Positions 1 through 64,000 of a DNA stretch of 64,000 nucleotides are shown piece by piece (position 1 is the first letter of the stretch; each line of letters starts with the position of its first letter). The position numbers and the translations under genes were made by a program. Source of the stretch: an uncultured Cohaesibacter sp. (GTDB taxonomy: Bacteria > Pseudomonadota > Alphaproteobacteria > Rhizobiales > Cohaesibacteraceae); contig NZ_OY761553.1 of NCBI RefSeq assembly GCF_963664735.1, positions 4,399,001 to 4,463,000 of the forward strand, read 5' to 3'. The notes under the pieces were generated by a model. The model had not been told where the DNA came from. It saw only the letters and a program-made list of their open reading frames with translations, and did not search any database.

Positions 1-1827
1 ACCCATGGCCGCAATATGGCTGGTGCCCGTGCGCTTTGGCGTGCGACCGGCGTTGCGAATGAGGATTTTGGCAAACCGATTATTGCGGTGGTCAATTCCT
101 TCACTCAGTTTGTTCCCGGCCACGTGCACTTGAAGGATCTGGGACAGATGGTGGCGCGTGAGATTGAAGCGGCAGGCGGCATTGCCAAGGAAATGAACAC
201 CATTGCCGTTGACGATGGTATCGCCATGGGCCACGACGGCATGCTCTATTCGTTACCGTCCCGCGAGATCATCGCCGATAGCGTGGAATATATGGTCAAT
301 GCGCACTGTGTTGACGCCATGGTTTGCATTTCCAACTGTGACAAGATCACTCCGGGCATGATGATGGCTGCCATGCGGCTTAATATTCCGGCGATCTTTG
401 TTTCCGGCGGGCCAATGGAAGCTGGCAAGGTGGAAGGCGTTGATCACAAACTCGATCTCATCGATGCCATGATCATGGGCGCTGATCCGCAAGTTTCTGA
501 TGAAACCGTTCAGAAGGTTGAAGAATTCGCTTGCCCGACTTGCGGTTCCTGTTCGGGCATGTTCACGGCCAACTCGATGAACTGTCTGGCTGAATCTCTC
601 GGCTTTGCCCTGCCGGGTAACGGCACGATTGTGGCTACGCACGCAGACCGTAAGGAGCTGTTCCTAGAAGCCGGTCGCAAGGCCGTCGAGATGTGCAAAC
701 GCTATTACAAGGATGAGGATGCAAGCGTTCTGCCGCGCAACATCGCGACCTTTGAAGCCTTTGAAAATGCGATGACACTCGATATCGCCATGGGCGGCTC
801 CACCAACACGGTTCTGCATCTGTTAGCAATCGCGCAGGAAGGTGAAGTCGATTTCACCATGGCTGATATTGATCGCTTGTCGCGCGTTGTTCCCAACGTT
901 TGCAAGCTGGCACCGATGACCCAGAAATATCATGTTGAGGATTGCAACAGGGCTGGTGGTATCTTCGGCATTCTGGCCGAGCTTGATCGTGCCGGTCTCA
1001 TTCACCGCGATTGCAAGACTGTTCATGCGGCGACCCTTGGTGACGCGATTGATAGCTACGATATCATGGGGGCTCCGAGTGAGGCTGTCGAGACGCTCTA
1101 CAAGGCTGCTCCGGGTGGCGTTCGTTCAATCGAGGCCTTTTCTCAGGCAAGCCGCTACAAAGAGCTGGATAAGGATCGCGCAGAAGGCTGCATTCGGGAC
1201 AAGGAACACGCCTACAGTCAGGACGGTGGTCTGGCCGTTCTGTTTGGTAACATTGCCCTTAATGGCTGCATCGTGAAGACCGCTGGCGTGGACGAAAGCA
1301 TTCTGAAATTCTCCGGCCCGGCCCGCATTTTTGAAAGCCAGGAAGCGGCCGTGAAGGGCATTATCGGCGGCAAGATCCAGTCCGGTGATGTTGTCATCAT
1401 CCGCTATGAAGGGCCGCGTGGTGGTCCGGGCATGCAGGAAATGCTCTATCCGACCTCCTATCTCAAATCGATGGGGCTGGGTAAGGAATGTGCGCTCATC
1501 ACTGATGGTCGCTTCTCGGGTGGTACCTCGGGGCTTTCCATCGGTCACGTTTCGCCCGAAGCTGCCGCAGGCGGAGCCATAGGGCTTGTTGAGGAAGGCG
1601 ATATCATCGAGATTGATATTCCGAACCGTTCGATGAATGTGGCTGTTTCCGATGCTGTTCTTGCCGAACGTCGCGCGCAGATGGAAGCAAAGGGTGCCGC
1701 TGGCTGGAAACCGGAGGAGAAACGCGAACGCATCGTTTCCCGATCCCTTCAGGCTTATTCCCTTATGGCAACTTCCGCAGACAAGGGCGCAGTAAGAGAT
1801 CTTACTGGCCTGAAGCGCGAAGGATAA
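1..1827 (+). CDS. ilvD: Dihydroxy-acid dehydratase (5' end outside window)
   Basis: Catalyses dehydration of 2,3-dihydroxy-3-methylbutanoate and 2,3-dihydroxy-3-methylpentanoate to 2-oxo acids, the penultimate step of valine and isoleucine synthesis, in the cytoplasm. The frame is open from base 1 and reads THGRN before the first ATG at 16. IlvD proteins normally begin about a dozen residues earlier with an [17 protein letters not shown]-like stretch, so the true start lies upstream of the window. Cys motifs for the Fe-S cluster are visible (CISNCDK and [17 protein letters not shown]), and the C-terminal half has the [10 protein letters not shown]-like segment. The protein is about full length (608+ residues). 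A strong stem-loop terminator follows directly. Confidence 0.97.
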
Positions 1828-1870
1828 GAAACAAGACGATTAAATTCCCTTTTCATTCGTCAGAAGATAG

Positions 1871-1903
1871 AACCCGCCAAAACTTGGCGGGTTCTTCTGT
1901 TTC
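1871..1903 (+). terminator. Rho-independent terminator after ilvD
   Basis: A perfect 10-bp stem, AACCCGCCAA pairing with TTGGCGGGTT around a 3-nt loop, is followed by the T-rich tract CTTCTGTTTC. It lies 43 bases after the ilvD stop codon. Confidence 0.9.
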
Positions 1904-2054
1904 AGGGTGTTAAGTGTTGGCAAGATTCTGATTGGTCTTGATTGAAATTATTTATCTGTCACAATTTTTGCGTTAATCTTGAACGATATTATGACTTCAG
2001 TTTTATGTGGCACTTTCCAGATACCAAGCATTGATAGGGGAATTAGGATTCGTC

Positions 2055-3209
2055 ATGAAAAAGAGTTTGATAATTTTTACTTTGCTTAGTTCCTCGCTTA
2101 CAGGTTCCGTCGTTCCTGCTATGGCGCGTGGAGAGGACTTTTTCGTCGGTTCGCTTTTGGGTGGGGTTATCGGCATGATGGTCGGTAGAGATCAGATTGC
2201 GCCTCGTTATCATCGTCCGCCCCCGCGTCGCTATTATTATATGACGCCAGAACAGCGGGCCTATAATATCGATATTCAGCGTCGTCTTAACTATCTGGGA
2301 TATGATGCTGGCTATTTGGATGGCGTGTTGGGTCCCCGGTCTCGGGCAGCGATCAAGTCTTTCCAGAAGGAAGCCGGTTTTCCTGTTACTGGGCGTCTAG
2401 ACCCTCAGCAGACATCAACTCTCTTTTCTGTTGTGTTTGAGAATAACGTTCTCAATCGTTCTCATTCTCCTGGCGAGCAAGAGAAGGTCGTTGAAGATCT
2501 GGGAACAAGCGAAGAGACCGCGGCAGAAGAGGCTTCTTCTGAAACTTTGAATGGTGAACTTACCGCTGCGCAGGATACCTCGCTCATCAAGCCTTTGACT
2601 GCTGCCAACACCAATTTGACTTTCAAGAATGGGGCTCCAGCCTTTTTTGGTATCGTGCTGGGGCAAAGCTATGAGTCTGCACAGCAAATTCTGGCGCAAA
2701 ACGGCTTTGACATTTGCAATGGCACAGGCGAGATCGTGACCTGCTCCAAACAGCAGAATGATGTGACAAAAAGCTTCAGGCTTGCTCGCAGCATGTCGGA
2801 GGCAGGGCAGCCGATCTACATGATGGATTCCGATACGGAACTTGTTGTTGACGTTGATAAATCCGTCATCACGGATAAGCTTGCGGAGTCTTATCCCGAG
2901 CTCACCGCCGCTCCAAACATGATCATCAGTGATAATGCCAATTGTGCGCTCAAAATGGCTCGCATGTCCGAGGTCGAGACTTTCCTTGATCGTCTTGAAG
3001 TTGCCAGAAATAATTCCGATGAGGCTCCTTCAGACTGGTTGAAGGGCACCGTCGATGCGTGCGATGTTTTCTATAAGGCCAATATCGGCGAGATTACTGG
3101 CGGCTACGATGTTCGTGTGGTTATGTTCAAAAGCTCTTATGTGCAGCAGGCTTTCTCTTCGATCGAGGATCAGAAAATGGACAAAGTCAGCAATGCTCTG
3201 AAGTTCTAG
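2055..3209 (+). CDS. Secreted peptidoglycan-binding-domain protein
   Basis: Start set at ATG 2055 (MKKSLIIF) rather than the earlier in-frame codon at 2007, because only this start gives a clean signal peptide: KK, a hydrophobic core, and a cleavage site near AMA-RG. Residues about 65-120 (YNIDIQRRLNYLGYDAG through the FQKEAGFPVTGRLDP stretch) match the PG_binding_1 fold, three short helices with a DGxxGPRSRAAIKSFQ core. It is therefore probably exported and binds cell-wall peptidoglycan. A glycine-rich hydrophobic stretch (GSLLGGVIGMMVG) follows the signal. The C-terminal ~250 residues are not recognised; they contain several Cys that could form periplasmic disulfides. It is a single gene between two terminators. 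Confidence 0.8.
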   Translation: MKKSLIIFTLLSSSLTGSVVPAMARGEDFFVGSLLGGVIGMMVGRDQIAPRYHRPPPRRYYYMTPEQRAYNIDIQRRLNYLGYDAGYLDGVLGPRSRAAIKSFQKEAGFPVTGRLDPQQTSTLFSVVFENNVLNRSHSPGEQEKVVEDLGTSEETAAEEASSETLNGELTAAQDTSLIKPLTAANTNLTFKNGAPAFFGIVLGQSYESAQQILAQNGFDICNGTGEIVTCSKQQNDVTKSFRLARSMSEAGQPIYMMDSDTELVVDVDKSVITDKLAESYPELTAAPNMIISDNANCALKMARMSEVETFLDRLEVARNNSDEAPSDWLKGTVDACDVFYKANIGEITGGYDVRVVMFKSSYVQQAFSSIEDQKMDKVSNALKF

Positions 3210-3239
3210 GCACTTACTTCATAGCACTCAAGACAATGA

Positions 3240-3270
3240 AAAACCCGGCGCTCTTTGAGGCCGGGTTTTT
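3240..3270. terminator. Bidirectional terminator between convergent genes
   Basis: AAAACCCGGC pairs with GCCGGGTTTT around a 10-nt loop, with a T-run on the plus strand and an A-run on the left that becomes a T-run for the minus strand. It serves the gene ending at 3209 and prfC, which ends at 3296 on the other strand. Confidence 0.9.
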
Positions 3271-3295
3271 GTATTCATATGAAGCGGGGTTAAAC

Positions 3296-4882
3296 TCAAG
3301 CGTCTGTCTGGACCAGCTCACGGGTCTTCATGAAGGTAATGTCTGGATGGCGTTCCTTGGTGAAGTCGATTTCCCATTGGCTTTTTGCCAGAAAAACAGG
3401 ACTGCCTTCGCGATCATGAACAATATTGTTCACGTTGGCTGACATGAAGGTCTTCATTTTTGCATCGTCGTGGCATTTGACCCAAACAGCCATGTTGTAG
3501 GTGATCGGTTCAAAATCGATGTCAACTCCATATTCGGCCTTGGCGCGGGATTTCAAAACATCCAGCTGCAGGATGCCGACGAGGCCGATGATCCAGTTGG
3601 AACCGATGTTGGGTTTGAAAACCTGCGTCAAGCCTTCTTCGGCCAGATCTTCAAGGGCACGGCGTAGCTGTTTGACCTTGGTGCCGTCGGGAAGGCGTAC
3701 ACGGCGAAGCACTTCTGGCGCAAAGGCTGGCAGGCCGGTAAATTGCAGGGTTTCGCCTTCCGTGAAGGTATCGCCCACGCGAATGGTGCCATGGTTGGGA
3801 ATGCCGATTACATCGCCCGGTCCTGCCTCGTCTGCGATCTCTCGATCCTGAGCGAAGAACATGATCGGACTATGGACCATCACATCCTTGCCGGTGCGTA
3901 CCTGACGCAGTTTCATGCCACGTTTGAAATCTCCTGAGCAAATGCGCATGAAGGCCACACGGTCGCGGTGGTGGGAATCCATGTTGGCTTGCACCTTGAA
4001 GACAAAGCCGGAAACCTTGTTTTCATCGGGGGATACTGTGCGGACGGTGGTCGGGGACGGGCGCGGCATTGGCGCGATTTCCGCGATCAGATCAAGCAGG
4101 GCTGTCGGGCCGAAGTCCTTCAGTGCCGAGCCGAAAATGACTGGTGAGAGATGGCCCTCGCGGTAGCTTTCCAAATCGAATTCGGCATAGCCGCCGGTGG
4201 CCAGCTCAATCATTTCCCGGCTTTCTTCCAGCAACTGGCTATCGACAAGATCATCGAGCTTGCTGTCTTCTATGCCTGAGGTTTCAACGATCGTGTCGAA
4301 GGCATCGCCCTTGTGTTTGGCCGTGTAATAGTCGCCGTTGGTTACGTTGTAGCAGCCATGGAATGTGGAGCCCGAGCCGATGGGCAATACAAGAGGGGCT
4401 ACGTCCAGTGCCAATGTTTCCTGAATTTCATCCAGTAGCTCAAACGGATCTTTTGCTTCACGGTCACATTTGTTGACGAGCGTGATGATTGGAATGTCGC
4501 GAAGACGGCAAACCTCGAACAGTTTCAGCGTTTGCGCTTCGATACCTTTGGAGGCGTCAATCACCATGATGGCGCTGTCTACGGCGGTAAGCGTGCGGTA
4601 TGTATCTTCTGAGAAGTCTTCATGTCCCGGTGTGTCGAGCAGGTTGAAGATCAAGTCCTTGTGCTCAAAGGTCATTACCGATGAGGTGACAGAGATGCCG
4701 CGTTCCTGTTCGATTTTCATCCAGTCGGATTTGGCGCGACGTTTTTCTCCGCGCGCCTTGACCTGACCGGCCATGCGAATGGCACCGCCGAAATAGAGCA
4801 GTTTTTCCGTAAGGGTCGTTTTACCGGCGTCCGGGTGCGAAATGATCGCGAAGGTACGGCGGATTTCATGAGATGCAGGCAT
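3296..4882 (-). CDS. prfC: Peptide chain release factor 3
   Basis: RF3 is a translational GTPase that recycles RF1/RF2 from the ribosome after peptide release. Start chosen at ATG 4882 (MPASHEIRRTFAIISHPDAG), giving 528 residues, the usual RF3 length (E. coli 529). A longer ORF would add 20 non-conserved residues. The G1 P-loop SHPDAGKTT, the G3 DTPGHEDFSEDTYR and the G4 NKCDRE motifs are all intact, and the RF3-specific C-terminal domain (FEPITYNMAVWV) is present. The switch I region with RGISVTSSVM is typical of RF3 rather than EF-G. Confidence 0.97.
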   Translation of the reverse strand: MPASHEIRRTFAIISHPDAGKTTLTEKLLYFGGAIRMAGQVKARGEKRRAKSDWMKIEQERGISVTSSVMTFEHKDLIFNLLDTPGHEDFSEDTYRTLTAVDSAIMVIDASKGIEAQTLKLFEVCRLRDIPIITLVNKCDREAKDPFELLDEIQETLALDVAPLVLPIGSGSTFHGCYNVTNGDYYTAKHKGDAFDTIVETSGIEDSKLDDLVDSQLLEESREMIELATGGYAEFDLESYREGHLSPVIFGSALKDFGPTALLDLIAEIAPMPRPSPTTVRTVSPDENKVSGFVFKVQANMDSHHRDRVAFMRICSGDFKRGMKLRQVRTGKDVMVHSPIMFFAQDREIADEAGPGDVIGIPNHGTIRVGDTFTEGETLQFTGLPAFAPEVLRRVRLPDGTKVKQLRRALEDLAEEGLTQVFKPNIGSNWIIGLVGILQLDVLKSRAKAEYGVDIDFEPITYNMAVWVKCHDDAKMKTFMSANVNNIVHDREGSPVFLAKSQWEIDFTKERHPDITFMKTRELVQTDA

Positions 4883-5055
4883 ATATGTCTTGTCTTTCTT
4901 GCCAGATAGCTGGCTGCTTTGGGAGCGGTGCTCAGCGCCCACTTTGCTAAAGTGGCGCGATCAACCGTCAATCGGGAAACCGGTTTGGGCGGGACCATAG
5001 GCGAAAGAGGGGAGAATTTCCATAGAAAAACGCCACAATCGCATGGAGCCGTTTG

Positions 5056-6879
5056 CTAGCTCTCGCCCAGCTCTTCTTGCAGAATTTCAAGCTCAAGCCA
5101 TTTTTCTTCGGCTTTGGCAAGAAGCTCTTCTTGTGCTTCCAGTGCCTTTGCTGCCTTGTTGAAGGTTTCGGGGTCCTTGCTGAAAAGATCCGGGTCTTCA
5201 AGGCGGGAACGCAGGCGGTCTATTTTGCCCTGAATGTCTTCCATTTTAGCGGGCAGGGTTTCAAGAAGATGTTTGTCCTTGAAGGTGAGCCCCTTTTGCT
5301 GTCTGGGCTGAGACGGCTTGTCAGATGCAGCATTGCCCGGACCGGCTGCTTTTGCCTTTTTGGCGCTTTTGCGTGCGGTCACCCCGCTGCCGCGTTGGGC
5401 AACCATATCACTGTAGCCACCGGCATATTCTGTCCAACGGCCATCCCCTTCGGCATAAAGGGTGGTGGTGCAAAGCCGGTCCAGGAAATCTCGGTCATGG
5501 CTGACGAGCAGGACCGTTCCCGAATAGCCATCGATAACTTCCTGCAAGAGATCAAGGGTTTCCAGATCAAGGTCGTTGGTCGGCTCGTCGAGTACAAGAA
5601 AATTGGACGGCTTGGCCAATGCACGGGCGAGCATCAACCGGCCCCGTTCACCACCAGAAAGGACGGAGATCGGACTGCGAGCCTGTTCCGGACGGAAGAG
5701 AAAATCCTTCATGTAGCCGACAACATGGCGAGAGCTGTCGCCAACTTGCACCATGTCGCCGTCGTGGGTCGTGAGCGCTTCCTTGAGGGTCCAATTGGGG
5801 TTGAGGCTTTCGCGCTTCTGGTCAAGGGTGACCATCTGCAAATTGGTGCCCAGTCTTACGGTGCCGCTGTCCGGTTCCAGTCCCTCGGTGAGGAGATTGA
5901 TAAGCGTTGACTTGCCCGCTCCGTTGGGGCCGACAATGCCGATACGATCTCCGCGCAAGATCTCGGTCGAGAAGTCCTTGACGATGGGGCGGCCATCGAA
6001 GCTTTTTGAAATGTTTCTGGCCTTGATGACAGACTTACCTGAGCTGTCGCCCTCGGTTGCGCTCATCTTGACGTCGCCTTGGGGGCGGTTCTGGGCCATC
6101 TGTTGCTTCTTCTCGCGCAACGCACCCAGTTCACCAAGACGGCGCACATTGCGCTTGCGGCGCGCGGTGACACCGTATCGGATCCAGTCCTCTTCAGCCA
6201 GAATCTTCTGCTTGAGCTTTTGCTCTTCGATTTGTTCCTGTTCGAACACCTCATCGCGCCACGCTTCGAAGTTGGCAAAACCATGATTTGATCGGCGGGC
6301 GGTGCCCCTATCAATCCAGATGACGTTGCGTGTCAGGTTTTCCAGAAACCGTCTGTCATGGCTGATGATGACCTTGGCAGAGCGGATCTGTTTCAATTCT
6401 TTTTCGAGCCATTCAATGGCAGGCAGATCGAGGTGGTTGGTTGGTTCGTCCAGCAACAGGATATCGGGTTCGGGTGCCAGAACGCGCGCAATGGCTGCGC
6501 GTCGCACTTCCCCGCCAGATATCTCGCTTGGGTGCTCTTTGCCTGTGAGACCAAGCTCTTCAAGCAGATATTGTGCACGATAGTGGGCGTCCCCCGGCGC
6601 AAGGCCTTCCTCGACATAATCGAGCACGGTTTCAAAGGCGGACAGGTCAGGTTCCTGCGGCAGATAGCGCAAGGTTGTTCCCGGCTGGAAGAAGCGTTCC
6701 CCTTTATCTGGTTCCACCAGCGCGGCTGCTATTTTCAGCAAGGTCGATTTGCCGGATCCGTTTCGCCCCACCAGAGCGATGGCGTCTCCCTCATGGACGG
6801 CCATTTCAGCACCAGCCAAAAGCGCCTGGCCTCCGATGGCCAGATGAATATCCTGAAGGTGAAGGAGCGGTGGTGCCAT
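5056..6879 (-). CDS. uup: ABC-F family ATPase, Uup-like
   Basis: Soluble duplicated ATPase of the ABC-F class with no membrane domain. Walker A motifs are at residues 38-45 (GRNGSGKS) and 317-324 (GPNGAGKS). Signature motifs are EISGGEVRR and VLSGGERGR, and both Walker B/D-loops are intact (LLLDEPTNHLDL, LVLDEPTNDLDL). The C-terminal ~80 residues are a charged coiled coil (LEAQEELLAKAEEKW), as in E. coli Uup, which acts in ribosome/translation quality control and affects transposon excision. It lies 170 bp upstream of prfC on the same strand, so the two translation-linked genes could be cotranscribed. Confidence 0.92.
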   Translation of the reverse strand: MAPPLLHLQDIHLAIGGQALLAGAEMAVHEGDAIALVGRNGSGKSTLLKIAAALVEPDKGERFFQPGTTLRYLPQEPDLSAFETVLDYVEEGLAPGDAHYRAQYLLEELGLTGKEHPSEISGGEVRRAAIARVLAPEPDILLLDEPTNHLDLPAIEWLEKELKQIRSAKVIISHDRRFLENLTRNVIWIDRGTARRSNHGFANFEAWRDEVFEQEQIEEQKLKQKILAEEDWIRYGVTARRKRNVRRLGELGALREKKQQMAQNRPQGDVKMSATEGDSSGKSVIKARNISKSFDGRPIVKDFSTEILRGDRIGIVGPNGAGKSTLINLLTEGLEPDSGTVRLGTNLQMVTLDQKRESLNPNWTLKEALTTHDGDMVQVGDSSRHVVGYMKDFLFRPEQARSPISVLSGGERGRLMLARALAKPSNFLVLDEPTNDLDLETLDLLQEVIDGYSGTVLLVSHDRDFLDRLCTTTLYAEGDGRWTEYAGGYSDMVAQRGSGVTARKSAKKAKAAGPGNAASDKPSQPRQQKGLTFKDKHLLETLPAKMEDIQGKIDRLRSRLEDPDLFSKDPETFNKAAKALEAQEELLAKAEEKWLELEILQEELGES

Positions 6880-6956
6880 AATATTGCTGTCCGAAATTGA
6901 GAAGGAGCGCAGATAAACCGCATCTGCTGCGCTTCAGGCTTTAAACAAAGCTGTGT

Positions 6957-6979
6957 CCGTTGGCAAGTCTTGCCAACGG
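6957..6979. terminator. Hairpin between the coiled-coil gene and uup
   Basis: CCGTTGGCAA and TTGCCAACGG form a perfect 10-bp stem with a 3-nt loop, 44 bases past the stop of the upstream minus-strand gene. There is no clean T-run, so it may be a weak terminator or an mRNA-stability hairpin. Confidence 0.5.
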
Positions 6980-7022
6980 GGGATGCGGTGTCTGATGTGT
7001 TCAGTTGATAGAGCCGACAAGG

Positions 7023-8396
7023 TCAGCTGGAGTTTTTCTCCAGCTCGCGCACCTGATCGGCCAGAGAAAATACCTGAGACCATGGATCGCTCTGAGGTGC
7101 CGCTGTTGCTTGCAACTGATTGGATGATGACGCCTTTGTCTCGCGATTGGGTGATGATCCAACGTCAGAGGTTTTCATTTCGGAAGACTTCTTGGCCGAT
7201 TTCTCTACTGTATCGCTGATCTGCGAAGCGCGGATGATTTTGCCTTCGCTGATTTCGCCGCTGTCGCTGCGGGGCTTCACATTCATGAATTCCGTCAGGC
7301 GGGTTGCGATCTGCTTGATTTCATCGCGCAGTAACTGCTCTCGCTCTGACAGGGCTGTGTTGTGATCAGGGATTTCATTCTGAGCTTCAAGCTTTTCTTC
7401 CAGCGAAGACAGTTTTGCTGCCAGTTCATCGTTGCTGAGACGAGATTGATCGAGCTCTTTCTGCAGATCCTGCTTTTCGCGCTCCAAACCTTCAATAACG
7501 GCTGAAAGATTTTCGCCATCTTCCTGCATTTGATGGTTCTTGAGCTGCATGGCAAGAGAGGCAATCTTTGCCTCGGCTTCCAGACGGCGCGTTTCTGCTT
7601 CTGCCAAAAGGGTGTTGCTGTCTTCGTCCGTTTGGGAATTTTGCTTCTCGGCACGTTCCAGTTGCCTTTTGTAGTTGGCAACTTCGTTGTCTTTGTCTGC
7701 TATCTGTGCCTGAAGCTCGTCGACTTTCTCCTGCAAGGCAGAGAGCCTTTCCTTGTTGCGGTCCAGTTCGGTTGATTTCTGGTTCAAAAGGGATTCTGCC
7801 TTGGCGCGGTCATCCGTTTGCTCACTCAACTGACCTGTGAGGCCAGAAATCTCTTCGCGAAGGTTTTCAATGCGCGCCATTTGGGCTGCAAGTTCAACCT
7901 TTTGTTCGTCAACATTGGTTTCCAGATAGTAGATGTCTTTTTCCAACTGCTCTTTATCCGATTCCAGGCTGGAAATTGTTCTTTTGGCGCTTTCCAGTTG
8001 ATTTTCGGTTTCCTGATTTTGCTTTGTCAGCTTTTGGGCTTCTTCCTTCTGGCTTTCAATCGTAGCTTTGAGACCGTCGATTTCTTCCAGATGCAAGATG
8101 ATCGCAGCATCCCTCTTTTCCAGAGTGGCGTTCATGCGGTCAAGCTTGATTGTCTGGTTGGCGAGTTTTTCTTGTCGCTTCTCGGATATGACTTCTGTTC
8201 GGCGCAGGCTGATTGCAAGGTCTGCTCGCGCCTGATCCTTTTCTGCTTGAAGCTCGCTGTAGCTTATGGGCATTTCGGCAACAAGACGCTTTTTTGTCAA
8301 GCGGACAGCCCGTTTCCAGATCATCGGGACAATAAGAAGCATTATCAGCAGAGTGACAAATACCCCGAGCAATATGTACATTATGATTGCGATCAC
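7023..8396 (-). CDS. Membrane-anchored long coiled-coil protein, unknown function
   Basis: The N-terminus is one hydrophobic helix (residues about 4-27, IMYILLGVFVTLLIMLLIVP) followed by basic residues, so the protein is probably anchored with the bulk in the cytoplasm. From about residue 45 to 340 it is almost continuous heptad-like coiled coil rich in E, K, Q and L. The tail is Ser-rich and low-complexity. The KRLVAEMPISYSELQAEKDQ segment after the membrane helix is one I recall from conserved hypothetical proteins in Rhizobiales. GTG 8396 is used as start because AAGGAAG lies 9 bases ahead; an ATG at 8381 is the alternative. A structural or cell-envelope scaffold role is only a guess. Confidence 0.75.
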   Translation of the reverse strand: MIAIIMYILLGVFVTLLIMLLIVPMIWKRAVRLTKKRLVAEMPISYSELQAEKDQARADLAISLRRTEVISEKRQEKLANQTIKLDRMNATLEKRDAAIILHLEEIDGLKATIESQKEEAQKLTKQNQETENQLESAKRTISSLESDKEQLEKDIYYLETNVDEQKVELAAQMARIENLREEISGLTGQLSEQTDDRAKAESLLNQKSTELDRNKERLSALQEKVDELQAQIADKDNEVANYKRQLERAEKQNSQTDEDSNTLLAEAETRRLEAEAKIASLAMQLKNHQMQEDGENLSAVIEGLEREKQDLQKELDQSRLSNDELAAKLSSLEEKLEAQNEIPDHNTALSEREQLLRDEIKQIATRLTEFMNVKPRSDSGEISEGKIIRASQISDTVEKSAKKSSEMKTSDVGSSPNRETKASSSNQLQATAAPQSDPWSQVFSLADQVRELEKNSS

Positions 8397-8511
8397 GGTG
8401 TCTTACTTCCTTGCTGACTTAGCGCTACTTTCTTGAACCCTGCTTGATATGCTCCGTATTGCCTTTTCTTGCGGAGTTCAAGGAAACTCTCCCAACAGAC
8501 AGATAGATAGT

Positions 8512-8548
8512 CTCTCTTTTCCGCATTGTTTCTGTGCGGAAAAGAGAG
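8512..8548. terminator. Strong hairpin downstream of eipA
   Basis: A perfect 14-bp stem (CTCTCTTTTCCGCA with TGCGGAAAAGAGAG) and 9-nt loop sit 86 bases beyond the eipA stop, between eipA and the next minus-strand gene. The T-rich flank (CTTTTG) is on the plus-strand side, so polarity as a minus-strand terminator is not ideal. Confidence 0.6.
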
Positions 8549-8633
8549 CTTTTGTGATTGTTACCAGCCTAACAAGCTTAACGAAATAAAAATCTCACAT
8601 AAATGCGCCATTTAAGCGACTAGAGTGAGAATA

Positions 8634-9233
8634 TCAAAACGGATTCCATGTCGGCTTTTGGGTGAATTTCAGATAACCGATATTCACACCAAGACGCGCA
8701 CCGACCCCAGAGCGGATCGGGACAACATAATATTTGTGTTCGAGGCTGAGCACGGTGACGCCAAACCCTCCGACGAGATAGGCTGACCCATTGACGCCGA
8801 CCCAACGCCGATAGAGATAATCAACGCTCGGCAAATTGTAGACCAGCATCATGGTTCGGTTGCCGTCACCGCCGAAGTCCCAGCCTATGGATGGTCCTTG
8901 CCAGAAGACTTTATGGGTTCCCATATTCTTTGTGAAAAGATCGCCCTCGCCATAGCGAGCACCTGCCACGAAGGCACCGCTTCCTTCCTGACCAAGAATG
9001 TAGCCGTTGGGCAAACCATATTTGGAAACAGCCCGTTCTACCGCTGAAGCCAGACCTCCTGAGATCGTGCCAAAGAATTTGTGGCCGGCCTGAACGATTT
9101 CCGGGGTGGAATACTGATTTGTCTGAGCGCGCGCTGTGTTTGCAAATACTGTCAGGGCTGCAATAACAAAAGCGATTAAAAATAGCCCTGTGCCTGATTG
9201 TCTTAGGTTGGTCGACCTGGCCAGAATTGCCAT
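8634..9233 (-). CDS. eipA: EipA-family (DUF1134) periplasmic envelope protein
   Basis: The domain running from YSTPEIVQAGHKFFGTISGG to the end (GVGARLGVNIGYLKFT) matches DUF1134, whose Brucella member EipA is a periplasmic beta-barrel-like protein needed for envelope stress resistance and activated by CtrA. Start set at ATG 9233 (MAILARSTNL): the sequence upstream of it has AGGATAAGGA as ribosome site, and the start is followed by a signal peptide ending near ANTARA-QT. The longer ORF from 9389 adds 52 basic, non-conserved residues. The upstream region (9234-9541) is rich in TTAA half-sites and has a GATTC at 9381, but I found no perfect TTAA-N7-TTAA. Confidence 0.88.
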   Translation of the reverse strand: MAILARSTNLRQSGTGLFLIAFVIAALTVFANTARAQTNQYSTPEIVQAGHKFFGTISGGLASAVERAVSKYGLPNGYILGQEGSGAFVAGARYGEGDLFTKNMGTHKVFWQGPSIGWDFGGDGNRTMMLVYNLPSVDYLYRRWVGVNGSAYLVGGFGVTVLSLEHKYYVVPIRSGVGARLGVNIGYLKFTQKPTWNPF

Positions 9234-9541
9234 TTTGTTTATCCTTATCCTGTTGAGGCAGTTTTCCACCGACCGATGGCAGCTTGCTCGATAATTTTTA
9301 CAGGGTATTCGTCGCCTGTATGTAAAAATCCGAGCTTTGATTTGCGTTCGTCTGTAGTGGACACCTTTAATTAACCAAAAGATTCGCAAGTTTTCGTTAA
9401 TCTAAAAAGTGAGCAAAAAAAAGTTCGCTATGGCATCCTGTTTATAGATGAACCATTTTTGTGACAAATTGGCTCGGTATCTGTATGAGACTATTCAGAT
9501 GAAGAAGGTTTGATCAGTCCATTTCAGCATGGAAATTAATT
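9234..9541. promoter_or_regulatory. Divergent intergenic region eipA / YHS gene
   Basis: This 308-bp AT-rich region must carry both promoters. TTAATTAACC at about 9367-9376, a TTAA at 9397-9400 and one GANTC site (9381-9385) are visible, compatible with partial CtrA/CcrM input. No full CtrA box and no small gene were seen. Confidence 0.4.
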
Positions 9542-10012
9542 ATGCGCTATGCGGTATTTTTGCTTCTGATCCTGATCAACGCTGTCAGCCTAAGCTCTTC
9601 AGCTCAGGCTTCTGCGCAATCTCGCAGGATCGTTACCGATGCAAATTCAGGTTATGCGATCTATGGCTATGACCCGGTAGCCTATTATACAGATCATGCC
9701 GCTATTCGAGGGGATCGCGAGCACGAGCTTGTCTGGAATGGCGTGTCCTGGCTTTTTGCCAGCCGGGCCAACAAGGAAGTGTTTGCACACAGCCCGGAAG
9801 TCTACGCGCCACAATATGGCGGGCATGGGGCCTTGGCCATGGCCAGGGGCTATGCTTCCGATAGCAATCCCAATGTTTGGGCAATTTATCGAAACCGGCT
9901 GTTTTTATTTTATTCCTATACCGCGCGAGCCGCATGGGCCGAGGCCGTGGACTTGCATGTGGAACGGGCGGATGGACAATGGCCTAATATAAAAAGCACT
10001 CTTTCCAGATAA
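9542..10012 (+). CDS. Secreted YHS-domain protein
   Basis: 156 residues with a signal peptide (MRYAVFLLLILINAVSLSSS, cleavage near AQA-SA) followed by a YHS-like domain: AIYGYDPVAYYTD, LVWNGVSWLFASRANKEVFAHSPE and YAPQYGGHGALAMARG. Proteins of this type are common in proteobacteria as YHS domain-containing periplasmic proteins of unknown ligand; metal or heme-related roles have been proposed for YHS domains. The gene stands alone, divergent from eipA, with a small hairpin (GACGTT/AACGTC, 10034-10048) after it. Confidence 0.8.
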   Translation: MRYAVFLLLILINAVSLSSSAQASAQSRRIVTDANSGYAIYGYDPVAYYTDHAAIRGDREHELVWNGVSWLFASRANKEVFAHSPEVYAPQYGGHGALAMARGYASDSNPNVWAIYRNRLFLFYSYTARAAWAEAVDLHVERADGQWPNIKSTLSR

Positions 10013-10280
10013 AAGTATATCTGTGCCATTCATGACGTTGCTAACGTCTTTCATTCTGTGTCTAAAGACCGCTGAAACCTGATGTGTCGCTGTGAAACAT
10101 TTTAATTGTCTTGCTTCTGACCTTGGCAGGCGAGCGCCTAAGAGGTAATGCTTCGGTAGAGCGAAAAGTTTGATTCGTAATCCTATCAATCCCGCTGTCC
10201 TTTGGGGTCCGTTGAATATCAGATGTTTCAACTGGTGTTGAACCGAGCCCAAAGTGATGCCACTGCTTGTCGAGGGTGCA

Positions 10281-10973
10281 ATGTCTGGTATTGAAACTCT
10301 GTCTTCCATGGATCTGGCGGCGCTGCTTTGCAGCCGAGTCTGTCACGACATCATTAGTCCGGTCGGGGCCATCATCAATGGTCTTGAGGTTCTTGAAGAA
10401 GATAATGGTGAGGAAATGGAAACCTTTGCCATGGAGCTCATTACCAAGAGCGCCAACACAGCTTCTGCCAAACTCCAGTTCGCCCGTCTTGCCTTTGGCG
10501 CTGCGGGATCTGCGGGAGCTGAAATCGACACAGGCGACGCGGAAAGCGTTGCTCGGGGATATATGAATTCTGAAAAGGCCGAGATCGAGTGGGAAGGGAC
10601 CCGCGTCTTGATGCCAAAGAACTTGGTCAAGCTTTTGCTGAATCTCATCATGATCAGCATCACGACTATTCCACGCGGTGGCACAATCAAGGTTTCCCAC
10701 GAAGGAACGCCCGCCTATCCGACTTTCAAACTGGTGTCGGAAGGCAAAAATGCCCGTATTCCTGCGAGCCTTGATCGTCTCCTGAGGGGGCGCCCGGCTG
10801 ATGAACAAGGCTTTACGGCCAATTCCATTCAGCCTTATTATACCGGCCTGCTTGCCCGTGAAGCCAAAATGGATCTGGCTTTCGATTGGGTCGATGATAC
10901 CATTACCATTCAGGCTAAACCCGTTCATGTTCCAAGCCCAGATGAAATGATTGGCGAAGCAATTCCGTCTTGA
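10281..10973 (+). CDS. chpT: Histidine phosphotransferase ChpT
   Basis: ChpT relays phosphate from the hybrid kinase CckA to the master regulator CtrA and to CpdR. The diagnostic segment is DLAALLCSRVCHDIISPVGA at residues 11-30, with the phospho-accepting His in VCHD. The rest is the degenerate Bergerat-like domain typical of ChpT. Start at ATG 10281 (MSGIETLSS), with CGAGGG just upstream; an ORF start at 10254 would add nine unrelated residues. Length is 230 residues. It lies 280 bp before the che operon, and its target ctrA is in the same window at 17447-18148. An inverted repeat (TTCAAC-TGGT-GTTGAA, 10227-10242) lies 38 bp upstream. Confidence 0.93.
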   Translation: MSGIETLSSMDLAALLCSRVCHDIISPVGAIINGLEVLEEDNGEEMETFAMELITKSANTASAKLQFARLAFGAAGSAGAEIDTGDAESVARGYMNSEKAEIEWEGTRVLMPKNLVKLLLNLIMISITTIPRGGTIKVSHEGTPAYPTFKLVSEGKNARIPASLDRLLRGRPADEQGFTANSIQPYYTGLLAREAKMDLAFDWVDDTITIQAKPVHVPSPDEMIGEAIPS

Positions 10974-10996
10974 GTTGTTTTTCTTGTCAATTACTT

Positions 10997-11010
10997 AGGT
11001 GTAAACACCT
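10997..11010. promoter_or_regulatory. 14-bp perfect palindrome upstream of cheA
   Basis: AGGTGTAAACACCT is fully self-complementary and sits 244 bp before the cheA start, in an AT-rich region. It resembles a dimeric regulator operator; the regulator is unknown. Confidence 0.5.
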
Positions 11011-11031
11011 ATAGTAAACGAACTATATTTT

Positions 11032-11056
11032 GGACAATACTGTATTCGTGTTGTCC
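11032..11056. promoter_or_regulatory. Inverted repeat upstream of cheA
   Basis: GGACAATAC and GTGTTGTCC (8 of 9 paired) are separated by 7 bases. It is about 200 bp before cheA and 22 bp from the palindrome at 10997, so the two may form a regulatory unit. Confidence 0.45.
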
Positions 11057-11253
11057 GATTTATTCTCTTTACACCAAGTAAAGTCGTTCATACTAAAGTC
11101 GCAAAATATTTATAAACAGATGCCCTGAGAATTGGCTCAAGTTTGAATGTTTGTGCGCATGGCTTCAGCTTAAATTAACGCTTTGCCCTGAGACTAAGGC
11201 TGAATAACTGTCTTTACAGGACTGGTTTCCGCCAAGAATCAGGGTTTTAAGCC

Positions 11254-14070
11254 ATGGATGATCTTTTACGTGAATTTATCGAGGAAACAAATGAAAGCCT
11301 TGACGTTGTAGACGTTGAGCTTGTCAAGTTTGAGCAAGAGCCAAACAACGCTCAGATTCTCGATAATATCTTTCGGCTCGTACATACTATCAAGGGTACT
11401 TGCGGTTTCTTGGGGCTCCCAAGACTTGAAAGTCTCGCACATGCTGCTGAGACACTGATGGGTAAATTCAGGGATGGCGCACCGGTTACCGGTGAGGCTG
11501 TTTCGATTATCTTGGTATCACTTGATCGAATCAAGGAGATTGTCGCAGAGCTGGAAGCAAACGAGGCGGAACCCGAAGGCTCTGATGATGACCTGATCGA
11601 TCAATTGGACCGATTGTCTGGTATTGGTAAATATGCCGGAATGGGCACTTCTGTAATGGATCAGGCTGGCGGAGACGCTGAGCCTGAAAAGGCAGAAGCA
11701 GAGCCGGTCGCCGAGGAAAAAACCGAGGCAGAGGCCACCCATGAAATATATCAGGTCCTGGAGCGCGAGCTGAAAGCCGGTGAAGTCTCTCTTGACGAGC
11801 TGGAACGAGCCTTCCGCGAAGCTGATGGTCCTGACGGGTTCGACGTAACCCAGAGCGCGAAGGAAGCTGCGGAAGCCGCGATTGCAGATGCTGCCGCTCA
11901 GAAACGTCTTGGCAAAACGCCAGCTACCAAGGCACCTGCTGCAAAAGCGCCTGTTGCGAAGAAAAAAGAAGAACCCAAGGCAGAAAAAGAAGTCAAATCT
12001 GGCGGTGGTGCCCATCAGTCCATTCGTGTGAATGTCGAAACTCTCGAACATCTCATGACCATGGTTTCCGAGCTTGTTCTTACCCGAAACCAGCTGCTCG
12101 AAATCGTACGCCGTCATGAAGATTCTGAATTCAAGGTGCCTTTGCAGCGTCTGTCCAATGTGACTGTTGAACTGCAGGAAGGCGTCATGAAGACCCGCAT
12201 GCAGCCGATTGGTAACGCATGGCAGAAGCTTCCTCGTATTGTTCGCGACCTTGCCAACGACCTTCACAAGGAAATCGATCTGGTCATGATCGGTCAGGAT
12301 ACCGAGCTTGACCGTCAGGTTCTTGAGCTGATCAAGGATCCATTGACGCACATGGTTCGCAACTCGGCTGACCATGGTCTGGAAAATGGTGAAGAACGTG
12401 TTGCCATGGGCAAGCCTGCCAAGGGTACAATCACCCTGTCGGCTTATCATGAAGGTGGCCACATCATCATCGATATTGAAGATGATGGACGAGGCATCAA
12501 CACCGAAAAAGTCAAGGAAAAGATCCTCAAGAATGAACTTGCGACTGAAGCAGAAATCGAGAAGATGTCTGAACAGCAGATCAACAAGTTCATTTTTGCT
12601 GCAGGCTTCTCGACCGCTGAAAAGGTTACGAACGTTTCCGGTCGTGGCGTCGGCATGGATGTTGTTCGCAACAACATCGAGGTTATTGGTGGTTCGGTCG
12701 ACCTGAAGTCCATTCCGGGCAAGGGCTCAATCTTCTCCATCAAAATTCCTCTGACATTGGCCATCGTCTCCTCGCTGCTTGTCGAAGCATCTGGTGATCG
12801 CTTTGCTATTCCTCAGTTGAGCGTTGTCGAATTGGTGCGTGTTCAGAATAACTCAGAGCACAAGATCGAACGCATCAAAGACACTCCGGTGCTGCGGTTA
12901 CGTAACAAGCTGCTGCCTCTGATCCATTTGAGCAATCTGCTAGGTATCGACCATAGAGGCGAAACCAACGACATTGAGCTTGATGATAATGGCTTCATCG
13001 TGGTCATGCAGGTTGGTGCCCAGACCTTTGGTGTTGTTGTTGACGCGGTGTTCCATACCGAAGAAATCGTTGTAAAACCGATGGCTTCTATGTTGCGTCA
13101 CCTGACCATGTTCTCCGGGAATACCATACTGGGTGATGGTTCCGTGATCATGATCCTTGATCCTAACGGCGTTGCTCAGGCCTTTGGTAGCCATGTTGGA
13201 ACAGATGTTGAGGCAAGCACGAAAGAGGCAGAAAAAGAGGCCCTTCCGGAAGAGCAGAACACGGTTTCCCTGCTTATTTTCCGCGCAGGGTCCCCAGAGC
13301 CAAAAGCCGTGCCGCTTTCTCTCGTCACGCGTTTGGAAGAATTCGACATCGAGCAGATCGAATTCTCGAATGGCCGAGACATGGTGCAGTATCGTGGCAG
13401 CCTGATGCCGCTTGTTCAGGTCAATGACTTTGTACAACGGCGCACCGAGGGCTCACAGCCAATGCTGGTCTTCTCGGATGCTGGTCGCTCCATGGGGCTG
13501 GTCGTTGACGAGATTGTCGACATCGTGGATGAACAGCTCAACATTGAGGTGTCCTCTGAAGTGCCTGGCATACTGGGTACTGCTGTCATCAAAGGCAGGG
13601 CAACCGAGATTATCGATGTTGGCCACTTCTTGCCGCAAGCCTTCGAGGACTGGTTCCATCGTAAGGAAATGGAAGAGGAAGACATCCTGAACAAGAAACT
13701 GTTGTTTGTTGATGATTCAAGTTTCTTCCGCAATATGCTGGGGCCAGTGCTGAAAGCTGCAGGATATGAAGTAACGATCTGTTCTGCTGGTTCTGAAGCT
13801 CTGTCTGTTCTTGAGCGTGATCCAAGCTACGAAATCGTGGTGTCTGACATCGAAATGCCTGAAATGAATGGCTTCGAGCTTTGCGAGGCGATCCGTCGCC
13901 ATCCGGCAACACGCGATATTCCGATTATTGCGCTGTCTTCGTTGTGCACTCCGGCAGCTATCGAAAGAGGTCGCAAGGCTGGCTTTAATGACTATGTGGC
14001 CAAGTTTGATCGCCCTGGTCTTATTGCTTCTCTTAAGGAACAACGTATTGAATTGGGGGTTGCAGCATGA
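11254..14070 (+). CDS. cheA: Chemotaxis histidine kinase CheA, hybrid with second CheW-like domain and C-terminal receiver
   Basis: 938 residues. An N-terminal HPt domain (His44 in RLVHTIKGTCGF) is followed by an acidic and Ala/Lys-rich linker (about 130-250), the dimerisation helix pair, and an ATPase domain with N-box HMVRNSADHGLE, G1 DIEDDGRGI and GRGVGMDVV. A CheW-like domain, a second degenerate CheW-like segment (about 665-800) and a CheY-type receiver starting near residue 814 complete it (DDSS, phospho-Asp near 865 in SDIEMPEMNG, Lys in YVAKFD). It controls flagellar rotation through CheY with CheW and receptors at the pole. The attached receiver probably acts as a phosphate sink or adaptation element. 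It is first gene of cheA-W-Y-B-R and overlaps cheW by ATGA. Confidence 0.96.
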   Translation: MDDLLREFIEETNESLDVVDVELVKFEQEPNNAQILDNIFRLVHTIKGTCGFLGLPRLESLAHAAETLMGKFRDGAPVTGEAVSIILVSLDRIKEIVAELEANEAEPEGSDDDLIDQLDRLSGIGKYAGMGTSVMDQAGGDAEPEKAEAEPVAEEKTEAEATHEIYQVLERELKAGEVSLDELERAFREADGPDGFDVTQSAKEAAEAAIADAAAQKRLGKTPATKAPAAKAPVAKKKEEPKAEKEVKSGGGAHQSIRVNVETLEHLMTMVSELVLTRNQLLEIVRRHEDSEFKVPLQRLSNVTVELQEGVMKTRMQPIGNAWQKLPRIVRDLANDLHKEIDLVMIGQDTELDRQVLELIKDPLTHMVRNSADHGLENGEERVAMGKPAKGTITLSAYHEGGHIIIDIEDDGRGINTEKVKEKILKNELATEAEIEKMSEQQINKFIFAAGFSTAEKVTNVSGRGVGMDVVRNNIEVIGGSVDLKSIPGKGSIFSIKIPLTLAIVSSLLVEASGDRFAIPQLSVVELVRVQNNSEHKIERIKDTPVLRLRNKLLPLIHLSNLLGIDHRGETNDIELDDNGFIVVMQVGAQTFGVVVDAVFHTEEIVVKPMASMLRHLTMFSGNTILGDGSVIMILDPNGVAQAFGSHVGTDVEASTKEAEKEALPEEQNTVSLLIFRAGSPEPKAVPLSLVTRLEEFDIEQIEFSNGRDMVQYRGSLMPLVQVNDFVQRRTEGSQPMLVFSDAGRSMGLVVDEIVDIVDEQLNIEVSSEVPGILGTAVIKGRATEIIDVGHFLPQAFEDWFHRKEMEEEDILNKKLLFVDDSSFFRNMLGPVLKAAGYEVTICSAGSEALSVLERDPSYEIVVSDIEMPEMNGFELCEAIRRHPATRDIPIIALSSLCTPAAIERGRKAGFNDYVAKFDRPGLIASLKEQRIELGVAA

Positions 14071-14555
14071 GCAAGCAACATACACCAGAAATGGACGATG
14101 ATAGCGTAAACGAAACGATCCAGTATGTGACGATATTCATCTCCGGGCAGCTATTTGGTTTGCCAATCAGCCGCGTGCATGATGTCTTCGTTCCTGAATC
14201 GGTTACTCGGGTGCCGCTATCACAGGTGGAAATTGCCGGCGTTTTGAACTTGCGTGGCCGTATTGTTACCGCGATCGACATGCGAAAGCGTCTCGGCCTG
14301 CCTCCTCATAAACATGAAGGCAGCATGATGGCCATCGGTATCGAGTTCAAGGAAGAGTCTTACGGTCTGATTATAGACAGCGTCGGAGAGGTTCTGGATT
14401 TGAGCGAAAACAGTCGCGAAGCTGTGCCAAGCAATCTGGATTCTCGCTGGGCTGATATCGCAGCCGGTGTTCACCGCCTTGAGAAAGAACTTATGGTCAT
14501 TCTCGACGTCGATCGCGTTCTGGGTGACATGGTCACAACTGGTGTAGCTGCTTAG
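14067..14555 (+). CDS. cheW: Chemotaxis coupling protein CheW
   Basis: 162 residues forming one CheW/SH3-like domain that links receptors to CheA: QYVTIFISGQLFGLPISRVHDVF at the start, then RVPLSQVEIAGVLNLRGRIVTAIDMRKRLGL, and a C-terminal EKELMVILDVDRVL. The ATG overlaps the cheA stop by four bases (ATGA), implying translational coupling. About 18 acidic/hydrophilic residues precede the domain. Confidence 0.95.
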   Translation: MSKQHTPEMDDDSVNETIQYVTIFISGQLFGLPISRVHDVFVPESVTRVPLSQVEIAGVLNLRGRIVTAIDMRKRLGLPPHKHEGSMMAIGIEFKEESYGLIIDSVGEVLDLSENSREAVPSNLDSRWADIAAGVHRLEKELMVILDVDRVLGDMVTTGVAA

Positions 14556-14590
14556 CAGTGTGCTTGGCAGTACCTATGGAGACTTAGAAG

Positions 14591-14956
14591 ATGAAAACGT
14601 GTCTGGTTGTTGATGACTCCAGTGTTATTAGGAAGGTTGCTCGTCGCATCCTGGAAGATCTCGATTTTGAAATCTTTGAGGCTGAGGATGGCAAAGAAGC
14701 TCTGCAGAGCTGCGCTGAGCAGATGCCGGATGCAGTTTTGCTCGACTGGAACATGCCCGTCATGGACGGTCTTGATTTCCTGATGGAGCTTCGCAAGCTG
14801 GAGGGTGGGGCAAACCCAAAAGTTATCTTTTGCACCACCGAGAATGACGTCGCGCACATAGCAAAGGCGATCCGCGCTGGAGCAAATGAATATATCATGA
14901 AACCGTTCGATCGCGACATTGTTGAGGCAAAGCTTCAAGAAGTCGGTTTGATTTAA
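14591..14956 (+). CDS. cheY: Chemotaxis response regulator CheY
   Basis: 121-residue stand-alone receiver. The acidic pocket is DDS (residues 8-10), the phospho-acceptor is Asp52 in LLDWNMPVMDG, Thr sits in FCTTEND and the invariant Lys in YIMKPFD. Phosphorylated by CheA, it should bind the flagellar switch. The gene lies 35 bp after cheW in the operon, with GGAGACTTAGAAG just before the ATG. Confidence 0.94.
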   Translation: MKTCLVVDDSSVIRKVARRILEDLDFEIFEAEDGKEALQSCAEQMPDAVLLDWNMPVMDGLDFLMELRKLEGGANPKVIFCTTENDVAHIAKAIRAGANEYIMKPFDRDIVEAKLQEVGLI

Positions 14957-14987
14957 GTCGGATTCCTCTCATTGGTGGGTTTTGAAT

Positions 14988-16232
14988 ATGGGTCTGATGT
15001 CTGCTGAGGCTAAGGTTGATAAGGCCGCATCACGTCAAGTCAAGGTGATGGTAGTCGATGACTCCGTTGTTATTCGAGGGCTAATAGGGCGTTGGATCAA
15101 TGAGGATCCCGCGCTGGAGCTGGTCGGATCGCATCGGAATGGACGCCTGGCTGTTGAGGATATTGCAAAATCCCAACCTGATATTGTGGTTTTGGATATT
15201 GAAATGCCGGATATGGATGGGCTGACGGCGTTGCCGCTGTTGCTCAAGAACTATCCGCGTGCCAAGGTTCTGATGGCGTCTACCCTGACGCGCCGCAATG
15301 CTGAAATCAGTTTGCGTGCCCTGTCTCTTGGGGCGACGGACTATGTGCCAAAGCCGGAATCCAACAGCCAGATTACCACCTCTCGCGAGTTTCGCATAGA
15401 GCTCGTTGCCAAGATAAAAGCGATCGGTGGTGCTTCGGAAGAAGGCCCTGCACAGTTCCGGGCAGCTCGCGTCGGCGGAACGCCAGCACAACGTCCGGGC
15501 GCAATGCCAACATCCCGGATCCAACAGAGCAGACAGTCTCTTGCAACAGAAGGGCCTGCGAGCAAACGGGCCGCTGCGGCCGCTCCTGTGACCTTGGGAA
15601 CAGTGGCTGGTCCGAATGGAATTATGTTGCGCAAGCTTGGGTCGGCTCGTCCAAGAGCGTTGCTGATTGGCAGTTCAACAGGCGGACCACAGGCTCTGGA
15701 GAAACTTCTTCAGGAGATTGGCCCACAAATGCGTTCTGCGCCTATCCTGATAACCCAACATATGCCGGCAACCTTTACAGCAATTCTGGCAGATCATCTC
15801 GCCAGAGCGTCAGGGATGCCTGCTGCAGAGGGGCAGGATGGAGAAGTCGTTCAGAACGGTCACATCTATGTTGCGCCAGGTGGCAAGCACATGGAACTGG
15901 TCAAGCAGGCAGGGCAGGCTGTTATCAAGCTCACTGATGGTCCTCCTGTCAATTTTTGTAAACCGGCTGTTGACCCGTTTTTTGAAAGCGCTGCCCAGGT
16001 CTATGGTGCAGCTGCTCTTGGTGTAGTTCTCACCGGTATGGGACATGACGGGGCTGATGGCGCCAGATATATCGTCGATGCCGGTGGTAGTATTATCGCT
16101 CAGGATGAAGCGAGCAGTGTTGTTTGGGGAATGCCAGGCGCTGCAGCGCAGGCGGGTGTTTGTGCCGCTGTGCTTCCGCTCAATCAAATTGGCTCCAAAG
16201 TAATGCGAATATTTAGAGGGGAGCGGATATGA
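14988..16232 (+). CDS. cheB: Chemotaxis glutamate methylesterase CheB
   Basis: Removes methyl groups (and deamidates) receptor glutamates to reset sensitivity. The N-terminal receiver has DDS and phospho-Asp70 (counting from ATG 14988) in VLDIEMPDMDG. A Pro/Ala-rich linker of about 75 residues leads to the methylesterase domain with catalytic triad motifs GSSTGGP (Ser), ITQHMP (His) and GMGHDGADG (Asp). ATG 14988 is preferred to the TTG at 14982 because the GGTGGG ribosome site is better spaced; ATG 14997 is also possible. It overlaps cheR by ATGA. Confidence 0.94.
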   Translation: MGLMSAEAKVDKAASRQVKVMVVDDSVVIRGLIGRWINEDPALELVGSHRNGRLAVEDIAKSQPDIVVLDIEMPDMDGLTALPLLLKNYPRAKVLMASTLTRRNAEISLRALSLGATDYVPKPESNSQITTSREFRIELVAKIKAIGGASEEGPAQFRAARVGGTPAQRPGAMPTSRIQQSRQSLATEGPASKRAAAAAPVTLGTVAGPNGIMLRKLGSARPRALLIGSSTGGPQALEKLLQEIGPQMRSAPILITQHMPATFTAILADHLARASGMPAAEGQDGEVVQNGHIYVAPGGKHMELVKQAGQAVIKLTDGPPVNFCKPAVDPFFESAAQVYGAAALGVVLTGMGHDGADGARYIVDAGGSIIAQDEASSVVWGMPGAAAQAGVCAAVLPLNQIGSKVMRIFRGERI

Positions 16233-17203
16233 CGCCACAGGAATATTCTTTCTTGCAAGGGTTTCTGAAAGAAAAATCGGGTTTGGTGCTCTCTAACGAT
16301 AAACAGTATCTCATAGAAAGCCGCCTTATGCCGATTGCGCGCAAGGCTGGCTTGCAATCTATCAGTGAACTTATCGGAAAGTTGAGAGGGTTTGGCGAAA
16401 AAGCGCTGCAGACCGCAGTGGTTGAAGCCATGACGACGAACGAGTCGTTTTTCTTCCGTGACAAAACGCCCTTCGAGCATTTTGTTGATACGATTATTCC
16501 CCATTTGGTGGAAACCAGAAAGCGGGGCAAAGTGCGCATTTGGTGCGCGGCGGCTTCTACGGGGCAAGAGCCATATTCATTGGCAATGAGCCTGAAGGAA
16601 AACGCAGCAAAGCTGGGTGGCTTGAGCTTTGAAATCGTGGCAACCGATATCTCGCATGAGGTTCTGGAAAAGGCAAAAGCCGGTTTTTATAGCCAGTTTG
16701 AAGTACAACGTGGCCTGCCGGTGCAGATGCTGCTGAAATATTTTACCCAGCATGGTGAAATGTGGCAGATTGCGCCGGAAATCCGGTCTATGGTTTCCTA
16801 CAAGTATTTCAATCTCTTGGAAAGCTTTTCGGCGCTTGGGCAATTCGATGTGATCTTCTGTCGTAACGTGCTCATCTATTTTGATCAGGCGACAAAAACA
16901 GACATCATGCAACGGCTGTCCAAGCAGATGCCTGACGATGGTTACTTGCTGCTCGGTGCTGCTGAAACCGTGGTTGGTTTGACCAATGCGTTTCAGGCTG
17001 TCTCCGGCAAGCGTGGTCTCTATTGCAACGCTCGTGGTGCAAGCTCTTCGACCGGATCTGCGAGCAGTGGAGGTCTTCAGCCGCGTATGGCTGTTGGCGA
17101 AAACAGATTTGGCTCTCGCGCTTTGGGGGCTTCTCCTTCTGCTACCAAGCCAACGACTTTTGCGACATCGCGTCTATCGACCATTCCGGGTGGACGCAAA
17201 TAG
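16229..17203 (+). CDS. cheR: Chemotaxis protein methyltransferase CheR
   Basis: SAM-dependent methyltransferase for receptor glutamates. The N-terminal helical domain (residues 1-75) contains ALQTAVVEAMTTNESFFFRD. The Rossmann domain has IWCAAASTGQEPYSLAM for SAM binding, VATDISHEVLEKAKAG, and FDVIFCRNVLIYFD. The C-terminal 50 residues are a Ser/Gly/Ala-rich disordered tail not shared with the enterobacterial enzyme. It is last gene of the operon and is followed by a terminator. Confidence 0.95.
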   Translation: MTPQEYSFLQGFLKEKSGLVLSNDKQYLIESRLMPIARKAGLQSISELIGKLRGFGEKALQTAVVEAMTTNESFFFRDKTPFEHFVDTIIPHLVETRKRGKVRIWCAAASTGQEPYSLAMSLKENAAKLGGLSFEIVATDISHEVLEKAKAGFYSQFEVQRGLPVQMLLKYFTQHGEMWQIAPEIRSMVSYKYFNLLESFSALGQFDVIFCRNVLIYFDQATKTDIMQRLSKQMPDDGYLLLGAAETVVGLTNAFQAVSGKRGLYCNARGASSSTGSASSGGLQPRMAVGENRFGSRALGASPSATKPTTFATSRLSTIPGGRK

Positions 17204-17240
17204 CGTCAAACCATCAAGTCGATTTTTCAATAGCATTTTT

Positions 17241-17275
17241 AGAGTCGCTCCCAAATCCGGGGCGGCTCTAGTTTT
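17241..17275 (+). terminator. Terminator of the che operon
   Basis: AGAGTCGCTCC pairs over 11 positions (two G-U) with GGGGCGGCTCT, followed by AGTTTTG, 37 bases after cheR. Confidence 0.75.
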
Positions 17276-17336
17276 GTATGCAAGGAAGGATTATTGTGCG
17301 AGAGCAAACGATGACGTGCTGGTGACTTTGTTGCAT

Positions 17337-17362
17337 AAAAAAAGCCGCCCAAATGGGCGACT
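17337..17362 (-). terminator. Terminator of ctrA
   Basis: Read on the minus strand, AGTCGCCC-ATTT-GGGCGGCT is followed by an uninterrupted T-run. It lies 85 bases beyond the ctrA stop and is a textbook intrinsic terminator. Confidence 0.88.
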
Positions 17363-17446
17363 CCTTATAAAGAGGATATGGATTAGCAATACTGACCTAT
17401 TGTGCAGGCATTTGGCGGCCATGCATAGTCAGTCGTCTGTATCTTT

Positions 17447-18148
17447 TCAGGCGCTCTCTCTCATACCTTCTTCGTCTGGTTCACGTAGCACATAGCCACG
17501 ACCCCATACGGTTTCGATATAATTTCGGCCGCCGGTAGCGGTTGCAAGCTTCTTGCGCAGTTTACAGATGAACACGTCGATGATTTTCAATTCCGGTTCA
17601 TCCATGCCGCCATAGAGATGGTTGAGGAACATCTCTTTGGTGAGGGTCGTACCCTTACGCAGGCTCAGAAGCTCAAGCATCTGGTATTCTTTGCCTGTCA
17701 GATGGACGCGCTGCCCTTCAACTTCAACAGTTTTGGTGTCGAGGTTTACTGTCAGCTCGCCTGTCGTGATAACAGACTGTGCGTGGCCCTTCGAACGCCG
17801 TACGATGGCGTGAATGCGGGCGACCAGCTCATCCTTATGGAAGGGCTTGGTCATATAGTCATCTGCACCAAAACCTAGACCGCGAACCTTATCTTCGATA
17901 CCAGCCAAGCCGGAGAGAATAAGAATCGGAGTCTTCACCTTGGAGACACGCAAAGTACGAAGCACTTCGTACCCGCTCATATCTGGCAGGTTTAGGTCCA
18001 GTAGAATAATGTCGTAGTCGTACAGCTTACCAAGGTCAATGCCTTCTTCACCGAGATCGGTTGTGTAGACATTGAAGCTTTCAGACTTGAGCATCAACTC
18101 GATGCTCTGTGCTGTGGCGCCGTCGTCCTCAATTAGCAAAACGCGCAT
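17447..18148 (-). CDS. ctrA: Cell-cycle master response regulator CtrA
   Basis: OmpR-type regulator controlling replication, flagellum and division genes through TTAA-N7-TTAA boxes. Start at ATG 18148 ([20 protein letters not shown]) gives 233 residues, the normal length. The receiver has DD pocket, phospho-Asp51 in [12 protein letters not shown] and [11 protein letters not shown]. The winged-helix half has [21 protein letters not shown] and [10 protein letters not shown], near-identical to alphaproteobacterial CtrA. The C-terminus ends in RESA; Caulobacter CtrA ends in AA for ClpXP turnover, so this tail is somewhat different. Four GANTC sites precede it, as expected for CcrM-linked timing. 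Confidence 0.96.
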
Positions 18149-18515
18149 GCCAATCCTCTTTGTTTGCCTATTCTGGGCTCGGAGCAATCTGCAGGGTCGC
18201 AGCCGACAAGAACCAAATTTTAACCCAGATTCCAAGGCTAATACATAATGGTTAACAAATACTGATTCCACTACGCAAGCCTGACGTTGGAACTTCACAA
18301 AGAAAAGTGTTATCCCATTGAATCCTAGGAAAATTGTTCCCAGTTCCAGACATAAAGTTACACATTAAGAAAAATTATTAAGTGCAACTTCGTATCTGGC
18401 TCAGTCGGTTTTGACCTACTAGGAAGAATTTCCCTAGCAAACCCACTAGAGATAATAATTAACCAATCAAGTAAACGAATCATTACCATGGAAAAGAAAT
18501 ATTAAAGGCTTGGCA
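18149..18515. promoter_or_regulatory. Divergent ctrA / fliI control region with clustered GANTC sites
   Basis: This 367-bp region between divergent ctrA and fliI contains four CcrM-type GANTC sites (18228, 18264, 18320 and 18477) and several TTAA half-sites (18220, 18252, 18365, 18378, 18459). The 18365/18378 pair has a 9-bp spacer instead of 7, so no perfect CtrA box is present; autoregulation through imperfect boxes is plausible. No small gene is apparent. Confidence 0.6.
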
Positions 18516-19856
18516 ATGGTACAGGAACTGATCAGCAAATTGGAAGATATCAGCCCTAGGCATTCCTTTGGGCGTGTAGCTTCGATTCAAGGCCACTTGG
18601 TCGAAGTGGTGGGGCCGCTTTTTGAAATGAGTGTGGGGTCCATGCTGCATATTCATGTGGATGGGCGTCCACCGATTAAGTGTGAGGTGGTCGGGTTTTC
18701 CTCCGATCGTGCCCTGTGTCTGCCATATTCCGAACTCGACGGGATAAGGCTTGGAAGCCGGGCGGAGCTGCATGGCCCTGCCGTGGTGCGCCCGACCAAG
18801 GAGTGGCTTGGGCGCATGGTCAATGCGTTTGGCGAACCGATTGACGGCAAGGGGCCGCTGGCGCGCGGTCATGAATCCGTAGCCCTGAGAGGAAAGCCTC
18901 CAGCAGCTCACAAGCGCATGAGAGTGGGTGGCCCCATGGATCTTGGGGTGAGGGCGCTTAACACGTTCATAACCCTTTGTGAGGGTCAGAGAATGGGTAT
19001 TTTCGCTGGCTCAGGTGTTGGCAAATCGGTGCTGCTCTCCATGTTGGCGCGTAACGCCAGTTCCGAGGTCAACATCATTGGCCTCATCGGTGAACGAGGG
19101 CGAGAGGTGCAGGAGTTCGTTGAGGATGATTTGGGGGAAGAGGGCCTCAAGCGTTCCATTGTTGTCGTCGCGACCTCTGATGAAATGGCCTTGATGCGTC
19201 GGCAGGCCGCCTATCTGACACTTGCCCTTTCGGAATTTTTTCGCAGGCAAGGCAAACAGGTTCTGTGCATGATGGACTCTGTTACCCGCTTTGCGCAGGC
19301 TCAGCGCGAGATAGGCCTTGCGGCCGGAGAACCGCCAACTTCCAAGGGATATACCCCCACAGTTTTCGCAGAATTGCCAAAATTATTGGAAAGAGCGGGG
19401 CCTGGTGAAAAAAATGAGGGTGCTGTTACCGGACTTTTTACTGTTTTAGTGGAAGGTGATAATCACAATGAGCCTGTAGCGGATGCTGTTCGTGGTATTC
19501 TGGATGGACATATCGTTATGGAAAGGGCCATTGCTGAGAGGGGAAGGTACCCGGCGATAAACATTTTGAAATCTGTTTCGCGTACACTCCCCAAAGCTGC
19601 CGATCCGGCCTTTTGGCCATATGTACTAAAGGCTCGGCAATTTATGGCGACCTATTCGGATATGGAAGAGTTGATCCGATTGGGAGCCTATAAACAGGGA
19701 AGCGATCCAAATGTGGATTTGGCTATCGCTCTTCACGAACCGCTGGAAACGTTCCTTACGCAGAATAAGGGAGAGGCAACCAGCATTGAAGAGGGATACC
19801 AAGCGTTACAGTCCATACTTGGTGCGCAATCCGTAACGGGTAATTCGGGGCTTTAA
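18516..19856 (+). CDS. fliI: Flagellar type III export ATPase FliI
   Basis: F1-beta-like ATPase that energises unloading of export substrates at the flagellar base. Walker A is [12 protein letters not shown], Walker [21 protein letters not shown], and [23 protein letters not shown] is a hallmark of FliI/YscN. The N-terminal barrel and the C-terminal helical region are complete (about 447 residues). ATG 18516 is chosen over TTG 18510 because the AAAGG ribosome site leaves proper spacing only for the ATG. It is followed 13 bp later by fliJ. It is unlinked from the fliF operon (opposite strand). Confidence 0.95.
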
Positions 19857-19869
19857 GGAGTATTGAGTA

Positions 19870-20283
19870 ATGAAGTCGCGCGAAAGTCTTATCCGTCTGA
19901 AACGCTTTCAAGTTGATGAAAAGCGGCGTCAGGTGGGACAAATCGAATTGATGGTTACTGAATTCGAAGGCATGATTCGGGATCTCGATGCACAAATTGC
20001 GATCGAGGAAGAAAAGGCCGGGATCAGTGATATCGCTCATTTTGCTTATCCGACCTTTGCGAAAGCAGCCATTCAACGCAAGGAAAACCTGCAGGTCTCG
20101 ATTGATGATCTGAATGAACAGCTCGAACGGGCGCAGGACCAGTTGCGCGAAGCTGTTGCAGACATGAAAAAAGTGGAAATGCTCGAGGAGCGCGACCACC
20201 AGCGCGAACAGGCGGCTCGCGATCAGGCCGAACAAGATGAGCTTGACGATTTCGCCATGATTGGCCACAGGCGCGGGCGCTAG
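19870..20283 (+). CDS. fliJ: Flagellar export chaperone FliJ
   Basis: 137-residue, almost wholly alpha-helical and highly charged coiled-coil protein (RESLIRLKRFQVDEKRRQVG at the start, then long E/Q/R-rich helices). Position directly after fliI, size and coiled-coil character fit FliJ, the rotor-like stalk of the export ATPase. FliJ proteins diverge strongly, so the call rests mainly on context. Confidence 0.85.
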   Translation: MKSRESLIRLKRFQVDEKRRQVGQIELMVTEFEGMIRDLDAQIAIEEEKAGISDIAHFAYPTFAKAAIQRKENLQVSIDDLNEQLERAQDQLREAVADMKKVEMLEERDHQREQAARDQAEQDELDDFAMIGHRRGR

Positions 20284-20363
20284 AGCGGCCAGAAATTCAC
20301 AGGATCCCGGATTGTTCTTCCAGCATTGGCTGGCCGAAATCTGAGGGTCTTGATACTCCTTTG

Positions 20364-20396
20364 CCGGATTTGACCCTTTTCAGGCGACAAATCCGG
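20364..20396 (+). terminator. Possible terminator after fliJ
   Basis: CCGGATTTG and CAAATCCGG form a perfect 9-bp stem with a 15-nt loop. A T-run (GTGTTTTTTTC) follows only after 11 bases, so termination is uncertain. Confidence 0.45.
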
Positions 20397-20500
20397 ACCC
20401 CTATTTGTGTTTTTTTCATAAATGGGGAATGGGTGGTGGCTTACACAAGACAAATCGGATAATGCTGTCGCTGCATAAAACCAAATGCAGCAGGTTCGCG

Positions 20501-21037
20501 ATGGCGCAAGTTTCCCTTTTTTTTGTAAGCCATGACGGGCAGACCAAGAAGATCGCCCGCACGCTTTCAGACCATCTTGTCGAGAAAGGCCATTCATTGA
20601 GGCTGTTTGACCTTGATGAAACAGAACCTTCAGCTCTGGATGTGGAAACCGCAGACCTCAATATCGTTCTCGCTGCGATCCGTTATGGACACCATCTGAA
20701 GCCGGCAGAGCGCTTTCTCAAGATATTTGCTGGCGCACTCGGTGCCAAGCCGCTGGTGATGCTTTCGGTCAATCTGACGGCTCGCAAACCACACAAGAGA
20801 ACAATCGACAATAGTATTTACTTGCAGAAATGGCTTAAGTTGCACCCGCTCAATCCCGTAATTGTCAGAGCGATTGCCGGAAAACTCGATTATCCAAGCT
20901 ATGGCTTTTTCGATCGCTTCATGATCCAGTTGATCATGCGCATCACCAAGGGGCCGACAGATCCCGGCGAGACGATTGAATTTACAGATTGGGATCAGGT
21001 CAGGGAGTTGTCAGAAGAGATCTCTGGACTCCTTTGA
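20501..21037 (+). CDS. hemG: HemG-like flavodoxin-fold protoporphyrinogen oxidase
   Basis: About 178 residues with a flavodoxin fold: FMN phosphate loop SHDGQTKKIA at residues 8-17 and a long-chain flavodoxin core. The C-terminal IMRITKGPTDP plus DWDQVRELSEEI stretch resembles the HemG-specific extension. HemG oxidises protoporphyrinogen IX using the quinone pool, late in heme synthesis. The start at ATG 20501 (MAQVSLFFVSHDG) fits the family; upstream in-frame codons add 32 unlikely residues. Alphaproteobacteria more often use HemJ, so this gene is a little unexpected. A PqiA-like membrane gene follows 53 bp later. Confidence 0.82.
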   Translation: MAQVSLFFVSHDGQTKKIARTLSDHLVEKGHSLRLFDLDETEPSALDVETADLNIVLAAIRYGHHLKPAERFLKIFAGALGAKPLVMLSVNLTARKPHKRTIDNSIYLQKWLKLHPLNPVIVRAIAGKLDYPSYGFFDRFMIQLIMRITKGPTDPGETIEFTDWDQVRELSEEISGLL

Positions 21038-21090
21038 GCAATGCGTGCATTGAGACATCGGTTGCGTTTGTCTATTCGCCGTTGGGGGGC

Positions 21091-21534
21091 ATGTGGTTGG
21101 CTTCTTTTCTTTTACCGATATTACTGGCAATTGCCGCCTTTTCCTTTGGGCTTGGAATAACCTTGCCTCTGGTGTCGCTGGATAAACTGCTTTTTTTCAC
21201 TGAAACGCCATCGCTTTCTACCATCATTATGGGATTGTGGGAGCAAGGTGAATTTGTGCTGGCGCTCGTCATCGTGGCTTTTTCAGTGCTCTTTCCCGCA
21301 GTCAAAATCCTTTTGCTCCACATCGCAGTCTATCGAGGGCGAAAATCGCGGTCTTTGGCGGTGCTGTCCGTGGTCAGTAAATGGTCAATGATGGATGTGC
21401 TTCTCGTTGCTCTGGTCATCTTTTCTGCCAAGACCAGCGGGTTGGCCACGGCTTCCGCCATGCCGGGAATCTGGTTTTATGGCTCTGCGACCCTGGCGTC
21501 GGTGGTTGCCTCGGTGTTGATCAACAAAAAATAG
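21091..21534 (+). CDS. Small PqiA-like integral membrane protein
   Basis: About 147 residues with four predicted membrane helices: WLASFLLPILLAIAAFSFGLG, the LWEQGEFVLALVIVAFSVLF region, a third at about 95-115, and the C-terminal SATLASVVASVLI. Motifs LPLVSLDKLLFFTETPS, LFPAVKILLLH and KWSMMDVLLVA match one half of paraquat-inducible protein A. PqiA proteins work with MCE-domain lipid-transport systems in the envelope, but no pqiB/pqiC is nearby. ATG 21091 is chosen because longer forms would overlap hemG in another frame; the ribosome site is poor, so the start is uncertain. Confidence 0.75.
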   Translation: MWLASFLLPILLAIAAFSFGLGITLPLVSLDKLLFFTETPSLSTIIMGLWEQGEFVLALVIVAFSVLFPAVKILLLHIAVYRGRKSRSLAVLSVVSKWSMMDVLLVALVIFSAKTSGLATASAMPGIWFYGSATLASVVASVLINKK

Positions 21535-21631
21535 CCTTCAAAAAGTCGAATGACTTAATGGATCGGGCCATAATTTTAACGGCTGATCGTGCAAAAAGAC
21601 GCAGTGATTTTTGGTTTTTTGCAAGGCTGTC

Positions 21632-23794
21632 TCAAATTGATCCAACAGTCTTAAGCCGAACTCTGGTGTGGATCTCGTTTTGGCTGAGAACGGTTGTGTG
21701 CGCCCGGAAACGTTCGATAATAGAACGGACATATGGGCGTATTAGTGGAGAGGTCAGCAATACGGGAATTTCACCTATCTGTGCTGCATCTTCATAGCCA
21801 TCGCGCACCAAGCCGACAAACTCTTGCAATTTGCTAGGAGCCATTGCGAGCTGCTTTTCGTCTCCATCTCCGATAAGGGCGCTGCTGAATTCCTTCTCCC
21901 ATTTTGGAGAAAGAGTGAGTATTGGCAGATAGCCCCCCGGAGCCAGATTGCTTGCACATATTTGTAGAGACAAACGGCGACGAACATGCTCGGTCATGGT
22001 CTGGATGGAACGGGTGAAGCCGGACGCATCGGCAATACCTTCCAGAATGGCAGACAGGTCGCGGATGGAAATTCGCTCGGCCAGCATGGCTTGCAAAACG
22101 CGCTGTATACCAGAAATGGTGATCTGGTTCGGCACAATGTCTTCGATGAGTTTCTTCTGTTCCTTGGGAAGTTCGTCGAGCAGACCTTGTACAACCGCAT
22201 AGGAGAGCAACTCGCCCATGTTGGCTTTGATGATTTCTGTCAGATGCGTCGAAATGACTGTGGCCGGGTCGACAACGGTAAGGCCCAGAATAGCAGCTTC
22301 TTCTCGCAAGGAACCGTCGATCCACACAGCAGGCAGGCCGAAGGTCGGCTCTGCCGTTTTGATGCCAGGTAAGGAAATGTCCGCGCCGGTCGGATCCATC
22401 GTCATGAATTGGTTTGGATAGACGACGCCACGACCCACCTCGACTTCCTTGACCTTGAGCACATAATCATTGGCCTGGAGCTGGACGTTGTCCATGATGC
22501 GGACAGCAGGCATGATGAAGCCCATTTCAGAAGCCAATTGGCGACGCAGCGCCTTGATCTGGTCGGTGAGTGCCTGGGATGCATTGCCGTTCGCCATACT
22601 GATAAGGCCATAGCCAAGTTCAAGACGCAGCTCGTCCATTTTGAGCACTTCGCTGATCGACTCTTCTTTTGGAGGTTCGGCTTCTTGCAGCTCTTTCTGC
22701 TTTTTCTCGATGACTTCCTTAATGGCCTTTTGCTTGTGCTTCTGGCTTGCCTTGAAGGAGAGGTAGCCAGCGCCAACGCCGAGCGTTACGAACGGGATGA
22801 GCGGCATGCCCGGCAGGAAAGCCATCACGAGCATGACTGCAGAGGACATGCCCAGAGCTTTGGGATAGCCGGAAAGCTGGTCAACAAGTGCCTTGTCTGC
22901 CGAGCCACTGACACCTGCTTTGGAAACCAGAATACCGGCAGCTGTGGAAACGATCAGCGCCGGAATTTGGGAAACAAGACCATCGCCGATGGTGAGCAGG
23001 GTATAGGACTGTGCCGCATCGCTGAAAGCCATGTCCTTTTGAACGACACCAATGATGATGCCGCCAAGCACATTGATGAAGGTAATGATGAGGCCAGCGA
23101 TGGCGTCGCCGCGAACGAACTTGCTGGCACCATCCATGGCGCCAAAGAAGGTGCTTTCGTCGGAAAGATCCTTGCGGCGCTTCTTGGCTTCTTCCTCGTT
23201 GATCAATCCTGCGGAAAGGTCCGCGTCAATGGCCATCTGTTTGCCGGGCATGGCGTCAAGGGTGAAGCGGGCGGCGACTTCTGCGATACGGCCTGAACCC
23301 TTGGTGATGACAACGAAGTTCACCGTCACCAGAATGGCAAAGACGATCACGCCGATAACGAAGTTACCGCGCGTCACGAAATTACCAAATGCCTCGATGA
23401 CGTTGCCAGCCGCGCCGGATCCTTCATGGCCATTGGCCAGAATGAGGCGCGTGGAAGCTAGGTTCAGCGCCAGCCGCAACATGGTCGAGACCAGCAGGAT
23501 GGTCGGGAAGGAGGAAAACTCCAACGGCGCTTTGATGAACAGGGATGTCATCAGGATGAGCACAGAAAAGATGATGGATATCGCCAGAAACATATCCATG
23601 AAAGCCGACGGCAGCGGCAAAATCATGACGACGAGAATGGTCATGACGCCGATTGCGAGGCCCAGATCTCCCTGTCTCAGAAACGTGATTGCATTGCTCA
23701 ACTGGTCGAGCGGCGACGCACCCCGTGAGCCCGTTGCTCCGGAGGTATCTGTTGCGGTCGTTTCCGCCGCTACTGTTGCGTCTGCATCACTCAT
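21632..23794 (-). CDS. flhA: Flagellar export gate protein FlhA
   Basis: 720 residues. An Ala/Thr-rich N-terminus is followed by eight predicted membrane helices (residues about 40-340), with the conserved FHIPEP-region equivalent (FVVITKGSGRIAEVAARFTLDAMPGKQMAIDADLSAG). A large cytoplasmic domain follows (ELRLELGYGL; VWIDGSLREEAAILGLTVVDP; QKLIEDIVP-type motif). FlhA forms the proton-driven export gate ring and docks substrates and chaperones. It is last gene of the fliF operon, 78 bp after flbD. Confidence 0.96.
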   Translation of the reverse strand: MSDADATVAAETTATDTSGATGSRGASPLDQLSNAITFLRQGDLGLAIGVMTILVVMILPLPSAFMDMFLAISIIFSVLILMTSLFIKAPLEFSSFPTILLVSTMLRLALNLASTRLILANGHEGSGAAGNVIEAFGNFVTRGNFVIGVIVFAILVTVNFVVITKGSGRIAEVAARFTLDAMPGKQMAIDADLSAGLINEEEAKKRRKDLSDESTFFGAMDGASKFVRGDAIAGLIITFINVLGGIIIGVVQKDMAFSDAAQSYTLLTIGDGLVSQIPALIVSTAAGILVSKAGVSGSADKALVDQLSGYPKALGMSSAVMLVMAFLPGMPLIPFVTLGVGAGYLSFKASQKHKQKAIKEVIEKKQKELQEAEPPKEESISEVLKMDELRLELGYGLISMANGNASQALTDQIKALRRQLASEMGFIMPAVRIMDNVQLQANDYVLKVKEVEVGRGVVYPNQFMTMDPTGADISLPGIKTAEPTFGLPAVWIDGSLREEAAILGLTVVDPATVISTHLTEIIKANMGELLSYAVVQGLLDELPKEQKKLIEDIVPNQITISGIQRVLQAMLAERISIRDLSAILEGIADASGFTRSIQTMTEHVRRRLSLQICASNLAPGGYLPILTLSPKWEKEFSSALIGDGDEKQLAMAPSKLQEFVGLVRDGYEDAAQIGEIPVLLTSPLIRPYVRSIIERFRAHTTVLSQNEIHTRVRLKTVGSI

Positions 23795-23872
23795 TCTGAG
23801 GGTCCATCACAAAGGGAACTTCTGTTTATTTATGTCTTGATTCTAGACAATTCCAAAGCAGGAGTTTTCAGT

Positions 23873-25246
23873 TTAACCAGCTTGTCTGGCTTCTCCCGGC
23901 TGAGGGATGTCGACGCCTTCGTCCGAATATTGCTTCAATTTGTTGCGCAATGTGCGGATCGATATACCCAGAATGTTGGCCGCATGGGTGCGGTTGCCAA
24001 GGCAATGGTCGAGTGTGTCGAGGATCAGATCCTGCTCCACTTCCGCGACGGTGTGCCCCACAAGCGTTCGGGTTACGCCCTCGGCCGCGATAACCGCTTG
24101 AGCGGCCGGGCCGGTCGCCATGCCGATGATGGTTTCATCCATGCGGCTGCCATCAGGCATACGCAGGGCTTCTGCGCCGATCTCTACGCCAGTTGCCAGA
24201 AGAACGGCTCGGTGGATGGTGTTTTCCAGCTCACGCACGTTGCCCTGCCAGTTGTTGGCATGAAGATGACGGTAGCATTCTGTGCTCAGTTTGCGCTGTG
24301 GCAGGCCATTGGCCTGTGCATATTTGTCGGCAAAGTGCGCCGCCAGAAGGTCAATGTCCTGTGGGCGTTCGCGCAGAGGCGGAATCTGCAAGTTGATTAC
24401 ATTGAGGCGGAAGAGAAGGTCTTCGCGGAAGTTGCCAGCACGGACTTCATCGGCCAAATTGCGGTTCGATGTGGCAAGAATGCGAATGTCGACGGGCACG
24501 GGCTTGGTGCCGCCAACCCGGTCAATGACCCTTTCCTGAATGGCGCGCAGCAGTTTTGCCTGCAGGCGAATGTCCATTTCGGAGATTTCATCGAGTAGTA
24601 GCGTGCCGCCATTTGCTTCCTCGAATTTGCCGATCCGGCGGGCTATGGCGCCGGTAAAGGCTCCTTTTTCATGACCAAACAGTTCTGATTCGAGCAGATT
24701 TTCCGGGATCGCTGCGCAGTTGACCGATACGAATGGCTGTGACGAACGGCGAGAATGGGCGTGCAAGTGACGGGCCAGAACTTCCTTGCCGGTTCCACTC
24801 TCGCCAGTGATTAAAACGGACGCATCGCTGGGTGCAATCTGGTTGGCCAATTGCACAACGTTGCTCATGGCCGGATCTCTATGGAGCAGGTCGCCCTGGT
24901 CTTTCGAAACCGCTTCCAGAACGGCTGCGATGATTTCCGGATCCGGCGGCAGCGGGATATATTCCTTTGCGCCAGCCCGGATGGCGTTGACGGCGGCGCG
25001 CGCATCATTTTCAACGCCGCAGGCAATGACCGGAATGGTGATATGCTCGGATTCGAGGGATTTGATCAGGTTGGCGATATCAAGTTTGACATCAATCATC
25101 ATCAAATCCGCTCCGCGCCCGGCGCGAAGGTGGCTAATGGCCATTTGTGTGGTTTCTGCATGGGAAACCTGAGCACCACGATCCAAGGCAATTTTGGTTG
25201 CTTGGGAAAGCTGGCCATTGAGAGTACCGGTAATAAGCAGGCGCAT
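23873..25246 (-). CDS. flbD: Sigma-54-dependent flagellar regulator FlbD
   Basis: 457 residues: degenerate receiver (1-115), AAA+ domain (about 125-355) and Fis-type HTH. The AAA+ part has Walker A GESGTGKE, the sigma-54 contact loop ESELFGHEKGAFTGA and GGTLLLDEISEM; the HTH is ANILGISIRTLRNKL. The receiver keeps an Asp in MMIDVKLD but lacks the usual paired acidic residues at its start (LLITGTLNG), so activity is probably not set by normal phosphorylation. In Caulobacter FlbD is likewise degenerate and controlled by FliX. It should activate late flagellar promoters with sigma-54; a candidate target precedes fliK. Confidence 0.92.
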   Translation of the reverse strand: MRLLITGTLNGQLSQATKIALDRGAQVSHAETTQMAISHLRAGRGADLMMIDVKLDIANLIKSLESEHITIPVIACGVENDARAAVNAIRAGAKEYIPLPPDPEIIAAVLEAVSKDQGDLLHRDPAMSNVVQLANQIAPSDASVLITGESGTGKEVLARHLHAHSRRSSQPFVSVNCAAIPENLLESELFGHEKGAFTGAIARRIGKFEEANGGTLLLDEISEMDIRLQAKLLRAIQERVIDRVGGTKPVPVDIRILATSNRNLADEVRAGNFREDLLFRLNVINLQIPPLRERPQDIDLLAAHFADKYAQANGLPQRKLSTECYRHLHANNWQGNVRELENTIHRAVLLATGVEIGAEALRMPDGSRMDETIIGMATGPAAQAVIAAEGVTRTLVGHTVAEVEQDLILDTLDHCLGNRTHAANILGISIRTLRNKLKQYSDEGVDIPQPGEARQAG

Positions 25247-25260
25247 TTTTTTCTTCCAAC

Positions 25261-25602
25261 CTATTTTTCAGTTTTGATGATTTCAGTCATGGTTACGCCG
25301 AGTTTTTCCTCGACAAGCACGACTTCGCCACGCGCAACGAGGCGCGAGTTCACATAAATATCGACAGCTTCACCGACCTTGCGGTCCAGTTCCAGAACAT
25401 TGCCAACATCCAGATTGAGCAGTTCACTGACGGGCATTTTTGCCCGACCCAGAATTGCCGAAACCTTCACTGGAACGTCAAAGACTGCTTCCAGATCGGC
25501 TGCATTCTTTTGGACACCGTCTTCGTCCATTGCCGCTTTCGCTATAGCTTGCGCATTCTGTTCTTGCAAAGCGAGGCCGTCATTGTCGTCGTCTGCGCTC
25601 AT
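25261..25602 (-). CDS. fliN: Flagellar motor switch protein FliN
   Basis: 113 residues. The C-terminal ~75 residues (VFDVPVKVSAILGRAKMPV through EVVLVEEKLGVTMTEI) form the SpoA domain of the C-ring protein FliN, preceded by a short acidic N-terminus. Within the switch it binds CheY and docks FliH-FliI. It overlaps fliH by four bases. Confidence 0.93.
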   Translation of the reverse strand: MSADDDNDGLALQEQNAQAIAKAAMDEDGVQKNAADLEAVFDVPVKVSAILGRAKMPVSELLNLDVGNVLELDRKVGEAVDIYVNSRLVARGEVVLVEEKLGVTMTEIIKTEK

Positions 25603-26543
25603 TTGCTTTCTCCCTTTGCGGTCTGGGTGGCATCCGCAGCCAAAGCAGCTTCAATTGCATCTTTCGGTGTCGAAACCACATGTTCCTCATCCGATGCTGC
25701 ACCCGATGGAATTTCTGATGTTTCTGGTAAAGCACTGCCTTCGGTCATTGATGGATCGTCTGTTTCATCGGCGACAGAGCCATCAGTGCCATCAGTGCCT
25801 GAATTGGTTTGTTCGTCATTCGGTTCGCCTGCGGACAGGTGGTCCGACGGGGTCTCTTGCTCAGCTTCTTCTTCAGCTTCTTGAGATGCGTCCGGGTCGT
25901 CAGGCACGTGGGCGAAATGATCGTTGATCAGCTTTTCAACCTGCCGAATAGAACTGCGCAAGTTACGGCCAATGCCACCGTCGACCCATTCCACTTCGCA
26001 ATCTCCCGGCATGATCACCGGGTCGGGAAGGATCGTCAGAGTGCCGCTAAAACCCAACTCTTCCATCTGCGCATCAACGGTCGCTTTAATGTCGTCTGCC
26101 ACAGCATCATTGAGGCGGATGGAAATGTGTGGTGTCTTGCGCAAAGGGGCCAGGATCTGGTTGAGCAGAGCCTGAATTTCGCCTTTTGGCTCTTGAGCAA
26201 CAAGTTTTTCTGCAAAGCGGGAAGCAAAAGCAAATGCAAGTTGGCTGGCGTCCTTTTCCAGACGCTGCATCAGCAAGCCCACTTCGGTATAGATCATCGC
26301 GACTTCTTCAACGATTTGCTTTTCCAGAGTGAGCTTTTTTTCGCTGGCGAGCTGTTCACGGTCTTCGCGGGCCTTGGCTTCCCCTTCAGCAAATGCCTGT
26401 TCTCTGGCTTCGGCAATAAGACGCTCGTGCTCGGCAACCGTAATCATCGGTTCGGGCGGAATTTCTTCGATTTGCTCTTCGATTTCCGGCTCTGGTGGAG
26501 CAGAAAAATCCAGATCAAACAGATAGCGAGCGGCTTGTGACAT
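25599..26543 (-). CDS. fliH: FliH-type regulator of the export ATPase
   Basis: 314 residues. Residues about 40-215 match the FliH/FlbE stator-like core: charged coiled coil (EAREQAFAEGEAKAREDREQ) then SIRLNDAVADDIKATVDA and DPVIMPGDCEVEWVDGGIGR. This position in the operon (between fliG and fliN) corresponds to flbE in Caulobacter. The last ~95 residues are a very acidic Asp/Glu/Ser/Thr-rich extension, not part of the family core and presumably disordered. FliH tethers and regulates FliI at the base. Confidence 0.87.
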   Translation of the reverse strand: MSQAARYLFDLDFSAPPEPEIEEQIEEIPPEPMITVAEHERLIAEAREQAFAEGEAKAREDREQLASEKKLTLEKQIVEEVAMIYTEVGLLMQRLEKDASQLAFAFASRFAEKLVAQEPKGEIQALLNQILAPLRKTPHISIRLNDAVADDIKATVDAQMEELGFSGTLTILPDPVIMPGDCEVEWVDGGIGRNLRSSIRQVEKLINDHFAHVPDDPDASQEAEEEAEQETPSDHLSAGEPNDEQTNSGTDGTDGSVADETDDPSMTEGSALPETSEIPSGAASDEEHVVSTPKDAIEAALAADATQTAKGESK

Positions 26544-26602
26544 TCTTGGGTTCCGAATTATCGTCCGGTTAAGGAGCGGTCTTTTGTTTGGTTTCAGTTG
26601 CA

Positions 26603-26628
26603 GGGCCAGAATGTTATGTGCTGGTCCC
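26603..26628 (-). repeat. Hairpin in the fliG-fliH gap
   Basis: GGGCCAG and CTGGTCCC pair across an 11-nt loop in the 107-bp gap, the only sizeable spacer inside the operon. No T-run follows; it could influence mRNA processing. Confidence 0.35.
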
Positions 26629-26650
26629 GTTTGGTTTTGAGCTCTCTTTA

Positions 26651-27718
26651 TTAGTAGATGAGTTCATCTTCGCTATTGCCTTTGGCGATCATGATTTCAC
26701 CGCGGGCCGCAAGATCTTTGGCCATATTGACCATTGCGCCTTGAGCTTCGTCTACATCGCGCAAGCGAACCGGTCCCATGCTTTCCATATCCTCTTGCAA
26801 CATGGCGCCTGCGCGTTGAGACATGTTGTCCATGAATAGAGAACGAATTGTTTCGTTGGCGCCTTTGAGGGCGAGAGCCAGAATGTCTTTTTCGATATTC
26901 TGCAGCAGAGCCTGAACGCCGCTGGCATCCAGTTTGCTGAGATCTTCGAAGGTGAACATGAGCTGCTTGATCTTTTCGGCCGATTCCCTGTTTTCCTCTT
27001 CCAGGGCAGCAAGAAGTCTTGCTTCTGTCTGGCGATCGAAATTGTTGAAGATGTCAGCCATGACTTCGTGAGCATCACGGCGCTGGGTGGTGGAAAGGTT
27101 CGACATGAATTCGATGCGCAGGGTCTGCTCGACCTTTTCAAGCACTTCCTTCTGAACTGCTTCCATGGAGAGCATGCGGTTAATGACTTCCAAGCCAAAA
27201 TCTTCAGGCATAATGGAAAGCACCTTGGCTGCATGGTCCGACTTGATCTTCGAGAGAACCACGGCCACCGTTTGCGGATATTCGTTCTTCAGGTAGTTGG
27301 CGAGCACGTTTTCCTGAACGTTGGAGAGTTTCTCCCACATGTTACGGCCTGCCGGGCCACGAATTTCTTCCATGATTGCGTTGACGCGTTCTTCCGGCAG
27401 GAAAGAAGCCAAGAGACGTTCGGTCGAATCGTAGTTGCCAGTAACTGCGCCTTTGGATGAAATACGCGAGACAAATTCGATAATCAGATTATCCAGCATG
27501 TTCGGCGTGATGCCGCCCAGTTTTGACATGGCGATGGATACTTGCTTGATTTCGATATCGTCAAGGCGACTCCAAATTGGGCCACCGTGCTCATCGCCCA
27601 GAGCCAACAGAATGATGGATGCCTTTTCTGCGCCATTGAGTTCTCGCTCTTCATGTTCCTCCGAAACGGACGCTCTAGAGCTCTGAACATTTGAAAGTGC
27701 TGTTGCTGCCGGAGCCAT
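26651..27718 (-). CDS. fliG: Flagellar motor switch protein FliG
   Basis: 355 residues with N, middle and C domains: [15 protein letters not shown] at the start, the [23 protein letters not shown] middle motif (EHPQ-like), and the C-terminal torque helix region [25 protein letters not shown] with the charged residues that meet the stator. It joins the MS-ring (FliF) to the C-ring. Located 9 bp after fliF. An N-terminal ~25-residue Ser/Glu-rich extension is longer than in E. coli. Confidence 0.96.
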
Positions 27719-27726
27719 TTTCTACC

Positions 27727-29367
27727 TCACGCTGCATCTTGAAGCCAAAGACGAATGATCTTGGCAGCTTCTTCTGGGTTGTCTTTTACCATGTCACCGA
27801 CTTTGATCAGGGTGTCAGCCTGGAGGGCACCTTGAAGCTGTGCATGCTCAATGGCCTGCAATGTCGGATGTTTCGGATCATCTTCACCATGTGGTGCAGG
27901 GATCAATTCGCCTGATTCTGTTTTGATCATCGGGGTGCCGTCCGGGCCAATTATGATGTCCAGATCATCCTTCTGATCTTCTGCTTTTTCGAACATGCGC
28001 TTCATCATCGGACGAACGACCATGAACAGAACGATAAGCATCATCAGGAACATTACGCCAAGTTCGGTAAAGCGCATGTAATCATCTTTGGTAAATGCGA
28101 AGAGCTCATTGCCTTCTTCGTCAAAGATGGTCTGTGGGCCTTCTGCGAATTGCAGGTTGATGACTTCAACCTTGTCGCCACGGGTCTGGTCATATCCGAC
28201 GGCAGAGCGAACAAGTGTTGCGATCTGCTCAAGCTCTTCTGGTGATCTTGGCGTGTAAACCAATTCGCCGTTTTCGTTCTTTTCGTAAGTTCCATCCACC
28301 AAAACAGCTACGGACAAGCGCTCGATCCGGCCACCCTGAACAACTTCGGTCGTTGTCTTGCGAGAAATCTCGTAGTTGACCAGTTCTTCGGTCGTTTCCG
28401 AATTTTCTTGTGTGCCGGCAGGCTGCCCGTTGGCGTTGGCGTCAGGCAGTTCGTTGCCAACCGTTACGCCATCATTGCTTTCTCTATCCTGGCTGTTGGC
28501 ATTTTCCGTGCGGGTCTGGGTAGACCGGACGACCTGACCATCCGGGTCGAACATGTCGGAGGTTTCGGTCACCTTGTTGAAGTTCATTTCGGCAGAGACT
28601 TCGATGCGCGCACGGCCCTGACCCACGACGGAAGAAACAATATCATCAACCTGATCGCGCAGGCGACTTTCCATCTGTACCTGACGTTCTTCCATATGGG
28701 CGGACATGTAGCTGTCATCGTTGCCGCGACCTGAAGCCAGAAGGCGCCCGCGCTCGTCAACGATGGTTACATTTTCCGGATCAAGACCTTCAACTGCTGA
28801 GCCGACCAGATGCTGAATTGCCTGAATCTGCGAAGAATTCAAATTGCCCTGCAGCTTGACTGCAATCGATGCTGTTGGCTGTTTCTGGTCTTTCTTGAAA
28901 AGTTCGCTCTTGGGCATGACCAGATGCACTCTTGCTTGCCGCACATTGCGGATGGTGCGGATGGAGCGAGAGAGTTCGCCTTCAAGGGCGCGAAGATGAT
29001 TGACGTTCTGAACAAAGCTGGTGGTGCCCAGCGTTTCGCTTTTGTCAAAGATTTCATATCCGACATTGCCGCCGGTCGGCAGGCCATTTTCTGCCAGCTG
29101 CATACGCAGCTTCAAGATGTCGGTCTTGGGGGCAAGAATCACTGCGCCTTCGTCGAGCACTTTGTGGCTGACATTCTGTGCTTCGAGCAGGCGGGTAATC
29201 TGTATGGAGTCTTCAAAGGAGAGGTCTGTATATAGTGGTGCCAGATCCGGTTCGGACATGCGCATCATGATAAATGCAAAGAAGCCGATCAAAACAGCCG
29301 TAACCACCCCCATCGCTGCGATGCGGGAGGGGCCAAGCGTTTTGAGAAAGTCGAAGAACCCGTTCAC
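27727..29367 (-). CDS. fliF: Flagellar MS-ring protein FliF
   Basis: 546 residues with two membrane helices (residues about 15-33 and 440-460) flanking a large periplasmic region: DLAPLYTDLSFEDSIQITRLLEAQN, ALEGELSRSIRTIRNVRQARVHLVMP and VTIVDERGRLLASG. The cytoplasmic tail ends with a FliG-binding helix (VKDNPEEAAKIIRLWLQDA). It nucleates basal-body assembly. First gene of the fliF-G-H-N-flbD-flhA operon and preceded by two perfect CtrA boxes. Confidence 0.96.
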   Translation of the reverse strand: MNGFFDFLKTLGPSRIAAMGVVTAVLIGFFAFIMMRMSEPDLAPLYTDLSFEDSIQITRLLEAQNVSHKVLDEGAVILAPKTDILKLRMQLAENGLPTGGNVGYEIFDKSETLGTTSFVQNVNHLRALEGELSRSIRTIRNVRQARVHLVMPKSELFKKDQKQPTASIAVKLQGNLNSSQIQAIQHLVGSAVEGLDPENVTIVDERGRLLASGRGNDDSYMSAHMEERQVQMESRLRDQVDDIVSSVVGQGRARIEVSAEMNFNKVTETSDMFDPDGQVVRSTQTRTENANSQDRESNDGVTVGNELPDANANGQPAGTQENSETTEELVNYEISRKTTTEVVQGGRIERLSVAVLVDGTYEKNENGELVYTPRSPEELEQIATLVRSAVGYDQTRGDKVEVINLQFAEGPQTIFDEEGNELFAFTKDDYMRFTELGVMFLMMLIVLFMVVRPMMKRMFEKAEDQKDDLDIIIGPDGTPMIKTESGELIPAPHGEDDPKHPTLQAIEHAQLQGALQADTLIKVGDMVKDNPEEAAKIIRLWLQDAA

Positions 29368-29433
29368 TCTGTTGCCTTTGTCATTCCGAATTTACTACAC
29401 CAAATCACTAGGCAATATTTTCCTAGGAGATAG

Positions 29434-29448
29434 TTAACAAGATGTTAA
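29434..29448. promoter_or_regulatory. CtrA box 1 upstream of fliF
   Basis: TTAA-CAAGATG-TTAA matches the CtrA consensus TTAA-N7-TTAA exactly, 67 bp from the fliF start codon. Confidence 0.82.
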
Positions 29449-29456
29449 GACTTCGG

Positions 29457-29471
29457 TTAACGAATGGTTAA
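29457..29471. promoter_or_regulatory. CtrA box 2 upstream of fliF
   Basis: TTAA-CGAATGG-TTAA is a second exact CtrA consensus, centred 23 bp (about two helical turns) from box 1, so two dimers could bind the same face. Confidence 0.82.
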
Positions 29472-29656
29472 CAAGCCATTTTGCAAGGCAAATTTCCCGA
29501 ATTTTTTTTTGAAAAATTTCTAATTCTTTCTTGTTTCCCTGTGGGATTTCAGAATTGTCATATAAATAGGGAAAAGCATCAAGAGAAGTTAGGCATTTAT
29601 ACTTAATGTAAATTGTCAGTATTCATCATGCTGATTTGGTCGCCGTGCATTCAATA

Positions 29657-29690
29657 AAAAAGGCCGAGGGATAGAACCCTCGACCTTTTA
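29657..29690 (-). terminator. Terminator of sciP
   Basis: On the minus strand AAAGGTCGAGGG pairs with CCCTCGGCCTTT (one G-U) around a 6-nt loop, followed by a T-run. It is 39 bases past the sciP stop. Confidence 0.85.
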
Positions 29691-29728
29691 TTTTGGATAT
29701 ACAGGGAGGAAAGCCTCGCTGCAAACTC

Positions 29729-30001
29729 TTACCGATATTGTTGAACCCGCGTTGCTCTCAGACCTGCCAGACCATGTTGATCAATGGATGCCTGCCAGCT
29801 GAGGAATTCCTCAACGGTCAGAGCATATTTCTGACAAGCTTCTTCAAGACTCAGCAGTCCACCGCGTACGGCAGCAACAACTTCGGCTTTGCGCCTGATA
29901 ACCCAACGCCTGGTATTGGCAGGAGGAAGATCAGCCACAGTCAAGGGACTCCCATCGGGGCCGATGACATATTTTACTCTAGCACGTATTTGATCGGTCA
30001 T
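29729..30001 (-). CDS. sciP: CtrA antagonist SciP (DUF1153)
   Basis: 90 residues: RVKYVIGPDGSPLTVADLPP then the HTH-like stretch RWVIRRKAEVVAAVRGGLLS and EEACQKYALTVEEFLSW, the conserved core of DUF1153/SciP. In Caulobacter SciP binds CtrA at promoters and blocks RNA polymerase recruitment, limiting CtrA-driven transcription in swarmer cells. The gene lies between fliF and flgD in the flagellar region, a short distance from two CtrA boxes, and ctrA and chpT are in the same window. It has its own terminator and a 267-bp upstream region. Confidence 0.92.
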   Translation of the reverse strand: MTDQIRARVKYVIGPDGSPLTVADLPPANTRRWVIRRKAEVVAAVRGGLLSLEEACQKYALTVEEFLSWQASIDQHGLAGLRATRVQQYR

Positions 30002-30183
30002 TGTACTCTCACACTCAACCTGACCTCATCGAAGTTGAGCATAAGGCAATGCCTTTAAAAAAGAGCTAAGCTACTGGATACAGTTTAGTAATAGTTTTTT
30101 TCAATATGAAGCAATTTGCGCGAAACGGCTTCATATTGCGAAAGAGGGTTGTGTGCCTGATGGTCAAGTGTGTGTTGCAATAT

Positions 30184-30204
30184 GGTTAACGCGAGGCGCT
30201 AACC
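30184..30204. promoter_or_regulatory. Imperfect inverted repeat upstream of sciP
   Basis: GGTTA-A-CGC-GAG-GCG-C-TAACC is palindromic except one pair and includes a TTAAC half-site. It lies 183 bp before sciP, in the sciP/flgD gap; it could be a regulatory site or the flgD transcript end. Confidence 0.4.
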
Positions 30205-30268
30205 GGCATTTCCAATGCACAATGCAATATCCCAATTATGCCCTATGCAGCAATGTCGCTGCTATTGC

Positions 30269-30940
30269 CTAGGATGCTTCAGAGCTTACCGACTTGATTT
30301 GGGATGTCTGGATGGATTGTCCGTTTACTATGAGTAGTGGCACAGAGGATGAAAGATCGACGTCCGATACGACGCCGGTGGCATCTGTGTCAATGTTCAG
30401 GCTATTGCCTTCCTCATCCTCTGTTTCAAAGGAAATCGTATATGTGCCTTTTTGCATGCGGTTGCCAGAATTGTCTGTGCCGTCCCACTTGAAGGTTTGC
30501 TCACCTTCGGAAATGGCTACATCACTTTGCTGGTACACAATATTGCCATTGGCATTCTTGATGGAGATGTTGGCGGTTCCCGCATCTTCTGACGTGAAGG
30601 TATAGGTGGCGCTGCCATACTGGTTCAAATTGGCTTGAGAGCCATCAATCTTGACAGTCGTTCCGACGAAATTCAGCACTCCAAGGGCATTGGATGACGT
30701 CATCATGCTTGCCAGATTTTCCAACTGCTCGTTGGACTTGATCTGCTGCTCAACGCTGGAAAATTGCACAAGCTGTTGGGTGAACTGGCTTGAGTCCATC
30801 GGATCCATGGGGTCCTGATGTTGAAGCTGTGTCGTCAAGACAGTCAAAAAGGTCTCATAATTCTGGATGAGACTGGTGTTGTCATTCGAGGCGCTGGTAA
30901 CAGCTTGTGAGGCGATGGAGCCAATAGAGGTCAACGTCAT
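30269..30940 (-). CDS. flgD: Flagellar hook capping protein FlgD
   Basis: 223 residues. The N-terminal FlgD signature NYETFLTVLTTQLQHQDPMD PMDSSQFTQQLVQFSSVEQQ is followed by a FLgD tudor/Ig-like region (VKIDGSQANLNQYGSATYTF, EGEQTFKWDGTDNSGN). It is a secreted scaffold that caps the growing hook. It lies 16 bp downstream of fliK, so both are probably one late (class III) transcript. Confidence 0.94.
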   Translation of the reverse strand: MTLTSIGSIASQAVTSASNDNTSLIQNYETFLTVLTTQLQHQDPMDPMDSSQFTQQLVQFSSVEQQIKSNEQLENLASMMTSSNALGVLNFVGTTVKIDGSQANLNQYGSATYTFTSEDAGTANISIKNANGNIVYQQSDVAISEGEQTFKWDGTDNSGNRMQKGTYTISFETEDEEGNSLNIDTDATGVVSDVDLSSSVPLLIVNGQSIQTSQIKSVSSEAS

Positions 30941-30956
30941 ATCTCCAGAAGCGGGA

Positions 30957-33458
30957 CTAGATTACGAGATTCAATCCGCTTGTCGCGGTATGATGCGAGG
31001 CATATTGAACTTCTTGCGCTGCTATTGCAGACGAATCTTCGCTCTGTTCTGAAGATCCTCTGTCTGAGTAGTTTTCTTCAAAGGTCTGTTGATCCTGGCC
31101 AGCCATTTGCCAACCTTGGTTGCCCTGATCCATGAGGGAATATTCAAGGCCCTGGTCCTGCAAGTTCAGCCCGCTCTGTTGCAAGCTGCGTTCGAGGAAC
31201 CTTTGATCCCGGGTCAGCAAGTCAAGCGTTTCAGGTCTTTCGACATATAAATGTGCCTTGGTATGTCCATCCGAGCCAATGGTCATGCGGACATCAATCT
31301 TGCCCAGCTCGGCAGGATCCAGACGGATTTCAAACCGGGTTTCACCTTTCTTTGCAAACTTGGAAATCTCAGCCGCGATGGCATTGGAGTTTGCAAGGCT
31401 CATCTGGATTGTCGTTTGCCCTGTTTGCGCCAGTCCGGTGACGCCGGTCATGTGCACTGTGGTTGTCGTTGCGGGTATGGATGATGCCGCAAGGTCTGAC
31501 GAGCTTGTTGTCGCGGAGTTATTGCTAATAGAGTTTTTGTTGTCGACTGCCGCCATCATTTTAGAGAATGCATCACCCTTGGGCGCATTGCGAGCGGCAG
31601 TTTTGTTCTCTTCAGACTTCGCCTCGCCGCTCGCTTGCGATGCATTCTGCTTCTGACCGTCCGAATTGGTCTGGGCATTGGCGGTATCAGCATTGGCTAC
31701 GGTGTTGGCTTGATTGGCTGCCGCTGAAGCGTTTGCTGCAGCCGTCTGACTGCTTGCCTCCGCTCTTGCCTGCATTTTTGCCAGCTTTGCACCTGTCTCA
31801 GTTGTTGCTGTATTTTGAGCCTGATGGGTCGTGACTGCGTCGCTTGTTCCTGCGTCGTCAGCGGTTGTTTCTGCACTCGCTTCCATAGTGGCGTTTGCGG
31901 CTGCTGCTAACCCTGCGGCCTTGGTCGCGTCGACCTTTGGTGCTCCTGCATCACTTGCGGGCTTGTGTCCTTCCATCGCCGGCAGGTTTGACGCCTGCGC
32001 CGCAGTGTTCTGACTATTGGCGGTACTTGTTGCGGCAGATGTTGTTGCAGTGCTATTCGCTGCTTCGGCGCTAGTCAGGCCTTTCGCAATCTGAGAGGTC
32101 AGGTCCGTCGTGCTCTCAGAAACTGATGTTACTGAAACAGATGGGCTTGCGCCTCCCTGTTCTGCCTGTCTCGCAGCAAGGGTAGCAGCGTTGGTGGCGT
32201 TCGCCGAAAGAGCGGCCTTTGCCTGCCCGGCTTCAGCCTTCAGAGCGGTAGCTGTCGTGCTTCCATCTTCAGTCTCGGATGCGTTCGTTGCCAAAGCAGA
32301 GGCAATGTCTTCACTCGCCGTCTCGGCTGCGGCTTGCGCAGCTCCATTCGGTGTTGGAGTTTGTGCTGTGATGTCTATTAACCCAGAGGCCGGCTGCATG
32401 CCTGCACTCTTTGTTGGGGTGGCGTTCTGACTGACAGCATTGGTCGCAGGAAGCGGGGCCTGTTCGCCTTGTGTTTGCGCCAAAATGCCATCTGTTGCCA
32501 AATTTTGAGCCGAAGCAGATAAGGTTGCTTCAGTCATCTTGCCTGACGCGGCGTCAAGTGGCGCTCCAGCTCCTGCCAGAGGGTCAGATTCTGGCAGGGG
32601 TGCTGGAGGCGCAATAGGGCTTTGAGCGTTTGCCAATGTGTTGGACTGGGACGCGATTGTAACTTGGTCACCCACAGGATTGCCGGTTTCGGGTGCGGGT
32701 GCCGGTGCCTGTATCATGATTTGTGCGAAGTCACCGTTGGCCAGAGCTTTGGCGACTTTCTTGTCTTTATCACTAGCAACGGGCTGAGTAATAGCCGAAG
32801 CGGCTCCATCGTCGAGAACCGTGTCACCGCTGGCTTCCAACAAAGCCTCGTCGATAGATGCTTGCGTTGCATCAGCTGCATTGGCTATTGCCGCAGTGCT
32901 GTCCGTTGACGTTGATGCATCCTCGCCGTTCGCATTCTGCTGAGCGATTTGACTGTCCTGATTGTCAGATGGATCATTAGAGGCAACGGAAAGATCTGTC
33001 TGATTTTGGGTCGCGCCTGCTTTTGTTTCAACCGGATTCGATCTGGATTCATCAGTGCTGGCGTCTTGTTCCGAGCCCTTTTCTGTGGTCTGCTGAGAGG
33101 CCTGGGTCGACTTGTCTAAAGAGGCCTGGGGCGACTTGTCTAAAGAGGCCTGTGGCGACTTGTCTAAAGATGCAGCCCTTGCTTCACTTCTTTCTGAGGC
33201 AGAGGATGTGGTTGCCTGATCCTGATTTGATCTGCTGTTTCTTTGCGCCAAAGTGGCAGAGCGCTCACTCTCTGATGTCGAGGCGGTCTGACGGTCGTTT
33301 TTGCTTCTCTCATTGTTCAAATGATCTCCGAAAGACATGCCGCCTTGAGATGCATTGGACGCACTGGATGTTCCTGACGAACCACTACGGCTCCCAAAAG
33401 CTACTTTGGCTTTTGGAACTGAAACAACATCCATAATTGACGAATACTGAGAAGCCAT
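30957..33458 (-). CDS. fliK: Flagellar hook-length control protein FliK
   Basis: About 833 residues. Most of the chain is low-complexity Ala/Thr/Ser/Gln-rich, the usual flexible ruler. Only the last ~170 residues are conserved: the Flg_hook domain (ETRFEIRLDPAELGKIDVRM, HLYVERPETLDLLTRD, ERSLQQSGLNLQDQGL). FliK measures hook length and switches export specificity. ATG 33458 is preferred over the ATG at 33470 because GAGGTTGG precedes it at proper distance. It is unusually long compared with enterobacterial FliK (~400). Three 24-bp tandem repeats lie inside. A near-consensus sigma-54 promoter is 33-52 bp upstream. Confidence 0.88.
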   Translation of the reverse strand: MASQYSSIMDVVSVPKAKVAFGSRSGSSGTSSASNASQGGMSFGDHLNNERSKNDRQTASTSESERSATLAQRNSRSNQDQATTSSASERSEARAASLDKSPQASLDKSPQASLDKSTQASQQTTEKGSEQDASTDESRSNPVETKAGATQNQTDLSVASNDPSDNQDSQIAQQNANGEDASTSTDSTAAIANAADATQASIDEALLEASGDTVLDDGAASAITQPVASDKDKKVAKALANGDFAQIMIQAPAPAPETGNPVGDQVTIASQSNTLANAQSPIAPPAPLPESDPLAGAGAPLDAASGKMTEATLSASAQNLATDGILAQTQGEQAPLPATNAVSQNATPTKSAGMQPASGLIDITAQTPTPNGAAQAAAETASEDIASALATNASETEDGSTTATALKAEAGQAKAALSANATNAATLAARQAEQGGASPSVSVTSVSESTTDLTSQIAKGLTSAEAANSTATTSAATSTANSQNTAAQASNLPAMEGHKPASDAGAPKVDATKAAGLAAAANATMEASAETTADDAGTSDAVTTHQAQNTATTETGAKLAKMQARAEASSQTAAANASAAANQANTVANADTANAQTNSDGQKQNASQASGEAKSEENKTAARNAPKGDAFSKMMAAVDNKNSISNNSATTSSSDLAASSIPATTTTVHMTGVTGLAQTGQTTIQMSLANSNAIAAEISKFAKKGETRFEIRLDPAELGKIDVRMTIGSDGHTKAHLYVERPETLDLLTRDQRFLERSLQQSGLNLQDQGLEYSLMDQGNQGWQMAGQDQQTFEENYSDRGSSEQSEDSSAIAAQEVQYASHHTATSGLNLVI
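33097..33168 (-). repeat. Three 24-bp tandem repeats in fliK
   Basis: Three consecutive near-identical 24-bp units at 33097, 33121 and 33145, each encoding the octapeptide SLDKSPQA (last copy has Thr for Pro). They can expand or contract in frame. Confidence 0.9.
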
Positions 33459-33764
33459 TACCAACCTCATTACACACTGTTAGGCTTATGTATTCAAGAA
33501 ATGTGCCAAATTGTTTCTGGCGTTTGATGTTTCAGGAATGGCGTTTTTCCTTTGTTTTTGTTGAATTTTGTTTGGCTTTGGCGAATATGGCGGGGTTAAT
33601 ATTTGCCGCCTGATGGAAAAAAATGCCGAGTGGGAAATGCAGTCTTTGCCAGTTTGTGCTTTTCATCACGCCAAAACTCGCTATATAAAGGGGAAAACTT
33701 GTGTCGGCAGCTCAACAAGCAGGACCAGAGCTTGCTGCCGAATGGAAAAGAGAAAGATCGATTG
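33459..33764. promoter_or_regulatory. Divergent fliK / mnmA intergenic region
   Basis: 306 bp. The left part carries the sigma-54-like promoter of fliK; the rest is AT-rich with no other recognised element and presumably contains the mnmA promoter. Confidence 0.5.
33491..33510 (-). promoter_or_regulatory. Candidate sigma-54 promoter of fliK-flgD
   Basis: On the minus strand TTTGGCACATTTCTTGAATA matches the -24 element TGGCAC fully; the -12 element is TTGAA instead of TTGCA (GG-N10-GA). Transcription would begin about 25 nt before the fliK start. FlbD, encoded in the fliF operon, is the expected activator. Confidence 0.55.
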
Positions 33765-34943
33765 ATGTTAAACAGTCTCGATTTGCCTGGTCGCCCCGAA
33801 GACACCCGTGTTGTTGTTGCCATGTCTGGCGGCGTTGACTCGTCCGTCACTGCAGCGCTCTTGAAACATCAGGGCTATGATGTCATCGGCGTGACCATGC
33901 AGCTATATGATCATGGTAAGGCTATGCATCGCGTTGGTGCATGTTGTGCTGGTACGGATATTCAGGACGCTCGCCGTGTGGCCGAGCATCTTGGCATTCC
34001 CCATTATGTGCTCGATTATGAAAGCCGCTTCAAAGAGGCCGTAATCGATCGCTTTGCCGAGAGCTATCTGGCAGGGGAAACGCCAGTGCCTTGCGTTACC
34101 TGTAATCAGACGGTCAAGTTCGAGGATCTTCTGGAAGCGGCCAAGGAGTTCGGAGCCGACTGTATGGCAACCGGCCACTATATTTCGTCCAAGATGGTGG
34201 GAAATCGTCGGGTGCTGTTCCGTCCTTCCGATGAGGATCGCGACCAGACCTATTTCCTGTTTGCCACCACTCAGGAACAGATAGACTTCCTTCGTTTTCC
34301 TCTGGGGGGCATGTCCAAGCCGGAAGCGCGTCAGCTTGCCCATGAGCTGGGGCTGGTGGTTGCGGACAAGAAGGACAGTCAGGATATCTGCTTTGTTCCT
34401 TCAGGCAAATATACCGATATTATCGAGCGCTTGCATCCGGGCGCTGCCGAGCCGGGAAAGATCGTCCATGTTGACGGGACGGTTTTGGGCGACCACAAGG
34501 GGATTATTCACTATACGGTCGGACAGCGGCGCGGCCTTGGTGTTTCCTATGGTGGAGGGCCGCTCTATGTGGTTAAGCTTGATCCGGAACACAAGCACGT
34601 ACTCGTGGGGCCGCGCGAGGCTCTGGTAACCCGTCGGTTGAAATTGCGTGATGTCAATTGGCTTGGGCCACAGACTATCTCCGAGTTCCCGCAGGAGGGT
34701 CTGGAGATCTACGCGAAGGTGCGTTCGACCCGCCCACCTAAAGAGGCTCTGCTCTTTGCTCTGGAGGATGGAACTTTTGAGGTTGAACTGCTCGATGGCG
34801 AAGAAGGTGTCGCTCCGGGACAGGCTTGTGTTTTCTATGAGGGGCTCGCCAAGGAAGCACAACTATTGGGTGGTGGTTGGATTGATCGGACTGTCACTGA
34901 ACTGGCAATCCCCGAAAATATCGGTATGCCAGCGGCGGAATAA
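33765..34943 (+). CDS. mnmA: tRNA-specific 2-thiouridylase MnmA
   Basis: Adds sulfur to U34 of tRNA-Lys, -Glu and -Gln in the cytoplasm. The PP-loop is [11 protein letters not shown]; catalytic Cys residues are in [13 protein letters not shown] and [10 protein letters not shown]. The [12 protein letters not shown] motif and C-terminal beta-barrel follow. Start at ATG 33765 ([20 protein letters not shown]) matches the alphaproteobacterial N-terminus and gives 392 residues; the ORF extends 54 codons upstream without conservation. An extra Cys pair (GACCAGTDI) is common in alphaproteobacterial MnmA. Confidence 0.95.
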
Positions 34944-34970
34944 TTTCTCCCAAATTATTGCTGAATTTCA

Positions 34971-34999
34971 AGGGGTCAGTGTCTTTGATACTGGCCCTT
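34971..34999 (+). terminator. Possible terminator after mnmA
   Basis: AGGGGTCAGT pairs with ACTGGCCCTT over ten positions (two G-U) around a 9-nt loop. No T-run follows, so Rho-independent action is uncertain. Confidence 0.5.
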
Positions 35000-35185
35000 A
35001 TGATTGATTCGGCTGTCTAATTCACTTCGCTATTCTTTCATATAAAGAGGATATTAAGGTAGAAAAAATATTGTTCAATTTTATCTAAAACATTGTTATA
35101 TCTAATAATTTAGTCTTTTTTAAAATAATGTTTCTAACCTCGATTTAAATTGTATCCAACTGGTATGAAATCAAGGTGGCTAGGC

Positions 35186-36700
35186 ATGTTCGGATTCTCG
35201 CAAGTAAAAAGAAGCATTGCCGAAGACGTGTCGCATCAACAGGGTTTGCAGTCCCGGCCTCAGCTTCGAGCAGAGGTTGTGACGCTTGATGGTGTGGCAG
35301 AGACAATAGCGGAGGAGAGCGTGCATATCCCCCCGGTTGTGAAAGAAACAATACATGAGCTGAGCGGTCTTGGATTAACGCTGGCTGATATTGCTGGTGA
35401 AGTAGAGGCCATCAATACAGAAACCGCGGATTGTTTTCAGTCTATCTCTGATCTGGTAACTGCATCAGGACACATAAAGTCTTCCAACGAAAGTATTTTG
35501 CAGGCTGCAAACCAGTCCTACGATATTGCCGATATGGCGTCGCAGGATGTGAACCAAAGCAGCCAGATGATCGATCAGACGCTCAATAAGGTTAGCGATC
35601 TGATGAAGGCTGTCACGGGCATTTCTGAACAGCTGCAAGGGCTTCAGAAGGCGTTTACATCGGTGCGCGATGTCGCAAGCGCCATTGATGCCATTGCGCG
35701 TCAAACCAATCTTTTGGCTCTGAATGCGACGATTGAAGCTGCGCGGGCTGGGGAAGCTGGCAAAGGCTTTGCTGTTGTTGCCACTGAGGTCAAGGCGCTG
35801 GCGACCCAAACAAGTCGTGCCACCGAGACGATCGGATCGACGCTTGCGGATCTGGACAAGGAAGCCGAGGCGCTCATTGGCCTTAGTGGTGAAGCGACCG
35901 AGGCCATGGGAGAGGTTGAGACCAGCACGGTCTCCATGCGCGATGTGATTAAAGGGCTTGATGATACATTCCAGAGTATTCAGGCGTCCTCCGGTGAAAT
36001 CCGATCACAGGTGCAGGATGCCACTCAATCCATGTCATCTTTTGTGCAGGATGTTGATACCGTGCATTCAGCCTTCCAAATGGCGCAAAAAGGCCTGAAT
36101 GGAGCGTGTGGGCGTTTGATTGGAGCTGTTTCAGCCGCAGATAGTATGGTTGCCAAATCTTCGCTCAGTGGCGTTGATACGCAGGATACTTTCTGTATTC
36201 GTTCAATCCAGCGATTGGCCAAGGAAGTCAGTTCTGCTTTCGAGGCGGAAGTAGCCGAGGGGCGGATCTCGGAAGCTGACCTGTTCAACAGCAGCTATGA
36301 GGAGATTGCCGAAACGAACCCGCCGCAGATGATGGCACTATTTACTTCCATGACTGATCGCGTCATGCCTCACTTTCAGGAGCCGATTGTCGCTGAAAAT
36401 GAGTCTATCGTGTTTGTGGCCGCAGTTGACAAAAACGGTTATTTGCCGACGCATAACAAGGCTTTCTCAGCTCCGCAAGGAGATGATCCGGTGTGGAATG
36501 CTGCCAATTGCCGAAACCGGCGCATTTTTGATGATCGTGTCGGGTTGGCTGCCGGGCAGAATACAAAACCGTTCCTGTTGCAAACCTATCGACGGGATAT
36601 GGGTGGGGGCAAATATGCCTTGATGAAAGACCTGTCCGCTCCGATCTACGTGAATGGTCGGCATTGGGGTGGCCTGAGAATGGCCTATCGGCCCGACTAA
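35186..36700 (+). CDS. Soluble methyl-accepting chemotaxis protein with C-terminal sensor region
   Basis: 504 residues with no membrane helix. The MA signalling domain lies in the first 300 residues, with the invariant hairpin tip [35 protein letters not shown]. The C-terminal ~170 residues form a separate domain with [45 protein letters not shown] and [11 protein letters not shown]; this region recurs in cytoplasmic receptors of alphaproteobacteria and is presumably the ligand or redox sensor. ATG 35186 has AAGGTGG seven bases ahead, better than upstream TTG/ATG codons. It should feed CheA, but senses an intracellular signal. Confidence 0.9.
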
Positions 36701-36724
36701 GACACCTTTCAACGTGATATTTAT

Positions 36725-36753
36725 AAAGGCCGATACGAGTGTACCGGCCTTTT
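36725..36753. terminator. Bidirectional terminator between receptor gene and OYE gene
   Basis: AAAGGCCGATAC pairs with GTACCGGCCTTT (one G-U) around GAGT, with T-rich flanks on the plus strand (TTTTGTCTTTT). Confidence 0.85.
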
Positions 36754-36806
36754 GTCTTTTATGTTCCAGGCGCCCATTGCTAATGCTGGTGGAAGGGCTG
36801 ATTTGA

Positions 36807-37922
<1,116 letters not shown>

Positions 37923-38115
37923 GGTCTCATAACTGTCTGTAGGTTTATGAAAATCGTTGCGAGAAAAGGGCAACACCAAACTTTGCTTGTTCTATTAGGT
38001 ATTCACTGCAAGAGCCGGTTTCAATAAGGAGCCATGAGGTCATTGGTTATCTTTGCTGTTGCAAGTGGATGTGTTGGAGAGCAGTTTCTATTTGTTTGGA
38101 TTAGGAGTTTTTTTT

Positions 38116-38511
38116 ATGATTGATCATCTTGATGTCAAAGTTTCCGATCTTGCTGCGAGCCGTCGCTTTTATGCGTTGGCGCTCAAGCCACTTGGATATG
38201 AAGTGATTTTGGATAGGGAGCGCTCGGTCAGTTTTGGTGTGTTGCAAGGGGAGAAGAAATCTTTCGATCCCGGTGGCGAGCTTTGGCTGGTTGAAGGCAA
38301 GGTGTCAAAGCCCTTGCCGCATTTTGCTTTCAGTGCCTCTTCCCGGCAGGCTGTGAGAGATTTTCATGCTGCGGCATTGCAGGCCGGAGGGCGTGATAAT
38401 GGTCAACCGGGATTGCGTCCAGACTATCACCCCGATTATTACGCCGCCTTCATTCTGGATCCGGACGGTTATAATATTGAAGCGGTATTCCACAAGGCTG
38501 ATGGCGTCTAG
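38116..38511 (+). CDS. VOC (glyoxalase/bleomycin resistance) family protein
   Basis: 131 residues, a single VOC fold: MIDHLDVKVSDLAASRRFY at the start and AAFILDPDGYNIEAVFH at the end, which carry the metal-binding His and Glu of the family. ATG 38116 has TAGGAG eight bases upstream. Family members bind metals and act as lyases, dioxygenases or resistance proteins; no specific substrate can be named. Confidence 0.85.
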   Translation: MIDHLDVKVSDLAASRRFYALALKPLGYEVILDRERSVSFGVLQGEKKSFDPGGELWLVEGKVSKPLPHFAFSASSRQAVRDFHAAALQAGGRDNGQPGLRPDYHPDYYAAFILDPDGYNIEAVFHKADGV

Positions 38512-38874
38512 AGTGCCTTTGCTATGCTTCCTGTTGACGGCTTCTGCGTGCTTTTTGCAACAGATGGTTGCTGAATTTAAAGTGGATTGTAAAATACTTG
38601 CATTTGTTGTGCCGCCCCGTTACCACGGGCCGCAAATGAACAGATAGATAGGTTGTTTTTGTCCCATCGTCAAAACAAAGAGAGTGTATCCAGCGCCGCA
38701 TAGGCCTCTTGATAAGAGCCTGATGCGGAACGGTCGCCCTGTATGTTGATCTGCGGTTCTAGAACCTGCAGTCGTCAGCCTCGGTAGGCCTTGCTGGCAG
38801 CAAAATCTTCACTTCCTTAAATTTCAGATTTTGTTCTGCCCATTCATCTCCTCAAAGATGTTTGGCAATCACTC
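38512..38874. other. 363-bp gap without a recognised gene
   Basis: Contains a nested inverted repeat at 38601-38638 (CATTTG ... CCCGT-TACC-ACGGG ... CAAATG) followed by a T-rich stretch, perhaps the end of the VOC transcript, and a 12-bp perfect palindrome GGTTCTAGAACC at 38755-38766. No convincing reading frame was seen. Confidence 0.5.
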
Positions 38875-39414
38875 ATGTTTTACGACGAAAGCAATTTCGG
38901 CCGGAAGCTTCTCCGCGCCGACCCGAAGCCTAATGGTGGGAAAAAGAAGCACAAGCACAAAAGATGGCAGATCGTTGACAAGGAGTTTCGGTGCGTGCAC
39001 TGCAAGCGGATGGTTTTTGTAACCTCCGAAATGGGTACGATTCATCGCAACCATTGTCCGCACTGTTTGCATTCCCTGCATGTGGATACCAAGCCGGGCA
39101 ACCGTGCTTCTGATTGCAGGGCGCGGATGGTGCCTGTTGGTTTGACTTACAAGCACAATGGCTACGACAAATATGGCAAGGAACGCAAGGGGGACATCAT
39201 GCTGGTTCACCTTTGTTCATCTTGTGGCAGTGTCAACATCAACCGTATTGCAGCCGATGACTCTTGTTGCGAGATACTTGATCTTTTTGAGCGTTCGCAA
39301 TTCATGCAAGAGGCTCAGCGCGCTCTGATCGAGCAAAAAGGCGTCTTGTTGCTTACATCCAGCGATGCTGATGCGCTTCAAACAGCCTTGTTTGGTCGAA
39401 GTTTCTCGCCTTGA
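38875..39414 (+). CDS. RNHCP-domain zinc-binding protein
   Basis: 179 residues. The segment FRCVHCKRMVFVTSEMGTIHRNHCPHCLHSLHVDTKPGNR contains the RNHCP motif with CxxC pairs typical of a zinc ribbon (RNHCP family). A second Cys pair (LCSSCGS) follows with DDSCCE. An N-terminal Lys/His-rich stretch (GGKKKHKHKRW) suggests nucleic-acid contact. Function unknown in all members I know. Convergent with the HerA-like gene. Confidence 0.85.
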   Translation: MFYDESNFGRKLLRADPKPNGGKKKHKHKRWQIVDKEFRCVHCKRMVFVTSEMGTIHRNHCPHCLHSLHVDTKPGNRASDCRARMVPVGLTYKHNGYDKYGKERKGDIMLVHLCSSCGSVNINRIAADDSCCEILDLFERSQFMQEAQRALIEQKGVLLLTSSDADALQTALFGRSFSP

Positions 39415-39429
39415 TGCAGGATCAACAGG

Positions 39430-39456
39430 CGGCCCGATGGACAATCTGTCGGGCCG
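39430..39456. terminator. Hairpin between convergent genes
   Basis: CGGCCCGA and TCGGGCCG form a perfect 8-bp stem with an 11-nt loop, followed on the plus strand by GATATTTTG; lies 16 bases past the RNHCP gene and 24 bases past the end of the HerA-like gene. Confidence 0.65.
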
Positions 39457-39479
39457 GATATTTTGTCGACGAGAGGGGA

Positions 39480-40964
39480 TTAATCCGGATTGCCCGGCTC
39501 TGTTTGTACGCCAAGGTCTTTGAGAGTAACGATGCGGTTGCCGCGCAGGTCATTGGCGCAGACCAGATAACCGCGTTCTTCCATGTAAGTGAGAAGGAAG
39601 CGAGCGCGGGAGGGTGAGCGGGTGCCATAGGCGGTTGCCAGTTCCAGATTGGTCGGGCAGGGCTTTTTGCCCAGAGCTGCCTTGGCAAGCAACAAATATA
39701 CGCCGCGCATGTCTTCGGGCAGTTGATCAGCGATCAGTCCTGCCTGCTTCCACTGATTCTCGTCGAGGGTTTCTTCCTTGGCATCCACGCCAGCGCGGGC
39801 AACAGCCAGTAGCTGCCGGAACTCTTGCAAGTCCGGCGTTGTCTTCAATGTCTTTTCAATGCGGCAGCGGACCTGAAAATCCTGATAGAGGACCGAGACC
39901 GGCTGATAGGCAGCTTCTGGATCATCCAGCAGATCTGTGAGAATTTTATGGAGAATCTCCTCCCGTTCCTCGGCACTTAGGCCGGGATCCAGGTCGAGCT
40001 GAGGCTCCGTCTCGCCGCCAAACTCCCTGTCCAGTTTACGCTCAGCCAACTGTTGCAGCACTTCTGCCGTGGTTGGGGGAGGAGGCGCCATGGCAGGCCT
40101 TGGGTCATCGTCTGATCCGGGCTTGAACAACAATTCATCGATATTGTCGTGTGGTACCTCCGGCAGGGGCATCAACTTGGGGCTGGAAGAGCGGGCTGAC
40201 GTTTCCACCGCGCCAATCGTGACAGTTTCCGAGCGTCGGTAAAGGGCTGGCCCAAGGGCGACGAACTGGCCTCTGTCTAGATTTCGGAAGGTCTCGGCCT
40301 GCCGACGCTCAAGCCCAAGCAAGTCGGCGGCGCGGGCCATGTCGATATCAAGAAAGGTGCGGCCCATCAGGAAGTTTGAGGCTTCGGCAGCCACGTTCTT
40401 GGCCAGCTTGGCAAGTCGCTGGGTGGCGATGATGCCTGCAAGGCCACGTTTACGGCCACGGCACATGAGGTTGGTCATGGCACCAAGGGACGAGCGGCGG
40501 GCTTCTTCGCTCACCTCGCCACCGGCAGCGGGGGCAAAGAGCTGGGCTTCATCGACGATGACAATAGCCGGATACCAATATTGCCGGTCGATATCGAACA
40601 GGCCATTGAGAAAGGCTGCGGCGGCTCGCATTTGCCGATCCGCGTCTAGCCCCTCAAGGTTGAGCACGGCGGATATGCGGTGCTGGCGCACACGGGCAGC
40701 AATCATCGTAAGGTCGGCTTCGGTGCCGACTGCATCAACCACGGCATGGCCGTATTTTTCGGCCAATGTGACGAAGTCACCTTCCGGATCTATGATGATC
40801 TGCTGGACCCATTTGGCGCTCTGTTCGAGGATGCGGCGCAAAAGGTGGGATTTGCCTGAACCGGAGTTCCCCTGCACCAAAAGGCGCGTTGCCAGCAGTT
40901 CCTCCAGATCCATTTGGGCTGGTTGGCCCAGTTTCATGGTCCCCAGATCAATGCTGACGGTCAT
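39480..40964 (-). CDS. HerA/FtsK-like ATP-binding protein (DUF87-type)
   Basis: About 495 residues. The N-terminal ATPase has Walker A VQGNSGSGKSHLLRRILE (residues about 27-43), Walker B AIVIVDEAQLFAPAAGGEVS and the sensor-like IIATQRLAKLAKNVAAEASN, as in HerA/VirB4-like DUF87 proteins. A proline-rich linker and a helical C-terminal half (winged-helix-like ATAYGTRSPSRARFLLTYMEERG) follow. Such ATPases move or sense DNA, or act as signal NTPases. ATG 40964 is chosen; a TTG at 41060 would almost touch the exonuclease gene. Last gene of the symporter-exonuclease array, so it may work with that nuclease. Confidence 0.8.
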   Translation of the reverse strand: MTVSIDLGTMKLGQPAQMDLEELLATRLLVQGNSGSGKSHLLRRILEQSAKWVQQIIIDPEGDFVTLAEKYGHAVVDAVGTEADLTMIAARVRQHRISAVLNLEGLDADRQMRAAAAFLNGLFDIDRQYWYPAIVIVDEAQLFAPAAGGEVSEEARRSSLGAMTNLMCRGRKRGLAGIIATQRLAKLAKNVAAEASNFLMGRTFLDIDMARAADLLGLERRQAETFRNLDRGQFVALGPALYRRSETVTIGAVETSARSSSPKLMPLPEVPHDNIDELLFKPGSDDDPRPAMAPPPPTTAEVLQQLAERKLDREFGGETEPQLDLDPGLSAEEREEILHKILTDLLDDPEAAYQPVSVLYQDFQVRCRIEKTLKTTPDLQEFRQLLAVARAGVDAKEETLDENQWKQAGLIADQLPEDMRGVYLLLAKAALGKKPCPTNLELATAYGTRSPSRARFLLTYMEERGYLVCANDLRGNRIVTLKDLGVQTEPGNPD

Positions 40965-41066
40965 CGCGGTATCGTTGTCCTGTAAGGAAAGGGAAAGAAC
41001 GGCGGCGAACTTTTCAGATTCGTGGCTCCAGATCAATAGAGTTTCGCAAGGTTGGGCCAAACAGGG

Positions 41067-43226
41067 TTAATAGCGGGCTTGCTGGCGGCGGATCGCTTCT
41101 GCTTTCTTTTCAGCTTCCACGGCATCTCGCAAGGTCTTGATGCCTGATGCTTCCAGCAGATCTATGAGGCAGAGCAGCACTTGTGCTGTTGCCAGAGAGT
41201 CGCCCAGTGCCGTGTGGCGCACCTTGGCCGGGATCTCTATTCCGAATTGCTCGGCCAGCGCATCCAGCGTCAGACTGCTGGACTGGCCTTGCAGATGGGC
41301 TGCCAAAAGTACAGTGTCCAGCACCGGATTGTTGAATTTTACGCCAACTTCGTCCTGCTTGAGCGACAGGAATTTCATATCGAACGCCGCATTGTGAGCG
41401 ACCAGCACTGCATCGCTGACAAAGCCATGAAAGCGGGGGAGCACCGACCCGATTGCCGGTGCTTCAGCGACCATCTCGTTGGTGATGTGGTGAATTTTTG
41501 TTGATGCCGGAGGGATGGCGCGTCCCGGATGAACATATTGATCGAAGATCTCTCCGTGCATGATGCGCCCATTGACGATCCGCACCCCTGCAATCGATAT
41601 GATCTCGTCGCCACCAGAAGGGTCAAGACCTGTGGTTTCGGTGTCAAATACCACATAATCAAGCTCTCTGAGCGGGCGGTCTTCCAAAGTTCCTAGATAT
41701 TGCCGTTCCATGAGGTCGAAGTCGTAAAATTCGAGCCGGTCGGACAATAGAAGTGTCTGTTCGTCCTGAGGAATGTTCGAATGGTGGTCGCGCGGCAAGG
41801 ATAGAGGAAGGCGCAGATAGGCGCTGCCGTCCGGCGCTGTGGCGCTCCAGAAATCGGATTTGTGCCGCTGCAGAACGTCGTGGCTTGTGATGTTGCCCAG
41901 GTCCGGGTCAAGGGGATCGTCAAGCCAGCCGTTTATGGCGGCGAGGCTGAGGGGGGCTCCATGCCAGTGAAGATCTATATAGATGTTGCTTTCTGCCTTT
42001 TCGGCACTCAGCTGGAAGGCACATGATCCGGTTATTTTTGCCACCTGCCTCAGAGCATATTCTACCAGCTCGACGATGGTGATGGAATCGCAATGAAGCC
42101 ACACCGGATCGCCAATGAATTCGCATGTGACATTAAGCTCTTCAGAGCTGTTGCGGCGCAAGACCGAGTTGAACAGGGAGGAGGAATAGACATCGCTCAT
42201 GGGCCATGCGCTTGTCAGCATTCTATGGGATTGCTTGTCATAGTCTTCTAGGCATTTTGATAGCCTTGTTGCCTCCTTGGCGATCATTGTCTCAAAGGTC
42301 TGGCGGGTCTCGGGTGACAGGCCATAGCCGCCAGCGAGCATTTCTGCCGAGGTAAGTAGATTAGCCGCCGGATGGCGCAACTCACTGAAGGCGCTTTGCA
42401 GGAGTTTATCACGCTCAACATTGTCGGCGAGTTGACGGGTCATGTCGTCGAAGGTGACGATAAAGCCGGAAGGCTTTTCTTTTTCTGTGTCCAGCAACAG
42501 GGTTACGCGGCCTTGCAAGGTGTGCTTGCCATCGGCTGTGGCGCAGATGACAAGTTGGCTGAGCCCCTCCTTGTGGTGCTTGTGACGTCCTTCTTCCAAG
42601 CGGTGCCCCAAACGCTCCATAGTATGGCGAAAAGGGGCGGCGGAGACGATGGAAAAGAGAGAGCGCCCGAGCCCGATATCTCCGGAAACATGCAGTATTT
42701 TCAATGCACGCTTGTTGTAAAGCATGATCTTGTTGTCGAGCGTGCAGATGAGAATGCCTTGCTCCAGATTGCTGATGACACTTTCAAGACGGGCGGTTTG
42801 TTTGTGGGTTTCTTTCGTTGCCCGGGCAATGCGAGCCTCTGTTTCGTCACGTGCTTCTGTCAGTGCTGCCGCTATTTCCCTGATTGCCGGATTGAGCAGA
42901 CCGAGATATTTGCCGGTTTCCCGATCCATCCCTCTGGACGCCCCGGCATGCACGAGGGATCTCACGTCTTTTGAAATATGCTCTATGGGCTGGGCAACAT
43001 TGATGTCGAATTTCTGCCAGACCCATCCTGTAACGAAGAGAATGCCAAATGAGGCAATGCCGCCAAACAGAACAAGATGCGGAGTGGCTTCCGGGCCGAT
43101 GCGCTGAAGCGCAAAATAGAGGCTTGCGGCGATGATGATGCATGCGCTGGCTGCGATCAGGGCGAAAAACAAAAAGATGCGCAGTCTCAGGCTGAGCTTT
43201 TCGATATTGGTTAGCTGTGGTGCCAT
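41067..43226 (-). CDS. Membrane PAS-pseudokinase fused to DEDDh 3'-5' exonuclease
   Basis: 719 residues. Two membrane helices (about 17-39, 50-69) are followed by a HAMP-like/coiled segment, a PAS-like domain (146-265) and a histidine-kinase-like module (270-478). The canonical phospho-His of the H-box is replaced: the line reads FSELRHPAANL, with Ser281 at the usual His position. The ATPase half lacks a clear N-box Asn and G-boxes. The C-terminus (520-690) is a complete DEDDh exonuclease: D528 and E530 in FDTETTGLD, D616 in AHNAAFDMKFL, H671 and D676 in RHTALGDSLAT, like DnaQ/PolC epsilon. It therefore looks like a membrane-tethered, signal-controlled nuclease or nucleotide binder. It is part of the symporter array; a receiver gene lies 31 bp upstream. 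Confidence 0.88.
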   Translation of the reverse strand: MAPQLTNIEKLSLRLRIFLFFALIAASACIIIAASLYFALQRIGPEATPHLVLFGGIASFGILFVTGWVWQKFDINVAQPIEHISKDVRSLVHAGASRGMDRETGKYLGLLNPAIREIAAALTEARDETEARIARATKETHKQTARLESVISNLEQGILICTLDNKIMLYNKRALKILHVSGDIGLGRSLFSIVSAAPFRHTMERLGHRLEEGRHKHHKEGLSQLVICATADGKHTLQGRVTLLLDTEKEKPSGFIVTFDDMTRQLADNVERDKLLQSAFSELRHPAANLLTSAEMLAGGYGLSPETRQTFETMIAKEATRLSKCLEDYDKQSHRMLTSAWPMSDVYSSSLFNSVLRRNSSEELNVTCEFIGDPVWLHCDSITIVELVEYALRQVAKITGSCAFQLSAEKAESNIYIDLHWHGAPLSLAAINGWLDDPLDPDLGNITSHDVLQRHKSDFWSATAPDGSAYLRLPLSLPRDHHSNIPQDEQTLLLSDRLEFYDFDLMERQYLGTLEDRPLRELDYVVFDTETTGLDPSGGDEIISIAGVRIVNGRIMHGEIFDQYVHPGRAIPPASTKIHHITNEMVAEAPAIGSVLPRFHGFVSDAVLVAHNAAFDMKFLSLKQDEVGVKFNNPVLDTVLLAAHLQGQSSSLTLDALAEQFGIEIPAKVRHTALGDSLATAQVLLCLIDLLEASGIKTLRDAVEAEKKAEAIRRQQARY

Positions 43227-43257
43227 GTGCGTCTCAACCCGCTTTTCCTTGGTCTGC

Positions 43258-43623
43258 CTACTTGAGAAGGTCCTTGATTGTTTGCGCCGCAGTACCCAGC
43301 GAGAAAGGCTTGGTCAGAGCGCCGTTCGCGCCGCATGCGAGGCCTTTTTCAAATTCGATTTGCCGTGTTGATGTGTTCATCATCACGATTTTGACATCGC
43401 TGTTTGTCGCCTCTTTGCGAATGGTCTGGCATATGTCATAGCCATCCCTGTCGGGAAGGGAAGTGTCCAGAAGGATCAGATCCGGGCAGGCAGTGTTAGT
43501 GCAAGCAAGGGCGTCATGGCCGGTATTTGCGGTTTTGACCTCATAGCCCTCCGCCTTCATGAGTTGCTCCAGCGCTAGAGCGATGGGCGGTTCATCATCC
43601 ACCACAAGTATCGATTTCGGCAT
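43258..43623 (-). CDS. Stand-alone receiver (CheY-like) protein
   Basis: 121 residues: DDEPP acidic pocket at residues 9-13, phospho-Asp in LILLDTSLPDRDGYD, and LTKPF Lys. There is no output domain. It sits between the small membrane protein and the pseudokinase-exonuclease with short gaps, so its natural partner is probably in this array. The kinase-like neighbour appears unable to phosphorylate itself, so the phosphate source is unclear. Confidence 0.9.
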   Translation of the reverse strand: MPKSILVVDDEPPIALALEQLMKAEGYEVKTANTGHDALACTNTACPDLILLDTSLPDRDGYDICQTIRKEATNSDVKIVMMNTSTRQIEFEKGLACGANGALTKPFSLGTAAQTIKDLLK

Positions 43624-43671
43624 GCTCTACTCCTTTGCAGGCCCTAGACGGCTGGTCTCAGAGGCAAGGGT

Positions 43672-44193
43672 TTAGCCATCGCATACGGCATGGAGCAATG
43701 GTGCCTCGGTCTTCAGCTCGAACCATTTGGCCTTGGCATTTATGTCTTGCATGGTGGGAGGCATGTCGCCCTGCCAGTCGGCGCGACGCTTTGCCGAGCA
43801 GTCGACCAATTGCCAGATGGAGCTGGTCGGGCCGTCTTTTTCCGCCTGAAACAGTTCCGCCAGTTTGATGCCTGGTAAGTCCTCATTGCTTTTCATGCTG
43901 GTCTTGTTCAGGGCCAGAAAGCGATCTGTGCGCGGAATGACGAAGGACAGGGGCTGCAAAAGGCTTTTGCCCTGTGCGGTTTGCAACACCACAACATTGT
44001 CACCGAAGTCAGCGGTGGCGCGGGAATACCAGCCATAGTCCAGCACGATCTGCAGGGCTATCATGGCAATCCCGGCTGAGATCGGGATGGCTCCCTTTGG
44101 TCTGGGACGGCGAAGGATAAATTTGTAGAAAACGACAGCGGCTCCGGCAGCTCCAATTCCGGCGATGAAAGTTCCCAGTAGAATGAACAACAT
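43672..44193 (-). CDS. Small membrane protein of unknown function
   Basis: 173 residues, two N-terminal membrane helices (LFILLGTFIAGIGAAGAAVV and the AIPISAGIAMIALQIVLD segment) then a ~110-residue domain, probably periplasmic, ending in a Cys near the C-terminus (HAVCDG) and with another Cys in QLVDCSAKRR. I do not recognise a family. It lies between the DUF294 gene (168 bp upstream) and the receiver gene (48 bp downstream), so it belongs to the symporter array by position. Confidence 0.7.
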   Translation of the reverse strand: MLFILLGTFIAGIGAAGAAVVFYKFILRRPRPKGAIPISAGIAMIALQIVLDYGWYSRATADFGDNVVVLQTAQGKSLLQPLSFVIPRTDRFLALNKTSMKSNEDLPGIKLAELFQAEKDGPTSSIWQLVDCSAKRRADWQGDMPPTMQDINAKAKWFELKTEAPLLHAVCDG

Positions 44194-44361
44194 ACGATAG
44201 GTTCCTTAGGGTTTGGCTGGCGAATTGATCTGGCCAAGAGGGGCTTTTCCTGAAGGGCAACCCAGCCGAAGTCGATTGACAACTTGTCGCACGGATTGCC
44301 CGTCTCTGATAAGACAGCATTTCGTAGGTCGCCCAATGGCTTAGGTCTGGTGGCTAGGGGG

Positions 44362-46203
44362 CTAGATATTGGCTCCCTGCGTGTGACCGAGCGCCGACTG
44401 TTGGGTTTTGATCATGATGAAAGCATCCTTGAGATGGTTTCGCTCCAATTCACTCAGCGTGGCCGGTGCCAGAAAATTGTCCGGCTTCCTGCCTTCCCTG
44501 ATTTGGCGGGCCTGATGCTCAAGCCTCATGGTCGCGATCAGGTCGTAAGCGTCTATGAGGTCTTGTGCGCCGGAGCGGCTCAGGGTGCCATTGTCTTTGG
44601 CTTGAATGAGGCGTTCGCGGGTGTTGGCCGCCGTGATGGCGCCTTGCAGGGCATAGGCGCGGGCAAGGTCGACGATCGGTACGACGCCATTAAGCTTGAG
44701 ATCAACCGTATCCTTGTGTTCCCCCTTCTTGATCAGCGCAAAGCCGCGGAAGAAACTGAGTGGGGGCGTGTGGCTGAGCGAATTCGAGATCATGTGCGCA
44801 CGGAAGATGCTGTTCTTTTTGGCTTTCTCCAGCGTCTCTTGATAGAGGCCGGAAAAGAGAGCCTTCTCTCCGACGATGGGCCTGAGATCAAACATGACAC
44901 TGGCGAGCATCTGGGCCATGGGGTCCGGTTTGTCGATCCATTTGTCGAAATAGCTGCGCCAAATGGAAACAGGCTGTCGCCATCGTGGATTGGTTGCCAT
45001 CATGTCGCCGGGGCAATAGTAGAAGCCTGCCGCATCAAGGCCATCGGATACGAATTGGGCGAAGTCCTCGAAATAGTCTCCGTGTTCTTCTTGGTTGTAG
45101 CTGTCATCGAGAATGATGCAATTGTCCTGATCGGATACGCCGGTTTGCTCTTGCCGGCCTTGCGAGCCGCAGGCAAGCCAGAGATAGGGTACGGGAGCGG
45201 GGCCGAATTTCTGCTCGGCCATTTGCACCAATCGGCGGGTAAGGCTGTCGGTGACATTGGTTACGATGCGGCCGATATTATGGGCATCGACGCCGGAGCC
45301 GACGAGCTGGGCCAGCATTTGCGGCACCTTCCCGACAATGGCTGCGAGGCTTTGGAAATCATCTTGCCGTTGCAGATCGCGAATGATGAATGGTGCAGAT
45401 ACCGCTTGCCGATGGACCAGATTGGTGTTGGTTAGGATGCCTACAAGCTTGCCTTCCTCGACCACGGGCAAGTGGGTGTGGGTGCGCTCCATCATGGAGA
45501 GGAGGGCGTCAAAGCCCAGAGCATCGGGGCTGAGCGAGAAGGGATTTTCTGTCATGATCGAGCGGACCGGCGCTTCAAGACTGCGCCCGGCTGCGACGAT
45601 CCTATGGGCCATGTCGCCTGAGGTCAGAATACCGATCAGGCGCTCCTGTTCGGTGATCAGAAGACAGGAAATGTTGTTCTTCTGCATCAGTTTTGCCGCT
45701 TCAATCGCCGTTGTCTCAGGGGCGATGGTAATCGGGTTGGGCGTCATCAATTCGCCAATGGTGATCGAGATGAGATCGGAGGTCGAGTCGCTCTGGCCTG
45801 AAGATTGAGACCGTTTGACGATCGAGCTGTCAAAGTAGGCGTGAAATGACGGAATATCCTGGGTCAACTCCAGAAAATCAGCCTTGGGGATGATGAACAG
45901 GGTGCTGTCCTGACTTGCGACAGCCTTGTTGGGGGCGTTGCCGTCGCTGAGCATGGCTCTTTCGCCAAAACAATTGCCAACCGTGAGATGAAGAAGCAAG
46001 GTGCCTTCAGGCGTGATGAGATCCACTTCACCGGACTGGATCAGATAGAGGCCTTCGACTTTCTGGCCTACGGACAGAATTGCCTCGCCTTCGCGAACCG
46101 CAATTTCCACGCTCCTTTTAGCGAGATCTTCAAGGCGATCCATTTCCAGCAGATCAAACGGATGTCTGTGGCTGGCGAAGTCTGTGAAATCTGACATGCT
46201 CAT
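44362..46203 (-). CDS. cNMP-binding/CBS/DUF294 nucleotidyltransferase-like protein
   Basis: About 613 residues. A cyclic-nucleotide-binding-like domain (15-125; GNCFGERAML at its phosphate cassette), two CBS domains (150-265) and a DUF294 nucleotidyltransferase with GSQGRQEQTGVSDQDN at 346-361 followed by the DUF294 C-terminal domain. The conserved Arg of the cassette appears replaced (APNKAVA), so cAMP may not bind normally. Such proteins resemble GlnD-type enzymes and sit next to acetate-like symporters in other proteobacteria; they are thought to sense nucleotides. ATG 46203 has GAGGGA upstream. A hairpin separates it from the symporter gene. Confidence 0.9.
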   Translation of the reverse strand: MSMSDFTDFASHRHPFDLLEMDRLEDLAKRSVEIAVREGEAILSVGQKVEGLYLIQSGEVDLITPEGTLLLHLTVGNCFGERAMLSDGNAPNKAVASQDSTLFIIPKADFLELTQDIPSFHAYFDSSIVKRSQSSGQSDSTSDLISITIGELMTPNPITIAPETTAIEAAKLMQKNNISCLLITEQERLIGILTSGDMAHRIVAAGRSLEAPVRSIMTENPFSLSPDALGFDALLSMMERTHTHLPVVEEGKLVGILTNTNLVHRQAVSAPFIIRDLQRQDDFQSLAAIVGKVPQMLAQLVGSGVDAHNIGRIVTNVTDSLTRRLVQMAEQKFGPAPVPYLWLACGSQGRQEQTGVSDQDNCIILDDSYNQEEHGDYFEDFAQFVSDGLDAAGFYYCPGDMMATNPRWRQPVSIWRSYFDKWIDKPDPMAQMLASVMFDLRPIVGEKALFSGLYQETLEKAKKNSIFRAHMISNSLSHTPPLSFFRGFALIKKGEHKDTVDLKLNGVVPIVDLARAYALQGAITAANTRERLIQAKDNGTLSRSGAQDLIDAYDLIATMRLEHQARQIREGRKPDNFLAPATLSELERNHLKDAFIMIKTQQSALGHTQGANI

Positions 46204-46233
46204 CGTCTTCCCTCTGGCTGCAGTAACAACAAA

Positions 46234-46260
46234 GATCCCGCCGTGGTGTGCAGCGGGATC
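46234..46260 (-). terminator. Hairpin between symporter and DUF294 genes (possible attenuator)
   Basis: On the minus strand GATCCCGC pairs perfectly with GCGGGATC around an 11-nt loop, then TTTGTTGTT. It lies in the 117-bp gap of the array and could reduce expression of the downstream regulatory genes relative to the symporter. Confidence 0.5.
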
Positions 46261-46320
46261 TCTCAACGTGTCTTGTCTCAGGTCACGAGGACCCCTCAGA
46301 GATCCCCGATTGCTACGATC

Positions 46321-48093
46321 CTAGTGATCGATGGCAGCGCCTGCGCCTTTTGGAACGCGGATGCTTTCAACCAGATCCTGAATCTCCTTCGGAGGCTCAG
46401 CGGACATGGCGGAAACAACGTAGGCAACCGCGAAGTTGATGATCGCGCCAACCGTGCCAAAGGCTTCTGGAGCGATGCCCAGGAAGTGGTTCGCAGTGGT
46501 GTTTGGCAGCATTGCCGTACCAGGAATGAAGAACCAGCCTTTATACATGAAGATGTAGAGCAAGGTTGACAGGATGCCAGCGAGCATGCCGAAGATCGCG
46601 CCCTTGGAGTTGATGCGTTTGGAGAAAATCCCCATCATCAGGGCAGGGAAAATCGAGGATGCTGCGAGACCGAAGGCCAGAGCAACCACCTGAGCGGCGA
46701 AGCCCGGAGGATTGAGGCCAAGGTAAGCGGCAATCGCAATGGCCACTGCCATGGCGATACGGGCATAGAGCAGTTCCTGTTTTTCGCTGATGTTCGGTGT
46801 GAAGGTGCCTTTCATCAAGTCGTGGGACACGGCTGAGGAAATGGCCATCAACAAACCGGCTGCAGTGGAGAGCGCGGCGGCAAGACCACCGGCTGCGACC
46901 AGCGCGATAACCCAGTTAGGCAGTTTGGCGATTTCCGGGTTGGCCAGAACCATGATGTCACGGTCAACGTCCAGTTCATTGCCTTTCCAGCCGAACGCTT
47001 CTGCTTTTGCCTGGAAATCGGCAGATTTGTCGTTGTAATACTGGATGCGGCCGTCACCGTTCTTGTCTTCGAATTTCAGAAGACCGGTGGTTTCCCAGTT
47101 CTTGAACCAGTCCGGGCGGTCTGCATAGGCCAGGTTGCCGTCTTCGGCGCCGATGGTGCCGGTCTGGATGGTGTCCATCAGATTGAGGCGAGCCATTGCG
47201 CCAACGCCAGGAGCGGTGGTGTAGAGGATCGCGATGAAGACCAGTGACCAACCAGCAGTCCAGCGTGCGTCGGAAACCTTAGGTACGGTGAAGAAGCGAA
47301 TGATAACATGTGGCAGGCCAGCCGTGCCGATCATCAGGGACATGGTATACATGAACATGTTGAGCGGGTTGGAGGTAAAGGCCGTATATTCGGCAAAGCC
47401 AAGGTCCGTTACCACCTGATCAAGCTTGGTGAGCAGAGGTGTGCCGGAAACGTGGTCAGAGAAGAGACCAACCTGTGGCAGGAAGTTGCCGGTCAGTTCC
47501 ATGGAAATGAAGATTGCCGGAATGGTGTAGGCAAGGATCAGAACAACATACTGGGCAATCTGAGTGTAGGTGATGCCTTTCATGCCACCCTGAACCGCAT
47601 AGAGGAACACGATCGCGGTGCCGATCAGGAGGCCCGTGGATGCGTCAACTTCCAAGAAACGTGAGAAAGCAACGCCGACGCCTTTCATCTGGCCGATAAC
47701 ATAGGTGATCGAGCAGATGATCAGACAGGCAACAGCCACGATGCGGGCGGTTGAGGAATAGAAGCGGTCACCGATGAATTCCGGCACGGTGAATTTGCCG
47801 AATTTGCGCAGATATGGTGCCAGCAGCATGGCCAGAAGAACGTAGCCACCGGTCCAGCCCATAAGGAATACAGATGCGCCATAGCCGTTGAAGGCGATGA
47901 GGCCAGCCATGGAGATGAAGGAGGCTGCCGACATCCAGTCAGCGGCCGTTGCCATGCCGTTGGCTACAGGATGAACGCCGCGGCCTGCAGCATAGAATTC
48001 ACCGGTCGAGCCGGCACGAGCCCAGAAGGCAATCCCGATGTAAAGCGCAAAGGACGCGCCCACAACGATGTAGGTAAGAGTTTGAAGATCCAT
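46321..48093 (-). CDS. Sodium:solute symporter, VC_2705 type
   Basis: 590 residues, about 13 membrane helices; SSS-family motifs FYAAGRGVHPVANGMATAADWMSAASFISMAG, GGYVLLAMLLAPYLRKFGKFTVPEFIGDR and AAALSTAAGLLMAISSAVSHDL. Immediately preceded by a DUF4212 gene, the rule for the VC_2705 subfamily, which are likely monocarboxylate (acetate-like) uptake systems. A soluble loop (residues 330-385) contains DKNGDGRIQYYN (343-354), an EF-hand-like metal loop lacking the usual final Glu. Likely cotransports a small carboxylate with Na+; substrate inferred only. Confidence 0.93.
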   Translation of the reverse strand: MDLQTLTYIVVGASFALYIGIAFWARAGSTGEFYAAGRGVHPVANGMATAADWMSAASFISMAGLIAFNGYGASVFLMGWTGGYVLLAMLLAPYLRKFGKFTVPEFIGDRFYSSTARIVAVACLIICSITYVIGQMKGVGVAFSRFLEVDASTGLLIGTAIVFLYAVQGGMKGITYTQIAQYVVLILAYTIPAIFISMELTGNFLPQVGLFSDHVSGTPLLTKLDQVVTDLGFAEYTAFTSNPLNMFMYTMSLMIGTAGLPHVIIRFFTVPKVSDARWTAGWSLVFIAILYTTAPGVGAMARLNLMDTIQTGTIGAEDGNLAYADRPDWFKNWETTGLLKFEDKNGDGRIQYYNDKSADFQAKAEAFGWKGNELDVDRDIMVLANPEIAKLPNWVIALVAAGGLAAALSTAAGLLMAISSAVSHDLMKGTFTPNISEKQELLYARIAMAVAIAIAAYLGLNPPGFAAQVVALAFGLAASSIFPALMMGIFSKRINSKGAIFGMLAGILSTLLYIFMYKGWFFIPGTAMLPNTTANHFLGIAPEAFGTVGAIINFAVAYVVSAMSAEPPKEIQDLVESIRVPKGAGAAIDH

Positions 48094-48114
48094 AGTTCTT
48101 GCTCCCCGCGTTCC

Positions 48115-48375
48115 TTATTCTTCAACGCCATATTTCTTGTCGATCGCATTCATGCGGATCGCATAGAAGAAGATGAGTCCCAGGAAGACCCAGATAGAAC
48201 CCTGCTGGGCAAACCAGAATCCCAGATCGGACCCGCCGACTGAAATTCCTGATAGTGCAGGGCGAAGAAGCAGGCCAAATCCGAAGGACGCGATGAACCA
48301 TACGACAAGGCAGATCGCAATCAGATTGAGGTTGGCTTTCCAGTAGGCATGTCCGGATTCATTGTTCTCGGTCAT
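48115..48375 (-). CDS. DUF4212 small subunit of the symporter
   Basis: 86 residues with two membrane helices (LNLIAICLVVWFIASFGFGLLL; the FWFAQQGSIWVFLGLIFFYA segment) and a HAYWKANL entry, the hallmark of DUF4212 proteins always paired with VC_2705-type symporters. ATG 48375 has GGGGGA five bases upstream; an ATG at 48387 lacks that spacing. First gene of the seven-gene array. Confidence 0.92.
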   Translation of the reverse strand: MTENNESGHAYWKANLNLIAICLVVWFIASFGFGLLLRPALSGISVGGSDLGFWFAQQGSIWVFLGLIFFYAIRMNAIDKKYGVEE

Positions 48376-48879
48376 ATTTCCCCCCATGGTGCTGAACCGC
48401 GCGGCGGTTCATATTCCATTCTGAAAGGTCTGTTTTGGACGGCTATGTCTTTTTGGCGAGGTTCCTCATCTGCACTGCGACATTTTTTTACCGACCTCTT
48501 ACAAGACCATGTGAGTTGTAAGATACAGATAACCTGAATATAGGCATCTATCCTTGCAGTGATGTAAAATGAGAGGCGTGATTAATTCAATTAATGTTTC
48601 GTATAATTCCTTTATCCTTTAGTCGCTTGATGTGTAAAATGTATTTATACTCAAATGTTGGGTTGTGGCTGTGAGTTTGACTGTGAATTTTACTTTAGTT
48701 TTATTTGGAAGAAAGTATGATTTCTCTCGTGTGTTTTGCATCTGCGAAATCTGTTTGAAGAGGAATTGGTGCGTTGCACAATGCGTACGTAGCGTTTGAT
48801 TTTGTGCGGTCTGAGACAAACAAGACTGGCCAGGTGGGGCGGTCTTGCATTAAAGGAGATTGACCTTTGTCTTGCCCTC
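48376..48879. promoter_or_regulatory. 504-bp divergent control region (DUF4212-symporter array / rluA)
   Basis: AT-rich with no recognised gene. An inverted repeat TCTTACAA-N11-TTGTAAGA (48497-48523) lies about 125 bp before the DUF4212 gene, a plausible operator. Otherwise nothing specific was seen. Confidence 0.5.
48497..48523. promoter_or_regulatory. Inverted repeat upstream of symporter array
   Basis: TCTTACAA and TTGTAAGA are perfectly complementary, 11 bases apart. Size suits a dimeric regulator site. Confidence 0.4.
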
Positions 48880-49578
48880 ATGCATATGAAACTCATGTCC
48901 CATCCGCCCAGTCTGACCCCGCCGCTTATCAATTACGCCCCTCCTTTAGAGCCTTATCTCGAGGTGATCTATGAGGACGCCCATTTTGTGATTATCAACA
49001 AGCCAACAGGTCTGTTGAGTGTGCCGGGCAAGGCTGACGAGCATTGGGATTGTCTGGAATATCGGGCGAGGGAGCATTTCGGGGATACGCGAATCGTTCA
49101 CCGGCTGGACATGGATACGTCCGGTATCATGGTTTTGGCACGTACCGATGATTGTCATCGCAATCTGGGTCGGCAGTTTGAAAAGCGCAAAGTCGAAAAG
49201 AGTTATGTGGCGCGCGTTTGGGGCGTGATGTCTGAGGATCGGGGAACGGTTGATCTGCCCTTGATCTGCGACTGGCCAAACCGTCCCAAGCAGATGGTCT
49301 GTCATGAGCGTGGCAAGCGGGCTGTGACAGACTGGCAGGTGATCGACAGGGACGGCGCCAGCACGCTCGTGCGTTTATTTCCGCACACTGGCCGCTCTCA
49401 TCAGTTGCGGGTTCATATGCTCAGCCTTGGTCATGTGATCATGGGGGATCGCTTCTACGCCGAAGGGGACGCATTGGAGGCGGCTGACAGATTGATGCTG
49501 CATGCCGAAACACTGAAATTCATCCATCCGGATCAAGGAGAGTGGGTGGACTTCATTTCCCCTTGCCCGTTCCGTTAA
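48880..49578 (+). CDS. rluA: RluA-family pseudouridine synthase
   Basis: Isomerises uridine in 23S rRNA (U746) and some tRNAs (U32) if it is a true RluA. Motifs: DAHFVIINKPTGLLSVPGK, HRLDMDTSGIMVLART with the catalytic Asp, LPLICDWPNRPKQMVC and FPHTGRSHQLRVH; these are RluA-type rather than RluC/D-type. Catalytic core begins around residue 20. The start is uncertain: ATG 48880, 48886 and 48895 are in frame, while an AAGGAG site lies about 20 bases before the first. The stop overlaps the opposite DUF188 gene by 26 bp. Confidence 0.85.
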   Translation: MHMKLMSHPPSLTPPLINYAPPLEPYLEVIYEDAHFVIINKPTGLLSVPGKADEHWDCLEYRAREHFGDTRIVHRLDMDTSGIMVLARTDDCHRNLGRQFEKRKVEKSYVARVWGVMSEDRGTVDLPLICDWPNRPKQMVCHERGKRAVTDWQVIDRDGASTLVRLFPHTGRSHQLRVHMLSLGHVIMGDRFYAEGDALEAADRLMLHAETLKFIHPDQGEWVDFISPCPFR

Positions 49579-50110
49579 GTTTATCGGCTGCGCGTTTCAG
49601 CTTTTCCAGCACTTCGTGTAAACTGGATAGAAAGCGGGAGCGGTCTGTCTTGGAAAAGGGAGGAGGGCCGCCACCTATGTCTGTCGTCTCGCGCAAGTCC
49701 GCCATCAGATTGCGCATGGCAACAGCGGATCCGATGGAATTTTCGGTAAATGGCTTGCCTGTCGTGCCGATGACGCTTGCCCCTTTGACAAGGCACCTTT
49801 GGGCCAGCAGGATATCTGCTGTTACCACCACTGCCAACGGATGAGCGATTGCGGCGATGTGATCGTCGGCCACGTCCGGTCCGTCCTCAACCTTGATGAA
49901 GGTTATGGGGATCGACCATTCATCCTTGCGCGGCAGGCGCATAAACTGGTTGGCGACCAGCGTAACCGGAGCGCCATGGCGTTCTGCCACCTTGTAGACT
50001 TCTTCCTTGACCGGGCAGGCATCTGCATCGACAAGCACCTCCAAGGGGCGTGGCTCAGGAGGTTGCGACGGTGTTTGGGATGGAGTTTCGCTCATCGGGT
50101 CTTCAGTCAT
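49553..50110 (-). CDS. DUF188 (YaiI/YqxD) family protein
   Basis: 185 residues: VLVDADACPVKEEVYKVAERH at the N-terminus, GPDVADDHIAAIAHPLAVVVTADILLA in the middle, then DIGGGPPPFSKTDRSRF. These are the conserved Asp-rich motifs of the YaiI/YqxD family, a PIN-like fold of unknown activity. The start ATG overlaps the upstream glycerate kinase stop by ATGA; the 3' end overlaps rluA. Confidence 0.9.
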   Translation of the reverse strand: MTEDPMSETPSQTPSQPPEPRPLEVLVDADACPVKEEVYKVAERHGAPVTLVANQFMRLPRKDEWSIPITFIKVEDGPDVADDHIAAIAHPLAVVVTADILLAQRCLVKGASVIGTTGKPFTENSIGSAVAMRNLMADLRETTDIGGGPPPFSKTDRSRFLSSLHEVLEKLKRAADKLNGTGKGK

Positions 50111-51405
50111 TGGTCCTTGTCCACCAGACAGATTTGTATATCGGCGACGTTGGTTCCTGTTGCGCCGATCATCAGGTGATCGCCTGATAGCTCCAAAGCC
50201 TTATAGCTGTCGTTGTTGGCCAGCAGGGCCGATGGCTTTTCCCCTGTCTGCCGGATTCTGTGCAGCGTTTCTGCGTCTACCAGGCCACCGGCGCTGTCGG
50301 TTGGTCCGTCGCGCCCATCGGTGCCGCCAGACAGAAAGACCCAAGCGCCATCGATTGGCTCTTTTTCATTTGCGGCGGCAAAGCGAAGGGCCAGTTCCTG
50401 ATTGCGCCCGCCCTTGCCGTCCCCTTTCAGGGTAACGGTGGTCTCTCCACCCCAAATATAGACCGTTCTTTCGCCGTCTGGGGCATTTCTGGCCGCTTGC
50501 AACAAGTCTGGTGCCACTTGCTCGACATCTCCTTCTAGCAGGTCATCAAGGATTTGTCCGTGCCAGCCAATGGGTAGAGATGCCATGATGGCATTCAGGC
50601 TGAGGCGATTGGAGCCAACCAGTTGGTTTGTCGTGTTGGTGAAATCAAGGTCTGTTGCGTCTGCCTCGGTGCTCAGGGCTTTTCTCACTGATTCTGGCAG
50701 CTGGTCGACCAACCCTTTGTCCTCAAACAGCGCTAGCGCGTCCTTCTTGCTTCCGAGCGGGGGATTGGTCGGGCCCGACGCAATGGTGCTCAGGTCATCG
50801 CCAACCACGTCGGATAGAATGTAGCTTTGTACGCTTGCCGGGGCCGCCAACTGGCTCAGGCCACCGCCTTTGAGCTGGGACAGGCATTGGCGCACCAGAT
50901 TTATCTGATGGATGCTGTAGCCATGCGCCAGCAGCAGTTTGCTGACCGCGATCTTGTCTTCAAGGCTTATGCCGGGCAGGGGAGCGGGCACCAGTGCCGA
51001 GCCACCACCACTGATCAGAACGATGACGTGATCTTCTTCGGTGGTGGTTGCTAACAGGTCTATGATCGCCTTGCCTGCCTTGAGCCCGTTTTCGTCGGGA
51101 ACAGGATGGCCTGCCGCGAAGCATTTTGCTCCGTTAATTGGCACGTCATTTTCATAGTTGGTGACGACAAGGCATTCATATGGGGTTTTCTCTGGTAGTG
51201 CCTTGAGGCAGGTCTGCGCCATGGCACCTGCTGCCTTGCCCAGAGCAATGATCAGGTAACGTCCCTGTTGCAATGGTAACAGCGGAGTTTCCTCAAATGT
51301 CTTCTCAAGCGCCAAGCGCGGATCTGCGGCTTCTATACCTGCTTCGAACAGAGCTGCGGCCAGATCTCGCAATTGTTCTATTTCATTCCCTGTTTGGTTC
51401 ACCAT
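50107..51405 (-). CDS. Glycerate 2-kinase (MOFRL type)
   Basis: 432 residues with GKAAGAMAQ, HPVPDENGLKAGKAIIDLL, LISGGGSALVPAPLPGISLEDK, SDVVGDDLSTIASGPT, and GGRNQELALRFA plus SGGTDGRDGPTDSAGG in the MOFRL domain. It phosphorylates D-glycerate at the 2-OH, linking C2/glyoxylate and sugar-acid breakdown to glycolysis. Cotranslated with the DUF188 gene (4-bp overlap). The product could fit with the GH63-type locus farther along, which may release glycerate, but no direct link is shown. Confidence 0.92.
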   Translation of the reverse strand: MVNQTGNEIEQLRDLAAALFEAGIEAADPRLALEKTFEETPLLPLQQGRYLIIALGKAAGAMAQTCLKALPEKTPYECLVVTNYENDVPINGAKCFAAGHPVPDENGLKAGKAIIDLLATTTEEDHVIVLISGGGSALVPAPLPGISLEDKIAVSKLLLAHGYSIHQINLVRQCLSQLKGGGLSQLAAPASVQSYILSDVVGDDLSTIASGPTNPPLGSKKDALALFEDKGLVDQLPESVRKALSTEADATDLDFTNTTNQLVGSNRLSLNAIMASLPIGWHGQILDDLLEGDVEQVAPDLLQAARNAPDGERTVYIWGGETTVTLKGDGKGGRNQELALRFAAANEKEPIDGAWVFLSGGTDGRDGPTDSAGGLVDAETLHRIRQTGEKPSALLANNDSYKALELSGDHLMIGATGTNVADIQICLVDKDQ

Positions 51406-51528
51406 CGCCTCCCATGTAACTTGCCATGACTATAGTGGCGAGGCTGGAAAAGGGCCAGCCATGTCTGAGTGAATTGCGTGTTTTTGAAAAGGAATGCGCT
51501 TTTGCGCGAGAAATAGGCCAAAATGAAG

Positions 51529-51561
51529 ATGCCCTGTCCCAGCAGAACTGGGACAGGGCAT
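51529..51561. repeat. Isolated strong hairpin
   Basis: ATGCCCTGTCCC pairs perfectly with GGGACAGGGCAT (12 bp) around a 9-nt loop. No gene ends nearby on either strand within ~120 bp, so it is not an ordinary terminator; T-rich sequence (CTTCATTTT) follows on the minus strand. Confidence 0.6.
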
Positions 51562-51614
51562 GATTGCCACTTGGGCGGGGGGTCACACTTCACACATATC
51601 GGGGAGGAGGCTGC

Positions 51615-51833
51615 ATGAAGCTAGAGGGGGTCCCCGTCGCAAATGACTTCACCTCTTTTCAGAGGCTTCGTTGGCTCACTTACAAGAGACACTTTACTAC
51701 TTTGGTCTTATGCGTAAAAGAGGTTTTATCGCTTATCAGACCTGATATCGTCGCATGGCTAGGGCCAAATTTGCGAAAATTATTAGTTGATTCTACGTAT
51801 TTTAGCTGTCGTTACGATCATAGAATGTCATAG
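51615..51833 (+). CDS. Small hypothetical ORF with a strong ribosome binding site
   Basis: 72 codons beginning MKLEGVPVANDF. GGGGAGGAGG lies 5 bases before the ATG, a near-ideal Shine-Dalgarno. No homology recognised; the protein is basic with no clear domain. May be a spurious frame in an AT-rich gap. Confidence 0.3.
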   Translation: MKLEGVPVANDFTSFQRLRWLTYKRHFTTLVLCVKEVLSLIRPDIVAWLGPNLRKLLVDSTYFSCRYDHRMS

Positions 51834-52137
51834 CGTCCCATTCGCGTGGATTGGGATGGATGCGTGGCTCAGAGCTTGCGAGGCTCTGGAAAAATTTCAA
51901 GGTAAAGGAAAAGGGGTTGTAGCCTTTTTCAAACATGGTTTGCCTCACTTTTCGTCAGTCACCCGTCCGGATGATCGGGTCTGGTGTTCATTTGCCTTGG
52001 CTATATTTTGGCTGTTTTCTGCGTTTTTTGAAGAGACAAGTTTGCGAATCATACATGCATCATATGCATGCCTTGTAATTTGATGATGCAAAAATGTTTG
52101 GAATATAGGCGCTGACAAAGGTATTAAGTCATGATAT

Positions 52138-52152
52138 GTTCTCTTTATGTTC
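52138..52152. promoter_or_regulatory. LexA box upstream of imuA
   Basis: GTTC-TCTTTAT-GTTC is an exact match to the alphaproteobacterial SOS box GTTC-N7-GTTC, ending 14 bp before the imuA start. It would place imuA-imuB-dnaE2 under LexA repression. Confidence 0.82.
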
Positions 52153-52166
52153 TTAAGAGGTGTATC

Positions 52167-52835
52167 ATGTATGAGCGTTTTGATGAAGCGTTTCCCTTGA
52201 AGGGCGGACGGGCGCACGAAGTGCTTGGACAAGGTGCGAGCACCTTCGCTGCCATTGCCTGTGGGCTTGGGGTGAGGGCGGCTCAGCGGCCCGCGATGTG
52301 GTTTGTCGAGGCATGGCGTGCAGATTGTCTGAACCCGGACGGCTTGGCGCTGTTTTGTGATCCGAAGCATGTTTTGCTGGCTCGCGTGCCTGATCAAAAG
52401 GCAATGCTGGCTGCTGCCGAAGAGGCTCTGCGGTCGGGCGCTGTTTGCTGCGTCGTGGCCGAGGTGCCGCATGATCTGAGCTTTACCGCAGGGCGTCGTT
52501 TGCAATTGGCCGCAGAGGAGGGCAAGGCAACCGGAATTCTGATGATTGGCGAGGGGATGGGCAACAATGCGGCGGAAAGCCGCTGGCATTGTACACCGCT
52601 TTTCTCCCGGAATTTCAGGCAGAATCAGGCGGTCATGAAGCGCTATCAGACTCCTGACTCGACTCTTCAACGCTGGCAGCTTATAAAGAACAAATCAGGA
52701 ACATTGGGCAGTTGGGATCTTGTTTGGGATGCAGAGACGCGTCGTGTCATTGTGGTTTCCGAGGCTGGCGAGCGACCGTATTCTGAGGCGGGCGGTGGTC
52801 ACGACCCCGTTTGCCCTCACCTTGCGGCAGAGTAA
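52167..52835 (+). CDS. imuA: SOS mutasome protein ImuA
   Basis: 222 residues of RecA/SulA-like fold: FPLKGGRAHEVLGQGASTFAAIACGL near the start, DFxxDLSF-like HDLSFTAGRRLQLAAEEGKATG, and TLQRWQLIKNKSGTLGSWDLVWD. ImuA supports translesion synthesis with ImuB and DnaE2. Start at ATG 52167 with AGAGG upstream; the earlier ORF start at 52131 lies before the LexA box. It overlaps imuB by 107 bp in a different frame, an unusually long overlap. Confidence 0.87.
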   Translation: MYERFDEAFPLKGGRAHEVLGQGASTFAAIACGLGVRAAQRPAMWFVEAWRADCLNPDGLALFCDPKHVLLARVPDQKAMLAAAEEALRSGAVCCVVAEVPHDLSFTAGRRLQLAAEEGKATGILMIGEGMGNNAAESRWHCTPLFSRNFRQNQAVMKRYQTPDSTLQRWQLIKNKSGTLGSWDLVWDAETRRVIVVSEAGERPYSEAGGGHDPVCPHLAAE

Positions 52836-54393
52836 TGCCGAGCGGCTCTATTGTCTCAATGAACGCGCCGAGCGGGAAGGGCTGCAGCGCGGCATGGGGC
52901 TGGCGGATGCGCGCGCTCTTTGTCCCGATTTGCAGACCATGGTCGCCGATCGCGAGGCGGATGCCCGCTTTCTCGAATTGCTGGCGCGCTGGGCCGGACG
53001 CTTCTGCCCCTGGGTCGGGCTGGATGGTGAGGATGGGTTGCTGCTTGATGTCTCTGGCTCGACCCATTTGTTCGGTGGCGAGCTGGCCTTGCTGGAAAAT
53101 ATTGAGGAACGCCTTGCCCGAGGCGGGATCTCTGTGCGTCAGGGCCTTGCCGATACGCGCGGCGCGGCCTGGGCTCTGGCGCATTATGGTGGTTGGTCGC
53201 CAGATCGGGGCGAGCAGGCCCGAGAGGCTTCTGGTTCGCTTTCCGGTTCGCTTTCTGGTGATCTTTCTGCCTCTCTTGCCCCTTCTGGCAAGGCGCTTGC
53301 GGCGATCGGAGCTTTTCCCGTTGCCGCCCTCAGGCTGGAGGAAAAGATCTGCACCGGGTTGATGCGGCTTGGGGTGCGGAGCATCGGGGATCTTCATGCC
53401 CTGCCGCGGGCCACGGTGACGCGCCGTTTCGGTCTGGAACCGCTGATGCGGCTCGATCAGGCGCTGGGGCACCGGGAAGAGGCCATTTCGCCCCTGTCGG
53501 AAGCACCTCACTATGGGGTGCGGATGAGCCTACCCGAACCGATCGGGCTCGCCGATGATGTCATGGCGGTTGCAGGCAGATTATTGGAGCGGCTCTGCGC
53601 CAAGCTGGACCGGCAGGGGGCCGGTGCGCGGGTGTTGCAGTTGACCATGCGGCGGCTCGACATGGAGGCCAGTCAGGTGGAATTGCGGCTGGCCCGACCG
53701 ATGCGAGATGCAAGGCGCATTCTGCCGCTGTTCGAACGCAGTGTCGGCGAGGTGGATGCCGGTTTCGGCATCGACATGATACGGCTTGAGGCCACCGTCG
53801 TGGAGCCCATGGCTGATGAGCAGATGGCAAGCGTGATCTTGAGCCATGGCGGCAGCGAGGCCAACCACGAGGCGCAAAAGGCTGAAGATCATGGGTTGGA
53901 GGATCTGATTTCCCGGCTTGGCAGTCGCATCGGGCTTGAAAATATTCTGCGCTTTGTACCTGCCGACAGTCATATTCCGGAACGCAGTTTTTCCCTCCAG
54001 CCTGCGGCCTGGACCCGGGCAGTGGAGCGCTGGTCGGGGCAGGAGCAGGGGGGGGGATCAGAGGAGGCGGGGCGGGCTCTGGCCACGCCGCGCCCGCTGC
54101 TGCTGTTTCCGCCCGAGGCGATTGTCCTGCCGCTGTCGTCAGAGCCCGATCCGGTGCGGCGGGAGCCGCCGGCCCATTTTCGCTGGCGGCGGATGCAGCT
54201 GTCGGTGGCCTATGCGCGCGGGCCGGAGCGGATTGCGCCTGAATGGTGGTGGGAAGACCCTGCATGGCGGTCGGGCATCCGCGATTACTGGTGGGTGGAG
54301 ACGCGGCAGGGCTGGCGGCTGTGGCTGTTTCATACACCGCAGAACCGTCTTTCCCATCTGTCCAGCTGGTTTGTGCATGGTGAATTTGCATGA
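52729..54393 (+). CDS. imuB: SOS mutasome protein ImuB
   Basis: 554 residues, Y-family-polymerase-like but catalytically silent: WFPRLASDRILRR at the start, RGMGLADARALCP, LLLDVSGSTHLFGGE, and the little-finger/C-terminal region ending in WWWEDPAW RSGIRDYWWVETRQGWRLW. It bridges DnaE2 and the sliding clamp. ATG 52729 fits the family start (MQRRVVSLWFPRL). A short low-complexity SGSLSGSLSGDLSASL stretch (53230-53277) interrupts it. The stop overlaps dnaE2 (ATGA). Confidence 0.92.
   Translation: MQRRVVSLWFPRLASDRILRRAVVTTPFALTLRQSNAERLYCLNERAEREGLQRGMGLADARALCPDLQTMVADREADARFLELLARWAGRFCPWVGLDGEDGLLLDVSGSTHLFGGELALLENIEERLARGGISVRQGLADTRGAAWALAHYGGWSPDRGEQAREASGSLSGSLSGDLSASLAPSGKALAAIGAFPVAALRLEEKICTGLMRLGVRSIGDLHALPRATVTRRFGLEPLMRLDQALGHREEAISPLSEAPHYGVRMSLPEPIGLADDVMAVAGRLLERLCAKLDRQGAGARVLQLTMRRLDMEASQVELRLARPMRDARRILPLFERSVGEVDAGFGIDMIRLEATVVEPMADEQMASVILSHGGSEANHEAQKAEDHGLEDLISRLGSRIGLENILRFVPADSHIPERSFSLQPAAWTRAVERWSGQEQGGGSEEAGRALATPRPLLLFPPEAIVLPLSSEPDPVRREPPAHFRWRRMQLSVAYARGPERIAPEWWWEDPAWRSGIRDYWWVETRQGWRLWLFHTPQNRLSHLSSWFVHGEFA
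53230..53277 (+). repeat. Degenerate 12-bp tandem repeats in imuB
   Basis: Four 12-bp units at 53230, 53242, 53254 and 53266 encode SGSL, SGSL, SGDL and SASL. Likely a flexible linker insertion. Confidence 0.75.
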
Positions 54394-57300
54394 CAGATGA
54401 TCCATCCCGGCCACAAGCGGCAGCGACCCCTCCGGCCAAGGGGCCGGTGCCGAATTCGGGTGCCGTTTCGCCCGAGCAGTTGGGGGCGATGCGGCCCCGG
54501 GCCTATGCCGAATTGTGCGTGACTTCCAACTTCACCTTCCTTGCCGGGGCCTCTCATCCGGAGGAACTGGTCATTCGCGCCGCCGAACTGGGGCTGGAGG
54601 CGATTGCGATCACCGACCGGAATTCTCTGGCCGGAGTGGTGCGGGCCTATTCGGCGCTCAAGGAATTGCGGCGACAGATCAAGGAGCAGGCCGACAAGCT
54701 GGCCGACAAGCTGGCCGACGACAGGCAAGCCGACAAGCAACAGGCAGCCATCAGGCTGCGTTCCAGTCAGCGGGTCGATCCGTCCAGCCGTCAGGCGCTG
54801 GAGCCGGAAGGCTCCGGCGAGCTGTCACCATCCGAGGTGGTGAAATTGCCGCGCCTGATTGTCGGGGCGCGGCTGGTGCTTGAGGATAGTGCGCTTCACT
54901 GGCTGGCCCTGCCGACGGACCGGGCTGCCTATCAGCGGCTGACGCGGCTGTTGACCCTTGGCAAGCGGCGGGCCGAAAAGGGGGAATGCCTGCTGCATTT
55001 TGCCGATCTTCTTGAGGCATGTTCTGGCATGATGCTGATTGCCCTGCCACAGGCGGGGCTGGAACATCCTGATGTGGAGCGGCAGATCCGGCAGATGGTG
55101 AGCCAGTTTCCCGGTGCCGTGTTTCTGGGGGCTGCTCCGGCCTATAATGGTTCCGATCAGGCATGGTTCGATGCCTGCGCAGCCCTTGCCTATCGGTTGG
55201 CCGCGCCCATGGTGGCCGTGGGCGATGTGCTCATGCATCACGGGCGGCGGCGGCAGCTGGCCGATGTGCTGACCTGCCTCAGGGAGCATATCACCATCGA
55301 CGCCATCGGTTCACGGGCTCTGCCCAATGCGGAGCGGCGACTGAAGGGCGCGGGCGACATGGTGCGGCTTTATCGTCGCCATCCGGCAGCGATCCGGCGG
55401 GCATGCGAAATCGCCATGCGCTGTAGCTTTGCCCTTGATGAGCTGAGCTATGAATATCCCGATGAAGTGGCGGGGGAGGAAAGCCCGCAGGCGCGGCTAG
55501 AGCGGCTGACCAATGCAGGATTGGTCTGGCGCTATCCGCAAGGGGTGCCGGAGAAGTCCCGCGCCTTGGCGGACAAGGAGCTGGCGCTGGTCGGCAAGCT
55601 CGGCTTTGCTGCCTATTTTCTGACGGTGCATGACATCGTGCAGTTTGCTCGCAGCAAAGACATTCTCTGTCAGGGGCGGGGGTCTGCGGCCAATTCCATT
55701 CTCTGCTTTGCCCTTGGCATTACCGATGTCGCGCCTGAGACGATTACCATGGTGTTCGAGCGTTTTGTCTCGGAGCATCGCGGCGAGCCGCCCGATATCG
55801 ACGTGGATTTCGAGCATGAGCGGCGCGAGGAGGTGATCCAGCATATTTATGAGAAATATGGGCGTCATCGGGCAGGACTGTGCGCTACGGTCATTCACTT
55901 CCGCACCCGCTCGGCGATCCGCGAGGTGGGCAAGGTGATGGGGCTGTCGCAGGATGTGACGGCGGCTCTGTCGGGACAGATCTGGGGCTGGTCGAGCGAC
56001 GGGGTCGACCTCAAGCGGATGCGCGAGCTGGGACTTGATCCGGGAGATCGGCGGCTGATGCAGACCATCGCGCTGATTGCCGAGATCATCGGTTTCCCGC
56101 GTCATCTCTCCCAGCATGTGGGTGGCTTCATCATCACCCGCGGGCGGCTGGACGAGCTGTGTCCGATCGAGAATGCGGCGATGGAAGATCGCACCATCAT
56201 CGAGTGGGACAAAGATGATATTGATGCGCTGGGTATTCTCAAGGTGGATATTCTGAGCCTTGGCATGCTGACCTGCATTCGCAAGAGCTTCGATCTGCTC
56301 AAGGAGCATGAGGGGCTTGAGCATAGCATCGGCTCGGTGCCGCAGGAGGACGGGGCAACCTATGACATGTTGTGCGTGGCCGATGCGGTGGGGGTGTTTC
56401 AGGTCGAGAGCCGGGCGCAGATGAATTTTCTGCCGCGGATGCGACCGCGCACCTTCTATGATCTGGTGGTCGAGGTGGCGATTGTCCGGCCCGGTCCCAT
56501 TCAGGGCGGGATGGTGCATCCCTATATCAACCGGCGGCAGGGGCGGGAGAAGGTCTGGTTTCCTTCCCGGGCGCTGGAAGAGGTGCTGGGCAAAACGCTC
56601 GGGGTACCGCTGTTTCAGGAACAGGCGATGCAGATTGCCGTGGTGGCGGCGGGCTTCAGCCCCGAGGAGGCCGACCGGCTGCGGCGCTCGCTGGCCACCT
56701 TCCGCCGGATGGGGACCATCCACAGCTTCAAGGAACGCTTTGTCGGCGGCATGCTGGAGCGGGGCTATGAGCGGGATTTTGCCGAACGCTGCTTTTCCCA
56801 GATCGAGGGCTTTGGCGAATATGGCTTCCCCGAAAGCCATGCGGCGGCCTTTGCGATGCTGGCCTATGTGTCGGCATGGCTGAAATGCCATCATCCGGCG
56901 ATCTTTGCCTGTGCGCTGCTCAATTCCCAGCCGATGGGCTTTTATGCGCCAGCTCAGATCGTGCGGGATGCGCGCGAGCATGGCATTGAGATCCGGCCCA
57001 TCTGCGTCAATAACAGCGGCTGGGACAATCTGCTGGAGCGGAGGTTGGACGGAGCACTGGCCATCCGGCTGGGCTTTCGCCAGATCAAGGGTTTTTCCTC
57101 TGAGGATGCGGACTGGATCGTGGCGGCGCGCGGCAATGGCTATCCCGATCCGCAGAGCGTCTGGCAGCGGGCGGGCCTCAGGGGCGGGGCGATGGAACGG
57201 CTTGCCGAGGCTGACGCCTTTGTCAGCATGGAGATGGGGCGGCGCGAGGCGCTCTGGCAGGTCAAGGCCTTTGCCGCGCTCAAGCCCTTGCCGCTGTTCA

Positions 57301-57896
57301 ATGATCCGATTGACGGGGAATGCATCAACGAGCCTGCCGTGACCTTGCCGCAGATGCATCTGGGCGAGGAGGTGGTGGAGGATTATGTCTCCATGCGCCT
57401 GTCTCTGCGGGCTCACCCGATGGAGCTGCTGCGCCCGTCTATGCCGGATCTGACGACCAACGGCGATCTGATGGACTCGATGCAAAAGCGGGTCACCGTG
57501 TGCGGATTGGTCATCACCCGCCAACGCCCCGGCACGGCGTCGGGCGTTATCTTTCTGACGTTGGAAGATGAAACGGGCGTTGCCAATGTCGTCGTCTGGC
57601 CCAAGGTCTACAAGGCTTTCCGGCGGGCGGTGATTTCGGGCCGCTTGCTCAGGGTGCATGGCACGCTGCAAAAGGAAGGCATCGTGGTGCATCTGATTGC
57701 CGAGCGGGTGGAGGATTTGTCACATCGGCTTTCCGAGCTTGGGCACCCGCTGGATGATGCGGTCGGCATCACCAATCCGCAGGCCGATGAAGCGCCGCGG
57801 GGGCGTCCGGCCAGAGGGCTGGAGAGGGTTCCCTCGCGGGCCCGTCACCCGCGCGAGCAGGCCAAGAAACTGTTTCCCAGTCGCGATTTTCATTAG
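54390..57896 (+). CDS. dnaE2: Error-prone DNA polymerase III alpha subunit DnaE2
   Basis: 1168 residues. PHP domain (RAYAELCVTSNFTFLAGASHPEELV, HxH region) followed by the C-family polymerase core with PDIDVDFEHERR (catalytic D469-D473 region), GRGSAANSILCFALGIT and WDKDDIDALGILKVDIL, then an OB/tail with GLVITRQRPGTASGVIFLTLEDETG. It performs translesion synthesis and SOS mutagenesis with ImuA/ImuB. About 60 extra residues (R94 to 153) sit within the PHP domain. Very GC-rich locally. ATG overlaps imuB stop. Confidence 0.96.
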   Translation: MTDDPSRPQAAATPPAKGPVPNSGAVSPEQLGAMRPRAYAELCVTSNFTFLAGASHPEELVIRAAELGLEAIAITDRNSLAGVVRAYSALKELRRQIKEQADKLADKLADDRQADKQQAAIRLRSSQRVDPSSRQALEPEGSGELSPSEVVKLPRLIVGARLVLEDSALHWLALPTDRAAYQRLTRLLTLGKRRAEKGECLLHFADLLEACSGMMLIALPQAGLEHPDVERQIRQMVSQFPGAVFLGAAPAYNGSDQAWFDACAALAYRLAAPMVAVGDVLMHHGRRRQLADVLTCLREHITIDAIGSRALPNAERRLKGAGDMVRLYRRHPAAIRRACEIAMRCSFALDELSYEYPDEVAGEESPQARLERLTNAGLVWRYPQGVPEKSRALADKELALVGKLGFAAYFLTVHDIVQFARSKDILCQGRGSAANSILCFALGITDVAPETITMVFERFVSEHRGEPPDIDVDFEHERREEVIQHIYEKYGRHRAGLCATVIHFRTRSAIREVGKVMGLSQDVTAALSGQIWGWSSDGVDLKRMRELGLDPGDRRLMQTIALIAEIIGFPRHLSQHVGGFIITRGRLDELCPIENAAMEDRTIIEWDKDDIDALGILKVDILSLGMLTCIRKSFDLLKEHEGLEHSIGSVPQEDGATYDMLCVADAVGVFQVESRAQMNFLPRMRPRTFYDLVVEVAIVRPGPIQGGMVHPYINRRQGREKVWFPSRALEEVLGKTLGVPLFQEQAMQIAVVAAGFSPEEADRLRRSLATFRRMGTIHSFKERFVGGMLERGYERDFAERCFSQIEGFGEYGFPESHAAAFAMLAYVSAWLKCHHPAIFACALLNSQPMGFYAPAQIVRDAREHGIEIRPICVNNSGWDNLLERRLDGALAIRLGFRQIKGFSSEDADWIVAARGNGYPDPQSVWQRAGLRGGAMERLAEADAFVSMEMGRREALWQVKAFAALKPLPLFNDPIDGECINEPAVTLPQMHLGEEVVEDYVSMRLSLRAHPMELLRPSMPDLTTNGDLMDSMQKRVTVCGLVITRQRPGTASGVIFLTLEDETGVANVVVWPKVYKAFRRAVISGRLLRVHGTLQKEGIVVHLIAERVEDLSHRLSELGHPLDDAVGITNPQADEAPRGRPARGLERVPSRARHPREQAKKLFPSRDFH
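54690..54740 (+). repeat. Direct repeats in the dnaE2 PHP insertion
   Basis: The unit GCCGACAAGCTG occurs twice in tandem (54690, 54702), with a truncated third copy at 54714 and a further GCCGACAAGC at 54729, encoding an ADKLADKLAD-type stretch. Confidence 0.8.
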
Positions 57897-58092
57897 GGAA
57901 CATTTTGTCAGAATTGTTTCTTATTTGCGGATCAGTTGGGCCATGAAATTCGTTTTCCCCAAGGCTTGGCAATCATGGTCTCTTTCTTTTGCGAGTGCGA
58001 AATGAGGGGAATGAGAAAATTGTGTGCAATTGCTAATTTTTTGAGCAAAAAGACGAAATCAGAATGAGCAGGCGCAGCGTCGGAACCTTTTC

Positions 58093-58108
58093 GTGAAACC
58101 GATTTCGG
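58093..58108. promoter_or_regulatory. Operator 1 of the LacI-type regulator (near-palindrome)
   Basis: GTGAAACCGATTTCGG shares the GAAACCG-TTTCGG core with operator 2 and is typical of LacI/GalR sites. Confidence 0.65.
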
Positions 58109-58173
58109 TCCTTTTATTTCAATAACATGCCTGAATCTGCTGGTTAGCCAAAAGGTGCATATGCTTGCGGTTG

Positions 58174-58189
58174 CCGAAACCGGTTTCGG
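58174..58189. promoter_or_regulatory. Operator 2 of the LacI-type regulator (perfect palindrome)
   Basis: CCGAAACCGGTTTCGG is a 16-bp perfect palindrome with the central CG typical of LacI-family operators, 27 bp before the regulator start. Confidence 0.78.
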
Positions 58190-58216
58190 AACGCAGACTT
58201 GATGCGGGAGGATGCC

Positions 58217-59293
58217 GTGAACAAGACTGAAGACCATAACAGCGAAGGGCGTCAGAATAAAAAATCTCGGGTCACCATCAAGGAAGTGGCATATGCATTG
58301 GGCATTTCCAAGAGCACTGTGTCACGCGCTTTGAATGGCTATCCGGATATCGCGGAGAATACGCGACTGACCGTTCAACGCATGGCGCAGGAGCTGGGCT
58401 ATAAGCCCATGATCCATGCGCAGGCCATTCGAACCGGTCTTGTTCGATCTCTTGGCATGGTGCTCAATGCGGACAGCCATGATGGACACCGGCCATTTCT
58501 TGCCAATTTCATCGATGGCATCTCGCGGCGTGCCAGTCAGGATAACTGGACCCTGACGGTTGCCACGGCAAACCATGCTTTGGGCGTGTTGACGACAATC
58601 AAGCGCCTTTGTGACGAGCACACGGTTGACGGCTTCATTCTGCCACGCACGCGCATTGAAGATCCAAGAGTGCACTATCTGGTCAAGGCGCATGTCCCCT
58701 TCATCATGTTCGGGCGCACCGGCGATGACAGGGATTGCGGCTGGTATGACATTGACGCGGCAAAAGCGATGCAAGAGGCGGTGCTGCGACTTGCGGGCAT
58801 GGGGCATCAGCGCATCGGTTTCATTAACGGGCTGGAGCGCTATATGTATGCCAAAGTGCGCTATGAGGGCTATTGTTCGGGGCTCCGGAAAGCAGGGCTT
58901 GGCTATGATGATCTTCTGGTGCGCCATGATGCGGTGACCCGCAAGGATGGCGCGCGGGAAGGCGCCGCCTTGCTGGATTTGCCTGAACGGCCCACGGCCA
59001 TTATTTGCGCGGTGGATTTGGCCGCTCTCGGTGTCTACCGCGCTGCCAACGAACGCGGATTGGCCATTGGTCGTGACATATCAATCATTTCTTACGACGG
59101 CATTGCTGAGGGGGAATATGCAACCCCGCCACTTACCAGCTTTTTCGTCGACAACAGGGTCGCGGGGGAACATCTCGCCGACCTTCTTATCAGGCGTATC
59201 CAGGGGGAAATGCCTGAAACGCTTCGCCAACTGGGGGAGGCGCAATTGATCGTGCGGGCTTCTGATGGTCCGCCGGTCATTCGATCCGCTTAA
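58217..59293 (+). CDS. LacI-family transcriptional regulator (AglR-like)
   Basis: 358 residues. DNA-binding HTH VTIKEVAYALGISKSTVSRALNGYPDIAENT with hinge, then a periplasmic-binding-protein-like effector domain (GFILPRTRIEDPRV, DIDAAKAMQEAVLRLAGMGHQRIGFI, ISIISYDGIAEGEYATPPLTSF). It resembles rhizobial AglR, the regulator of alpha-glucoside uptake. GTG 58217 is chosen because GGGAGG sits five bases upstream; ATG 58202 is an alternative. The two operators upstream suggest autoregulation. The uptake genes follow in the same direction. Confidence 0.9.
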   Translation: MNKTEDHNSEGRQNKKSRVTIKEVAYALGISKSTVSRALNGYPDIAENTRLTVQRMAQELGYKPMIHAQAIRTGLVRSLGMVLNADSHDGHRPFLANFIDGISRRASQDNWTLTVATANHALGVLTTIKRLCDEHTVDGFILPRTRIEDPRVHYLVKAHVPFIMFGRTGDDRDCGWYDIDAAKAMQEAVLRLAGMGHQRIGFINGLERYMYAKVRYEGYCSGLRKAGLGYDDLLVRHDAVTRKDGAREGAALLDLPERPTAIICAVDLAALGVYRAANERGLAIGRDISIISYDGIAEGEYATPPLTSFFVDNRVAGEHLADLLIRRIQGEMPETLRQLGEAQLIVRASDGPPVIRSA

Positions 59294-59329
59294 TCACTTT
59301 CACATTGTTACTATTTGGGAGGTTTGACA

Positions 59330-60694
59330 ATGACATTATCTGCAGGCAGCAAACGCTTGACCGGTCTTCTGGTCGGAACGGCGCTTGCCCTTGGATGCAC
59401 AGTGGTAACTTCATCTGCTGAGGGTATCCGCTTCTGGACGACGGAGGAACAGACGCCGCGTCTGGCTCGCCAGCAAGCGATGGCAAAGGACTTCGAAGCG
59501 AAAACCGGCATCTCTGTTGAGGTTATTCCGGTGACCGAAAAAGATCTTGGCACGCGTGCAACAGCTGCTTTTGCTGCTGGCGATCTTCCAGACGTCATCT
59601 ATCATCCGCTGCAATATGCTCTGCCTTGGGTGGAAGCTGGTATTCTTGATGCTGATGCGGCAACCGAAGTGATCGATAATCTGGGCAAGGACACTTATGC
59701 TCCGGGCGCGCTGTCCATGGCCGCGACCGAAAACGGTTATGCTTCTGTGCCGGTGGATGGCTGGACGCAAATGATCGTCTATCGCATGGACCTGTTCAAG
59801 GAAAAGGGCCTGAAGGCACCATCCACCTATGCTGATGTGGAAGCTGCCATCAAGGCTTTGCATAATCCGCCTGAAATGTACGGCTTTGTCGCCGCTACCA
59901 AGGTGGATGAAAACTTCATGAGCCAGGTTCTTGAGCATGTCTTCCTGGCCAACGGCGTGTCCCCCGTCGATAAAGATGGCTTCAAAGAGCTCGATGTCAA
60001 AAAGACAACCGAGGTGCTCGACTTCTACAAGGCCGTGGTCAAGGCTTCTCCTCCGGGCGAACTTTACTGGAAACAGTCGCGTGAGCTCTATTTTGCAGGC
60101 AAGGCTGCGATGATCATCTGGTCACCGTTCATTCTTGACGAACTGGCTGGCCTGAGGGATTCGGCTCCTCCGACCATCAATGATGATCCGACAAGCCCGG
60201 AACTGGCTTCGAAAACCGGTATCGTGACCAATTTCGCTGGTCCATCCAATGGGGGTGGGGCTGCATGGGGTGACATCCGCTATTTTGGCATCACCTCGGA
60301 TGCAGACATCGAAGCGGCTGAGAAATTCGTCGAATATTCTATGAATGAAGGCTACACCCAGACCCTTGCGATTGCGCCGGAAGGCAAGTTCCCTGTTCGT
60401 CGTGGGGATGCTGAAAATCCGACCAAATTCATTGATGCATGGTCCAAACTACCGGTTGGTGTGGATCGCAAGAAACCGCTTGCTGATCTTTATCCTGAAG
60501 AAATGATTGGTGAAATCGTTTCTGGTCTCGACGTTGCCCAGCGTTGGGGCGTTAAGGAAGGTCAGTTGGCGCTGGCTTCCAAGATGATCAACTCTCAGGT
60601 CTTCAATCAGGTCGTTCGCAAATATGTCGACGGTGTGATTGGTGCCGAAGAAGCTGTTGCATCGCTCAACGAAGAATTGGCCAAAATCAAATAG
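59330..60694 (+). CDS. ABC transporter sugar-binding protein (family 1)
   Basis: 454 residues with a signal peptide (KRLTGLLVGTALALGCTVVTSSAEG) and an extracellular binding fold: FWTTEEQTPRLARQQAM, GDLPDVIYHPLQYALPWVEAGI and the C-terminal WGVKEGQLALASKMI. Periplasmic capture of the transported solute. ATG 59330 has GGGAGG upstream; TTG 59315 adds five residues. First structural gene after the regulator, 36 bp downstream. Confidence 0.9.
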   Translation: MTLSAGSKRLTGLLVGTALALGCTVVTSSAEGIRFWTTEEQTPRLARQQAMAKDFEAKTGISVEVIPVTEKDLGTRATAAFAAGDLPDVIYHPLQYALPWVEAGILDADAATEVIDNLGKDTYAPGALSMAATENGYASVPVDGWTQMIVYRMDLFKEKGLKAPSTYADVEAAIKALHNPPEMYGFVAATKVDENFMSQVLEHVFLANGVSPVDKDGFKELDVKKTTEVLDFYKAVVKASPPGELYWKQSRELYFAGKAAMIIWSPFILDELAGLRDSAPPTINDDPTSPELASKTGIVTNFAGPSNGGGAAWGDIRYFGITSDADIEAAEKFVEYSMNEGYTQTLAIAPEGKFPVRRGDAENPTKFIDAWSKLPVGVDRKKPLADLYPEEMIGEIVSGLDVAQRWGVKEGQLALASKMINSQVFNQVVRKYVDGVIGAEEAVASLNEELAKIK

Positions 60695-60721
60695 GTCTTT
60701 GACTTGATATGGATCGCGCCG

Positions 60722-60760
60722 GACGGCTCTTGGCTGCCCGGCGCGGCAAAGGGAGCCGTC
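60722..60760 (+). repeat. Hairpin between binding-protein and permease genes
   Basis: GACGGCTC pairs perfectly with GAGCCGTC around a 23-nt loop just before the permease start. Such hairpins often keep the binding-protein mRNA more abundant than that of the membrane genes. Confidence 0.5.
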
Positions 60761-60763
60761 TTA

Positions 60764-62053
60764 ATGTCGACAACAGAATATTCCGCCAGCGCAAAGGGGC
60801 TGGGACCTTCGCGGGCTGCGATAGCGCCTCCTCCCTCAGGGCCTTTGGCCAAACGGGAAGCGCGCCTTGCTTGGGGTCTGCTAACGCCAACTCTTTTGAG
60901 TGTGGCGCTTGTAATCATACTGCCCCTGTTGACCATTTTCTGGATCAGTGCCAAGCCTATCGGATTGAGTGACCTCAGGCCAACGAAGCCGGATGTCTAT
61001 GAACGGATGCGGGGCAAGGTGAAATCTGCCGGAGACGAAGCGCTCGTTGAATATCGCCTGACCAACTCTTCGCGCGAAAAGCCGATTGCCCATGTAACCA
61101 TGAAGGATGCGTGGCCAGCCGGTCTCAAGCCTGTTGAGCTTGATGATCGCTGTCAGATTGCTGCCGGTACTCTGTCTTGTGACTTGGGCGATTGGGCGGC
61201 CGGTTATCGGGAGAAATTGCAAATCAAGGTCGTGGCAGATCAGGCTTTTATCGATGGCGGCGTGAGTATTCGCGATACCGAGCCCGCGATGAACGGAAAA
61301 GCTTCGTCTGATCTGTTCAATCTCACCTTCACCTGGGAGAATTTTCGCGCTGTTTTTGATAGCGGCGAGTTTCTTGAAGTGCTTTGGGTGACCCTTTTCT
61401 ATACCATCGTCGGAACGATTGGGGCGCTTGTGGTCGGCATGCTTGCCGCCCTGATGCTGAACAAGAGCTTCACTGGGCAGGGTATCTTGCGCGGGCTCTT
61501 TCTGTTCCCTTATGTGGCGCCTGTTATCGCCGTTGCCTTTACATGGGTGACGTTGCTTGATCCCTTCTCCGGATCTTTCAATGCTCTTTTGGTGCAGATG
61601 GGCCTCGTTGATACACCAATCAATTTCTTCGGTCAGCGACCGCTGGCCCTGTTTACGGTTACTGCCTTCGAGATCTGGCGCTATTTCCCGCTTTCCTTCC
61701 TGTTTATTCTGGCGCGCATGCAGTCAATCGATCACGATATGTATGAAGCGGCCGATATGGATGGGGCGTCTCCGTTCCAGAAATTCTATTATCTCTCGCT
61801 GCCGCAACTGATGGGCATTCTGTCGGTGCTGTTCCTGTTGCGCTTCATCTGGACCTTCAACAAGTTCGACGACATCTTCCTGATGACAGGCGGCAATGCG
61901 GGCACGCGCACGCTCACAGTGAACGTATATGAGCAGGCCTTTGCCGTTTCCAATATCGGGGCAGGGGCGGCTGTGGCCGTGGTGATCTTCGGCTGTCTTC
62001 TGGCCTTCTCCTTCTTCTTCTTTAAATTCCTATCACGGGAGGAAGGGCTATGA
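60764..62053 (+). CDS. ABC transporter permease (MalF-type) with periplasmic insert domain
   Basis: 429 residues. The first membrane helix (residues about 34-58) is followed by a ~125-residue loop (66-190), larger than normal in this family outside MalF. Residues about 95-155 (VEYRLTNSSREKPIAHVTMK, LKPVELDDRCQIAAGTLSCDL, REKLQIKVV) resemble a DUF11-type beta-sandwich. Five further helices and the EAA loop (YEAADMDGASPFQKFYYLSLP) complete the permease. ATG 60764 has AAGGGAG upstream. Overlaps the next permease by ATGA. Confidence 0.88.
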   Translation: MSTTEYSASAKGLGPSRAAIAPPPSGPLAKREARLAWGLLTPTLLSVALVIILPLLTIFWISAKPIGLSDLRPTKPDVYERMRGKVKSAGDEALVEYRLTNSSREKPIAHVTMKDAWPAGLKPVELDDRCQIAAGTLSCDLGDWAAGYREKLQIKVVADQAFIDGGVSIRDTEPAMNGKASSDLFNLTFTWENFRAVFDSGEFLEVLWVTLFYTIVGTIGALVVGMLAALMLNKSFTGQGILRGLFLFPYVAPVIAVAFTWVTLLDPFSGSFNALLVQMGLVDTPINFFGQRPLALFTVTAFEIWRYFPLSFLFILARMQSIDHDMYEAADMDGASPFQKFYYLSLPQLMGILSVLFLLRFIWTFNKFDDIFLMTGGNAGTRTLTVNVYEQAFAVSNIGAGAAVAVVIFGCLLAFSFFFFKFLSREEGL

Positions 62054-63249
62054 AACAGGGATATCTTCTTTCGCTGGTGGTGGGGGCTTTATGGAGCCTT
62101 ACCATTATCGTGTGCCTGACCATCGTTATGGCCTTTTCCACGGGGTTGCCTGTGCACCCGATCTGGCTTCTTTCCATCTTGCAAGGGGCAACCGTGGGGC
62201 TGGTCGCCCTTTCGGTCTCCAATCGGTGGCTGGGTCTTCTCATCTCGCTTGGGCTGGTGCTCGGGATCAGTCTGTTCGAGCCCTTTGGCATCAGCCTCGA
62301 GCAGAAAATGTCCGCCCAGCTGATCGGGCTCGCCATTCTGGTTCTGGGGCTCTATTTCCCGCTGCGGGCCATGGTGCACGGGCTTCCCTTTGGCAAGCTG
62401 ACGCGGCATCAGTTTGAAGAGGGCATCGTGCGGTTTCTTACCGGTTTTGGTTATGTCTTCTTTACCGCGATTGTCATCGTGCCTTTCTATGTGATGCTGA
62501 TGACCTCTGTGAAGGGGCAGCAGGCGCTGTTGCTCAATCCGCTGGATTTCTCGATTGATTGGGACAAGGGCTGGGGGCTTCTGCGCTCCTATCAAGAATT
62601 GTTCATGGAGCATAATTTCGGGCGCTACCTGTCTATTTCCTTCTTTGTGTCGGTGGCAACGGTGTTTGTCACGCTGCTGTTCAGCGTGCCCGGCGCCTAT
62701 GCGGTGGCGCGGCTGCGTTTCAAGGGGCAAGCCCTGATGTCTCGCTCGATCCTGCTCATCTATATGGTGCCGATGATCGTGCTGGCTTTGCCGATTTATG
62801 TCGGTTTCTCCATGTTTGGTCTAAGAAACTCGCTGTTCGGGCTGTTGCTGATCTATCCGGTCACCACCATTCCGGTAGCGCTTTATATGCTGCAGGGATA
62901 TTTCCGTGGGCTACCCGGCGAGATCGAGGAGGCGGGGTTGATGGACGGCCTTTCGCGGCTCGGTGTGATCTGGAAGATCACATTACCGTTATCGCTGCCG
63001 GCTCTGGCATCGGTTTCGCTTTATGTCTTCATGATCGCGTGGAACGAATTTCTGCTTGCTTTCATGCTGCTGGATGATCCGGGCAAGTTCACGCTGACCC
63101 GTGGCGTTACAATGCTCAATTCCTCGGAGGTGCCCCGACAGCATCTGATGGCGGGGGCGGTGATTGCAACATTGCCGATCCTCGTGCTTTTCCTCGGACT
63201 TGAGCGCTTCATGACCAAAGGCCTGACCGCAGGCTCTGTTAAAGGATGA
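62050..63249 (+). CDS. ABC transporter permease (MalG-type) with extra N-terminal helices
   Basis: 399 residues. About 115 extra residues with up to four membrane helices precede the canonical permease core, which starts near GYVFFTAIVIVPFYVMLMTSVKG. The EAA motif is EEAGLMDGLSRLGVIWKITLPLSLP. It pairs with the preceding MalF-type permease; no ATPase gene is within the window, so it may be downstream or elsewhere. Ends 8 bp before the hydrolase gene. Confidence 0.9.
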   Translation: MKQGYLLSLVVGALWSLTIIVCLTIVMAFSTGLPVHPIWLLSILQGATVGLVALSVSNRWLGLLISLGLVLGISLFEPFGISLEQKMSAQLIGLAILVLGLYFPLRAMVHGLPFGKLTRHQFEEGIVRFLTGFGYVFFTAIVIVPFYVMLMTSVKGQQALLLNPLDFSIDWDKGWGLLRSYQELFMEHNFGRYLSISFFVSVATVFVTLLFSVPGAYAVARLRFKGQALMSRSILLIYMVPMIVLALPIYVGFSMFGLRNSLFGLLLIYPVTTIPVALYMLQGYFRGLPGEIEEAGLMDGLSRLGVIWKITLPLSLPALASVSLYVFMIAWNEFLLAFMLLDDPGKFTLTRGVTMLNSSEVPRQHLMAGAVIATLPILVLFLGLERFMTKGLTAGSVKG

Positions 63250-63257
63250 CAAGAATA

Positions 63258-64000
63258 ATGGCTATCTCTGACGATAAACTGGACCGGCAAGCGCGCCGGA
63301 TCCTGCGGCAAAATGATCGCGGGGGATATACGGTGCCAACAGCGGGATTATATCCCTATCAATGGAACTGGGATTCCTGTTTTGCGGCTTGGGGTTTTTC
63401 TTCGTTTGATGTCAAACGGGCCTGGTTCGAGATCCACACGCTCTTTACCGGGCAGTGGGACACGGGCATGGTGCCCCACATCATCTTCCATAAAAGGGCC
63501 GATGGCTATTTCCCCGGTCCCGATGTCTGGGGGGTAGACAGGGTTCCGCACACGTCAGGAATTACGCAGCCACCTGTTGCCGCAACGCTCATTCGCTCAA
63601 TTTATGAGCAGGACAAGCGCTATGGCCGCGTCCATATGGACCTCATCTACGGGCGGCTTGTCAGTTGGCATCGGTGGTTCATGAAAAACCGCGTCGAGCG
63701 GGGCATGGTTGCCATAACCCATCCATGGGAAAGCGGGCGCGACAATGCTGTTGACTGGGATAGCGCTATGGCGGCTGTTTCTACCGAAGGGGTGGGAGAA
63801 TATAAACGCCGCGACACAAGCCATGTGGATCCTGCCATGCGGCCCAAGAAGGAAGATTATGACCGCTATCTGAAAATGCTTTATTTCGGGAGAGACAGCG
63901 GCTGGGATGAGGACAAGATCCGCGAAGGCTCTCCCTTCCGGGTGGCCGATGTGGGCATGACCTTCATTTTCCTCAGGGCCTGCCGCGATCTGTTGCAGCT
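63258..64000 (+). CDS. GH63-like (MGH1-type) glycoside hydrolase, 3' end outside window
   Basis: The frame from ATG 63258 is open to the window end (247 codons, no stop) and is not closed here. Motifs: GLYPYQWNWDSCFAAWGFSS, EIHTLFTGQWDTGMVPHI, HPWESGRDNAVDWDSAM. These match the (alpha/alpha)6-barrel family of mannosyl-/glucosylglycerate hydrolases (MGH1/GH63-like). It probably hydrolyses the glycoside imported by the upstream transporter, intracellularly since no signal peptide is visible. Substrate is inference: glucosyl- or mannosylglycerate, or a related glucoside. Confidence 0.8.
   Translation, partial: MAISDDKLDRQARRILRQNDRGGYTVPTAGLYPYQWNWDSCFAAWGFSSFDVKRAWFEIHTLFTGQWDTGMVPHIIFHKRADGYFPGPDVWGVDRVPHTSGITQPPVAATLIRSIYEQDKRYGRVHMDLIYGRLVSWHRWFMKNRVERGMVAITHPWESGRDNAVDWDSAMAAVSTEGVGEYKRRDTSHVDPAMRPKKEDYDRYLKMLYFGRDSGWDEDKIREGSPFRVADVGMTFIFLRACRDLLQ

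Follow-up and report, generated by a model that had tools for sequence, protein, structure and literature searches.

A predicted carboxylate-symporter locus of Cohaesibacter that pairs a DEDDh exonuclease with a pseudokinase and a candidate partner receiver

Transcription factors, cyclases or other kinases are the usual endpoints of signalling through bacterial sensor kinases and receivers, and the output of the Caulobacter pseudokinase DivL is the kinase CckA, reached in trans. According to the DivL study (PMC4211667), the DivL substitutions R553A, T557N, Y562A and H579E lower the binding of DivK~P, and Y550 is positioned over the phosphotransfer site. Exonuclease genes have been described in the carboxylate regulons of Pseudomonas: as set out in PMC9927547, the P. 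putida RNase_T gene pp_0353 shares its operon with a CBS-domain gene to which ErdR binds, and deletion of pp_0353 delays growth on pyruvate, as do the mxtR and erdR deletions; the actP-I mutant grows more poorly, while deletion of pp_0354 causes no pyruvate defect. A role in mRNA decay is a speculation of the authors of that paper. The earlier note on the DNA analysed here had cited Pseudomonas PA3232–PA3235 as an instance of the DUF4212/VC_2705 symporter pair. This does not hold, since PA3234 is given as ActP-like and 80% identical to E. coli ActP in PMC9765439; the Pseudomonas cluster is therefore, by its description, an analogous ActP cluster. A search of the open-licence literature, covering titles and the beginnings of abstracts, returned no published pseudokinase–exonuclease or DUF4212–exonuclease system.

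The locus lies in a window of 64,000 nucleotides from an uncultured Cohaesibacter sp. (contig NZ_OY761553.1, forward-strand positions 4,399,001 to 4,463,000), whose genome assembly is a single contig of 4,942,407 bases. The nearest named relatives are two Cohaesibacter MAGs, with 67% identity over the exonuclease protein. The seven-gene array and the domains announced by the earlier note are indeed there, as judged from the list of open reading frames and the Pfam and NCBIfam matches, with all seven frames on the minus strand within 39480–48387 (Table 1). Longest-ORF gene calling mixed in antisense frames, and all frames were therefore searched with home-made profiles. The DUF294 gene most likely starts at 46203; the HerA-like gene most likely starts, to judge from its sequence, at 40964 rather than at 41060, because its counterpart in a related locus (L001) opens at the same MTVSI motif. 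The DUF4212 and symporter genes are 21 bp apart, as measured from ORF ends, and the gaps from the symporter to the HerA-like gene are 123, 168, 48, 31 and 102 bp by one start rule, which places the DUF294 start 6 bp inside 46203. An Rfam search of the window gave no match.

Table 1. Features of the array, in window coordinates
Feature	Coordinates	Strand	Evidence
DUF4212 small symporter subunit	48115..48387 (possible start 48375)	-	TIGR03647
VC_2705-family sodium/solute symporter	46321..48093	-	TIGR03648
Terminator-like hairpin, symporter/DUF294 gap	46231..46263	-	Hairpin scan; T tract weak in window
cNMP-binding/CBS-CBS/DUF294/DUF294_C protein with GSxGR...DxD nucleotidyltransferase motif	44362..46203 (ORF to 46266)	-	Pfam, motif
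173-aa family protein	43672..44193	-	No Pfam/NCBIfam family; alignment, model
Stand-alone receiver	43258..43623	-	Response_reg 87.9 bits
Two-helix membrane anchor + PAS + pseudo-histidine-kinase + DEDDh exonuclease, 719 aa	41067..43226	-	Pfam, NCBIfam, alignment, model, Foldseek
DHp-like helical hairpin, residues 263-339	42210..42440	-	Model helices, alignment columns
CA-like alpha/beta domain, residues 344-476	41799..42197	-	Model, Foldseek, alignment columns
DEDDh exonuclease domain, residues 525-684	41175..41654	-	RNase_T 128.6 bits (Pfam)
HerA-like DUF87 ATPase, judged a neighbour outside the system	39480..40964	-	DUF87 match; linkage survey

We propose, with a probability of about 0.5, that the locus encodes a carboxylate-symporter/DUF294/exonuclease module fitted with two-component parts, in which the exonuclease is gated by a receiver docked on a DivL-like pseudokinase. 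The domain content, the lost kinase residues, the intact nuclease residues, the recurrent partners and the conserved docking positions on which this proposal builds were all read from the sequence and the structural model. As to docking, gating, the nuclease substrate, the solute and the link to flux, we infer the following scheme. The DUF4212 protein and the VC_2705 symporter would bring in a short monocarboxylate. The DUF294 protein, which carries cNMP-type and CBS domains, is a putative nucleotidyltransferase, and its regular partner is the DEDDh exonuclease. In the window, a PAS domain and a histidine-kinase-like dimer devoid of kinase chemistry would stand between the exonuclease and its membrane anchor. 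The receiver encoded upstream would dock on the DHp-like hairpin, in the manner of DivK~P on the pseudokinase DivL, and so gate the nuclease; a linked SSS-type histidine kinase would supply the receiver with phosphate in many relatives. Trimming of RNA by the nuclease, or the removal of a nucleotidyl mark, would then adjust carboxylate metabolism.

Both transport genes, which are adjacent, score above the cut-offs of their NCBIfam models (symporter, TIGR03648, 841.5 bits against 320.75; DUF4212, TIGR03647, 107.9 bits against 26.05). The window encodes the symporter, the DUF294 protein and the DEDDh exonuclease together, and the recurrence of this neighbourhood, already suspected in the earlier note, was confirmed: 54 of 57 phylum loci have DUF294 at a distance of at most 9 kb, five of the 54 carrying it fused to the exonuclease (the 57 are strong new rows plus seven weaker ones chosen for their context or long frames, to the exclusion of weaker rows whose frames were DnaQ-sized). 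Among 40 VC_2705 loci, taken as the new ones in the odd-numbered rows among the first 89 of the match list and leaning to the best-scoring symporters because lower rows are absent, DUF4212 was found in 40, DUF294 in 30, an exonuclease match in 25 (above 60 bits in 20 of these, in ORFs of 211–417 aa) and an SSS-type kinase match reaching 500 bits or more in 20. Because of how they were chosen, the phylum loci, like the named loci considered below, portray the family around the window rather than a random sample.

The symporter family, together with the acetate-CoA ligase genes near the loci of relatives, points to a short monocarboxylate as the solute that the DUF4212 protein and the VC_2705 symporter would import. 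AMP-ligase matches above 500 bits occur in 27 of the 57 phylum loci, and six of seven AMP-ligase genes checked across all sets pass the acetate-CoA ligase cut-off; the AMP-ligase gene of L005 is a malonyl-CoA synthase. Away from the array, the window genome encodes an SSF-PAS-HisKA-HATPase-receiver hybrid kinase, 47% identical over residues 19–676 to the kinase of locus L003, and, convergent with it, a receiver-GerE regulator whose best match is the ErdR model, at 252 bits and below the cut-off of 390.

The exonuclease output comes in four arrangements. It stands alone beside DUF294; it is fused in front of CBS-DUF294 (L245–L249, Pfam-checked for L245); it ends a TM-PAS-exonuclease protein of ~470 aa with no kinase-like part, in operons of the order DUF4212-symporter-DUF294-173aa-exonuclease that often have an acetate-CoA ligase gene upstream; or it ends the long protein, which is encoded either in a symporter operon or in the order receiver, exonuclease protein, small two-helix protein, SSS-kinase. 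Two Hyphomicrobiaceae MAGs (L005, L006) hold both settings of the long form back to back. In a genus mate (G119, locus L148), no symporter or DUF294 gene was found within the 18 kb examined.

That the exonuclease and CBS-DUF294 form one protein in five loci and are adjacent in most others would also suit a writer–eraser pair, in which the DEDDh domain strips nucleotidyl groups that the DUF294 enzyme puts on the symporter or on another target. No DEDDh protein is known to act as a protein de-nucleotidylase. When one pattern was used as the test, 100 of 121 DUF294 members kept the motif GSxGR...DxD, and DUF294_C is grouped with GlnD/GlnE-type transferases in PMC3710099; against this, the other 21 members miss the pattern, the DEDDh domain is nearest to the PolC/DnaQ exonucleases, and the exonuclease parts of the DUF294 fusions are distant, with long branches. 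We regard such a pair as unlikely. We treat both RNA trimming (mRNA decay) and nucleotidyl removal as live readings. A composite version of our proposal, in which the receiver docked on the dead kinase switches the membrane DEDDh enzyme and the latter forms with DUF294 a make-and-break pair for a nucleotidyl mark or a short nucleotide signal at the symporter, seems to us improbable as well.

The nuclease end of the long protein looks catalytically intact. D528, E530, D616, H671 and D676 are invariant in all 53 aligned members; with the five DEDDh catalytic residues intact, 3'-5' exonuclease activity is predicted from the alignment, and Foldseek matched the C-terminus to PolC/DnaQ/DinG. Just ahead of the exonuclease, the segment RPEFYDF hardly varies (D502 and F503 in 53/53), and the short forms have RPxxxDF in four of five sequences and RPLVFNF in the fifth. 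The centre of the protein is less readily recognized: at E 0.1, Pfam returned RNase_T and weak PAS matches and no kinase domain, and the NCBIfam kinase models that match residues 63–399 all fall below cut-off. In the AlphaFold model (mean pLDDT 84, pTM 0.47, pLDDT below 50 at residues 484–507), a long membrane hairpin is followed by a PAS domain, a two-helix hairpin, an alpha/beta domain and the exonuclease. Foldseek matched the centre to WalK, 4i5s, ThkA–TrrA and DivL (4q20), with E-values down to 7e-21, yet with low query TM-scores (0.16–0.27) and a large rmsd. From the model, we assign the centre to the histidine-kinase fold. The H-box His is present in none of 121 DHp-bearing members, most of which have Glu there (Ser281 in the window), and neither the N-box Asn nor a DxGxG motif was seen among the CA-like domain columns inspected. 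The model, Foldseek and the residue columns thus bear out the fusion of a PAS/pseudokinase part to an intact DEDDh exonuclease that had been read from the window.

A receiver proved to be a regular partner of the long exonuclease protein. Of 80 named loci, the best 80 of 587 confirmed stretches matched by the window's exonuclease protein, 62 encode it on the same strand no more than 3 kb upstream of the exonuclease domain (64 if two receivers elsewhere in the cassette are included); the same holds for 12 of 19 order loci and 31 of the 57 phylum loci. Within 9 kb, 46 of these best 80 of 587 also encode an SSS-kinase. Once two duplicates and two loci truncated by contig ends are removed from 157 loci, 153 remain, and among them the DHp-like hairpin and the receiver occur together in 105, the hairpin alone in 14, the receiver alone in one and neither in 33; the Fisher p of 3e-21 computed from this survey ignores relatedness and was not used. 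On an exonuclease tree (a quick tree of 150 domains, with 32 of 145 inner branches starred and seven rows with fragmentary domain coordinates dropped), there are few independent changes: four supported pairs differ in the hairpin, and the receiver changes along with it in 3.6 of these and against it in none (p 0.125); seven pairs differ in the receiver, the hairpin following in 2.9 (p 0.25). The sequence data are consistent with a receiver–pseudokinase link, the tree support being not significant and the link not proven. We also considered decay of the hairpin in members that have no linked receiver and rejected it: the scores of the 14 members that keep the hairpin do not drop (median 73 vs 75, p 0.45).

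Residue conservation is compatible with docking. R553 of DivL occupies position H+3, and 104 of the 105 receiver-linked members carry Arg at the matching residue, 284; since this residue is also Arg in 14 of 16 members without a linked receiver (two of the 16 being cut by contig ends), it alone proves nothing on docking. The window has Thr292/Ser293 where most members have Ala. On the receiver side, I14, L18, L21, P106 and F107 are kept in 99, 104, 102, 106 and 106 of 106 sequences, respectively, their equivalence to the DivK contact patch having been drawn by matching numbers by eye. The conserved positions and the adjacency of the genes make this docking surface a candidate binding site for the receiver.

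The receiver of the window departs from the canonical pattern: D9, D10, D53 and K105 are kept, that is, the Asp/Lys set is retained, and both switch positions are changed, with N83 where Thr/Ser is usual and A102 where Tyr/Phe is. Its three nearest relatives share Asn83 with Ala or Ser102. By comparison, all 64 receivers with a linked SSS-kinase have D53, Y102 and K105, and 63 of them have Thr83; a residue other than Thr/Ser at position 83 is found in none of these 64, versus 5 of the 42 receivers that have no linked SSS-kinase. Among the 42, the 17 that accompany a 173-aa gene and no linked kinase have S (9), N (4), T (3) or G (1) at this position, and the other 25 have T (20) or S (5). No kinase gene is linked to the array in the lineage of the window. 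Because of this and of the changed switch pair, the receiver of this lineage may be a fixed subunit, or may be under weak phospho-control by an unlinked kinase.

The changed switch pair also raises the question of whether the receiver and the pseudokinase are relics in this lineage, the nuclease being PAS-gated or a constitutive membrane enzyme. The ~470-aa short forms fit this idea, as they sit in the same operon type; receiver control is not essential, since they lack both the receiver and the kinase-like part. However, Asp53 and Lys105 are kept in all 17 receivers of the symporter-operon type, 12 of which have Thr/Ser at position 83, and neither the receiver frame nor the exonuclease frame is interrupted in L142–L148, L001 and L002, all of the genus, the sole shortened copy being the second one in G119 (L149). 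We hold relics to be unlikely and keep to the proposal of a receiver that gates the nuclease.

The earlier note had singled out the receiver, the 173-aa protein and the HerA-like ATPase as oddities of this locus; the first two recur, and only the third is judged to lie outside the system. The 173-aa protein consists of two N-terminal helices and a beta domain (model pLDDT 92) and matched no family in Pfam and NCBIfam searches. Its family is present in 46 of 157 loci and in 11 of the 40 VC_2705 loci, directly after the symporter gene in 10 of these 11, and C132 and C171 are invariant in an alignment of 25 members. The positively charged loop between the helices suggests that the beta domain is outside the cytoplasm. 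In a fold comparison with the PDB, the best match was Haemophilus influenzae protein E (E 0.012, TM 0.30–0.37 by query length), which we dropped as a relative, the match being too weak. A membrane family that lacks a Pfam or NCBIfam match gains a home beside the symporter.

Transcription of all seven genes as one unit, as first envisaged, is doubtful in view of the hairpin, the gap lengths and a scan of the region. Of 39 loci examined, 30 have a hairpin with a T-rich tail in the gap that follows the symporter gene, as do 9 of 9 in the genus, the 39 being mutually related and chosen for a same-strand symporter–DUF294 pair; in the shuffled-gap control (38 gaps x 40 mononucleotide shuffles), such a hairpin appeared in 139 of 1520. 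Since this terminator-like hairpin follows the symporter gene, the array is possibly split there: the hairpin may end most symporter transcripts, with lower read-through into the signalling genes. The region scan gave 5 promoter-like sites vs 5.2 expected and 14 terminator-like sites vs 9.4 expected (sd 2.9).

The seven genes probably do not form one machine. If they did, the HerA-like ATPase could be a motor for the nuclease, as in HerA–NurA or HerA–effector defence pairs: in the window it begins 102 bp behind the nuclease gene, and the two genes are within ~2.2 kb of each other in all 8 genus genomes that have both. However, 110 of 249 genomes of the order have a HerA match at E 0.001; once 21 with partial or weak matches are set aside, 89 have a full-length HerA relative (53–100% identity), and 77 of these 89 are without the long exonuclease protein. 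The latter is found on one contig in 17 of the 249 genomes (one of the 17 being cut by a contig end) and in pieces only in two more; 12 of the 17 also carry full-length HerA. Outside the genus, none of the four genomes with both (G041, G081, G217, G194) keeps them together, HerA being on another contig or 1.7 Mb away. Even in the genus, the gap is ~0.1 kb in three of nine loci and 1.1–2.1 kb in six, with an opposite-strand EamA transporter gene filling it in the five scanned (L001, L144–L147). Within limited flanks, HerA occurs in 2 of the 80 named loci (best 80 of 587) and in 0 of the 57 phylum loci.

In 20 HerA loci of other genera, no family stood at a fixed place, and the widest non-overlapping cluster occurred in 6 of 22 HerA loci, at varying offsets. 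The anti-phage HerA model scored 33.5 bits against a cut-off of 800. In PADLOC, HerA models reached 57 bits and mad8 50 bits, and the DEDDh (135 bits) and PDC-S48 (105 bits) matches were both confined to the exonuclease part; we rejected an anti-phage defence reading, the context being metabolic. Widespread in the order and near the long exonuclease gene only in the genus, the HerA/DUF87 gene looks, on the genomic distribution, like an incidental neighbour. Its inclusion in the system, as advanced before, is rejected by the linkage data, and a seven-gene unit with a HerA motor is highly improbable.

Should our proposal be true, a widespread family in which an intact exonuclease stands behind a dead kinase, with a receiver as regular partner, would represent a novel type of output. 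It would also make testable the exonuclease and DUF294 genes found in acetate and pyruvate regulons, which are puzzling.

Compared with known systems, the HerA-like protein of the window resembles HerA-type ATPases in its DUF87 match and in weak PDB sequence matches to HerA, and differs in having no visible defence partner gene beside it and a score far below the anti-phage cut-off. The SSS/STAC kinases (CrbS, RpuS, CbrA) are transporter-like sensors of carboxylate control; an SSS-kinase lies near many of the named loci, whereas the window has none linked and one elsewhere in the genome. The targets of MxtR/ErdR (= CrbS/CrbR) in Pseudomonas, PA3232–PA3235 and P. putida pp_0353/pp_0354, share with the window a CBS-domain protein and an RNase_T exonuclease, along with a nearby symporter in P. 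aeruginosa and, for pp_0353, a carboxylate growth phenotype (PMC9927547); unlike the window, they include, as there described, no sensor fusion, receiver, pseudokinase or 173-aa protein. A close parallel to the signalling part is DivL–DivK of Caulobacter, which, in PMC4211667, likewise has a kinase fold without the phospho-His, PAS, a single-domain receiver as partner and an Arg at H+3. The His position is occupied by Tyr in DivL and mostly by Glu in the exonuclease-protein family, and the output is another protein in trans for DivL and a nuclease in cis in the family of the window; because its output domain is a nuclease, we do not file the exonuclease protein as a DivL.

In the window's own order, Rhizobiales, the CBS-CBS-DUF294 module of five of the compared loci (L245-L249) carries an exonuclease joined at its N-terminus. 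These proteins are a natural fusion of two partners, the exonuclease and CBS-DUF294.

Close upstream of the exonuclease gene, and in divergent orientation, L009, L010, L012, L015 and L017 have a gene for an ABC-F-like protein, which in L009 comprises two ABC domains and ABC_tran_Xtn (Pfam). The genus mate G119 has a second-copy locus (L149, C1:1580000-1596000) with, at ~8.6-10.1 kb, an additional receiver gene followed by a truncated copy of the exonuclease protein: a 359-aa frame whose match covers residues 5-279.

Features next to the HerA gene (DUF87 ATPase) and in other regions of the window
Feature	Window position	Strand	Remark
CheA-type hybrid kinase (Hpt, CheW, receiver)	11251-14067		Pfam
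FliF M-ring protein	27730-29391		Pfam
RNHCP zinc-ribbon protein	38875-39414	plus	convergent with HerA gene
12-pair inverted repeat	39430-39456		between RNHCP and HerA genes

By eye, the genes between and around the CheA-type kinase and FliF have a chemotactic/flagellar appearance. In 2-kb steps, G+C is 0.59-0.64 at 52001-58000, a segment spanning two long plus-strand ORFs (568 and 1170 aa), versus 0.48-0.57 in the rest of the window.

Finally, a TGACCTG..CAA stretch recurs in the window (~46264-46300) and in the genus loci L142-L147, L001 and L002, located either 5' of the terminator-like hairpin or elsewhere within the symporter-DUF294 gap. This stretch, which reads CCTTGATCAAGG in L146, is similar to FNR/FixK boxes.
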